Positions 1 through 41,077 of a stretch of 41,077 nucleotides of DNA are shown piece after piece. Within the stretch, counting starts at the first letter, position 1. Every line of letters begins with the position of its first letter. The position numbers and the translations under genes were made by a program. The stretch is from Kordiimonadales bacterium (lineage in GTDB: Bacteria; Pseudomonadota; Alphaproteobacteria; Sphingomonadales; Kordiimonadaceae): NCBI GenBank assembly GCA_015485385.1, contig WFTS01000103.1:1-41077 (forward strand). The letters are read 5' to 3'. The notes beneath the pieces were generated by a model. The model was given only the letters and a program-made list of their open reading frames with translations, did no database searches and was not told the DNA's origin.

Positions 1-100
1 TCACTATAGTGGATAAAAATAGGTATTGAACAATATATTGGATATGATATTCACTATATGAAACTAAAGTATCAAAACCCATGCAACAGGGGGAAATGCC
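1..100 (+). promoter_or_regulatory. Upstream region of kbl-tdh with AT-rich palindromic repeats
   Basis: The stretch is very AT-rich. It contains a perfect 10-bp palindrome CACTATAGTG at 2-11, and a related TTCACTATATG at 50-60. These could be operator half sites or part of a promoter for kbl. No Fnr-type palindrome is present. The ribosome binding site GGGGGAAA sits just before the GTG start of kbl at 101. Function is inferred only from position. Confidence 0.3.
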
Positions 101-1297
101 GTGAACAGCCGCTATAAAAAATTTCTACAAGATGAAATAGAGGCCACCCATCAAGCTGGACTTTATAAAACTGAACGCATTATAACCACTCCGCAATCGG
201 CCACTGTGAATGTGGCTGGCGGCGAAGAAGGCGGCTACATAAATTTCTGTGCAAATAATTACCTTGGGCTCTCAAACGACCAGTCACTGGTCGATACAGC
301 CAAGGCGGCACTTGATAAATATGGTTACGGAATGTCGTCAGTGCGCTTTATTTGCGGCACGCAAGACATCCACAAGCAGCTTGAATTTAAGCTCGCAGCC
401 TTTCTCAAAACTGAAGATGTTATTCTGTACCCAAGTTGTTTTGATGCCAACGCTGGGCTATTTGAAACCTTATTGGGCCCTGAGGATGCGATCATCTCTG
501 ATGCACTGAACCATGCCAGCATCATAGACGGCGTAAGGCTTTGTAAAGCCAAGCGTTTTCGCTATGCCAACAATGATATGGACGCCCTTGAAAAATGCCT
601 TCAGGAGGCTCAAAGCGCCCGTTTTCGCTTAATTGCCACTGACGGTGTTTTCTCAATGGACGGTATCTTGGCAAACTTACCCGCCATCTGCGATCTGGCT
701 GAAAAATATGATGCCATGGTGATGGTCGATGATAGCCACGCGGTTGGTTTCACTGGCCCAACGGGCGCTGGAACGCCTGAATATTGGGGCGTTCAGGACC
801 GTGTTGATATTATCACCGGCACGCTTGGCAAGGCGCTAGGCGGAGCATCTGGCGGATTTACAGCGGCATCGAAGGAAGTGGTGGAATGGTTACGGCAACG
901 CTCACGTCCATACTTGTTTTCCAATACACTCGCTCCGGTAATTGCTGCCACAAGCTGCAAAGTCTTAGATATGCTGGCCGCTGACCTATCGCCGCTACGC
1001 CGGGTCCAAGAAAACAGCGCCTATTTCCGCGAAAAAATGACAGCCCTTGGCTTTACTCTCGCGGGTGCTGGCCATGCGATTATCCCTGTCATGCTGGGTG
1101 ATGCACAAAAGGCCGCTGATATGGCAGATGCTCTTTTGGGGGAAGGCATTTTTGTCATCGGTTTTTCTTTCCCGGTGGTCCCAAGAGGCGAGGCCCGTAT
1201 TCGCACGCAAATGTCTGCTGCTCACACTCGCGAACAGCTAGACCATGCCATCGGCGCTTTTGCTCGCATTGGTCGCCAACTTGGCATCATAGATTAA
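101..1297 (+). CDS. kbl: Glycine C-acetyltransferase (2-amino-3-ketobutyrate CoA ligase)
   Basis: This 398-residue PLP enzyme of the alpha-oxoamine synthase family cleaves 2-amino-3-ketobutyrate with CoA to glycine and acetyl-CoA. It is the second step of threonine breakdown through threonine dehydrogenase. The sequence shows the family pattern throughout: the substrate segment [10 protein letters not shown] near residue 50, the [10 protein letters not shown] segment around 210-220 whose Asp and His contact PLP, and [10 protein letters not shown] near 245, where the Lys forms the Schiff base. Length fits the usual 395-400. The start is a GTG with a strong GGGGGAAA site before it. tdh follows 49 bp downstream on the same strand, which is the classic kbl-tdh pair and supports the assignment over other family members (AONS, ALAS, SPT). 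It is cytoplasmic. No truncation is seen. Confidence 0.95.
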
Positions 1298-1346
1298 AAC
1301 GACATTAAACCAGATTTGGCCCCATTAAACTAGATTAGGACCCGGC

Positions 1347-2372
1347 ATGAAAGCCTTGGTGAAAGCAAAAGCCCAAGAAGGCATCTGGATACAAGATGTG
1401 CCCCTGCCCGACGTTGGGCATAATGATGTGCTTGTTAAGGTCAAGAAAACCGCGATTTGCGGCACAGATATTCACATATATAACTGGGACAAATGGGCGC
1501 AAGATACCATCCCGGTGCCTATGCATGTCGGCCATGAATTTGTCGGCGAAATTGTTGAAATAGGCACAGAAGTCCGAGGCCTATCTCTTGGACAACGCGT
1601 TTCAGCCGAAGGGCATATTACCTGCGGACACTGCCGCAATTGCCGTGCAGGACAACGTCATTTGTGTCGCAACACTGAAGGCATAGGCGTCAACCGCCCC
1701 GGTGCATTTGCAGAATATATCGCAGTTCCCGCAAGTAATATTTGCCCGATCCCTGACGGTGTAAGCGACGATTTGGCATCCATTCTGGACCCTCTTGGCA
1801 ACGCAGCCCACACCGCACTATCGTTTGATCTTGTTGGCGAGGATGTTTTGATCACTGGCGCTGGCCCCATCGGCATAATGGCTGTGGCCATTGCTCGCCA
1901 TGCCGGCGCCCGCCATGTGGTTATCACCGATGTCAATGATTTTAGGCTTGATCTTGCCGTTCAAATGGGGGCAACCAGTACCGTAAATGTTAGTAAACAG
2001 TCCCTTCGTGACGTCATGAGCGACCTTCATATGACCGAGGGGTTTGACGTCGGGCTTGAGATGTCAGGCGTTCCGGCTGCCTTCAATGACATGCTTGAAA
2101 CCATCAACCACGGAGGCAAGGTTGCCCTTCTTGGATTACTGCCTGAAAACACTGGGATCAATTGGAACCATGTGATTTTCAAAGGCTTGGAAATGCGCGG
2201 AATTTATGGGCGCCGCATGTTTGAAACTTGGTATAAAACTATCGCCATGATCGAAAGCGGCCTAGTGCTTGACCCCGTGATCACGCATCATTTCCCTATC
2301 GAGAATTTCCAACAAGGCTTTGACATTATGCGTGCCGGAAAATCAGGAAAGGTTATCCTCAATTGGGCCTAA
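1347..2372 (+). CDS. tdh: L-threonine 3-dehydrogenase
   Basis: This 341-residue zinc-dependent medium-chain dehydrogenase oxidises L-threonine to 2-amino-3-ketobutyrate with NAD+, giving the substrate of the kbl product encoded just upstream. Seen in the sequence: the catalytic zinc ligands in CGTDIHIY (near residue 38) and GHEFVGE (near 63), the four-cysteine structural zinc lobe [15 protein letters not shown] (about 93-107), and the Rossmann glycine motif [12 protein letters not shown] (about 170-180). Length matches the family exactly. The start ATG follows GGACCCGGC, a modest ribosome site. It forms an operon with kbl. The nearest terminator-like hairpin is about 265 bp downstream (2637-2668). 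No oddity is seen. Confidence 0.95.
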
Positions 2373-2636
2373 TTTGATGTTTCCCCAACCGCGTTTTGTT
2401 TGGTTGACGATCAGACGCCGCGCAGGATTCGCCCTAAAAACATACAGGGTACAGGCTTACCCAGTGTGACCCGATTGAGTGCCCCGACTGATTAAGCCTA
2501 GCATTTGATCAGACAGAGTGAGCCTACTAAGTGACCCAAGCAACTGATCAGACAGGGTGATCAAACGGGGAATTTCAGTTTGGCGCCGCTATATTATTTA
2601 GCCTGATCACTAGACCTTCTTTAGTATGGACAAAAT
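2373..2636. other. Intergenic stretch after tdh with a short direct repeat
   Basis: There is no convincing gene here. The stretch contains two copies of TGATCAGACAGRGTGA at 2506-2521 and 2545-2560 (15 of 16 bases identical, 39 bp apart). A looser relative may lie around 2465-2480. The meaning is unknown: it could be a decayed repeat element or a regulator binding pair. Confidence 0.35.
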
Positions 2637-2668
2637 AAAAACCCGCCTCAACAGAAGCGGGTTTTTTA
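2637..2668. terminator. Bidirectional rho-independent terminator
   Basis: The stem AAAAACCCGC / GCGGGTTTTT encloses the loop CTCAACAGAA. It is flanked by a T-run on the plus strand and an A-run on its other side (T-run on the minus strand). It sits between the convergent tdh (plus) and the exported-protein gene (minus, ending at 2736), so it can stop transcription from both sides. Confidence 0.85.
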
Positions 2669-2735
2669 TATCTTCTCAGAATAATAAGCCTAACGTTAGT
2701 GACCGTACTCTGAGGTTTACCTCTGCGGCCAAAGC

Positions 2736-3287
2736 TTATCCGTTATTGCCAAGACGAGTAATTTTCTGGCCAAGCATTTCAGCATCATCTAACAATTTAT
2801 AGCTAGAGATAAGCATATCCATGCCCGCTTCCATTTGTGCTTCAGCAGCAAGATCAGCCTCCGCGCCTGCACCAGCAGCCGGAGCAACATCCGCCAACAG
2901 ATCAACCGAAACTTCGTCGATCAAGCCAGCAAATTGGGCTTGCGCTTTTTCAAAAATCACGCCTGCTTTAAAAGCACCAACTTTTAGATCATCGCTATTT
3001 GAAGCGCTATTTTCAGCCTTCATCATTTTAGCATAACAGCCGCGCGCCTGATCTGAAGCAGAGATAACCTGCTTGAATTCGGTTGCTACGGCAACGACCC
3101 TTTGGTCAGCTGACATATTTTTTGACGCATCTATAGATTTCATGCCGCCTGCATAATCAGAAACAAGTGCATAACATTGATTGCCAAACGCCGTCGCAGG
3201 ATCAAAATCCTCGGAAGCCGCAGCCAATCCGCTAAGCAAAACAACACTGGCACTTATACCGGCAACCCGGTTTATAAAGGTTTTCAC
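2736..3287 (-). CDS. Small exported alpha-helical protein of unknown function
   Basis: A 183-residue protein that I do not recognise. The N-terminus is a clear Sec signal peptide: basic MKTFINR, then a hydrophobic stretch ending in SGLAAASED, with likely cleavage after AAA or AAS near residue 25. The mature part is rich in Ala, Asp, Glu, Met and Lys and looks helical. Two cysteines (in NQCYALV and ARGCYAKM) could form one disulphide in the periplasm. There are no transmembrane segments after the signal and no haem or metal motif. The start is GTG, chosen for the GAGGGG site six bases upstream. It is a single gene, with its own upstream region of about 300 bp and the terminator at 2637-2668 downstream. 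It could be a periplasmic or envelope stress protein, but nothing in the sequence shows a function. Confidence 0.75.
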   Translation of the reverse strand: MKTFINRVAGISASVVLLSGLAAASEDFDPATAFGNQCYALVSDYAGGMKSIDASKNMSADQRVVAVATEFKQVISASDQARGCYAKMMKAENSASNSDDLKVGAFKAGVIFEKAQAQFAGLIDEVSVDLLADVAPAAGAGAEADLAAEAQMEAGMDMLISSYKLLDDAEMLGQKITRLGNNG

Positions 3288-3588
3288 AACACACCCCTCG
3301 TTAAAAATAAAACCCTACCTCGCAGATAATGGTGCATGAAGCGCGCTGGAAAATCAAATTTAGTTTAAATTTTCTGAAAACAGTCCTATTTTGGCACAGA
3401 TACACGTGTGAATTCTGCACTTTTACGGCACTTATGACCATCACCGGTTGATATTTCTGCCCGATTTACCGCTTTTCGATTCATTTCTGACCTGAAACGA
3501 ATCTCAATTCGCACCGATTCTCCTTGTGCCTATAAATAGGGAAATCACAAATATTTCAGCTTAAGATATATAAAGCCATCCCCTGCGC
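3288..3588. other. Intergenic region between recQ and the exported-protein gene
   Basis: Both flanking genes run on the minus strand, so this should hold the promoter of the exported-protein gene. It is AT-rich near 3355-3375, with an imperfect palindrome AAATTTAGTTTAAATTT. No gene, Fnr-type site or clear terminator for recQ was found. Confidence 0.4.
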
Positions 3589-5451
3589 TTAGAGAGTATT
3601 ATCCCCAATGAAGCGAATAAACTGTGCGCCAAATTCTTGTTGTTTGCTTGCACCAACACCGTGAATGTCGCCAAACTGCTCTAGGGTCGCGGGCTTTTTA
3701 ACGGCCATATCAATCAGGCTTTTGTCCGAAAATATCACATAAGCTGGCACTGTGCGCTCAGCCGCAATTTCCCGGCGGTATGATTTAAGAGCTAAAAACA
3801 GAGCCTCTGCATCAGCAGGAATGTTATCAGCAGCCGTCGACTTACGTCCGCGTTTGCGTGTGCCGTTTTGTTTTAAAGACTGAACATCAGGACGCCGCTT
3901 AAAGACAGCCTTGCCTTTCAATAATTGCACGCCCTTGTCGGTTATTTGAAGTGATCCATGCTGCATATCGGCCGTAATAAATCCAGCAGCCATCAATTGC
4001 CGGGCTATTGATTTCCATTCGTTCGCGCTTAGGTCCCGACCAACAGAAAACGTAGGCAATGCATTATGACCAAGCTGCTCTACCCGTGGCGTATTTTTAC
4101 CCGTTATAATATCCACAATATGCCCTACACCAAAGGTCTGCCCAGAACGGTACATCGCGGATAATAGCTTTTGGCCAAGTTCAGTAGAATCCACTGTTTC
4201 ACATGGATTATCGCAGAGATCACAGTTACCGCATGAAGCCCCTGCCGTGTCTTCTCCAAAATACTGAAGCAAAGACGCACGCCTGCAAACCGGGGCTTCA
4301 CAAAAAGCCAGCAGTGCATTCAAGCGCTGATGGCCGCGCATTTTGTGGCCAGCCTCGGCTTGCTCGCTCTCAATAAACATCCGGCGCATACGGATATCAT
4401 CCATGCCGTACAACATATGTGCTGCGGCCGGAGCGCCGTCTCTCCCTGCACGGCCAATTTCCTGATAATAAGCCTCAGGGGACGCCGGAAGGTCCGTATG
4501 AAAAACAAAGCGAATATCCGGCTTGTCGATCCCCATACCAAAGGCAATGGTCGCGACCATAATAAGATCAGGCTCTGCCATAAAGCGATCAAGGTTTTGC
4601 GAACGGTCAGCGCTATTCATGCCTGCGTGATAGGTTCGAGCATTGTAGCCTTCAGCCAGAAGTAAGGCCGTTGCTTCTTCAGTTTTCTTGCGTGACAAGC
4701 AATAGACAATGCCGTTTTCAGATTTACTTCTCCGCGCCTTTAGGAAACGCAATAGCTGTTGTTTCCAGCCTTTTTTTATTTCCACAGCCAAGCTGATGTT
4801 TGGCCGGTCGAACCCCGTGAGGTATGTTGTCACATTTCCTGAAAATATTTTCTCACAAATCTGATCGCGAGTGGCTTGGTCTGCTGTTGCCGTTAGCGCA
4901 ATGATTGGAACATCCGGGAACCGCACATGCAAACCGGATAAGGCTTCATATTCTGGCCTAAAAGCCGCGCCCCACTGTGAAATACAGTGCGCTTCATCTA
5001 TTGCAAAGCACGCAGGGCCAAGCCGTTCAATGCCATCCAACATTCCGGGGGCCATCAAACGTTCGGGCGAAAGATAGAGCAATTTCAAAGTTCCGCTGTG
5101 TAATTTCTCCCAAACCGCATCCTTTTCCTCTGGACTATTAGCGGTATTCAGTGTCGCGGCTTCGATGCCCAGAAGCCGCAGCGCATCCACTTGATTTTGC
5201 ATCAAGGAAATAAGCGGCGAAACCACGATTGTAAGCCCCGAAAACATCAAAGCCGGAATTTGAAAACACAGCGACTTTCCCGCCCCTGTCGGCATCACCG
5301 CAAGAACATTCTCACCCTTGATCACGCGCTCGATGATCTCTGCCTGTTTCCCTCGAAAAGCCTTAAACCCAAAAACATCTTGCAGCAAAATCTCTTTTTG
5401 TGGACTGACCAGCATTTTTGACATCATTTTTATATCAACTTTATCGTCCAT
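3589..5451 (-). CDS. recQ: ATP-dependent DNA helicase RecQ
   Basis: This is a 3'-5' superfamily-2 helicase for recombination repair and replication restart. Visible motifs in order: the RecQ Q-motif region FGFKAFRGKQAEII; Walker A MPTGAGKSLCFQ; the DEAH box IDEAHCISQWG with the RecQ aromatic-rich loop after it; the helicase C-terminal lobe with FGMGIDKPDIRFV and EIGRAGRDG; the RecQ zinc-binding cysteines (C-x-NCDLCDNPC area); a winged helix; and a C-terminal HRDC domain (EALFLALKSYRREIAAE onward). About 620 residues from the ATG at 5451, close to E. coli RecQ (609). The start is uncertain: an in-frame GTG lies at 5484 and further ATGs follow, and none has a strong ribosome site. It is transcribed away from ccoN, and the intervening region holds an Fnr-type site more likely to serve ccoN. 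Confidence 0.93.
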   Translation of the reverse strand: MDDKVDIKMMSKMLVSPQKEILLQDVFGFKAFRGKQAEIIERVIKGENVLAVMPTGAGKSLCFQIPALMFSGLTIVVSPLISLMQNQVDALRLLGIEAATLNTANSPEEKDAVWEKLHSGTLKLLYLSPERLMAPGMLDGIERLGPACFAIDEAHCISQWGAAFRPEYEALSGLHVRFPDVPIIALTATADQATRDQICEKIFSGNVTTYLTGFDRPNISLAVEIKKGWKQQLLRFLKARRSKSENGIVYCLSRKKTEEATALLLAEGYNARTYHAGMNSADRSQNLDRFMAEPDLIMVATIAFGMGIDKPDIRFVFHTDLPASPEAYYQEIGRAGRDGAPAAAHMLYGMDDIRMRRMFIESEQAEAGHKMRGHQRLNALLAFCEAPVCRRASLLQYFGEDTAGASCGNCDLCDNPCETVDSTELGQKLLSAMYRSGQTFGVGHIVDIITGKNTPRVEQLGHNALPTFSVGRDLSANEWKSIARQLMAAGFITADMQHGSLQITDKGVQLLKGKAVFKRRPDVQSLKQNGTRKRGRKSTAADNIPADAEALFLALKSYRREIAAERTVPAYVIFSDKSLIDMAVKKPATLEQFGDIHGVGASKQQEFGAQFIRFIGDNTL

Positions 5452-5566
5452 ATGCTGGCTTTGAAATGAAGGGCACAAAAGCACTTTGGCTGCAGCCTTT
5501 CATGACCTAATCCAAGAAGGCTAATCCAAGAAAATTTTGACATTGTAGCGCACCCTCTATGATTTT

Positions 5567-5580
5567 TTGACTTAGGTCAA
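5567..5580. promoter_or_regulatory. Fnr/Dnr/FixK-type site upstream of ccoN
   Basis: A perfect TTGAC-TTAG-GTCAA palindrome. In this protein family it is an activator site, usually centred near -41.5, which would put transcription start for the cco operon near 5615. That leaves an untranslated leader of over 300 bases before ccoN at 5952. It also lies 116 bp upstream of the recQ start, so an effect on recQ cannot be excluded. Confidence 0.85.
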
Positions 5581-5951
5581 ACCTTAGTGCGCGCTTTTCA
5601 TTTAGTAGGTATTTTTAGTATGGATGAAGTATGAATAACAAAAATATATTCGGGGTATATTCGAAAGTATCAAGGGGAAGACTATAGATGCATCGCAGGG
5701 GTTTTTGACTATTGCTTCCAGCATATGGACGCCATGGCAGCAAGGGCAGAGAAATCATGGTCCAAGATCAATTTCCAGCAAAAGCATTGATTTCTAATAA
5801 ATTTAACCGCATGATCAGATATGTTTCACAGGCCATAGTTCGATGGCCTCAGTCAACTGATTTGCCAAAAGTAGTATGGCCCTAAATGGGCCTAATTTTT
5901 ACGCAGCGAGCCTGCGTTTGCACTTTGACTATTTCCAACGAGGAAGCGGAA
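5581..5951 (+). other. Long leader of the cco operon, no recognised gene
   Basis: This stretch lies between the Fnr-type site and the ccoN start. It contains only very short reading frames, for example an 18-codon frame starting ATGAATAACAAA near 5631 and a 21-codon frame starting ATGGACGCC near 5726. None has homology that I recognise. An AT-rich segment around 5600-5620 could be the -10 region. Whether the leader is transcribed and structured is not visible from sequence alone. Confidence 0.4.
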
Positions 5952-7388
5952 ATGAACACAATGAACAGCACACCAAATTATAACGATGACGTGGTAAAGC
6001 TTTTTACTATCGCCACCGTATTTTGGGGCATCGTAGGCTTTACTGTCGGCGTCTTTATCGCTCTGCAAATGGCCTTTCCTGCACTTAACTTTGGTGAATA
6101 TTTCACCTTTGGACGGCTGAGGCCACTCCATACATCAGCGGTTATTTTCGCGTTTGGCGGAAATGCCCTGTTTGCAACTAGTTATTTTTCAGTGCAGCGA
6201 ACTTGCCGCACTAGATTATGGGGCGACGGCTGGTCTAAATTCACCTTTTGGGGCTATCAGATATTCATTGTTCTTGCCGCCGTTGGCTATGTCACCGGGG
6301 TAACCCAAGCCAAAGAATATGCCGAACCAGAATGGTATGCTGATTTGTGGCTGACTATCGTCTGGGTCACTTATTTGATCGTGTTTCTAATGACACTTAA
6401 GAACCGCCAAGAACCCCACATATATGTGGGGAACTGGTTTTTCCTAGCCTTCATTGTTACGGTAGCCGTTTTGCATTTGGCCAATAATGCTGCCATTCCA
6501 GTGTCCCTATTTGGAGCAAAAAGCTATCCCCTTTGGGGCGGCGTACAATCCGCTATGATCCAGTGGTGGTACGGCCATAACGCCGTTGGTTTCTTCCTGA
6601 CTGCGGGCTTCCTCGGCATTATGTATTATTTTGTGCCTAAACGTGCGGAACGGCCCATCTATAGTTACCGCTTGTCGATCATTCACTTCTGGTCGCTCAT
6701 TTTCCTCTATATTTGGGCAGGGCCACACCATTTGCATTATACCAGCCTGCCTGATTGGGCTCAGACACTGGGGGCTACTTTCTCAATCATGCTTTGGATG
6801 CCTTCTTGGGGCGGCATGATCAACGGCATGATGACACTATCCGGCGCATGGCATAAACTTAGGGAAGATCCTGTTCTTCAGTTTATGATTATTTCTCTTG
6901 CCTTCTACGGCATGAGCACGTTTGAAGGGCCATTAATGTCCATCAAAACAGTGAACGCTTTAAGTCATTACACCGACTGGACTATCGGCCATGTACACGC
7001 GGGTGCTCTTGGCTGGGTTGGCTTCATTACCTTTGGTGCACTTTATCATCTGGTGCCGATTTTATGGAAAAAACAGGCTCTCTATTCGATGCGGCTTGTT
7101 AGCATCCACCTTTGGATCGCCACCACAGGTATCGTCCTTTATATTGTCGCCATGTGGTTCGGCGGCATTACCCAAGGCCTAATGTGGCGCTCTTATGATT
7201 CTATGGGCTTCCTTGAATTCAGCTTTGTTGAGACCGTAATGGCCATGCATATCCCGTATGTGGTTCGCGCGCTTGGAGGCGGCTTGTTCCTCCTCGGGGC
7301 CTTGATCATGGCTTATAACCTTATCAAAACCGTCAGGGGTGACACTGTTGCCTCTACAATCTCTGACGCGGAGAAAGCCCATGCTTAA
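5952..7388 (+). CDS. ccoN: cbb3-type cytochrome c oxidase catalytic subunit I
   Basis: The catalytic subunit of the high-affinity cbb3 oxidase, which reduces O2 to water at low oxygen in the inner membrane. 478 residues, with about 12 membrane helices. Haem and copper ligands are visible: [16 protein letters not shown] (low-spin haem b His), [11 protein letters not shown] (Cu-B His), [13 protein letters not shown] (His pair of Cu-B), and [15 protein letters not shown] (haem b3 and low-spin haem His). The start at 5952 is chosen because GAGGAAG lies just before it and the protein then begins [10 protein letters not shown] ahead of the first helix. An in-frame ATG at 5886 would add 22 residues of non-membrane sequence without a ribosome site. 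It is the first gene of ccoNOQPGHIS. It overlaps ccoO by 8 bases. Confidence 0.97.
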
Positions 7389-8121
7389 GCATCATAAAAA
7401 AATTGAAAAAAACTCGATTCTTTTGCTGATCTTTACAGTATTGGTTATCTCGGTTGGCGGCATAGTTGAGATATTGCCTTTATTCAGAATGGAAACCACG
7501 ATCGAGCCGGTGAAAGGCGTAAGGCCGTACTCACCCCTAGAACTTGCCGGTTATAAAATTTATATCCGGGAAGGCTGCTATAATTGCCACAGCCAGCAAA
7601 TCCGGCCTCTACGCGATGAAGTGGAACGTTATGGCCATTACTCGCTTGCGGCAGAAAGCATGTATGACTTTCCGTTTCAGTGGGGCTCAAAGCGTACCGG
7701 ACCAGATTTAGCCCGCGTTGGTGGGAAATATTCTGACGAATGGCATGTCCAGCACTTAACCCATCCGCAGGATTTGGTTCCTGAAAGCATCATGCCCGGC
7801 TACAAGCATTTGGCGCATCGTGGAGCTGATCTGGATACAATCGCTGAAGACATGAAAGTGCTACGGACAATTGGCGTGCCATATAGTGACGACATGATCA
7901 AAAATGCACGCAGGGATGCCTATGCACAGGCCGCTGATGAAAGCGATTATCATGACGGGCTTGAAGAACGCTACCCAAAAGCCGTGTACCGTAATTTTGA
8001 CGGCGAAGTGACAACCACAGAAATGGACGCATTGGTTGCGTATTTGCAAATACTCGGCACGCTCGCAGAGCTGAAAAATTATCATTCGGCCCCCACAACT
8101 ATGGAGGCATCAAATGATTGA
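7381..8121 (+). CDS. ccoO: cbb3-type oxidase subunit II, mono-haem cytochrome c
   Basis: A 246-residue membrane-anchored c-type cytochrome that passes electrons to CcoN. There is one N-terminal membrane helix ([22 protein letters not shown]), then a periplasmic domain with haem motif [11 protein letters not shown] around residue 65 and a methionine ligand likely in [10 protein letters not shown]. The family pattern [20 protein letters not shown] is intact. The ATG at 7381 is used because GGAG lies seven bases before it and it overlaps the end of ccoN, a common sign of translational coupling. An in-frame upstream start at 7339 lies deep inside ccoN and is unlikely. ccoQ begins inside its 3' end. 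Confidence 0.96.
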
Positions 8122-8278
8122 TTGGCTTACAAACAATGCTGGCATGACCGGCCTGTTATTTTTCTTCTCGGTCTTTGTGATTGTGTCGGTCTGGGCGTTC
8201 AGGCCTAGCGCAAAACAATCAATCGAAGCCCATAAATTTATTCCTCTAAGACCCAGCCAAACGGTGGAGGACAAATAA
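8114..8278 (+). CDS. ccoQ: cbb3-type oxidase small subunit CcoQ (FixQ)
   Basis: A 54-residue protein. It starts at ATG 8114, eight bases before the end of ccoO, with GGAGG a little upstream. One membrane helix ([17 protein letters not shown]) is followed by a short basic tail, the usual form of CcoQ/FixQ, a single-helix subunit that stabilises the cbb3 complex. It sits in the expected place between ccoO and ccoP. Its stop overlaps the ccoP start as TAATG. Identification rests on position, length and topology, because the family has little sequence signature. Confidence 0.88.
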
Positions 8279-9162
8279 TGACTGACCATAAAAATAATGA
8301 AGTAGATCAACATTCTGGTACGCAAACAACCGGCCACGAATGGGACGGCATCAAAGAACTGGATACCCCAATGCCGCGCTGGTGGTTGCTTACATTCTAT
8401 GTCTGCATCATCTGGGCCGTTGGCTATTGGTATGTATATCCAGCTTGGCCAACTTTTGGCGGCGAAGGTATACGCGGCGGAACTGTTGGTGCAAGTGACT
8501 GGACGTCTTATAAACAGCTTGAAGAAAGCCAAGCAGAGATTGTAGCTCGCAGAGCCGTATATCAGAGCCAATTTGACAGTGCGCCCTTTGCAGAGATCAA
8601 ACAAAATGAAGCATTGTTTGCCTTTGGTATGGCAGGCGGCAAAGCGGCCTTTGGGGACAATTGCGCTACATGCCATGGGACGGGCGGCGCGGGTGCGAGC
8701 GGATACCCTAATCTTAATGATGATGACTGGCTTTGGGGCGGCACAATAGAGGATATCTACACAACAATTCGGTACGGTATCCGTGCAAACCATGAAGAAA
8801 CACGCTATTCGGAAATGCCCGCTTTTTCAGAGATGTTAGACGCTGACGATATTGATGTTATTGCGGATTATGTTGTGAAAACATCCGCAGGTGCAGCTGA
8901 TGCTGGATCCAGCACCGGAGCAGAAGCCTTTGCAGAAAATTGTGCTGCTTGTCACGGTGATACACTGAAAGGCATGCATGATTTTGGAGCTCCAAATCTT
9001 TCTGATAGCCTTTGGCTCTATGGTTCCAGCAAGGACGATATTGTCGCTCAGATCAAAAAGCCTAAACATGGCCTGATGCCATCGTGGGAGGGTCGCTTAG
9101 ACGCCAGCACAATTCGCCAGCTTGCGCTATATGTACACTCACTTGGCGGCGGTGAAGAGTAA
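8278..9162 (+). CDS. ccoP: cbb3-type oxidase subunit III, di-haem cytochrome c
   Basis: A 294-residue membrane-anchored di-haem c subunit that accepts electrons from soluble cytochromes and hands them to CcoO/CcoN. The N-terminus is the CcoP-type segment HEWDGIKELDTPMPRWW, leading into one membrane helix (LLTFYVCIIWAVGYWYVYPAW). Two haem motifs follow, CATCHG at about residue 129 and CAACHG at about residue 222, each in its own cytochrome c domain. Axial Met candidates lie in YSEMPAF and HGLMPSW. Length is normal. It is coupled to ccoQ by a TAATG overlap. ccoG follows 11 bases later. Confidence 0.97.
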   Translation: MTDHKNNEVDQHSGTQTTGHEWDGIKELDTPMPRWWLLTFYVCIIWAVGYWYVYPAWPTFGGEGIRGGTVGASDWTSYKQLEESQAEIVARRAVYQSQFDSAPFAEIKQNEALFAFGMAGGKAAFGDNCATCHGTGGAGASGYPNLNDDDWLWGGTIEDIYTTIRYGIRANHEETRYSEMPAFSEMLDADDIDVIADYVVKTSAGAADAGSSTGAEAFAENCAACHGDTLKGMHDFGAPNLSDSLWLYGSSKDDIVAQIKKPKHGLMPSWEGRLDASTIRQLALYVHSLGGGEE

Positions 9163-9173
9163 AGAATAAAATC

Positions 9174-10586
9174 ATGAGCGATCTTACGGCCCCAAATAAA
9201 TTATTTGCGAAGTCTCCGCGCATCTTCCCAAAACGAGTTTGGGGTCGGTTTCGCCAGATCAAATGGGTTGCCATGGTTGTTTTACTTGGCATCTATTATT
9301 TAACGCCGTTCCTTAGGTGGGACCGGGGTGAACATGCACCGGACCAGGCAATTCTGTTTGATATGGTGCATCAGCGCGCTTATTTTTTCTATATAGACCT
9401 GTGGCCGCAGGAAGTTTTTTACTTAGCTGGCATCATGATACTTGCAGCCTTCGGCTTATTCTTTGTGACCAGCCTTTTTGGCCGTGTATGGTGTGGCTAT
9501 GCGTGCCCTCAAACGGTTTGGACTGACCTGTTTGTCTGGGTCGAGCGAATTGTTCAAGGGGACCGTGTAAAGCGTGTGAAACTTCATAATGCCCCTTGGT
9601 CATTTGAAAAAATATGGAAAATGGCTTTAACGCATACACTGTGGCTACTTATCGGCCTGATGACAGGTGGGGCCTGGGTCTTTTATTTCAACGATGCCCC
9701 CACGTTATTAGAACAGATAATGCTATTCGAAGTGCCATGGCCTGTTTTGGTTTGGATCATATCCCTGACACTATCAACATATCTTATGGCCGGATTTGCC
9801 CGTAACCAAGTGTGCACATATATGTGCCCATATGCGCGCTTCCAATCTGCAATGTTTGACAAAAACACGCTTATCATCAGCTATGACGAACAACGTGGCG
9901 AACCTCGCGGGAAAAAGAAGAAAGACGAAAGTTGGGAAAATAGAGGACACTGTGTTGATTGCACTGCCTGCGTTCAGGTATGCCCTATGGGTATTGATAT
10001 TAGAGACGGCCTGCAAATGGAATGCATCGCCTGCGGCTTATGTATCGATGCCTGCGACAATGTAATGGATAAATTAGAGCTCCCAAGAAATCTTATTCGT
10101 TATGACACCTCGCTTCAACAAGAGGCCCGGATAGAAGGGTCTGCTGAACAAACAAAATTAGTAAGACCACGCACCATATATTATGCTTTACTCCTTACTT
10201 TTATTGGCTCATTGATGGCCTATGGATTATTGAGCCGTAGTGACACTGAAATACATGTCTTGCGCGATAGAAATCCCCTATTTGTACAGCTTTCCGACGG
10301 GACAATCCGAAACGGCTATGCCATAAAAATTCTCAATAAAAGTTATCAGGACAAGGTATATAAATTAACTGTCCAGGGCCTTGATGACATGACTATCAAA
10401 ATCCAAGGGATTGGCAATGTAACTGCAAATGCTTTGCCTGTTTATGCAGATAGCGTGGGGCACTTTCGTATATTTATAACTGCTCCAAAAGCCAGCGATG
10501 CTCGTACTGACATAGAATTCAAGTTGCAACCACTTGATGGCGGCGACAGCGGTACATACAGCAGTATTTTTACGAGCGGAAAATAA
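9174..10586 (+). CDS. ccoG: cbb3 oxidase assembly protein CcoG (polyferredoxin-like, copper reduction)
   Basis: A 470-residue inner-membrane ferredoxin-like protein needed for cbb3 maturation. The family is described as reducing Cu(II) for delivery to CcoN. Seen: several membrane helices, the cysteine motif VWCGYACPQTVWTD, a second CTYMCPYARFQ segment, and two [4Fe-4S] ferredoxin motifs in CVDCTACVQVCPMGID and CIACGLCIDACD around residues 260-300. A C-terminal Ig-like periplasmic domain follows the last helix. Length fits the family. It lies directly after ccoP and two bases before ccoH, as in the standard ccoNOQP-GHIS order. Confidence 0.95.
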   Translation: MSDLTAPNKLFAKSPRIFPKRVWGRFRQIKWVAMVVLLGIYYLTPFLRWDRGEHAPDQAILFDMVHQRAYFFYIDLWPQEVFYLAGIMILAAFGLFFVTSLFGRVWCGYACPQTVWTDLFVWVERIVQGDRVKRVKLHNAPWSFEKIWKMALTHTLWLLIGLMTGGAWVFYFNDAPTLLEQIMLFEVPWPVLVWIISLTLSTYLMAGFARNQVCTYMCPYARFQSAMFDKNTLIISYDEQRGEPRGKKKKDESWENRGHCVDCTACVQVCPMGIDIRDGLQMECIACGLCIDACDNVMDKLELPRNLIRYDTSLQQEARIEGSAEQTKLVRPRTIYYALLLTFIGSLMAYGLLSRSDTEIHVLRDRNPLFVQLSDGTIRNGYAIKILNKSYQDKVYKLTVQGLDDMTIKIQGIGNVTANALPVYADSVGHFRIFITAPKASDARTDIEFKLQPLDGGDSGTYSSIFTSGK

Positions 10587-10589
10587 ACA

Positions 10590-11081
10590 ATGCACATCAC
10601 GTCTTCGGGTCCACGAAAGTCGGACAAATATATCCCTTGGTATTTTGTGGGATTTTTCGCTCTACTGTTCATCTGGGACGGTTATTTTACCTACTTAGCA
10701 ACCAGCACATTTACCGGTGTCGTTGAAGACCATACCTATAACAGGGGCAAAAACTATAATCAGACGATCGCAGCCAGCGATGCTCAGGCGGCTTTAGGAT
10801 GGAAAAGCATTCTTACACTTCAAAGTGATGATGCCCAACTGATATTCAAGCTAAGAGATGCTGACGGCAATGCCATTTCGGGCGCCAAAGTGGTGGCATT
10901 CTTTTTTCGACCAACACAGGCTGGCGGCGACACTTTAAAACCGTTAACAGAGACCAACAGCGGAACGTATCAAATAAACACAGTCGGAACTGCACCCGGC
11001 CAGTGGGATGTAAGGATTTTTGTGCAATGGAAGCAGCTACGATACCAGATGTCAAAGCGAATTGTCGTCCCCAACCGGTGA
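10590..11081 (+). CDS. ccoH: cbb3 oxidase assembly protein CcoH/FixH
   Basis: A 163-residue protein of the FixH family, with one N-terminal membrane helix (YFVGFFALLFIWDGYFTYLA) and a periplasmic beta-sandwich domain. It contains the family segment YNRGKNYNQTIAASDAQAALGWK and ends in GQWDVRIFVQWKQLRYQMSKRIVVPN. It is thought to interact with the cbb3 complex and the copper ATPase CcoI during assembly. The 3' end overlaps the likely ccoI start by 55 bases, in another frame. This is a typical place and size for ccoH. Confidence 0.93.
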   Translation: MHITSSGPRKSDKYIPWYFVGFFALLFIWDGYFTYLATSTFTGVVEDHTYNRGKNYNQTIAASDAQAALGWKSILTLQSDDAQLIFKLRDADGNAISGAKVVAFFFRPTQAGGDTLKPLTETNSGTYQINTVGTAPGQWDVRIFVQWKQLRYQMSKRIVVPNR

Positions 11082-13336
11082 GATGCAAACATTGCGGCGC
11101 TGTCACAAAAGAAAGTACGGACTTTTGCTGTGGCGGCTGTGAAGCTGCTTTTGTCAAAAGCCAAGCGAAGAATAGCCTGACCCACTTTTCTGCCACCGCC
11201 ACAAATGAAAAGGCCAACACCTATACACTTGAACTTGGTGTGGAAGGTGTTCATTGCGCGTCCTGCATCCGGCTGATTGAAAATGCACTCACGGCACACC
11301 CGGATATTACCGCCGCGCGTGTCAACATGAGCACGGAACGTCTAACATTTTCGTGGACTGGGGCTCGTGATCGCGGGGACGAACTCGCCGCTGAAATCGA
11401 AGCCCTCGGTTATAAGCTTTATGACATAACAACAAAAGATCGCACCTCATCTGCGACTGATGTGGAAAAAGAACTCATCAAAGCAATTGCCGTCGCCGGA
11501 TTTGCAGCTGGTAATTTAATGCTGTTATCTGTCGGGCTTTGGTCGTCCACCGCAGAAGCGATGGGTCTTGCAACACGCGAGCTATTCCACTGGATTTCGG
11601 CACTGATAGCCTTGCCAACAGTGATCTATTCTGGGCGTCCATTTTTCCGGTCGGCTTTTAAAGTGCTAAAATCAGGCCACACAAATATGGATGTGCCTAT
11701 ATCTTTGGCTGTAATATTAGCGTGCGCCATGAGCATCTCAGAGATCATACGCGGCGGCGAGCATGTTTATTTTGACTCCGCTGTTATGCTTTTATTTTTC
11801 CTTTTGATTGGGCGTTACCTAGATGCGCGTGCCAAAGGAAAAGCTCGGCAGTCAGCCTCTATCCTGTTGTCCAAACTTGCTGGTACCGCAACCGTTTACG
11901 AAGGCGGACTGCTTGTGCGGCGCCCAGTGAAAGAACTTAAAAGCGGAATGCGGGTTCTTGTTGCTGCGGGTGAAAATATCCCAGCCGACGGGACAATCGT
12001 GAAAGGCGAGAGCGAAATTGATCAATCCTTGATCAACGGCGAAACACTACCCGCACATGCTAAAATTGGTTCACAAGTCTTTGCAGGCACGACAAATTTA
12101 CTAGGCCCGATAGAACTGATCACCGATAAAGTATCAAGCAAAAGCTTGTTAAGTGAAATTGTCCGTATGATGGAAGTGGCTGAGCAAGGCGCCGCCAAAT
12201 ATGTACGCCTAGCTGATCGCGCTGCATCGCTATATACCCCGCTAGTGCATGCCCTAGCGGCACTGACATTCATTGGCTGGTGGCTCATCATGCAGGCACC
12301 GTGGCAAGTCTCTTTGTTACATGCAGTAACGGTATTGATCATCACCTGTCCGTGCGCGCTAGGGCTGGCTGTGCCTGTTGTGCAAGTCTTGGCAAGCGGA
12401 GAACTATTAAAGGATGGTATCCTTTTAAAATCTGGTGACGCGTTAGAGCGCCTAGCCGGAGTAGACACTATTGTGTTTGACAAAACAGGTACGCTTACAC
12501 TTGGCCATCCACAGCTTACAAATGGGACTTACACACAGGACCAGCTTAAACTAGCGGCATCTCTTGCTGCTCATAGCCGTCACCCCCTCTCAAAGGCCTT
12601 GGTGGAGGCTTACAAAGGTGAATTGATCCCGCTCACTGTCGAGGAGCTGTCCGGTAAGGGGCTGGCCTCAGAACTAAACGGAGTAACCCTTCAGCTTGGA
12701 AGCAGACGTTGGTGTGGCCCAGACGATAAGACAAGGGCATCCGAACTTGAGCTGTGGCTGGCAGAAAATGGCAATCCGGTTGCCCACTTTGAGTTTGCAG
12801 ACAAACTACGCCCAGATGCGGAGCAAACCATTCGCCAAATTCACCAGATGGGGCTTAGGTCCGTTCTTTTGTCTGGCGACAGGGAAATAACAGCTACAAA
12901 TGTCGCGCGCGCACTTGGTATCCCAGAAGTTATTGCAGAGGTATCACCAACTGAAAAATGCGCCTATCTCAACGAGCTTAAATCACATGGCAAAAATGTG
13001 CTTATGGTTGGTGATGGCCTGAATGATGCCCCTGCTCTCGCTGCGGCTGATGCTTCTATGTCACCGTCAACAGCAATAGATATCGCCCAAAATACCGCTG
13101 ACATAATTTTCCAAGGCGACGCTTTGGCGCCGGTACTAAAAACTCTTAAAATAGCCCGGCGCAGCACGAAATTAGTGCATCAAAATTTTGGACTGGCTAT
13201 TATTTATAATATTATCGCAGTTCCACTTGCGATTGCTGGCTTTGTGACGCCGCTTATTGCTGCGGCAGCCATGTCTGGTTCATCGCTTATGGTGATACTG
13301 AATGCCTTTCGGCTGAAGAAACGGGCTAAATTCTGA
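11027..13336 (+). CDS. ccoI: Copper-transporting P1B-type ATPase CcoI/FixI
   Basis: A P-type ATPase that moves copper across the inner membrane for Cu-B of the cbb3 oxidase. About 769 residues. Order: an N-terminal cysteine-rich metal-binding segment (CKHCGAV...FCCGGCEAAF); a heavy-metal-associated domain with GVHCASCIRLIE; membrane helices; the actuator motif with SLINGETLP; the transport motif ITCPCALGLAVP; the phosphorylation site FDKTGTLTLGH; and the hinge GDGLNDAPALAAAD. The start at ATG 11027 is preferred (AAGGAT upstream). A start at 11003 is possible. It overlaps ccoH by 55 bases, longer than usual but with both frames clearly coding. ccoS follows with a one-base TGATG overlap. Confidence 0.95.
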   Translation: MEAATIPDVKANCRPQPVRCKHCGAVTKESTDFCCGGCEAAFVKSQAKNSLTHFSATATNEKANTYTLELGVEGVHCASCIRLIENALTAHPDITAARVNMSTERLTFSWTGARDRGDELAAEIEALGYKLYDITTKDRTSSATDVEKELIKAIAVAGFAAGNLMLLSVGLWSSTAEAMGLATRELFHWISALIALPTVIYSGRPFFRSAFKVLKSGHTNMDVPISLAVILACAMSISEIIRGGEHVYFDSAVMLLFFLLIGRYLDARAKGKARQSASILLSKLAGTATVYEGGLLVRRPVKELKSGMRVLVAAGENIPADGTIVKGESEIDQSLINGETLPAHAKIGSQVFAGTTNLLGPIELITDKVSSKSLLSEIVRMMEVAEQGAAKYVRLADRAASLYTPLVHALAALTFIGWWLIMQAPWQVSLLHAVTVLIITCPCALGLAVPVVQVLASGELLKDGILLKSGDALERLAGVDTIVFDKTGTLTLGHPQLTNGTYTQDQLKLAASLAAHSRHPLSKALVEAYKGELIPLTVEELSGKGLASELNGVTLQLGSRRWCGPDDKTRASELELWLAENGNPVAHFEFADKLRPDAEQTIRQIHQMGLRSVLLSGDREITATNVARALGIPEVIAEVSPTEKCAYLNELKSHGKNVLMVGDGLNDAPALAAADASMSPSTAIDIAQNTADIIFQGDALAPVLKTLKIARRSTKLVHQNFGLAIIYNIIAVPLAIAGFVTPLIAAAAMSGSSLMVILNAFRLKKRAKF

Positions 13337-13521
13337 TGGATATTCTGCTTTTTCTCATACCGGTTGCGCTTGCACTTGGTGGTATCGGGTTAGCAGCCTT
13401 TTTATGGACGATGAAAAACAATCAATATGACGACCTAGAGGGCGCTGCACACCGCATCTTGATGGATGATGAAGAATATAAATCGCCTGAAAAACCACAG
13501 TCCGATAAATCACGGGATTAA
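13336..13521 (+). CDS. ccoS: cbb3 oxidase assembly protein CcoS
   Basis: A 61-residue single-helix protein. The hydrophobic segment ILLFLIPVALALGGIGLAAFLWTM is followed by QYDDLEGAAHRILMDD, the conserved CcoS tail (N/QYDDLEGxAxRIL). CcoS is needed for putting haem b and copper into CcoN. It is the last gene of the cco operon and overlaps ccoI by one base. It converges on hemN, with only six bases between the stop codons, so no separate terminator fits between them. Confidence 0.95.
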   Translation: MDILLFLIPVALALGGIGLAAFLWTMKNNQYDDLEGAAHRILMDDEEYKSPEKPQSDKSRD

Positions 13522-13527
13522 AGGCCG

Positions 13528-14886
13528 TCAAGCCACTTGTGCATGCTGTTTTTTGCTAACTTTGAAATACGCATCGAAGGCCGCACATACCAGCCGCACG
13601 GCTTGTCGCGCATCTTCAGAAACAGTTATTTTAAAGCCATCAATTTGAATTAGGCCATCCTTTTGTAATGGTTCTAGCGATGACACAGCTTCTGCGAACA
13701 TCTGCGGGTCTTGCCCTTCTGCCTTACAAAAAGCGTCTAAATCAATCGCCATATAACACATTAAATGTTCAATCAGCCGCCGACGCATACAGTCATCCTC
13801 ACTTGTCGCTATACCGCGAACTGTTGGCAACATACCAGCGTCTAAGGCCGCAAAATATTCGCGGTTGCTCACTGTATTTTGCAAATAGCCTTCAGGGAGA
13901 GCGCTAATAGCTGACACCCCAAACCCTAGCAGAGTTGATGCATTATCTGTTGAATATCCTTGAAAGTTCCGTGTTAAAGTTTTCTTACGCAACGCAATTG
14001 CCATTGGATCAGTTTGGCGCACAAAATGATCAAGGCCGATTTGTACATACCCCTTATCCGCAAGAGAAATGGTGGCGGCTTCAAACTGGGCTAACCGCGC
14101 TTCTCCGTCCGGCAGCGCAGCCTCGTCAATCAGACGCATATGCTTTTTCATCCAAGGAACATGCGCATAGCCAAACAAAGAAATACGTTCTGCCCCCATA
14201 CCTGCAGCAATGTTTACATTTTCCATCACGCTATCGCTGGTCTGGTGCGGTAAGCCGTATAGTAAATCCATATTGATCTGATAGATGCCATATTCTTTAA
14301 AGGTTTTCATAGCATCATAAATAAGGTGTGCTGGCTGGGCTCTATTAATAGCGTTTTGAACATCCTTGTGAAAATCCTGAACACCAAGGCTCACCCGATT
14401 AACACCTGATTTTTTATAAGCTGCCACTTTCAGTTCATTCAACTCACGGGGATCTATCTCAATTGCGATTTCCGCATCTGGAAGCACCGAAAAAAGACCC
14501 CTCACATGATCCATAAAGTCCCTAAAATCATCGGGTTCAATATAGCTTGGGGACCCCCCCCCAAAGTGAATGTGGGCGACATTAAATTTTTCGCCTAACT
14601 TTGCAGCAACGATCCCTATCTCTTTTTTCAGATAGGCTAAATAATGCGTGACAGGTTCATACTTTTCGCTCGCCTTAGTGTGACATCCACAGTACCAGCA
14701 GATTTTCTTGCAAAATGGGATGTGGAAATAAAGCGATAAGGGCTCATTTTCCGGAATAGCCGACAACCAGCGGGTATGATCCTCCCTGCCAATAGTTGGG
14801 GAAAAATGATTAGCCGTAGGATAACTGGTATAACGTGGCACTTGAAAGTTATGTTTCAGCAGTGCGGATTGGGAGCTTTGTTGCAA
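13528..14886 (-). CDS. hemN: Oxygen-independent coproporphyrinogen III oxidase
   Basis: A 452-residue radical-SAM enzyme that decarboxylates coproporphyrinogen III to protoporphyrinogen IX without oxygen, supplying haem for anaerobic cytochromes. The radical SAM cysteines are in FCKKICWYCGCHTK near residue 60 (C-x3-C-x2-C). The conserved GGGSPSY and EIDPREL segments follow, and the C-terminal HemN domain is present. Length and the N-terminal PRYTSYPTA segment identify true HemN rather than the HemW look-alike. It is served by an Fnr-type site at 14943-14956, centred 63 bp from the start codon, as expected for an anaerobically induced hemN. Confidence 0.96.
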   Translation of the reverse strand: MQQSSQSALLKHNFQVPRYTSYPTANHFSPTIGREDHTRWLSAIPENEPLSLYFHIPFCKKICWYCGCHTKASEKYEPVTHYLAYLKKEIGIVAAKLGEKFNVAHIHFGGGSPSYIEPDDFRDFMDHVRGLFSVLPDAEIAIEIDPRELNELKVAAYKKSGVNRVSLGVQDFHKDVQNAINRAQPAHLIYDAMKTFKEYGIYQINMDLLYGLPHQTSDSVMENVNIAAGMGAERISLFGYAHVPWMKKHMRLIDEAALPDGEARLAQFEAATISLADKGYVQIGLDHFVRQTDPMAIALRKKTLTRNFQGYSTDNASTLLGFGVSAISALPEGYLQNTVSNREYFAALDAGMLPTVRGIATSEDDCMRRRLIEHLMCYMAIDLDAFCKAEGQDPQMFAEAVSSLEPLQKDGLIQIDGFKITVSEDARQAVRLVCAAFDAYFKVSKKQHAQVA

Positions 14887-14942
14887 TGGACGATCCTCGA
14901 ATTCAAGGTCTGCATCCTATGAGGCGTGGCATGTGGGCCGCC

Positions 14943-14956
14943 TTGATGTAAGTCAA
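14943..14956. promoter_or_regulatory. Fnr/Dnr-type site upstream of hemN
   Basis: TTGAT-GTAA-GTCAA is a perfect match to the TTGAY-N4-RTCAA consensus. It lies between the end of the Dnr-like regulator gene (14984) and hemN (start 14886, minus). The site centre is 63 bp from the hemN start codon, a distance repeated at the other minus-strand targets in this window. Confidence 0.87.
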
Positions 14957-14983
14957 ACGATGCATTTGATAATTCACACGATA

Positions 14984-15757
14984 TTATTGAACGGCCTTGT
15001 CCAACTTTTTAACCAAATCCTTGCAAGGATATTCATTTGAACACGCTGCACAGGCAAAATTGGATAATTGATCAATATCCGGAATACGGACGTCTTTGCC
15101 TGTCACCTCAACACCCGTCGCCAAGCGCAATTTATTCAGAGCGCGCGAAAAGGTCTCCCCCTTCATGCCCAGTTGCATCGCGATAAGAGACTTATCATAG
15201 GGTAGAACCACGTCTTTGGCGCCGGAAGGCTGCCCGCGACACAGACGCAACACAAAACACCCAATACGCTGATCGGCCTTTTGCAGTTTCAGGCCTTCAA
15301 CCTCTTTCAACTGCTTTTGACGTTTTCCCGACATAACATTCAGCATGGCTAAGGCTACACTGTGGTTGTTCTTAATAGCCGCTGAAAGCATCGACGAGGG
15401 CATCCGAAGTAATGTTGTCGTTTCAGCAATAGCTGCATTGCAACTGTAGGTCCCGCCTTCAAGTAACGCTAATTCACCAATAAACTGCCCTCTGGTCGCC
15501 AGATCAATAACCGCTTCTTCGCCGTCAAGTGTCTCTCTGAATATCTTCACCCAACCTGATAGCACCAAATAAAACCAATCGGCCTTATCACCTTGCAGGT
15601 GCAATATCGTCCCTTTTTCTAATTCAACTTTTTGGCTGGCCGCAAAAAGCCCATAGGCCTCCTGATCTGACATTGCCTGAAACAACTCAGTTTCTTGCAG
15701 TGCGCTTAAGGAAGTCTGTTGATTGGCGATTGTTGGTTTGATACCCGTCATCTCCAT
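14984..15757 (-). CDS. Crp/Fnr-family regulator, Dnr/NarR-like, without N-terminal Fe-S cysteines
   Basis: A 257-residue transcription regulator. An N-terminal cyclic-nucleotide-binding-type beta barrel (about residues 25-140), a dimer helix and a winged helix-turn-helix (about 165-230) are seen. The recognition helix carries GETFSRALNKL, the E-x-x-S-R pattern of Fnr-type proteins that read TTGAT half sites. There is no cysteine cluster at the N-terminus, so an Fnr-like [4Fe-4S] oxygen sensor is not expected there. This resembles the Dnr/NarR/NnrR branch. Unusually, the C-terminus carries CAACSNEYPC (C-x2-C-x5-C), which might bind metal or act as a redox switch. Likely targets are the seven palindromes in this window. 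It lies between usp and hemN on the same strand. Confidence 0.9.
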   Translation of the reverse strand: MEMTGIKPTIANQQTSLSALQETELFQAMSDQEAYGLFAASQKVELEKGTILHLQGDKADWFYLVLSGWVKIFRETLDGEEAVIDLATRGQFIGELALLEGGTYSCNAAIAETTTLLRMPSSMLSAAIKNNHSVALAMLNVMSGKRQKQLKEVEGLKLQKADQRIGCFVLRLCRGQPSGAKDVVLPYDKSLIAMQLGMKGETFSRALNKLRLATGVEVTGKDVRIPDIDQLSNFACAACSNEYPCKDLVKKLDKAVQ

Positions 15758-15787
15758 AGTCTAGATCCTACCGTTTCTCATATTGTT

Positions 15788-15807
15788 AATACTAAATCGG
15801 TAGTATT
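15788..15807. promoter_or_regulatory. Inverted repeat upstream of the Dnr-like regulator gene
   Basis: The arms AATACT and AGTATT flank an 8-base spacer, 31-50 bp upstream of the start codon at 15757. It is not an Fnr-type site. A second perfect palindrome, ATGTATCATACAT, is at 15852-15864. Either could be an operator or simply part of an AT-rich promoter. No binding protein can be named. Confidence 0.35.
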
Positions 15808-15949
15808 ATCGAACCCATGTGACATATGCGCACATCACGAACAGCTGATATATGTATCATACATCAGAACTTAACACGAGCTTCCAGCACAGCCCCATAG
15901 CCAGTGACGAAGCAGCACTCTATCCACGATTAGATCAAGTCGTTATCTT

Positions 15950-16390
15950 TTAAGGCACCAATACAATTGGCACGCCGGCCGTATGCGCCAAAGAATTTGC
16001 AACACTGCCAAGCACCAAATCAGCGAGACGCGAACGCCCTCGTCTGCCAACAAAAATCATTGTTGCTTTTTCTTTCTTTGCAACCTTGTGAATTAATTCT
16101 ACAGGGTGCCCCCAACTAAACTCACAGGAAATATCCACACCGCTATCCCCGTGTTTTTCCAATATGGGATTAAGGATGCTGTCCCTAGCAAAATTCTCTT
16201 CTTCCTGTTTTTCAATAGGGCGATGCGCCACTTCATCTAGGGTCATAGGTGTATAACCCGACCAAGGAATGACCGTTATTAAGCGCACTGAAGCACCAGT
16301 TTGTTTGGCGAGGCGCACGGCACACTCAGCTGCGCGTGTACCCCACTCACTCCCGTCGATGGCCACAAGATAGAGTTGACGATTTGGCAT
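15950..16390 (-). CDS. Universal stress protein (UspA family)
   Basis: A 146-residue single-domain universal stress protein. It begins MPNRQLYLVAIDGSEWG, the usual first strand with the Asp of the nucleotide site. Near the end it has GRRGRSRLADLVLGS, which fits the ATP-binding G-x2-G-x9-G-S signature, and it finishes PIVLVP. The start at 16390 is chosen because GGAG lies nine bases upstream. A longer frame reaching 16462 would run through the Fnr-type site at 16449-16462 and adds non-family residues. USPs of this kind are often induced by low oxygen through Fnr-type proteins. Here the site is centred 65 bp upstream. It is divergent from the channel gene. Confidence 0.9.
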   Translation of the reverse strand: MPNRQLYLVAIDGSEWGTRAAECAVRLAKQTGASVRLITVIPWSGYTPMTLDEVAHRPIEKQEEENFARDSILNPILEKHGDSGVDISCEFSWGHPVELIHKVAKKEKATMIFVGRRGRSRLADLVLGSVANSLAHTAGVPIVLVP

Positions 16391-16448
16391 GACACTTCTC
16401 CTGTTTAGATGACATATAATATCTGTAAATGGGCTACAGATGACTTCC

Positions 16449-16462
16449 TTGACAGAGGTCAA
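16449..16462. promoter_or_regulatory. Fnr/Dnr-type site between usp and the channel gene
   Basis: TTGAC-AGAG-GTCAA is a perfect TTGAY-N4-RTCAA palindrome. Its centre is 65 bp from the usp start (16390, minus) and 79 bp from the preferred start of the channel gene (16535, plus). One site could therefore serve both divergent genes. Confidence 0.87.
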
Positions 16463-16534
16463 GTATGATAAAGAGACTAGAATAGTATCCGTTGTAGACT
16501 AAAAAACAGTTTGAACAAAATTAAGAGGCCAGAG

Positions 16535-16978
16535 ATGACCATACTGCATCAAATTGCTATTGGTTCAGTTGTTATTTGCCTTTCCATTGTTGTGGAAGGC
16601 ATTTTCATTATGATCGCAACCAACACATTGCAGCATTTGAATAAGTGGCTTGAAAAAGGGCGGCGAGCCCCCAAAATGGCGCTGGCAATTATCTCGATAA
16701 CCCTATGGCTTTTGGCTGCACACAGTATAGCTGTATGGATGTGGGCATTTACCTATTACTGGCTTGGTACATTTGCCACACTTGAACCCGCCCTGTATTT
16801 TTCCATCGTTTCTTTTACGACACTTGGCTTTGGTGATATAATTTTACCTGTTGAAACGCGTCTGCTTTCAGGATTATCAGCCGCCAATGGCATGATAGCC
16901 TTCGGCCTAAGCACCGCTTTTTTAGTTGAGGTTCTAATTCGCATCAGAAAGGCCCACCTAGCTGGCGGGCCTCTCTAA
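16535..16978 (+). CDS. Two-helix ion channel family protein (K+ channel-like)
   Basis: A 147-residue membrane protein. An N-terminal helix (IAIGSVVICLSIVVEGIFIMIA) and another around residues 45-75 precede the pore loop SIVSFTTLGFGDIILP. TTLGFGD resembles the K+ selectivity filter T-x-G-Y/F-G-D. A last helix (GLSAANGMIAFGLSTAFLVEVLI) follows. This fits the ion channel family Ion_trans_2. Which ion it carries is not shown. The start is ATG 16535, with AAGAGG before it. An upstream in-frame TTG at 16511 lacks a ribosome site. No regulatory RCK domain is present. Sharing an Fnr-type site with usp suggests induction at low oxygen. It converges on the porin gene, with 13 bases between the stop codons. 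Confidence 0.82.
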   Translation: MTILHQIAIGSVVICLSIVVEGIFIMIATNTLQHLNKWLEKGRRAPKMALAIISITLWLLAAHSIAVWMWAFTYYWLGTFATLEPALYFSIVSFTTLGFGDIILPVETRLLSGLSAANGMIAFGLSTAFLVEVLIRIRKAHLAGGPL

Positions 16979-16991
16979 GCTATTGTTTTAA

Positions 16992-18221
16992 TTAAAATTT
17001 AGCGGCTAACGTAAACCAAATTTTATCCGTATCGGTAGCGAAACTATCTGCGTTATAAAATGCAGCCTTAACCGATGCTGTTACATTTTTAGCGACCTTC
17101 TTAGAGATCAAAAGGTCTAATTCTGATCCATAGCTAACACTGCCTACGTCTGATTTAAAATCATGATATACCGCTTTGAGCAACAAGCCCTTCAATGTCT
17201 CACCGCTTTGCACTTTATAAGACGCTGTTACAAATACATCTCGCAAACCCGCTGCGGGCGTTCCAAGAAACTTATCAGCCCAACCATTGAATTTATGGAG
17301 CGTTGCCAAAGGTGTTTTAAAGCTAACCCCGTTATCTGACCCTAAAAGCTCATAATCAATACCAAGGCTAAAGCCATTGCTTGATGTATTTACCCCCGCA
17401 TGCCAATAGTCGGCGCTAAAATCGGCAGGATTATCTTTGTAATCAGATTGTGTGGCATATTCGAATTCATAGCCGAATTTCACACTTTTAGTTGCCGCCT
17501 GTTTGCCCGCAAAACGAATTCCAACAGTGCTGCTTGAAAGGCCAAAAACTGGCGCATCATTGAGATCAATCAAATATGCATAGCCAGTTAGTTTACCAAA
17601 CCCCAGCCCACTATAGCTAACATTGATAATCTGCGTATTTGTATCCAGATCCCCCAAGGGATGGCTGCCACCGAAAATGCGGTTCACATTCCACACATAT
17701 CCATAAATGGCCGTAAGGTCTTTTGTGGGTTTAAAAATGGCAGTCGCCGCATCATACGTCTGGTCATTTTGACGGAACCCTACGGTACCGATAAATCGTT
17801 CGGTATCTAGGTTTAAACCTTGGCGGCCCACGCGCACAGTGGTCTTATCGTTCGCATATTGCAAATAAGCTTGATTTAACTCAGTGATGTCAGGGTCAGC
17901 AACCACCGGGCGGGTGCTATTGCCGTTCAGTGTATTGTTATAAGTTTCTTTACCGAGAACACTTGTATTTGTACCCTCTATATAGGCGCTAAAGCCATTC
18001 AAGCTTCCTGTCCTGAACCATAATTTGCTTAGCAAGGTAGAGGCCGTCGCGTTTTTGGCAAAACCGTCTTGGTCAACCAATTCTAGGCGGTAGCGTAAAT
18101 CTAGGCCAACATCACCTTTTTCAAACAGTTCAGAGAAGTTCGCCGCGTCTTTGGCTTGAACACCGCTTGATACCATCAAAGCAGCAATACTGACTGCGCA
18201 CTTTAGGGGGGCTTTCATCAT
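16992..18221 (-). CDS. Outer-membrane porin (alginate-export/porin-like beta barrel)
   Basis: A 409-residue outer-membrane protein. The signal peptide MMKAPLKCAVSIAALMVSSGVQA is clear. The mature part alternates polar and hydrophobic residues in strand-length runs, and the C-terminus ends WFTLAAKF with the terminal Phe that barrel insertion needs. DVGLDLRYRLELVDQDGF and the RVGRQGLNLDTERFIGTVGFRQNDQTYDA region resemble the alginate-export-type porin group. The substrate is unknown. A good but slightly imperfect Fnr-type site is centred 66 bp upstream (18281-18294), and the gene lies next to the nar operon, so a channel for nitrate/nitrite or another anaerobic substrate is plausible. This is inference. 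It is a single gene on the minus strand. Confidence 0.85.
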   Translation of the reverse strand: MMKAPLKCAVSIAALMVSSGVQAKDAANFSELFEKGDVGLDLRYRLELVDQDGFAKNATASTLLSKLWFRTGSLNGFSAYIEGTNTSVLGKETYNNTLNGNSTRPVVADPDITELNQAYLQYANDKTTVRVGRQGLNLDTERFIGTVGFRQNDQTYDAATAIFKPTKDLTAIYGYVWNVNRIFGGSHPLGDLDTNTQIINVSYSGLGFGKLTGYAYLIDLNDAPVFGLSSSTVGIRFAGKQAATKSVKFGYEFEYATQSDYKDNPADFSADYWHAGVNTSSNGFSLGIDYELLGSDNGVSFKTPLATLHKFNGWADKFLGTPAAGLRDVFVTASYKVQSGETLKGLLLKAVYHDFKSDVGSVSYGSELDLLISKKVAKNVTASVKAAFYNADSFATDTDKIWFTLAAKF

Positions 18222-18280
18222 TTTCTGACTCCTATAAGCCTTTTTCTAAGCCTAATTTATAGGAAGCAGAGTTATGTCAC

Positions 18281-18294
18281 ATGATCCAGATCAA
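18281..18294. promoter_or_regulatory. Fnr/Dnr-type site upstream of the porin gene
   Basis: Read on the minus strand this is TTGAT-CTGG-ATCAT, 13 of 14 bases of the palindromic consensus (last base T instead of A). It is centred 66 bp from the porin start codon, the same distance as at usp, hemN and the focA-like gene. Confidence 0.8.
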
Positions 18295-18343
18295 GTATTT
18301 GTTATATTTAAATAAAACTTGTTTTTAGACTGCATATTTAAAC

Positions 18344-18388
18344 GAAAAAAATGGCACCCCCTTCTTATAGCACAAGAAAGGAGCACCA
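18344..18388 (-). terminator. Rho-independent terminator of the nar operon
   Basis: On the minus strand, arms GGTGCTCCTTTCTT and AAGAAGGGGGTGCC pair over 14 positions, with several G-U pairs, around a seven-base loop. A run of seven or eight T follows. It lies about 60 bp after the last gene of the nar operon (ends at 18449) and before the porin promoter. Confidence 0.85.
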
Positions 18389-18448
18389 AAATTTATTCTG
18401 CTTCGCTAGAGCCTTGCCATGCGCTTAAGGCAAGCACATCAAGTCTTA

Positions 18449-18901
18449 TTAAAGCGAAGCGGCCAAGTCAAAACCAGCTATTCTGGCTTTCATAGATAAA
18501 TCCAGAATGTAAGACTGAATACCATGCCTCATAGACTGCGTGTGCAGATAATTCTCGATACGGCCTTTAACTGTATCAAAAGGCTGTGGAATATCTGATG
18601 TTTCACTGACGGTAAACCGGTGAATGTTTTGATCATAATACCGGCGGCAGGCATCTTCGGTAGCTGTGGGGGCTGCCACCTTTTGTTCCATCAACGCCAA
18701 TATTGCCACCTCGATGGCTGCATCGTCTGCATTGTCATCAAGCAAGTCCAGTTCAACGGCCTCTTGCCGCAAAAGCTCTCGAATTAACAAGGCTTTTGCT
18801 GCTTCATCCCGCGCCTCTTCCCTAGAAGGAGCCGCATGATGCTGCATTTCACTAAAGACAGCATCATCTGTAATTTCTACTTTATTGACATAAAGTGGCA
18901 C
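18449..18901 (-). CDS. NifM/PpiC-like chaperone lacking the parvulin domain
   Basis: A 150-residue protein at the end of narK1K2GHJI, where other nar operons (for example in Pseudomonas aeruginosa) carry a PpiC-type peptidyl-prolyl isomerase of about 250-280 residues. The N-terminal helical part (VNKVEITDDAVFSEMQ, AAKALLIRELLRQEA, EEDACRRYY-type segment ATEDACRRYYDQNIHRF) matches the chaperone region of that family. The C-terminal helix PFDTVKGRIENYLHTQS and ARIAGFDL also match. Between them, where about 100 residues of parvulin fold should be, only SETSDIPQ is found. Isomerase activity is therefore not expected. A helper role in folding or maturation of nitrate reductase remains possible. 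It starts three bases after the narI stop codon. The assignment rests on my memory of the family and needs an alignment. Confidence 0.75.
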   Translation of the reverse strand: MPLYVNKVEITDDAVFSEMQHHAAPSREEARDEAAKALLIRELLRQEAVELDLLDDNADDAAIEVAILALMEQKVAAPTATEDACRRYYDQNIHRFTVSETSDIPQPFDTVKGRIENYLHTQSMRHGIQSYILDLSMKARIAGFDLAASL

Positions 18902-18904
18902 AGT

Positions 18905-19588
18905 TTACCCCCTTTTCCGAACGACCTGATATCCAGACCGGAAGATATATTTGATCGGTGCAGATAGCATATGTACCAACCGAGTAAAGGGGAACAGGAC
19001 AAAAATTGTCAGGCCCAAAACGATATGTGCCTTAAAAATCAGCGGTTCGTGAAGCACAAAATCAGCGGCGCCGCCTCGGAAAGTCACAATATGTTGCGCC
19101 CAATTCGCAAGCGCTATCATACTGCTACCATCAAGGTGCTGTGCCGAAGCCGGGATAGTTGCCAACCCTAAAATCAACTGCACATAAAGAACCAACAAAA
19201 TCATAATGTCCGCAGGGTTACTTGTGGCGCGAATACGCGGATCACTTAGTCGGCGCACCAGCAAAACTGTCAGGCCCACGAAACAAAGCGTGCCGAATAT
19301 TCCGCCGGCAATCATCGCCATCAATTGTTTTGCGCCAGCTGTCATCACAAGATGATAAACCGGTTCAGGTGTTAACAAGCCAATCAAATGCCCGAAAAAC
19401 AGTAAGATAATACCAACGTGGAACAAATTGCTGCCAATCCGCATCCCGCGTGAGCGCAATAACTGACTAGAACCAGCCTTCCAGCTGTAGGGGTCTTGAT
19501 CGTAACGCATGATCGTCCCCATCACCATAATGGCAATAGCCAAGTACGGATAAATACCAAAGAAGAAATCATTTAAATAAGTGTCCAT
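18905..19588 (-). CDS. narI: Respiratory nitrate reductase gamma subunit (cytochrome b)
   Basis: A 227-residue inner-membrane di-haem b subunit that takes electrons from quinol and passes them to NarH. Five hydrophobic helices are visible. Histidines in the expected helices (LFHVGIILLFFGHLIGLL, DFVLHEPLIFKAHIVLGL) are the likely haem ligands. The N-terminal DFFFGIYPYLAI and the segment RYDQDPYSWKAGSSQLL are characteristic. It starts nine bases after the narJ stop, in the standard GHJI order. Length matches E. coli NarI (225). No defects are seen. Confidence 0.96.
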   Translation of the reverse strand: MDTYLNDFFFGIYPYLAIAIMVMGTIMRYDQDPYSWKAGSSQLLRSRGMRIGSNLFHVGIILLFFGHLIGLLTPEPVYHLVMTAGAKQLMAMIAGGIFGTLCFVGLTVLLVRRLSDPRIRATSNPADIMILLVLYVQLILGLATIPASAQHLDGSSMIALANWAQHIVTFRGGAADFVLHEPLIFKAHIVLGLTIFVLFPFTRLVHMLSAPIKYIFRSGYQVVRKRG

Positions 19589-19597
19589 CTTGCCCTC

Positions 19598-20299
19598 CTA
19601 GTGGCTGGCAGCAGGCGCATCGCCTGCCTTAGGTGAATTAATCGGGTGGCGGGTTGCTGACGGACATATATTGCAATCCGCTTGGCCGGTACCATCAAAG
19701 GCCGGTGCATCTTCCCAATCTTTATCAAGCGCCTCATTGCTGGTATCTTCTGCTTCGGCTTCAGATACAGCTTGTTCTATAAACTTTTCATCCACCTTCA
19801 CTGTGGTCAGAGCTTCTAAAGCTCTGAATATCTGATGATACCCTTGCTTCTTCGCTTTCAATTTTGCGCCAACGCCAGCGATAATATGAATGGTTTCACC
19901 CAAAAGCTCCTGAGCCTCTGAAAAATCTATCTGAGACAAAAATTCCAAGAACAGCGGCAGATAATCCGGCAATTCATTCGCGGAAAGAGTAATACCGTGA
20001 CTGATATAATGGTCAGATAGATCTACCATTGCTTGGCCACGATCACGGCTTTCCCCGTGAATATGCTCGAACAAATAAAGTGAATGTGCGCGCCCTCTAT
20101 CAAAGAGCGCGACATAATCTTCCTGCACACGCATCAAATTACGACGCGCCAAATCATCCATGAATTGGAACAGTGGCCGCTGAAGTTTGGCTGGCACTGC
20201 AGCTTCCATTTCTATGGCAGCCTTCAGTTCGCCCATATGCTGTTGTAATTCCTTCGTCGGATACGCAAGCAACAATCCTAATATTTTAAAGCTATTCAT
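19598..20299 (-). CDS. narJ: Nitrate reductase assembly chaperone (delta subunit)
   Basis: A 233-residue TorD/DmsD-type helical chaperone. It binds the NarG N-terminus and oversees insertion of the molybdenum cofactor before NarGH docks on NarI. Family segments seen: LLAYPTKELQQH near the start, YVALFDRGRAHSLYLFEHIHGESRDRGQAM, and DHYISHGITLSANELPDYLPLFLEFLSQ. The C-terminal tail after residue 180 is acidic and low in complexity. Its start ATG overlaps the narH stop by one base, so translation is probably coupled. It is cytoplasmic and not part of the final complex. Confidence 0.95.
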   Translation of the reverse strand: MNSFKILGLLLAYPTKELQQHMGELKAAIEMEAAVPAKLQRPLFQFMDDLARRNLMRVQEDYVALFDRGRAHSLYLFEHIHGESRDRGQAMVDLSDHYISHGITLSANELPDYLPLFLEFLSQIDFSEAQELLGETIHIIAGVGAKLKAKKQGYHQIFRALEALTTVKVDEKFIEQAVSEAEAEDTSNEALDKDWEDAPAFDGTGQADCNICPSATRHPINSPKAGDAPAASH

Positions 20300-21864
20300 T
20301 AGCCTTTCCTCACTTTTCCGCTCATGGTGTTGCTATGTGTCGCACCGCCGAACAAACTGCCAGATTTTCCGCCTGACCGTGCACTACCACCGCTGCAACC
20401 ATTGCCAAAGCTGAAGCCGCACGCTGCTTTGCTCTCGAATGCAATTTCATTATCAAACGGAGTTTTGCCAGCATATTCCCTGTGGTTGGTAGGAATGACA
20501 AACCGGTCATCATAATCCGCCAGCGCCATGATTTTATACATATCATCAGCAGTTGCTGCATCCAGACCAACTTGGTCTAAGACAGACGCGTCTGCTCCGC
20601 CGGTGATATGCTTTCCGCGCATGTAACTACGCATTGCCAGCATACGCTCAAGCGCATGCTCAACGGGTGCTTCCTTGCCCCCTGTTAGCATGTTGGCCAG
20701 ATATTTCACTGGAATGCGCAGGTCTTTCACATTTGGGATAACACCATCACTGGAAATGGCACCTTTCTCATGTGCGCTTTGGATCGGTGACAATGGCGGA
20801 ATATACCAAACCATTGGCAAAGTCCGGTATTCAGGATGCAGAGGAAAGGCCACTTTCCAATCCATCGCCATTTTGTAAACAGGTGATGCTTTTGCGGCCT
20901 CCAACCAACTATGCGGCACACCATCTTTCTTGGCCTGTGCGATTACATCCGGATCATGTGGATCAAGAAAAATTTCACACTGTTTTTCATACAGATCTTC
21001 CACATCTTCGGTAGACGCAATCTCTTCAATTCGGTCTGCATCATAAAGCATGACACCCAAATAACGGATGCGGCCTACGCATGTTTCAGAACAAACTGTA
21101 GGTTCACCATTTTCGATGCGTGGGAAACAGAATGTACATTTCTCAGATTTACCTGATTGCCAATTAAAATAAATTTTCTTGTATGGGCAACCAGAGACAC
21201 ACATACGCCAACCACGGCATTTATCTTGATCAATCAAGACAATACCATCTTCTTCACGCTTATAGATCGCGCCAGAAGGACATGCTGCAGCGCAGGTTGG
21301 GTTCAAGCAGTGTTCGCAAAGGCGCGGCAAATACATCATGAATGTATTTTCAAATTCACCGTACATTTCTTTCTGAACATCTTTGAAATTATAATCCTCT
21401 GAGCGTTTTTCAAACTCACCACCGAGGATTTCTTCCCAGTTTGGTCCCCAAACTGGTTTCTCCATTTTCTCTCCGGTAATCACCGAATGCGCACGCGCGG
21501 TCGGCGGAGTGTTTACCTCTGGGCTATTTTGCAAATGCCCATAGTCGAAAGTGAATGGTTCATAATAATCGTCAATCTCTGGCAAATCCGGGTTCGCGAA
21601 AATCTTAGAGAGCAAACGGAACTTTCCACCCATCTTTGGTTGAATTTTCCCGTTCGATTTACGTTCCCAGCCACCGTTCCACTGGTCTTGGTTTTCCCAA
21701 TTCTTTGGGTAGCCAATACCTGGTTTGGTTTCCACATTATTAAACCAACTATATTCAACACCTTCGCGGCTGGTCCAAACATTCTTACATGTTACAGAGC
21801 AGGTATGGCAGCCGATGCATTTGTCCAAGTTTAGGACCATGCCTATTTGTGCACGTATTTTCAT
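20299..21864 (-). CDS. narH: Respiratory nitrate reductase beta subunit (Fe-S)
   Basis: A 521-residue electron-transfer subunit with four Fe-S clusters, linking NarI haems to NarG. The cysteine groups are clear: CIGCHTCSVTCKN near the N-terminus, CEHCLNPTCAAACPSGA, CRGWRMCVSGCPYKK (the Trp in place of Cys marks the [3Fe-4S] site), and CTFCFPRIENGEPTVCSETC. The start is set at ATG 21864, where GGAGAG stands before it and the protein begins MKIRAQIGMVLNL like other NarH. An in-frame extension to 21963 would run back into narG and is rejected. The C-terminal 45 residues are Gly/Ser-rich. It follows narG by ten bases and overlaps narJ by one. Confidence 0.97.
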   Translation of the reverse strand: MKIRAQIGMVLNLDKCIGCHTCSVTCKNVWTSREGVEYSWFNNVETKPGIGYPKNWENQDQWNGGWERKSNGKIQPKMGGKFRLLSKIFANPDLPEIDDYYEPFTFDYGHLQNSPEVNTPPTARAHSVITGEKMEKPVWGPNWEEILGGEFEKRSEDYNFKDVQKEMYGEFENTFMMYLPRLCEHCLNPTCAAACPSGAIYKREEDGIVLIDQDKCRGWRMCVSGCPYKKIYFNWQSGKSEKCTFCFPRIENGEPTVCSETCVGRIRYLGVMLYDADRIEEIASTEDVEDLYEKQCEIFLDPHDPDVIAQAKKDGVPHSWLEAAKASPVYKMAMDWKVAFPLHPEYRTLPMVWYIPPLSPIQSAHEKGAISSDGVIPNVKDLRIPVKYLANMLTGGKEAPVEHALERMLAMRSYMRGKHITGGADASVLDQVGLDAATADDMYKIMALADYDDRFVIPTNHREYAGKTPFDNEIAFESKAACGFSFGNGCSGGSARSGGKSGSLFGGATHSNTMSGKVRKG

Positions 21865-21874
21865 GGTCGCTCTC

Positions 21875-24800
21875 CTATTCTGCTGCCTGTGGGGCAATGT
21901 TTTTGTCCGCGAGCTCTTCGCCCCATTCAACATCACTTGCTTTTCTAACCACAACACACTCATCGCGGTTGGAACCTACTGTTCCGTAATAATTGAAACC
22001 ATATGAAAGCTGAGCATAGCCACCAATCATATGAGTGGGCTTCACCACGGCGCGAGTAACACTGTTATGAATACCGCCACGACCACCGGTCGTTTCAGCT
22101 TTCGGTGTATTGATGGTTTTTTCCTGCGCGTGATACATCATGGTCATACCTTCCGGTACGCGCTGTGACACCACCGCCCGTGCCATGATGGCGCCGTTGG
22201 TATTATACAGCTCAATCCAATCGTTATCTTCAACATCCATCTTCTTAGCGTCCACTTCAGAGAGCCAAACAACAGGTCCCCCACGGTTAAGTGTCAACAT
22301 CAGCAAGTTATCGCTATAAGTTGAGTGGATGCCCCACTTTTGGTGGGGTGTAATCCAGTTCAACACGACTTGCTTGCGCCCCTTACCGTGTTTATCAATC
22401 ACCGGTGCGATGGTTTTGGTGTTCACTGGAGGTTTATAGACACAGAACCCCTCCCCAAAATCTCGCATCCATTCATGATCTTGATAAAATTGCTGACGGC
22501 CAGTTAGCGTGCGCCAAGGTATCAATTCGTGCACATTGGTGTAACACGCATTATAGCTTACATGCTCATCCTCAAGTCCAGACCACGTTGGCGAAGAAAT
22601 GATCTTTCTAGGTTGTTGCTTGATATCGTGAAAACGGATTTTTTCATCATGTTTTGGGGTCGCTAGGTGCTTATGCTCACGGCCTGTAACATTCTCTAAC
22701 GCACCCCAAGCTTTCACAGCAACATTCCCGTTTGTTTCAGGAGCAAGTGACAAGATAACTTCTGCCGCATCCACGTCTGTAACAATATTTGGCATGCCTT
22801 GGTTGGCGCCTTCTTCAGCATGAACACCGTTGAGCTTACCCAGCAATTCAAGCTCATCATCCGTGTTCCAGCCAATTCCCTTGCCGCCATTACCAAGCTT
22901 GCCCAATAGCGGGCCTAAGGCTGTAAAGCGCTTGTAGGTATTGGGGTAGTCGCGTTCAACCTCGATTAAAGCTGGCATTGTTTTGCCCGGAATCGGATCA
23001 CATTCGCCTTTTTTCCAGTCAGTAACACCAAGCGGCTGGGCCATTTCCCCGGGTGTATCATGCAGAATAGGGAGGCTGACCACATCGGTTTCAACACCCA
23101 AGTGTCCAACACAAACCTCTGAGAATTTCTCGGCAATTCCTTTATAAATATCCCAGTCACTGCGGCTTTCCCATGCAGGATCAACGGCGCGCGTTAAGGG
23201 ATGAATAAAGGGGTGCATGTCCGAAGTATTCAGGTCATTTTTCTCATACCATGTGGCCGAAGGTAAAACGATGTCTGAATAGAGGCAGGTGGTAGACATG
23301 CGGAAATCAAGCGTAACGACCAGATCAAGTTTACCTTCAGGTGCTTCATCGTGCCATTTGACTTCGCTTGGTTTCTGACCGCCAATTTCGCCTAAGTCTT
23401 TACCTAGCAGGCCGTTCTGTGTGCCCAGCAAATGCTTGAGCATATATTCGTGGCCCTTGCCGGATGATCCGAGAATATTAGAGCGCCAAATGAACATATT
23501 GCGTGGGAAATTCTTAGGATTGTCCGGGTCTTCACACGCAAAGCCTAGGTTGCCTGATTTCAGTTCACCGACGATATGCTCAGAAGATGATTTCCCCGCC
23601 GCCTTTGCATCTCGCGCAACCTTTAGTGGGTTTTCGCTGAGTTGTGGTGCAGACGGCAACCAGCCCATACGTTCAGAGCGCACATTACAGTCGATCAGTG
23701 AATAATTTTCCCATTTACCCTTATCCGCAAGTGGTGACAGTATTTCATCAACTTCCAACTTCTCATAGCGCCACTGGTTTGAGTGGTTATAGAAAAAGCT
23801 AGTTGAATTCATATGCCGGGGCGGACGGTTCCAATCCAGTCCAAACGCCAGAGGCTGCCAGCCCGTTTGGGGACGCAGTTTTTCTTGCCCCACATAGTGC
23901 GCCCAGCCACCGCCAGATTTTCCGACACAGCCGCACATGATCAACAAGTTCATAATGCCACGATAAATCATGTCCATATGATACCAGTGGTTCACAGCAG
24001 CGCCCAAAATCACCATGGATTTACCGCGTGTCTGATCGGCATTTGTTGCAAATTCACGCGCAACCTGAATCACTTTAGCGCGGTCAACACCCGTGATTTT
24101 CTCCTGCCATGCCGGCGTGTAAGGGACATCATCATCATATGATGTCGCTACGTTTCCACCGCCGAGGCCGCGGTCAACACCATAATTGGCGACCATAAGA
24201 TCGAAAACAGTTGCTACTTTCACTGTCCCGTCTTTGGTTTCAACATTTTTAAGCGGTACATTTCTCTCAAGCACGCTCTCGTGCTCTGTATGCTGGAAAA
24301 TGCCTTCGTCATGTTCAAGGTTCCCAAAATAAGGGAAAGCAACCGCAGCCACTTCATTTTCAGTCTCTACGAGAGAAACTTTTGGCCAAATATTGCTGTC
24401 ATCAGAAACATTCTTAAGTTCTAGATTCCACTTTTTGCTTTTATCCCAGCGTGAACCTATCGTGCCGTTGGGTACGCAGATATTGCCACTGTTACCGTCA
24501 AGAATTGCGGCCTTCCATTCAGCATTCTCAGTCTCACCGAGACCATCCTCAAAATCAGAAGCCCTAAGCAAACGTCCCGGGATCAATTTTCCGTCCCGTT
24601 CTTCCATCATCACGAGGAATGGCATGTCGGTATACATGCGGCAATAATCGTCAAAATACTCTGACTTATTTTCCACATGGAATTCTTTTAAGACCACATG
24701 ACCCATTGCCATAGCAAGCGCACTATCAGTTCCTTGACGCGGGTTAAGCCAGATATCGGTCAGCTTCGCCACTTCTGAATAATCAGGCGTCACTGACACT

Positions 24801-25633
24801 GTTTTGGTGCCCTTATAGCGAACTTCAGTGAAGAAATGCGCGTCAGGTGTCCGAGTTTGCGGCACATTCGAACCCCAAGCCATAATGTAACCTGAATTGT
24901 ACCAATCTGCACTCTCTGGCACATCTGTTTGCTCACCCCATGTTTGCGGTGAACTTGGAGGTAAATCACAGTACCAGTCATAGAAAGACATGCACGTCCC
25001 GCCGATCAGAGACAAATAGCGACTACCCGCAGCGTAGGAGACCATAGACATCGCGGGGATCGGAGAGAAACCAATGATACGGTCAGGACCATATTCTTTC
25101 GCGGTATAGACATTGGATGCAGCAATCAGCTCATTGACTTCATCCCAGTCACCGCGAACAAATCCACCAAGGCCGCGTACCCGCTTATATTCACGCGACT
25201 TTTCAGGGTCGGAAACAATGCTTTGCCACGCATCGACCGGATCAGGAAACTCGGCCTTTGCTTTGCGCCACAGCTCCAATAACCGCCCGCGTACCATCGG
25301 ATATTTCAATCTTGCTGCGCTATATAAATACCAGCTATAGCTGGCACCGCGCGCACAACCACGGGGCTCGTGATTTGGCAAATCAGGGCGTGTTTTTGGG
25401 TAATCCGTTTGCTGGGTTTCCCATGTTACAAGCCCATTTTTAACATAAATTTTCCAAGAGCATGAGCCAGTACAGTTTACCCCGTGTGTGGAGCGAACAA
25501 CTTTATCATGCGCCCAACGGCCACGATAAGCTTTTTCCCAGTCACGGCTTTCATCAGTGGTAATGCCGTGACCATCTGAGAAGGTCTCCGGCGTTTTGGT
25601 AAAATAGGTGAGCCTATCTATAAAGTTGCTCAT
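21875..25633 (-). CDS. narG: Respiratory nitrate reductase alpha subunit (molybdoenzyme)
   Basis: A 1252-residue catalytic subunit that reduces nitrate to nitrite at a bis-MGD molybdenum centre on the cytoplasmic side. The N-terminal FS0 cluster ligands are His50, Cys54, Cys58 and Cys93 (HGVNCTGSC and RGCARG), in the same arrangement as E. coli NarG. The segment PQTWGEQTDVPESADWYNSG, which surrounds the Mo-Asp ligand in this family, is intact. The N-terminal STHGVNCTGSCSW lacks the cleavable twin-arginine signal of periplasmic Nap enzymes, as expected. Length fits (E. coli 1247). A 26-base hairpin with a 9-bp stem lies between narK2 and this gene. The start ATG has GGAG upstream (on the minus strand AGGAGATAATC before ATG). 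Confidence 0.98.
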   Translation of the reverse strand: MSNFIDRLTYFTKTPETFSDGHGITTDESRDWEKAYRGRWAHDKVVRSTHGVNCTGSCSWKIYVKNGLVTWETQQTDYPKTRPDLPNHEPRGCARGASYSWYLYSAARLKYPMVRGRLLELWRKAKAEFPDPVDAWQSIVSDPEKSREYKRVRGLGGFVRGDWDEVNELIAASNVYTAKEYGPDRIIGFSPIPAMSMVSYAAGSRYLSLIGGTCMSFYDWYCDLPPSSPQTWGEQTDVPESADWYNSGYIMAWGSNVPQTRTPDAHFFTEVRYKGTKTVSVTPDYSEVAKLTDIWLNPRQGTDSALAMAMGHVVLKEFHVENKSEYFDDYCRMYTDMPFLVMMEERDGKLIPGRLLRASDFEDGLGETENAEWKAAILDGNSGNICVPNGTIGSRWDKSKKWNLELKNVSDDSNIWPKVSLVETENEVAAVAFPYFGNLEHDEGIFQHTEHESVLERNVPLKNVETKDGTVKVATVFDLMVANYGVDRGLGGGNVATSYDDDVPYTPAWQEKITGVDRAKVIQVAREFATNADQTRGKSMVILGAAVNHWYHMDMIYRGIMNLLIMCGCVGKSGGGWAHYVGQEKLRPQTGWQPLAFGLDWNRPPRHMNSTSFFYNHSNQWRYEKLEVDEILSPLADKGKWENYSLIDCNVRSERMGWLPSAPQLSENPLKVARDAKAAGKSSSEHIVGELKSGNLGFACEDPDNPKNFPRNMFIWRSNILGSSGKGHEYMLKHLLGTQNGLLGKDLGEIGGQKPSEVKWHDEAPEGKLDLVVTLDFRMSTTCLYSDIVLPSATWYEKNDLNTSDMHPFIHPLTRAVDPAWESRSDWDIYKGIAEKFSEVCVGHLGVETDVVSLPILHDTPGEMAQPLGVTDWKKGECDPIPGKTMPALIEVERDYPNTYKRFTALGPLLGKLGNGGKGIGWNTDDELELLGKLNGVHAEEGANQGMPNIVTDVDAAEVILSLAPETNGNVAVKAWGALENVTGREHKHLATPKHDEKIRFHDIKQQPRKIISSPTWSGLEDEHVSYNACYTNVHELIPWRTLTGRQQFYQDHEWMRDFGEGFCVYKPPVNTKTIAPVIDKHGKGRKQVVLNWITPHQKWGIHSTYSDNLLMLTLNRGGPVVWLSEVDAKKMDVEDNDWIELYNTNGAIMARAVVSQRVPEGMTMMYHAQEKTINTPKAETTGGRGGIHNSVTRAVVKPTHMIGGYAQLSYGFNYYGTVGSNRDECVVVRKASDVEWGEELADKNIAPQAAE

Positions 25634-25669
25634 GATTATCTCCTAAGGATCCTGATAGTTAATTAGTGG

Positions 25670-25695
25670 GCACCCACGCTATGGAACGTGGGTGC
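25670..25695 (-). other. Strong hairpin between narK2 and narG
   Basis: The arms GCACCCACG and CGTGGGTGC form a perfect 9-bp stem with an 8-base loop. No T-run follows on the minus strand, so it is probably not a full terminator. A similar hairpin separates narK1 from narK2. Such elements often protect or delimit processed transcripts and tune gene ratios in an operon. This role is inferred. Confidence 0.7.
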
Positions 25696-25702
25696 AAAGC
25701 CT

Positions 25703-27340
25703 TTATGGGTTTTTGACGTAAGCGTCTTTTCGCAAATAAAACCACCAGTTTATGAGTATGCAAACACCGTAGAATATGGCGAAACCATAAAGGGCATATT
25801 CAGGTGTAGTTGCCTTGATCTGTTCGCCGAATATTTTCGGTATTAAGAACGCACCGTAAGCTGCGATTGCTGATGTCCAGCCAAGCACTGGGCCTGTTTG
25901 TTCTTTATTGAACACCACAGCGATTGTCCGAAATGTAGAACCGTTTCCAATGCCCGTTGCCGCAAACAAAATGATAAAGAGGATCAAGAAGGGCCAGAAA
26001 TATTCTTCTGGTGTCGCAGAAGCGTATGCCGCTTTCATAAAGTAAGCTACACCCAGCGCGCTGGCTACCATAACCACACTTACAATTTGTGTAACCTTGG
26101 CACCGCCCATTTTGTCGGCCCAAGAGCCTCCAATTGGGCGTATAAGCGCCCCAATGAAAGGCCCCATCCATGCATACATCAAAGCACTAGGGCCATTCGG
26201 ATTGGCCGTTGCATGTGTCATCACTCCGTCAACCATAATATGCTGGAAGCCAAAAATCACTTTGATTGCGAGCGCTGTTGTCGCGGCAAAGCCAATGAAG
26301 GAACCAAACGTCATAGTGTAGATGATGGTCATGGCCCAAGTATGCTTGTTATCGAAAATCTGGAACTGGCGTTTTAGGTTTGATTGGATCTTACCCGGGA
26401 TAAGCTTCATTAACCCCAGTGTCAGTACGATCACAATCGGCAATACGATAAACTTGCTTAATTCAAATCCAGCACCGCCGCCTGAGGCAGGCAACATCAA
26501 CCACAAGCCAAACGCCGCAGCAATAAGACCAATAAACAACATACCCAAGATTTTCACAAAAGCGCTAATCGCAGAACCTGCATCGGGAGAAACATGTTCA
26601 TCACGGATTGTGTTCATACCGAACCATGTCGCTATTGCTAGCGGGACCAAAAGCAAAAGCCATACCCAACCCGCATTAAAGATATAGGTATCCGTTCCGG
26701 CTGGAATTTTACCGATCAACGTGCCTGAAGTGTTCTGCAACACCAAAGGGTCACCGCCGAATAAGGCGAAGGTCATCACAAGTGGCACAACAATTTGCAT
26801 TGTTGTCACACCAAAATTACCAAGGCCCGCATTCATCCCCAAGGCATATCCTTGAATTTTTTTAGGGTAGAAAAAACTGATATTTGACATTGAGGAGGCA
26901 AAATTACCGCCACCAATACCAGACAAAAGCGCCATCAATTGAAATTGCCACAGAGGTGTATTTGGATCCTGCAACAAGAAACCTGTGCCAGCAGCGGGCA
27001 AGATCAAAAGCGTCGTTGTCAAAAACAGAGTATAACGCCCACCCGCAATGCGGATGAAGAATGTGCTAGGAATACGTAACGTCGCGCCTGAAAGCCCCGC
27101 AATTGCAGCAAGCGTGAATAATTGGCTCTGTGCGAATGGAAAACCAAGATTGAGCATTTGAACAGTGATGATGCCCCAATACAGCCATACCGCAAACCCG
27201 CACAAAAGTGCCGGTATTGAAATCCAAAGGTTCCGGGTGGCAATTTTCTTGCCTCCATTTTCCCACTGGTTTTCATCATCTGGATCCCAGCCATATAAAT
27301 CACGGCCCCGTTCTTCCAATGTTTTAACTTCTTCAGTCAT
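25703..27340 (-). CDS. narK2: Nitrate/nitrite antiporter, NarK2 type (E. coli NarK/NarU-like)
   Basis: A 545-residue major-facilitator protein with about 12 membrane helices. It has the long N-terminal extension DLYGWDPDDENQWENGGKK typical of the NarK2/NarU branch, and nitrate-signature glycine-rich segments (ALLSGIGGGNFASSMSNISFFYPKKIQGYALGMNAGLGNFGV, and GNGSTFRTIAVVF near the end). Arg residues in helices (TLRIPSTFF and GSTFRT) are the likely substrate contacts of the family. It is expected to exchange nitrate for nitrite. It is second in the operon and flanked by hairpins on both sides. The ribosome site AGGAG is a few bases before the ATG. Assignment to the NarK2 branch is by sequence style and operon order. 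Confidence 0.92.
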   Translation of the reverse strand: MTEEVKTLEERGRDLYGWDPDDENQWENGGKKIATRNLWISIPALLCGFAVWLYWGIITVQMLNLGFPFAQSQLFTLAAIAGLSGATLRIPSTFFIRIAGGRYTLFLTTTLLILPAAGTGFLLQDPNTPLWQFQLMALLSGIGGGNFASSMSNISFFYPKKIQGYALGMNAGLGNFGVTTMQIVVPLVMTFALFGGDPLVLQNTSGTLIGKIPAGTDTYIFNAGWVWLLLLVPLAIATWFGMNTIRDEHVSPDAGSAISAFVKILGMLFIGLIAAAFGLWLMLPASGGGAGFELSKFIVLPIVIVLTLGLMKLIPGKIQSNLKRQFQIFDNKHTWAMTIIYTMTFGSFIGFAATTALAIKVIFGFQHIMVDGVMTHATANPNGPSALMYAWMGPFIGALIRPIGGSWADKMGGAKVTQIVSVVMVASALGVAYFMKAAYASATPEEYFWPFLILFIILFAATGIGNGSTFRTIAVVFNKEQTGPVLGWTSAIAAYGAFLIPKIFGEQIKATTPEYALYGFAIFYGVCILINWWFYLRKDAYVKNP

Positions 27341-27356
27341 CCGACTTCTCCTAAGT

Positions 27357-27372
27357 GAGGTGTCTTCACCTC
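27357..27372 (-). other. Small hairpin in the narK2 leader
   Basis: The arms GAGGTG and CACCTC form a perfect 6-bp stem with a 4-base loop, 17-32 bases before the narK2 start and just ahead of its AGGAG ribosome site. It could affect translation of narK2. No mechanism is shown. Confidence 0.4.
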
Positions 27373-27386
27373 TCTAACATCTTGGT

Positions 27387-27407
27387 GGAGGGCCATAACG
27401 GCCCTCC
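27387..27407 (-). other. Strong hairpin between narK1 and narK2
   Basis: The arms GGAGGGCC and GGCCCTCC form a perfect 8-bp stem with a 5-base loop, 15 bases after narK1 ends. No T-run follows on the minus strand. It is probably a processing or stability element, or a partial attenuator between the two transporter genes. Confidence 0.7.
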
Positions 27408-27421
27408 GGCATATTCTTTAA

Positions 27422-28732
27422 TTAAGCATCCATGCCCTCTAGCTCAGGCAGGTTGCGTGGCCCACGCAGGGCTGGGTTTTGTTCTTTTTCCAGCTTGATA
27501 ACGGTGAAATGCATCCAAGTTAGCGCAATGCCAATCAGAACAGTCAGGAGCATAAAGCAACTGGTCCAAACCCCGATCAGGTCGTTCATAACACCAAATA
27601 CAATTGGCAGAACAAACCCGCCGAGACCGCCAATTAAGCCCACAGTTCCACCTACAGAACCCACATGATCCGGGTAGTAAACTGGAATATGCTTATAAAC
27701 TGCAGCCTTACCAAGTGACATAAAGAAGCCCAAAACAATGGTCAGGAATACAAACAGCTCAAGTGGGATTGTAACATTGAACTCAATCGGGCCTTCGATG
27801 CCCGCCACCCGGTAATCTGTCGCGGGATATGACATAATGAATGTGCAAGTCACAGACGCAATGAAGGTCCAATACATCACTCGGCGCGCCCCGTATTTAT
27901 CGGAAAGGAACCCGCCCAGTGCCCGAAAAATAGAACCTGGCAAAGCATACATAGCCGCCAACAAGCCTGCGGTGGTTAATTCTAACCCGTAAGCTCCAAC
28001 ATAATAGCGCGGTAGCCACAGTGCCAACGCCACATAAGCGCCAAATACAAAGAAATAATATAAAGAGAACCGCCATACTTGTAAGTTCTTCATAGGCTCA
28101 AGTTGTTTTAGAAAACTTGGGTGTTCTTTGCCTTCAGCTTTGTGCGCAGCATGAACAGGATCATCCTTCGCGAAAAAGAAGAAAAGAACAGCTGTGATAA
28201 ATAAAATCACAGAATAAACCTGTGCAACACCTTGCCACTGCCCGTTCATCGCAACCAAAAGCAAGGGTGCTGCAAAGTTGGTTATTGCCGCTCCCACATT
28301 GCCCATGCCAAAAATTCCGAGAGCAGTCCCCTGCTGGTTCTTTGGGTACCACCGGGAAACATACGCAACTCCAACGGCAAAGCTACCGCCAGCAAGGCCT
28401 ACCCCTAAGGCTGCAACAAGAAACATCTCGTAAGTAGAGACCAGCGTAAGCAAATAAGCTGCAACCGAAGTCGCGAGCATTTGAATAGTGAAAACGATCC
28501 GCCCACCAAATTGATCTGTCCATATTCCCAAGAATAATCGGCTTAATGATCCTGTAAGTATAGGCGTCGCCACAAGTATGCCAAACTGAGTATCGCTTAG
28601 CCCAAGCTGTGCCTTGATCTTAATTCCGATAATCGAGAAGATCGTCCAAACGGCAAAACATACAGTAAACGAAAGTGTACTAGATGTAAGTGCGCGCCGT
28701 TTTTCTTCTGATTTTACAATGGTATCCGTCAC
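27422..28732 (-). CDS. narK1: Nitrate/nitrite transporter, NarK1 type
   Basis: A 436-residue major-facilitator protein with 12 predicted helices. The nitrate-signature motifs are present: GVGLAGGSFAVGVAYVSRWYP and GTALGIFGMGNVGAAIT in the first half, and GLIGGLGGFVLPIVFG in the second. RLFLGIWTDQFGGR is the MFS loop motif. The shorter N-terminus and motif style suit the NarK1 branch, seen as a nitrate/proton symporter. In Paracoccus NarK1 and NarK2 are fused in one protein; here they are separate genes, as in Pseudomonas. It is the first gene of the nar operon, with a perfect Fnr-type site centred 78 bp from its start. The divergent neighbour is the NIT-Crp regulator. Confidence 0.92.
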   Translation of the reverse strand: MTDTIVKSEEKRRALTSSTLSFTVCFAVWTIFSIIGIKIKAQLGLSDTQFGILVATPILTGSLSRLFLGIWTDQFGGRIVFTIQMLATSVAAYLLTLVSTYEMFLVAALGVGLAGGSFAVGVAYVSRWYPKNQQGTALGIFGMGNVGAAITNFAAPLLLVAMNGQWQGVAQVYSVILFITAVLFFFFAKDDPVHAAHKAEGKEHPSFLKQLEPMKNLQVWRFSLYYFFVFGAYVALALWLPRYYVGAYGLELTTAGLLAAMYALPGSIFRALGGFLSDKYGARRVMYWTFIASVTCTFIMSYPATDYRVAGIEGPIEFNVTIPLELFVFLTIVLGFFMSLGKAAVYKHIPVYYPDHVGSVGGTVGLIGGLGGFVLPIVFGVMNDLIGVWTSCFMLLTVLIGIALTWMHFTVIKLEKEQNPALRGPRNLPELEGMDA

Positions 28733-28803
28733 GAATGCCTCCTAACTTTTGGGTTTCCCCTTTTTCATCAAGGCTACTTTGCAACAGAGAAAGTAAGATG
28801 CAT

Positions 28804-28817
28804 TTGATCCACATCAA
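28804..28817. promoter_or_regulatory. Fnr/Dnr-type site between narK1 and the NIT-Crp regulator
   Basis: TTGAT-CCAC-ATCAA is a perfect palindrome. It is centred 78 bp from the narK1 start (minus). It lies 136 bp from the preferred start of the divergent regulator at 28947. It probably activates the whole nar operon and may autoregulate the regulator gene. Confidence 0.88.
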
Positions 28818-28946
28818 ACGGGCGTCCGGCGCGCGATATTGTCGCACTTGATAGAAATCAACTATGAAAACCAAACGTTTTTAGTAGGAATTCATAGGCA
28901 AAAAGTGCGATACTCTTTTCAGGCCAATAGTTGGGGAATTCAAACA

Positions 28947-30569
28947 TTGAACACACCATCTGGAAATTCAGCTTTGCTGAAAGAATTACTGCATAAACTT
29001 GGTAGTGTTGTGCATGAATTTCAGCGGGAACGCGGCAGTGCCGGGCTTTTTCTTGATAGTCTCGGTAAAATATTCACCAAACGATTCGATGCGCAAATTG
29101 CTGCATCCGTCGAAAGCGTTGAGCAATTGCGCGCTTACTGTGACCGTAGTGATGTAAAAGCAGCCCTGCCCTCAAGCTTTAGCGCCAGACTAAAGTATCT
29201 ATTTGTTAAATATGACGAGACGGTAGAGCTTCGAGATAAAATTCGTCTGCTTTCAATTCGATACACATCTGCCCTTAATAACTATACATTCGGCCTAACC
29301 GTACCAACAATTGACGCTATGATTGAGCTTGCTCAAAGAGCACCAGAAAATAACTCTGCGCTTGTCTCTGGCTACGCTAATTTCCTGCAGTGGAAAGAAC
29401 GTATTGGCATGGAGCGTGCGCTCGGCACCCGGGGCTTTTACACCTTCGCTTTTCGAAATCAGGAATTCTGTGATAGATTCGTTGCATTGATTGCCGAACA
29501 AAGAAACTATTTCAATACTTTTAAAGCACTTGCCTCACCAGCACAGATTGCACTGGTAAATGAACACCTAAAAGACAAAGGATTGTTAGGATTTCAAGAG
29601 TTCAACAAACTGCTTGAGGATGGTGCGCCTACAGCTGAAATTGAACGCTTCACAGGCGAGGACTGGTATGACCTTTGCACCCGTATCATCGACAATTTAA
29701 GAAATACGGAAAAACAGATGGTCAATGGCTTAGAGGGAGGCAAACTGGCCGAAAAACTGGAAAGAAAAGAAGCATTAGACCAAATAAAGGCCTCCAGCGC
29801 ACCATTGCAAATGCTGAAGTACCGGAAATTTTTAAATGCATTACCCACTTTCGCCTCTCTTGAAGACGAAGAGTTGGACGAACTGCTAAGCTTTGCTCAG
29901 ATACGTGAATATTCTAAGGATAAATTACTTTTTCTACGAGATGAACCCGCATCCAGAATGTATATTATTCTGCAAGGCTGGGTGAAAGTTTATAATGGCC
30001 TCGAAACAGGTGAAGAAGCGGTTCTACAGATGCTCGGCGCAGGTGAAACACTGTTGGAATCAGCGGTTTTTCTAAATGTTCCAACACCTGTTAGTGCGCA
30101 AGTTGTTGAAGATGCTCTCCTTTTATCAATTCCGGCACCAGTTATTCGACAACGTATCCAATCAAGCCCACAGCTTGCAATTAGCATGCTCAACAATGTA
30201 TCCCTTCGGTCACAGCGCCTTGTTCAGCAACTTGAATTGTCACGGCTTAAAAGCGCCCACGAGCGCGTAGGATGGTTTTTGTTGCGATTAAAACTAAACC
30301 AAAAGTCGGATGGCGGGCTTATCTACCTGCCATATGAAAAGTCTATCATAGCCTCCTATCTGGATATGCGCCCGGAGACATTTTCTCGTACATTGAAAAA
30401 ATTTAAAGCCGATGGTTTCCAGATTTCCAGCGACACAGTGCAAATACCTGAAGGTAAAGCGCTGTGCAATTTTTGTGACGTTGACCTCGCGAGCCAATGC
30501 GGAATCGCTGGTAGTGAAAAATGCCCTCATCCAGAATTTAGTGATGAATTATACCGAGAAGAGGTATGA
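28947..30569 (+). CDS. NIT-domain/Crp-Fnr fusion transcription regulator (putative nitrate-responsive)
   Basis: A 540-residue one-component regulator. Residues about 8-260 match the helical NIT (nitrate- and nitrite-sensing) domain: EFQRERGSAGLFLDSLG near residue 25 is the hallmark first motif, RYTSALNNYTFGLTVPTID near 105 a second, and LQWKERIGMERALGTRGF near 150 the arginine-rich third. A cyclic-nucleotide-type barrel follows (about 294-414), then a winged helix with RPETFSRTLKKF (the E-x-x-S-R pattern for TTGAT half sites). The tail holds CNFCDVDLASQC and a fourth Cys (C-x2-C-x8-C-x7-C). There is no N-terminal Fe-S motif. The start is uncertain: the open frame reaches a TTG at 28839, but that lies where the promoter should be, so the TTG at 28947 with GGGGA upstream is preferred. 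It stands where narXL sits in Pseudomonas. Nitrate sensing is inferred from the domain. Confidence 0.87.
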   Translation: MNTPSGNSALLKELLHKLGSVVHEFQRERGSAGLFLDSLGKIFTKRFDAQIAASVESVEQLRAYCDRSDVKAALPSSFSARLKYLFVKYDETVELRDKIRLLSIRYTSALNNYTFGLTVPTIDAMIELAQRAPENNSALVSGYANFLQWKERIGMERALGTRGFYTFAFRNQEFCDRFVALIAEQRNYFNTFKALASPAQIALVNEHLKDKGLLGFQEFNKLLEDGAPTAEIERFTGEDWYDLCTRIIDNLRNTEKQMVNGLEGGKLAEKLERKEALDQIKASSAPLQMLKYRKFLNALPTFASLEDEELDELLSFAQIREYSKDKLLFLRDEPASRMYIILQGWVKVYNGLETGEEAVLQMLGAGETLLESAVFLNVPTPVSAQVVEDALLLSIPAPVIRQRIQSSPQLAISMLNNVSLRSQRLVQQLELSRLKSAHERVGWFLLRLKLNQKSDGGLIYLPYEKSIIASYLDMRPETFSRTLKKFKADGFQISSDTVQIPEGKALCNFCDVDLASQCGIAGSEKCPHPEFSDELYREEV

Positions 30570-30582
30570 AGTTTTCTCAAAC

Positions 30583-30596
30583 TTGACCTCTGTCAA
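30583..30596. promoter_or_regulatory. Fnr/Dnr-type site upstream of moaA
   Basis: TTGAC-CTCT-GTCAA is a perfect palindrome 14 bp after the regulator gene ends. It is centred about 170 bp before the moaA start, farther than at the other targets. Transcription from near 30631 would give a leader of roughly 130 bases, which holds several hairpins. Confidence 0.85.
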
Positions 30597-30664
30597 TCAT
30601 TCTAAGCGCCTACTCCGCTAGAACCGTCCTCATAAGTGCTCAACTCCGAAGCCCTTGCACCTAC

Positions 30665-30757
30665 GTTCAACCAAACATGGTGTTTGGGCCGCAGTAAATT
30701 TGCTGCCGGGTCAATACGGGAAACCGTTTGGCCTCTCGTATTTGGAAAGGAGATAGC
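30665..30757 (+). promoter_or_regulatory. Structured 5' leader of moaA, possible RNA switch
   Basis: Several stems can be drawn: CCAAAC (30671-30676) with GTTTGG (30682-30687); GCAGTA (30691-30696) with TGCTGC (30701-30706); and ACGG-GAAA-CCGT (30716-30727), a GNRA tetraloop hairpin. A second GTTTGG at 30726-30731 could take CCAAAC instead, giving two exclusive folds. TCTC at 30734-30737 can pair with GAGA at 30750-30753 within the moaA ribosome site. Leaders of moaA genes can hold molybdenum-cofactor RNA motifs, but I cannot match this one to that consensus with confidence. Confidence 0.45.
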
Positions 30758-30759
30758 GT

Positions 30760-31737
30760 GTGCACCTAACAGATGGATTTGACCGGACTTTTAAATATTT
30801 AAGGTTGTCGGTAACGGATGTATGCAATTTCAAATGCCAATACTGCCTCCCTGACGGTTATAAGGCATGCGCAGGTCCTAGACCGCTGAGCTTAGACGAG
30901 CTTCGCCGTGTGGCCACTGCATTTTCAGAGCTTGGGCTAAGTAAAATCCGATTGACAGGCGGTGAGCCCACTGTGCGAAAAGATTTTACAGAAATTGCTC
31001 AGACAATCGCCGCGTTGCCAAATGTAGAGACCCTTGCCTTAACCACGAATGGATACCGTCTTGCAGAGCGAGCCCTTGAGTGGAAATCTTCAGGTATAAA
31101 TGCAATAAATATCAGCTTAGATAGTCTTTCTCGGGGAAATTTTCACCACATAACGGGCCATGATCGACGCGATGAAGTAATGCGAGGGATCGATGCTGCT
31201 TTTGATGCGGGCTTTGAGGTCATCAAAATCAATGCTGTCTATCTGAAAGGTATCAATGACCATGAGATAGATGCTTACCTTGATCTGGCCAAAGACCGCG
31301 CCTTATCAATACGGTTCATTGAGCTTATGGAGACTGGCGACCATGCCAGTTTTTTCCAAAATCACTATATTTCTGCAGAGGTTTTAAAAACCAAACTTGC
31401 CAACGAGGGCTGGGCTCCTGTTTTAAAGACATCATCTGCTGGCCCAGCAAATGATTTTATACATCCTGATTATCAAGGTCGTTTCGGGCTAATCGCCCCC
31501 TACTCTAAAGATTTTTGTAAAAGCTGTAATCGTCTACGGTTCTCGTCTCTGGGAAAGTTACATTTATGTCTCTTTGGAGAATTCGGTGTGCCAATGCGCC
31601 AACTCCTGCAACATGATGATCAAATCCCTGAGCTTAAAGAGCGTATTCAAAAAGCGGTACACGGTAAAACTGCAAATCATCTGCTGAAGCAAGGCAAAAC
31701 CGGTATCACGTCCAACCTTTCATTGATCGGCGGCTAA
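30760..31737 (+). CDS. moaA: GTP 3',8-cyclase (molybdenum cofactor synthesis)
   Basis: A 325-residue radical-SAM enzyme that starts molybdopterin synthesis by rearranging GTP to 3',8-cyclo-dihydro-GTP. The N-terminal cluster CNFKCQYC lies near residue 22. The SAM-binding LTGGEPTVR follows, and the C-terminal [4Fe-4S] motif CKSCNRLRFSSLGKLHLC is near residue 250. The protein ends in the conserved double glycine (LSLIGG). The start is GTG at 30760, with AGGAG eight bases upstream. It leads a plus-strand group moaA-moeA-PLP enzyme and is controlled from the Fnr-type site at 30583. A moaA copy also lies at the end of the nar cluster in Pseudomonas. It supplies cofactor for NarG. Confidence 0.96.
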   Translation: MHLTDGFDRTFKYLRLSVTDVCNFKCQYCLPDGYKACAGPRPLSLDELRRVATAFSELGLSKIRLTGGEPTVRKDFTEIAQTIAALPNVETLALTTNGYRLAERALEWKSSGINAINISLDSLSRGNFHHITGHDRRDEVMRGIDAAFDAGFEVIKINAVYLKGINDHEIDAYLDLAKDRALSIRFIELMETGDHASFFQNHYISAEVLKTKLANEGWAPVLKTSSAGPANDFIHPDYQGRFGLIAPYSKDFCKSCNRLRFSSLGKLHLCLFGEFGVPMRQLLQHDDQIPELKERIQKAVHGKTANHLLKQGKTGITSNLSLIGG

Positions 31738-31810
31738 CGGACTTACCTCATGGTATCAACCTGATGCTGACGCATGGAATATACAGTTTGTTATTTAAAA
31801 GGATAAAATA

Positions 31811-33079
31811 ATGTTCGAAAAAACTAACGAGCAATCAAGCTGCCTAACAATGGCACACTATGAAGATAGTTTATCCTGTATTCTTAACCAAGCCAGATGC
31901 ACTGAGGTAATTTCCAGCTCAATCCTTGAGGCGATCGGGTGTGTGCTGGCCGAAGATTTAATTGCCCCTATTTCTGTGCCAAGCTTTGATAACTCAGCAA
32001 TGGATGGCTTCGCTTTTTCCTCGCGCAGCACTGACGGCGCCTCGTCAACACGTCCTGTTTCAATGCCTATTGTGGGAGCATGTATAGCCGGAGACACGGC
32101 TGGCCAAGCCCATCTCCAGCCTGGCTTTGCGGCTAAAATCATGACGGGCGCCCCCATGCCCGAGGGGGCTGACACTATACTGCCCGTTGAATATGCCAGT
32201 TGGCAACACGACAAGCTTAGCTTTTATGAGCCATATCCTTCAGGCAAACATGTGCGGTATGTTGGAGAAGATGTCACAAGCGGTACTGTGGTTTTAAACA
32301 AAGGCACCCGAATTAGTGGTCAACATGTGCCCCTTTTATGCGCATTAGGATTATCACAGATAAAAATACAGCAAGCTCCGCGTGTCTCATGGATTACCAC
32401 AGGCCAAGAAATTTCTGATAAATTCGATGAGCCTTTAGTGCCGGGTCATATTTATAATGCCACTGGTCTATACGGCACCGTAGCAGCCACCGATATGGGC
32501 TTTGACCTTGAGGAAAAAATTACGGTTCGGGATACACCCCAAGATTTTGCGGCTGCACTAGATACTGCGCTAGATAAAAAAGTTGATATCATTATCTCCA
32601 CAGGAGGTGTTTCTGCTGGAGAATATGATTTTGTACGCCCTGTTCTTGAGGATGCCGGTGGACGCATCCTACTTCACAAAGCTCGGATCAAGCCGGGTAA
32701 GCCTGTGCTGTTTGCAGTGCTACCTAACGGCACCTATTTTTTTGGGCTTCCGGGCAACCCAATTTCAACAGCAATAGCTTTACGGGTCTTTGTATATCCA
32801 TTCGTGCGCAAAATTCTTGGGCAAGGGGCAGAGCCTCACCGCACGGCGAAACTGCTAAATGCGCAAAAATCTTCTGGTGGTCGGACTGTTTTCTTGATGG
32901 GGACTCTTGATATTAGCGATAAGGGTGAGCTTATAGCTAAACCTCGACCAAAGCAGCAGTCTTTCCAAACCTCCCCATTTGCCAAAAGCAGCATTTGGAT
33001 TGTCACACCAGAAGGAACGGAAACGTTGGAAGCAGGTTCCACCGTGCAGTGGCTCCCCATAGAAATCAGTGGTCTTTAG
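31811..33079 (+). CDS. moeA: Molybdopterin molybdenumtransferase
   Basis: A 422-residue enzyme that inserts molybdate into adenylylated molybdopterin. Seen: the N-terminal DNSAMDGFAF segment around residue 60, the domain with GAPMPEGADTILPVE, the MPT-binding STGGVSAGEYDFVRPVLEDAGG around 260, and KPGKPVLFAVLPNGTYFFGLPGNPISTA. The C-terminal beta domain is complete. Length is close to E. coli MoeA (411). It is 73 bases after moaA, with AAGGAT before the ATG. Together with moaA it suggests a local boost in cofactor supply when nitrate reductase is made. Other moa/mob genes are not in the window. Confidence 0.95.
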   Translation: MFEKTNEQSSCLTMAHYEDSLSCILNQARCTEVISSSILEAIGCVLAEDLIAPISVPSFDNSAMDGFAFSSRSTDGASSTRPVSMPIVGACIAGDTAGQAHLQPGFAAKIMTGAPMPEGADTILPVEYASWQHDKLSFYEPYPSGKHVRYVGEDVTSGTVVLNKGTRISGQHVPLLCALGLSQIKIQQAPRVSWITTGQEISDKFDEPLVPGHIYNATGLYGTVAATDMGFDLEEKITVRDTPQDFAAALDTALDKKVDIIISTGGVSAGEYDFVRPVLEDAGGRILLHKARIKPGKPVLFAVLPNGTYFFGLPGNPISTAIALRVFVYPFVRKILGQGAEPHRTAKLLNAQKSSGGRTVFLMGTLDISDKGELIAKPRPKQQSFQTSPFAKSSIWIVTPEGTETLEAGSTVQWLPIEISGL

Positions 33080-33097
33080 TAAAAACTGGAACCTATT

Positions 33098-34852
33098 ATG
33101 AACAGCGAGAGTGATTATAGAGCATATTTTTTAGGACCAAAGTCTGAAAATCAAGCATGGGTGCGCGCGGAATTTCAATCAATTTTAGGGCATTGGTTTC
33201 GTTGGCGTAAAGAGCTCTTCCCTAGTGACGCCCCTGCGATTTCAAAAAAGGATCGCACCTCCCCCTCGTTCTTGATTGCTCGTGAAAAAATGGCGCAAGG
33301 TTTGGAGGAGCTTACCAATTTACTCACCGCTGAAATACCCAAATTCACTCCACGCTATATCGGACATATGGTTTCTGAACTCGCATTACCTGCCTTAATG
33401 GGGCATTTTGCAATGCTGTTGCATAATCCTAACAATACTAGCCAAGAGGCCTCCACTATTGGTTCGCGTATTGAAGTTGACGTCATTGCCATGCTTGCAA
33501 AAATGCTAGGATTTGATCCTGAAATAGCTACGGGACATATTACCGGAGGCGGTACTGTCGCTAACTTTGAAGCGGTGTGGCGCGCACGGTTTCGACAGGA
33601 CCACTGGTTAAGTTTGACATTATATCTCGCAGAAAACCTAGGGGTAAGGTTAGATTTATTCGATGGCGCGCATATGGGCTGGAAACGTTTCTCCGAACTA
33701 CTTGACCTTTATAAAGTGCCTATTGATGATCTGCGCGGCTATAGTGCCGTTGCAGGAAACCCTCATGATTTTGCCGAGCGCATAAGCAAAGCTTTAGGCA
33801 TAAAATACCGTGGGCCTATACTGCTTGTCCCTGAAAACAAACACTTCTCATGGTCAAAGGCGACAAATATTTTTGGCTTTGGCGAGCAAGCTTTTTGGCC
33901 CATCCCTTTGGATGCGACAGGAAAATCTGACGTCGCCGAACTACAAAAGTTAATTGAAAAAGCTAAGGATGAACACCGGCCTATCTCTATGGTTGTGAGT
34001 GTGGCTGGCACGACTGAGACAGGGGAAATTGATCCAATCGATCAAACTCAAGGTATATTGAATGCCGCTCTCGCTCGTGAAAGAATAGATATCTGGCACC
34101 ATATCGATGCCGCATATGGTGGCTTTATGTGCAGTATGCTTCGAGGGAACCATCCGAATGTACTAAATGTGGGTAATAAAGCGGCACTGTCGGCTATTGC
34201 ACAGGCACACTCAGTAACTATTGATCCTCATAAACTGGGATATGTGCCCTATGCGTGCGGGGCGATCATAACACGAGATGATCAAACCTACAGTGTCTCA
34301 GGTTTCAAAGCGCCCTATTTGGAACGTCAACTGGGTGTACCCGACAGATGGTCAACAACCCTTGAAGGCTCTCGTTCTGCTGCTGGAGCCGCCGCTACTT
34401 GGTTAACAGGAAAGACGCTTGGTTTTGATAGTGAGGGCATTGGCCGGGTTATTGCGGACACAATACTGGCGGCGCGCAAATTTAAAAAAGATATCGGAGA
34501 GACACTCCCTTTTGTACATTTTCTAGCCCCAAGCGAAACCAACATTTTGTGTTTTTCTATATGTGAACATGGGTGGTCGCTAAATAAAGCAAATAATATC
34601 ACTCAAAAAATGTTCGAACGCTTTGAGAAATGCCCAGAATTCTCTCTATCTTTAACGACGCTTTCTATTGAAGCGCATAACAATATGATCACACAACATG
34701 TAGCTGGCTTTAGCGGTCAGCTTGATTCTGATAAACTTGTTTTACTGCGCTGTGTCTTCATGAACCCTTTTTGGCAGGACCCTGATATTAGCGAAAAACT
34801 TACTCATGAGATTAGCGAAAAAATGTCCAGCTGGTTCAAAGAACTTCTCTAA
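33098..34852 (+). CDS. PLP-dependent decarboxylase, tyrosine-decarboxylase-like (group II)
   Basis: A 584-residue PLP enzyme of the group II amino-acid decarboxylase fold. Key segments: ITGGGTVANFEAVWRAR near residue 150 (phosphate contacts), VSVAGTTETGEIDPID near 305, IWHHIDAAYGGF near 330 (the PLP-contacting Asp), and SVTIDPHKLGYVPYACG near 375, where the Lys should bind PLP. The DPHK-x-GY-x-PY pattern and the length point to the long bacterial tyrosine decarboxylase type (Enterococcus TyrDC) rather than GadB. The substrate cannot be read from sequence. It follows moeA by 18 bases and so probably belongs to the same transcript, which is unusual company for molybdenum-cofactor genes. Cytoplasmic. 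It converges with the focA-like gene. Confidence 0.85.
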   Translation: MNSESDYRAYFLGPKSENQAWVRAEFQSILGHWFRWRKELFPSDAPAISKKDRTSPSFLIAREKMAQGLEELTNLLTAEIPKFTPRYIGHMVSELALPALMGHFAMLLHNPNNTSQEASTIGSRIEVDVIAMLAKMLGFDPEIATGHITGGGTVANFEAVWRARFRQDHWLSLTLYLAENLGVRLDLFDGAHMGWKRFSELLDLYKVPIDDLRGYSAVAGNPHDFAERISKALGIKYRGPILLVPENKHFSWSKATNIFGFGEQAFWPIPLDATGKSDVAELQKLIEKAKDEHRPISMVVSVAGTTETGEIDPIDQTQGILNAALARERIDIWHHIDAAYGGFMCSMLRGNHPNVLNVGNKAALSAIAQAHSVTIDPHKLGYVPYACGAIITRDDQTYSVSGFKAPYLERQLGVPDRWSTTLEGSRSAAGAAATWLTGKTLGFDSEGIGRVIADTILAARKFKKDIGETLPFVHFLAPSETNILCFSICEHGWSLNKANNITQKMFERFEKCPEFSLSLTTLSIEAHNNMITQHVAGFSGQLDSDKLVLLRCVFMNPFWQDPDISEKLTHEISEKMSSWFKELL

Positions 34853-34877
34853 TCTTCTCAGGTTTTGTCTCTCACAA

Positions 34878-35699
34878 TTACCGTAAGGGCATATCATTGG
34901 CTTCGGCTTCTTTCTCTATCTGTTGCAGAGCAGCAAACCTAGATTTGCTCGTGAGATAATACGCAACACCAATAAAGCCTGCACCTCCGATGATGTTTCC
35001 AATAGAAACCCAAATCAAATTATACCAGGCGCTTGTAAGAGTGACGCTGTCACTATGTGCACCAAGCAGAGATATTGTGAAGACCGTCATATTAGCAACC
35101 CCATGCTCAAAACCTGCCGCCACAAATGCAAACAAACACCAAAAAATTAAAATACATTTTGCAGTATCGCTTTTGGTTCTAGACGTCATCCATATTGCTA
35201 AGCATATAAGCCAATTACATATAATGGCGCGTGCAACTAATTCTACGATACCGCTTTGTACCTTATGAGCTGCAATTTCATGAACCAAGCTGGTGGGATC
35301 ATCAAGCCAACCCCCGCCTCCACCGAGCGCAAATAACAAACCCAGTAACATTGCACCAAATAGATTCCCACTCCAGCAAACGACCCAATCAGTGATAACC
35401 TGCACTGCGGTGAGTTTTTTATAAAGATATCCAAAGGTCATATACATTGTATGGCCAGAAAATAATTCCGCACCGGCAAAAATTATCAAGGTCAGTGTAA
35501 TCCCAAAGAAACATCCCATGATCAGGTTTCTTGACAGAGGGTCTGCTTCATTGCCGAGGGTTAAAATCAAAATGATCCCAATTCCCACATAGGCCCCAGC
35601 CATCATCGTAGAAATCGCAAACCCAAACGGATTGATTTTCAAAAACTTCACTTTATTAGCTGCAAGGGCAGCCATATTGGTCGTTGTATCTCTGTACAT
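34878..35699 (-). CDS. Formate/nitrite transporter family channel
   Basis: A 273-residue FNT-family membrane protein with six helices. Typical features: NPFGFAISTMMAGAYVGIGIILIL (first helix), AGAELFSGHTMYMTFGYLYKK (the conserved ELFSG/T loop), WVVCWSGNLFGAML, and GVANMTVFTISLLG. In this context it may export nitrite made by NarGHI or import it, as NirC does, but formate (FocA) cannot be excluded from sequence alone. A near-perfect Fnr-type site is centred 64 bp upstream (35757-35770). A single gene, convergent with the PLP enzyme. An IS3-family remnant begins just beyond its promoter. Confidence 0.92.
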   Translation of the reverse strand: MYRDTTTNMAALAANKVKFLKINPFGFAISTMMAGAYVGIGIILILTLGNEADPLSRNLIMGCFFGITLTLIIFAGAELFSGHTMYMTFGYLYKKLTAVQVITDWVVCWSGNLFGAMLLGLLFALGGGGGWLDDPTSLVHEIAAHKVQSGIVELVARAIICNWLICLAIWMTSRTKSDTAKCILIFWCLFAFVAAGFEHGVANMTVFTISLLGAHSDSVTLTSAWYNLIWVSIGNIIGGAGFIGVAYYLTSKSRFAALQQIEKEAEANDMPLR

Positions 35700-35756
35700 G
35701 ATTACCCCGTCAAAACTTTCCCAGCTTCATAATTAACAAAGCTTCGTCCATGAAAA

Positions 35757-35770
35757 CTGACATAGATCAA
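35757..35770. promoter_or_regulatory. Fnr/Dnr-type site upstream of the focA/nirC-like gene
   Basis: Read on the minus strand this is TTGAT-CTAT-GTCAG, 13 of 14 bases of the consensus (last base G instead of A). It is centred 64 bp from the start codon at 35699. The IS remnant starts about 15 bp farther out, so insertion just spared the site. Confidence 0.8.
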
Positions 35771-35784
35771 GTGGCGGTTTGTTC

Positions 35785-36071
35785 TATCAACTGCGCCCCA
35801 CTTTACTGAAGAAAGCCCTTCACCAACTTCGCACTTGCTCCAGAAAGCTTGGCTTGAGAGTGGCTGTGGTGGTTGACCTTTTTTTCGCCGGCTGGGGAGC
35901 TGGTCGATGCTATCGCGTATGCAGGGGGATTTAGTTCTCGGTGCCTTGCTGATGGCTGTCTGTCGGCACATACCGAAACAAAAGATGACCATTCATTCTG
36001 ATCAAGGCAGCCAATTTACATTTCTTGTTCAGTTGGCAAGCTATTTCAATTATAGAAGGAAGTACAGTTAA
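35785..36071 (+). pseudogene. IS3-family transposase (OrfB) remnant, frameshifted
   Basis: The plus strand encodes GLRVAVVVDLF, then, after a shift within a run of seven T at 35879-35885, RRLGSWSMLSRMQGDLVLGALLMAV and KQKMTIHSDQGSQFT, stopping at 36069-36071. This is the integrase-core region of IS3-family OrfB (first Asp in VVVDLF, second in HSDQGSQFT). OrfA, the N-terminal part of OrfB and the C-terminus are missing. At 35785 the sequence TCAACTGCGCCCC may be the left inverted repeat. It shares CTGCGCCC with a similar end near 41008. It is not functional. Confidence 0.8.
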
Positions 36072-36155
36072 GGCCAACTCTTTCTCATGCTTCTTTTCCC
36101 AAAGGTGCTGTTTGCACCACCATGGTGTTTGGGAGCTAAATTGAAGGGACGAGAA

Positions 36156-37460
36156 ATGCATAAATCTGGGAAGTCAGTAAGTTTCCGATCCGCTGTGGCG
36201 ATGGGAATTGGCTCGATGGTGGGGGCTGGCATTTTTGCTTTGCTGGGTGAGGTTGGCGAGATCACTTCCTCGGCGGCCTATATCGCCTTCTTTTTCGGCG
36301 GGATCATCGCCTTTCTAAGCGGTTATTCATTAGGAAAATTAGGGGCATGTTTTCCGTCCGCCGGTGGTATTGTTGAATATCTGGGCCAAGCTTATGGCAT
36401 TGGTATTTTTTCTGGTGCCATGAGCATAATGATGTATATCGCTGCAGTTGTGTCCATCGCTTTGGTTGCCAAGGCCTTCGGAGCCTACGCATACAGTTTG
36501 ATGCCGCAGGCAAGCCCGCTGGTGTGGAAGCCGGTGTTCTCCGTTGGTATTGTCCTTGTGTTTGTCACTATCAACCTCGGCGGTGCCAGAAACATGGCAA
36601 AGATAGAAAATCTGGTTGTTTTGCTAAAGCTGCTGGTGTTGTTTGGGTTTGTTATAGCGGGCCTGTTTTTTGTTCAAATGGACCGTCTGGCCCCTGTTAC
36701 TTATCCGCCAACAAGCAATATACTATATAGCCTCGCAATCACATTTTTTGCCTATGAAGGGTTTCGAGTTATTACCAATGCAGCAGAAGATATGCCCAAT
36801 CCTGGGCGGACGGTACCCCTCGCAATGATGACCTCCATTGGTATTGTTATGCTCCTCTATGTTGTAATTGCGATTGTTGTTTTCGGGAACTTGCCGGCCG
36901 CAGATGTGATTGCCGCGAAGGATTTTGCATTGGCCGAGGCGGCAAGGCCTGTCTTTGGCACTACAGGTTTCACTGTTGTTGCCGTTGCTGCGTTGGTTGC
37001 CACAGCTTCTTCTATCAATGCAAACCTCTATGCGGTAACCAATGTGACCTATCAGTTAGCAAAAAATGGGCAACTGCCCCATGCGTATGGTAAACCCTTC
37101 AAAGGAAGCCGTGAAGGTCTGATTATTAGCAGTATTTTTATTATGTTGATCGCTGTATTTATGGATTTGGGCCAGATAGCGGTTTTGGGCGCCATTTCCA
37201 TTCTTATTGTGCACTTTATTACCCATGTTGGCCATATCAGGCTAACCCGGAAAACTAGGGCTTCACGCCCGCTTGTTATCACTGCGGCTCTTGTTAACTT
37301 GGGTGTTATTTTGCTGGCTTTACGACATGAAAGCGAACGCTCGCCCAATATAGTGACATTAATCATAGGCTTTTTGTTGGTCTCGTTTCTTATTGAAACA
37401 CTGCTACGGTCCATACACGGAAAGCAAATAAAACTGAGGGTCAAGGTGACGAACATCTAA
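36156..37460 (+). CDS. APC-family amino acid permease
   Basis: A 434-residue inner-membrane transporter with about 12 helices. The N-terminal SVSFRSAVAMGIGSMVGAGIFALLGEVGE is the amino acid-polyamine-organocation family hallmark (G-x-G-x-G in helix 1). Helix 6 carries LAITFFAYEGFRVITNAAEDMPNPGRTVP, the F-Y/A-x-G-F-x-x-x-x-N-x-A-E-D/E motif of the family. The start is ATG 36156, which follows GGGACGAG. An in-frame ATG at 36087 would add residues that look non-coding. The substrate is unknown. It lies just after the IS remnant and has no Fnr-type site, so it is probably not part of the respiratory regulon. Confidence 0.9.
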   Translation: MHKSGKSVSFRSAVAMGIGSMVGAGIFALLGEVGEITSSAAYIAFFFGGIIAFLSGYSLGKLGACFPSAGGIVEYLGQAYGIGIFSGAMSIMMYIAAVVSIALVAKAFGAYAYSLMPQASPLVWKPVFSVGIVLVFVTINLGGARNMAKIENLVVLLKLLVLFGFVIAGLFFVQMDRLAPVTYPPTSNILYSLAITFFAYEGFRVITNAAEDMPNPGRTVPLAMMTSIGIVMLLYVVIAIVVFGNLPAADVIAAKDFALAEAARPVFGTTGFTVVAVAALVATASSINANLYAVTNVTYQLAKNGQLPHAYGKPFKGSREGLIISSIFIMLIAVFMDLGQIAVLGAISILIVHFITHVGHIRLTRKTRASRPLVITAALVNLGVILLALRHESERSPNIVTLIIGFLLVSFLIETLLRSIHGKQIKLRVKVTNI

Positions 37461-37934
37461 CACAATTTGGAGGATGTCATTAACAAAGTTATTCTTCGTT
37501 ATGGATACGCACTTGCGGCGTGGGAAAATATACAGGTGCAGTGCCTATTGGCGATATCCAAAACCAATACTGGTTGGTGAAAAGATTTGCGGGCAATCGG
37601 TTTGGCCATCTATTATCTCTCATGCCTTCGTTGCGAAAACATTTCCGTTTAATCATCAAATGCCCGGCACGCTATATTGAGCGACACCTTCAAGCTTATT
37701 GCCCCCGAAACTACAGAGTAGAAGCTCATGAATGCGATTAACCGGGTGATCGAAATGGCCTCCAATAACAATCTACCCCTCAATCTAAAACAAAGCCTGC
37801 ATATACCCTGAAGCTATGGTAATGCTGCAGGATAAAGGTGTGTTATATACACTGCCGGGGCCTCTACCGCTGCACCCCAATATAGGATTCTCAATGTTTG
37901 CTAGAGTACCACTATAACAGGAGAGGAAACATAT
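37461..37934. other. Gap with no recognisable gene
   Basis: Two overlapping open frames (37474-37680 and 37520-37741) run through this gap in different frames. Neither has a clear ribosome site or a family I know. They may be remnants of a lost gene. A near-palindromic GTGTTATATACAC at about 37839-37851 and the AT-rich segment following may belong to the promoter of the export operon. AGGAG stands before its first gene at 37935. Confidence 0.35.
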
Positions 37935-38876
37935 ATGCGGATGGTATTTACCCTGATCGCGGCACTGGTTTTAGGGGCTTGCGAAAACACGGCGCCCACA
38001 GATGTTTTGCAAGGCTATGTTGAGGGCCACCAATTAAATTTGGCGCCACGGGCTACGGGCATAATAGAGCGTTTGCATGTTGCTGAAGGAGATACCGTGG
38101 ATGCCGGCACCGTTCTATTTACTCTTGACAATGAACGCGCTCAAGCTCTGCTGGAAGAAACAAAGGCCGCTACCGCCGCCAGCGAAGCACGGCTTGCCGA
38201 TCTTAAAAAGGGTGGAAGACCGGAAGAAATTCGGGCCGCCAAAGAAACTCTGGCAGAAGCTCAGGCCAGCCTTACCCTAGCAGAGCAAACCTACCAACGT
38301 AGTAAAAACCTGGTCGAAAGCGATGCTGTTGCTATGACTCGTCTTGACCAGGACAGAGCCAATCTTGATGCTTCTCGGGCACGGTTTACCGGTGCACAGT
38401 CACGCCTTGCGCTTATACGGCTGCCTGCACGCACCGACCAGATCATTGCCGCGGAACAAGATGTAACGGCGCGCCGTACGGCTATACTTCGGGCGCAGGC
38501 AGATCTTACAGATCGCACCACCCTATCACCCGCTGCGGGTCGCATTGAAACCCTATACCGGAGGGTTGGGGAAATTGCGGGGCCAAGCCAACCGGTGCTC
38601 GCGCTATTGCCCACAGACCAAAAATATATCCGTTTTTTTGTTCCCGAACCCATGCTGGCCCTTGTACAACACGGAAACAAAGTGACCTTCGTGTGTGATA
38701 ATTGTCCCGCAGGGCTGCACGGGGAAATTACCTATATTGCCGATCAGGCAGAATTTACACCGCCTGTTATTTTCACTGAAAAAGAAAGAGTGAAGCTCGT
38801 CTACATGATTGAAGCCCGGCCTGACAAACCTTCGGCCTTCCTAGTAGGCCAGCCAGTGGGTGTTTTGCTGCAATGA
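37935..38876 (+). CDS. HlyD-family membrane fusion lipoprotein of an ABC exporter
   Basis: A 313-residue periplasmic adaptor. The N-terminus MRMVFTLIAALVLGAC ends in a lipobox (LGAC), with Cys16 as the lipid attachment site. Residues 25-60 form the first half of a biotinyl-lipoyl domain (LAPRATGIIERLHVAEGDTVDAGTVLFTLD). A long alpha-helical hairpin with coiled-coil character follows (about 65-165), then the second lipoyl half (SPAAGRIETLYRRVGEIAGPSQPVL) and a beta-barrel domain. The organisation is that of YbhG-type adaptors paired with ABC-2 exporters. It overlaps the next gene by four bases (ATGA). The substrate, perhaps a drug or toxic compound, is not shown. Confidence 0.9.
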   Translation: MRMVFTLIAALVLGACENTAPTDVLQGYVEGHQLNLAPRATGIIERLHVAEGDTVDAGTVLFTLDNERAQALLEETKAATAASEARLADLKKGGRPEEIRAAKETLAEAQASLTLAEQTYQRSKNLVESDAVAMTRLDQDRANLDASRARFTGAQSRLALIRLPARTDQIIAAEQDVTARRTAILRAQADLTDRTTLSPAAGRIETLYRRVGEIAGPSQPVLALLPTDQKYIRFFVPEPMLALVQHGNKVTFVCDNCPAGLHGEITYIADQAEFTPPVIFTEKERVKLVYMIEARPDKPSAFLVGQPVGVLLQ

Positions 38877-39802
38877 ACCAACCGGAAACTGTTATAAATG
38901 TTCGGGGTCTTACCAAAATATATGGCAACAAAAAAGTTGTTGATAATTTTGACCTGACAGTAACAAAGGGGGCTGTTTATGGCTTTTTGGGGCCAAATGG
39001 CTCAGGGAAAACAACCACAATTCGGATGGTTTGCGGATTGCTAACACCGAACGGCGGGGAAGGTACCTGTCTGGGATGGGATGTTATCACAGAAGCCGAT
39101 AAAATAAAAACCGCGGTTGGGTACATGACCCAAAAATTCTCACTGTGGGAAGATCTTACAATCCGGGAAAATCTCGATTTTGTTGCGAGAATGTATCATG
39201 TACCGGATTATCATCAGCGGGTATCTGAAGCACTGGAAGACCTCGGCCTAAGCGAGCGCTCCCATCAATTGGCAGGAACCCTTTCCGGAGGCTGGAAACA
39301 GAGGTTGGCGCTTGCCGCCTGCATGATCCATGACCCACAGCTGCTGTTGTTGGACGAACCAACAGCGGGAGTAGACCCAAAGGCCCGGCGAGAGTTTTGG
39401 GATACGATCCATGATCTTGCTGATAGCGGCGTTACCATACTGGTTTCAACCCACTATATGGACGAAGCCGTACAGTGTGATTTCATCGCCTACATTGCCT
39501 ACGGCAAGAAGTTAATAGATGCCCCTTCTACCAAAGTAGCGGCACAGGTGGGATTGCATACCTGGCGCGCTGAGGGCGAGGGCTTACCTCAAATAGCCAA
39601 AGTGCTAAAAGGCAGCCCGGGTGTTGAGCAAGTTGCGCGTTTTGGCACAGCCCTGCACGTTAGCGGGCGAGATGAAGCCGCTCTGAAAAAGGCAATCTTA
39701 CCCTGGCAGGACAAACCCGGCCTGCGCTGGAGCGAACGTGAGCCGGGGCTGGAAGAAACCTTTATTCATCTCATGAGCGGAGCGGAGGACAATTTCCAAT
39801 GA
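38873..39802 (+). CDS. ABC-2 exporter ATP-binding protein
   Basis: A 309-residue nucleotide-binding subunit. Walker A is GPNGSGKTTT near residue 40, the Q-loop is in YMTQKFSLWEDLT, the signature is LSGGWKQRLALA near 140, Walker B is LLLLDEPTAGVDP, and the switch His is in STHYMDEA. The C-terminal 80 residues form the extra domain common in DrrA/YbhF-type exporters. It has a single ATPase domain, while E. coli YbhF has two. It is linked by ATGA overlaps to the adaptor upstream and the permease downstream. Confidence 0.93.
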   Translation: MNQPETVINVRGLTKIYGNKKVVDNFDLTVTKGAVYGFLGPNGSGKTTTIRMVCGLLTPNGGEGTCLGWDVITEADKIKTAVGYMTQKFSLWEDLTIRENLDFVARMYHVPDYHQRVSEALEDLGLSERSHQLAGTLSGGWKQRLALAACMIHDPQLLLLDEPTAGVDPKARREFWDTIHDLADSGVTILVSTHYMDEAVQCDFIAYIAYGKKLIDAPSTKVAAQVGLHTWRAEGEGLPQIAKVLKGSPGVEQVARFGTALHVSGRDEAALKKAILPWQDKPGLRWSEREPGLEETFIHLMSGAEDNFQ

Positions 39803-40932
39803 GCAGTTTCTCCTTTGCCCGCATCAGCGCGGTGTTTCTCAAAGAATTTATTCAGATGCGCCGTGATCGCATGACATTTGCAATGATGATCGGCTTGCCG
39901 GTGATGCAGCTTATCATGTTTGGTTTCGCTATTAATTCTGACCCCCGCCATTTGCCGACCGCGCTGATGGACCGTGACCAATCTGTCATATCCCGTTCTT
40001 TGGTTAAGGCTGTTGAGAACTCTACCTATATGGATATTATTGAGCGCCCAGCACGAGAGGCCACGGCTGAAAAACTGATGCGTGAAGGGCTAATCAATTA
40101 CATTCTTATTATCCCGGAAAATTTTTCACGCGATCTGGTGCGCGCAGAGCGGCCCCAGATATTACTGGTTGCCGACGCCACCGATCCTTCCGCTGCGTCT
40201 GGCGCTCTTAATTCCATAGGCGAAATTGTAAATTTCGGACTACGGCGGGAGCTATCGGGCTCTCTTGCCAACCTTGTTCCCGCCCCCTCACCTGTCGAGA
40301 TTGTTTTGCACCGTCGGTATAATCCGGCTGGCATTACCCATTATAATATTGTTCCTGGTTTACTGGGCATAATACTTGCCATGACAATGAGCATGATGAC
40401 TGCCGTTGCCATTACCCGTGAAAACGAGCGTGGCACCATGGAAAACCTGCTTGCCATGCCCATCAAACCTTTGGAAATGATGATCGGGAAAATTGTTCCC
40501 TATGTTCTTATTGGGTATGCTCAAACGGCTGTGGTGCTGGTGGCGGGCGAATTTATTTTTGACATCCCATTTATTGGGTCAGCAGGCTTACTGATTGGCG
40601 TGACCACGCTTTACATCATTGTAAACCTTATCCTAGGGTTTCTGTTCTCAACGGTTGCGCGTACCCAAATGCAAGCCCTTCAAATGACCTTTTTCCTCTT
40701 GCTACCACAAATTTTACTGTCTGGATTTATGTTTCCTTTTCTGGGCATGCCCACGTGGGCACAGATGATCGGCGAAGCCCTGCCCGCGACACATTTTATG
40801 CGGCTGGTACGGGGAATTATGCTTAAAGGATCCAGCTATACAGATTTGGTTGCTGACATTTGGCCGCTGGTGTTGATCATGATACTAACAGGCTCACTAG
40901 CCATGCTGCGCTTTCGCCGTACCTTGGATTAG
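39799..40932 (+). CDS. ABC-2 type transporter permease
   Basis: A 377-residue membrane subunit. An N-terminal cytoplasmic segment (ISAVFLKEFIQMRRDRMTFA) and the first helix are followed by a large periplasmic domain (about residues 45-175). Five helices follow in the C-terminal half, with the ABC-2 motif ENERGTMENLLAMPIKPLEMMIGK between them. This matches YbhS/YbhR-type permeases. Only one permease is present where ybhFSR has two, so it may work as a homodimer, or its partner may be missing. It is the last gene of the operon; no clear terminator was found. Confidence 0.92.
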   Translation: MSSFSFARISAVFLKEFIQMRRDRMTFAMMIGLPVMQLIMFGFAINSDPRHLPTALMDRDQSVISRSLVKAVENSTYMDIIERPAREATAEKLMREGLINYILIIPENFSRDLVRAERPQILLVADATDPSAASGALNSIGEIVNFGLRRELSGSLANLVPAPSPVEIVLHRRYNPAGITHYNIVPGLLGIILAMTMSMMTAVAITRENERGTMENLLAMPIKPLEMMIGKIVPYVLIGYAQTAVVLVAGEFIFDIPFIGSAGLLIGVTTLYIIVNLILGFLFSTVARTQMQALQMTFFLLLPQILLSGFMFPFLGMPTWAQMIGEALPATHFMRLVRGIMLKGSSYTDLVADIWPLVLIMILTGSLAMLRFRRTLD

Positions 40933-41007
40933 CCCATCTGCCTGCACAATTAATTTTGAAGCTGACTTGGTACACACACTTGGATTTACACGCTCCGACC
41001 GTGGATT

Positions 41008-41077
41008 TGACCTGCGCCCTTTAAATCGGTCCATTTAGAAGTAGAGTCTGTTAACCGAGGAGACAGACGATGAAGAA
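41008..41077 (+). mobile_element. Possible left end of an IS3-family element (cut by window end)
   Basis: The sequence TGACCTGCGCCC at 41008 resembles IS3-family terminal repeats and shares CTGCGCCC with the remnant at 35785. A leader with GAGTCTG and GAGGAGACAGACG follows, then ATGAAGAA at 41070, like the ribosome site and start of an IS3-family orfA. Only two complete codons and part of a third are inside the window, so this is a tentative call. Confidence 0.45.
41070..41077 (+). CDS. Start of a reading frame, possibly IS3-family orfA (partial)
   Basis: ATG AAG AA is preceded by GAGGAG at a good distance. IS3-family orfA proteins often begin MKK. The identity rests on the upstream pattern only, because the window ends here. 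Confidence 0.4.

Follow-up and report, generated by a model that had tools for sequence, protein, structure and literature searches.

The window, by which we mean the whole analysed stretch of 41,077 nucleotides from a Kordiimonadales bacterium, contains a gene whose product joins an N-terminal NIT domain to a Crp/Fnr-type module and which lies divergent from narK1 at a respiratory nitrate reductase cluster (Table 1). We refer to this fusion protein as NIT-Crp. The downstream open reading frames are presumably moaA- and moeA-like. After narI lies a gene for a 150-residue protein (18449-18901, minus strand), which recurs in several nar clusters and had no NCBIfam match above cut-off. A NirC/FocA-type channel, just below the NCBIfam cut-offs, is encoded near the cluster (34878-35699, minus strand).

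Table 1. Features of the NIT-Crp locus, in positions of the window.
Feature	Position	Strand	Basis
narGHJI, respiratory nitrate reductase	18905..25633	-	ORFs, named by sequence and gene order; synteny in relatives
narK2, NarK/NarU-like transporter	25703..27340	-	NCBIfam, below cut-offs; synteny
narK1, NarK-family nitrate/nitrite transporter, divergent neighbour	27422..28732	-	NCBIfam TIGR00886 best match, below cut-off; synteny
TTGATCCACATCAA, perfect FNR-type box, narK1-proximal	28804..28817		Pattern scan
TTGATAGAAATCAA, perfect FNR-type box, NIT-Crp-proximal	28848..28861		Pattern scan
NIT-Crp gene	28947..30569	+	ORF list and Pfam; 540 aa, TTG start
NIT domain, residues 21-262	29007..29732	+	Pfam 7.2e-30; NasR 4AKK phmmer E 2e-12
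Q26-x-x-R29, first candidate nitrate-contact arginine	29022..29033	+	Aligned with NasR QCER
G154-x-x-R157, second candidate nitrate-contact arginine	29406..29417	+	Aligned with NasR GQER
cNMP-binding (Crp-type) sensory domain, residues 320-406	29904..30164	+	Pfam 1.9e-16; model of 285-540
Crp-type winged HTH (HTH_Crp_2), residues 439-507	30261..30467	+	Pfam 1.9e-9
PETFSR, FNR-type E-x-x-S-R recognition helix	30372..30389	+	41/41 fusion sequences
C-terminal tetra-cysteine motif C507-x2-C510-x7-C518-x7-C526	30465..30524	+	Fusion alignment
moaA- and moeA-like molybdenum-cofactor genes, downstream	30760..33079	+	ORFs; often syntenic

The initial annotation had described the gene as a fusion of a NIT domain to a Crp/Fnr module, and profile searches confirmed this architecture. 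The NIT, cNMP_binding and HTH_Crp_2 matches each exceed their Pfam cut-offs, and the significant NIT match (PF08376; residues 21-262, E 7.2e-30) scores 105.6 bits, where the cut-off is 24.9, and spans profile positions 2-238 of 239. Four divergent homologues (L076, L077, L079 and L067b) were tested as well, and each has all three domains above cut-off. The motifs that had been read directly from the sequence, of the EFQRERG, KERIGMERALGTRG and E-x-x-S-R types, are present as QRERG, KERIGMERALGTRG and PETFSR, the last of which is invariant among the 41 fusion sequences. No ANTAR domain was found among Pfam matches up to E 1. A search of ATG starts only placed an ATG near this position in four close homologues, and we therefore preferred the start at 28947 to a longer TTG-initiated frame from 28839, which is probably not the gene. 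A membrane-sensor reading was ruled out by the lack of any transmembrane-like hydrophobic segment: the peak 19-residue hydropathy of NIT-Crp is 1.44, compared with 2.32 and 2.67 in the two other NIT proteins of the genome. The best reading of the sequence is a soluble, cytosolic protein.

The closest solved structures to the Crp half by sequence are a putative cNMP-binding protein of Ruegeria pomeroyi (3fx3/3h3z; phmmer 1.8e-32) and DNR (3dkw; 1.8e-22), with chains of 227-237 residues that match the Crp half alone. A model of residues 285-540 (pLDDT 73.9, six sequences) has a Crp fold, for which 3h3z/3fx3 were again the best matches and FNR of A. fischeri was a further match. Whole-protein prediction failed (pLDDT 44, five sequences), so our reading of the NIT half rests on sequence. 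FtrB activator models gave the top NCBIfam matches of the Crp half, but these fell far below the curated cut-offs (NF006901, 113 of 211 bits; NF050815, 80 of 300 bits). Arg82 of CRP, which holds the cAMP phosphate, appears to have no counterpart in the fusion proteins, which have V, L, I or Y at the equivalent position in an alignment by eye with CRP.

The NIT half contains a candidate nitrate pocket. In an alignment with NasR (4AKK), the NasR motifs QCER and GQER match Q26-R-E-R29 and G154-M-E-R157, which bears out, by sequence alignment and not by structure overlay, the earlier expectation that the nitrate-contact arginines would align with those of NasR. NasR is reported to retain the two arginines of the G-x-x-R nitrate motif, although one of the glycines is a glutamine (PMC8199190); its E175 and R176 are predicted pocket residues, and an alanine mutant of E175 loses RNA binding (PMC7496416). 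From the motifs themselves and from counting the offset in chain numbering, we infer that QCER and GQER are the motifs meant in that literature and that NasR R176 corresponds to R157. Our fusion alignment comprised 41 sequences, the window's and 40 from 39 loci, with identities down to 30%; homologue starts were set at the most upstream position within 45 codons of the match, which leaves some N-termini over-long, and L078 lacks the first part of NIT at a contig end. Among readable rows, conservation is 39/39 for Q26, 40/40 for R29, and 40/41 for both G154 and R157, with R157 lost in L076 only. These residues are among the 23 of 248 NIT columns conserved at 95% or more, compared with a column mean of 52%, and the conservation of the pocket therefore indicates that NIT is under selection. 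In contrast, E156, which aligns with E175 of NasR, is kept in only 34 of the 41 sequences, which counts against a nitrate-switch reading. We regard it as very unlikely that NIT-Crp does not sense nitrate, its NIT domain being a structural relic or a site for another anion. L076 keeps a recognisable NIT despite the loss of its second pocket motif, and we found no binding measurements on NIT domains of this subfamily, both of which would suit such a relic; against it stand the near-complete retention of both arginines and the presence of narG in all 39 genomes that encode the fusion.

The fusion recurs beside nar genes. In 32 of the 39 fetched loci narK1 is directly divergent from the fusion, as in the window, and is followed by narK2 and narG as far as each stretch reaches; moaA and moeA often lie on the side opposite narK1. 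Seven loci have no adjacent narK1. Three of these (L076, L079 and L078, a 7.6-kb contig) show no nar gene in the stretch, and in two others (L080, 8695-11566; L081, 2302-5173) a NarR-type gene, with 53% identity to the Tistrella one, intervenes and stands beside NIT-Crp at one nar locus. In the remaining two, the fusion lies by hemN and ccoN (L083), or no narK1 was found near a contig end, with a piece of narG beyond (L089). One locus of genome G060 (L067, 6058-10690) carries two fusion copies with intact pockets, which share 41% and 40% identity with the fusion of the window, one by narK1 and the other by hemN/ccoN. At another (L060, 2209-5949), narG of G073 was matched in three pieces, perhaps through sequencing errors.

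Co-occurrence also ties the fusion to nar. Among 147 sampled genomes of the window's order, 59 encode narG and 39 encode the fusion, all 39 within the narG-positive set (39/59 versus 0/88 narG-negative genomes); in the window's family the counts were 12/12 versus 0/17. The corresponding Fisher P values, 4e-21 and 2e-8, are overstated, since the sequences are related and the counts are not independent. The same domain pair, for which the initial annotation had proposed a search, thus recurs in other genomes and is linked to nar by both position and co-occurrence, and this recurrence rules out a lone chimera or assembly error. The fusion of G075 was counted among the genomes, and its locus was left out of the fetched set. 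Broader samples, all from one phylum, yielded few cases: near-full-length fusions in three of 398 genomes of the phylum at E 1e-35 (the window's own, G011 and G852), and fusions in two of 385 genomes of the class (its own and G437, where the gene is apparently cut by a contig end). A contig pattern scan, which detects close relatives only, found four loci, one in Kordiimonas marina and three in alphaproteobacterial MAGs. Of 72,556 plasmid records, 483 matched, and no match spanned more than 80% of the query. Among other proteins of the class, NIT domains matched in 31 of 289 genomes at E 1e-8, the window's own included, mostly in open frames near 700 residues and at 21-29% identity to the NIT of NIT-Crp. 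No description of a NIT-Crp protein was found in the open-access literature searched, which omits most subscription papers, and the word NIT is absent from the main text of a 2025 survey of the CRP/FNR family (PMC12531629).

The C-terminal tetra-cysteine motif had been overlooked in the initial annotation. C507 is present in 40/40 readable rows and C510, C518 and C526 in all 41 fusion sequences, whereas other cysteine columns are not fixed (column 31 is C in 28/39 and S in the window; column 531 is C in 22/41 and F in the window). The fusion alignment has no conserved cysteine column before residue 507 that could correspond to the N-terminal cluster of E. coli FNR. The tetra-cysteine motif is also carried by NIT-less Crp/Fnr proteins, including nar-linked relatives and members from other families of the class, and one NIT-less relative (L046/L132) has lost its second cysteine. 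A further NIT-less protein with the motif (L127, 9634-10362) is encoded upstream of ccoNOPGHI, which hints at an oxygen-related role for the cysteines. The motif probably binds a metal. Because Bacillus subtilis Fnr holds a [4Fe-4S] cluster through C-terminal cysteines and an aspartate (PMC3520743), an Fe-S cluster is plausible in NIT-Crp as well, where it could perhaps serve as a second sensor, of low oxygen or redox state.

This motif raises the possibility, which we consider rather unlikely, that the core signal is oxygen, redox or NO sensed through a C-terminal metal cluster, with NIT as a modulator of what is chiefly an FNR-like anaerobic nar regulator. Such a role would suit the invariance of the four cysteines among variable cysteine columns, their presence in NIT-less nar-linked relatives, the Bacillus precedent (PMC3520743), and the positions of L127 upstream of ccoNOPGHI and of two fusion genes (L067b and L083) by hemN and ccoN. 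However, the cysteine spacing is unlike that of Bacillus Fnr, the cysteine pattern would look no different with zinc or a structural disulphide, L132 lacks one of the cysteines, and the conserved pocket shows selection on NIT. We prefer a nitrate input through NIT, with the cysteines as a candidate second input.

The history of the NIT domain was examined with a quick tree of 65 rows, which left out ten near-duplicate fusion rows (L081, L085, L087, L089, L091-L093, L095, L097 and L098) and never included L133-L135. The Crp modules of the fusion and of the NIT-less tetra-cysteine proteins formed one clade (SH-aLRT 97), and five proteins from the NarR slot formed a separate one (SH-aLRT 99). Three changes of NIT gain or loss are needed on this tree, and the fusion may have arisen either by one gain with losses or by more gains. 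Two genomes, G048 and G032, have a nar operon with a NIT-less tetra-cysteine regulator (L134 and L133) and a second copy elsewhere (L076 and L082). These second copies lie between similar neighbours and group as sisters within the clade of the fusion (SH-aLRT 93). In the G048 copy NIT is still recognised by Pfam (3e-20) and the second pocket motif is gone; its identity to three nar-linked sisters is 38-41% in NIT and 81-84% in Crp, compared with 60-68% and 87-93% among nar-linked sisters (nine pairs of five). In the G032 copy, at the same place, NIT is absent. Decay and loss of NIT in copies away from nar fit the idea that NIT is kept for nar control. By contrast, pockets are intact in fusion genes by hemN/ccoN (G092 and G060) and in a fusion unlinked to nar in its stretch (G007, with narG on another contig), which counts against this idea.

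We also considered which other regulators could act in this genome, the assembly of which is 93% complete. Besides NIT-Crp it encodes two NIT proteins, which read as chemoreceptor-like and histidine-kinase-like by sequence. No PilJ-type NarX/NarQ sensor was found in the assembly by a search that detected the E. coli control. Among six cNMP-domain proteins, the E-T-F-S-R helix occurs only in NIT-Crp and in a second Crp/Fnr protein of the window (14984-15757, minus strand), whose gene lies beside hemN and the cbb3 genes. This second protein has no N-terminal cysteine motif; it has a C-terminal C-x2-C-x5-C, kept in 20/20 fetched relatives and similar to the C-x2-C-x4-C spacing in Bacillus Fnr (PMC3520743), and it is possibly the FNR of this lineage. 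Another of the six (L013, contig C136), a Crp-like protein with a non-FNR helix, has C-x2-C-x8-C close to where its open frame begins, a spacing that differs from that of the FNR cysteines. No FNR-like N-terminal cysteine motif was found in the rest, and assembly gaps could hide one.

An E-x-x-S-R helix and TTGAT half-sites form the FNR-type pairing, and narK1 and NIT-Crp share a 214-bp intergenic region with two perfect TTGATN4ATCAA boxes. This strict pattern occurs 17 times in the 2.97-Mb assembly, twice at this locus, compared with once for a reversed control pattern; the chance of two in a given 214-bp stretch is about 7e-7, for a stretch that was chosen after the fact. The form TTGAYN4RTCAA is present in 33/33 narK1/NIT-Crp regions, compared with a mean of 0.07 of 33 (maximum 1) in 100 dinucleotide shuffles, and the strict form is present in 5/33; the counted regions were bounded by tblastn matches rather than mapped starts and exclude the seven fusion loci without adjacent narK1. 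The placement of two boxes in the window, one nearer each gene, would suit a repressor or autoregulator relieved by nitrate. We consider this reading improbable, since NarR, the precedent for this slot, acts as an activator (PMC3541799; PMC8139620) and since two boxes are exceptional (L077 has three and the other 31 regions one); activation remains our preferred direction of control. The box is also found in 6/6 NarR-slot regions and in 6/7 NIT-less slot regions. We therefore rejected it as specific evidence for NIT-Crp and take it to mark FNR-type control of narK generally; since a second E-T-F-S-R helix is encoded in the genome, the box may serve the 14984-15757 protein instead. A promoter scan of 28600-30800 found no sigma-70-like sites (shuffles, 3.4).

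The slot divergent from narK is known from other alphaproteobacteria, in which NarR is credited with the nitrate input to nar and is said to replace NarXL (PMC8139620). In Paracoccus, NarR is Pden_4238 and NarK is Pden_4237, and how NarR works is described as unknown (PMC9409073). An ftrB resembling NarR and divergent from narU has been reported in Sphingopyxis granuli (PMC7713065). Of six annotated records examined, five (Paracoccus kondratievae, Thioclava, Marinovum, Tistrella and Mesorhizobium) have a Crp/Fnr gene divergent from narK and one (Roseomonas) has none in the slot, and an unannotated P. denitrificans record has a 91%-identical frame there. We take the slot proteins of Paracoccus and the others to be NarR, by position. 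Five of them are 231-237 residues long, without NIT or tetra-cysteine motif, and only 23-28% identical to the Crp module of NIT-Crp; together with their separate clade, this identity rules out NIT-Crp as an orthologue of NarR. In the window's order, 20 narG-positive genomes lack the fusion, from which 16 loci and that of G032 were fetched (G042, G111 and G140 were left out). In seven of the 16 the slot holds a NarR-like gene, in another seven narK1 is present with no Crp found there, and two have another narG type without narK1. NIT-less relatives, from 11 stretches, occupy the slot in seven (L125, L126, L129 and L132-L135) and lie elsewhere in four (L127, L128, L130 and L131). The slot thus has at least three kinds of holder, and its occupation by NIT-less tetra-cysteine relatives indicates that NIT is not essential to it. 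Strict exclusion between NarR and NIT-Crp was ruled out, as G010 and G017 have both, and the two may therefore differ in role.

Because NIT-Crp combines NIT with an FNR-type module, adjacency to nar and an invariant four-cysteine motif, it looks like a single-protein nitrate switch, and this real, recurrent, nar-linked fusion is most likely a one-component regulator of that kind. We think it likely that NIT-Crp is a nitrate-responsive, and possibly nitrite-responsive, activator of narK1-narK2-narGHJI, in which the NIT pocket drives the Crp module at TTGAY-N4-RTCAA boxes. Nitrate would bind between helices of NIT through R29 and R157, movement of NIT would be relayed through the linker, and the Crp-type module would bind the boxes as a dimer and activate the divergent operon, probably together with its own gene. 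NIT-Crp would thereby do the job of NarR in Paracoccus and of NarX-NarL in E. coli. More tentatively, NIT-Crp could be a two-input gate in which NIT reads nitrate and an Fe-S cluster of new spacing reads oxygen or redox state, and which replaces NarX-NarL (or NarR) together with FNR at the nar promoter; NIT would then be a swappable input on an older nar-linked tetra-cysteine Crp/Fnr family, selected beside nar and decayed or lost in some moved copies. A recognisable nitrate-sensor domain in the slot of NarR makes the question of nitrate input testable with one protein, one promoter and two arginine mutants. If the reading is true, a Crp/Fnr-type DNA-binding output is added to those of NIT, nitrate sensing without a two-component system could be explained in some bacteria, and a compact starting point for nitrate biosensors becomes available.

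Several known systems resemble NIT-Crp in part. FNR, and Bacillus Fnr especially, likewise combines a Crp fold and TTGAT-type boxes, with C-terminal cysteines in the Bacillus protein. However, NIT-Crp has an additional NIT domain, has no conserved N-terminal cysteine motif, and spaces its cysteines as C-x2-C-x7-C-x7-C, differently from Bacillus Fnr, around a putative cluster; the alignment with 3fx3 ends at residue 515, inside this motif. NarR of Paracoccus shares the position divergent from narK-narGHJI, the box type and the E-x-x-S-R helix, but it has neither NIT nor the four cysteines and belongs to its own clade, whereas the Crp module of NIT-Crp belongs to the tetra-cysteine clade. NasR, the NIT-ANTAR antiterminator of Klebsiella oxytoca, is likewise a one-component protein whose N-terminal NIT domain carries both arginine motifs; its output is an RNA-binding ANTAR domain and its link is to assimilatory nas, whereas NIT-Crp has a DNA-binding output and is linked to respiratory nar. 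NIT-Crp thus extends two known kinds of protein, the NIT one-component regulators and the nar-linked Crp/Fnr regulators.
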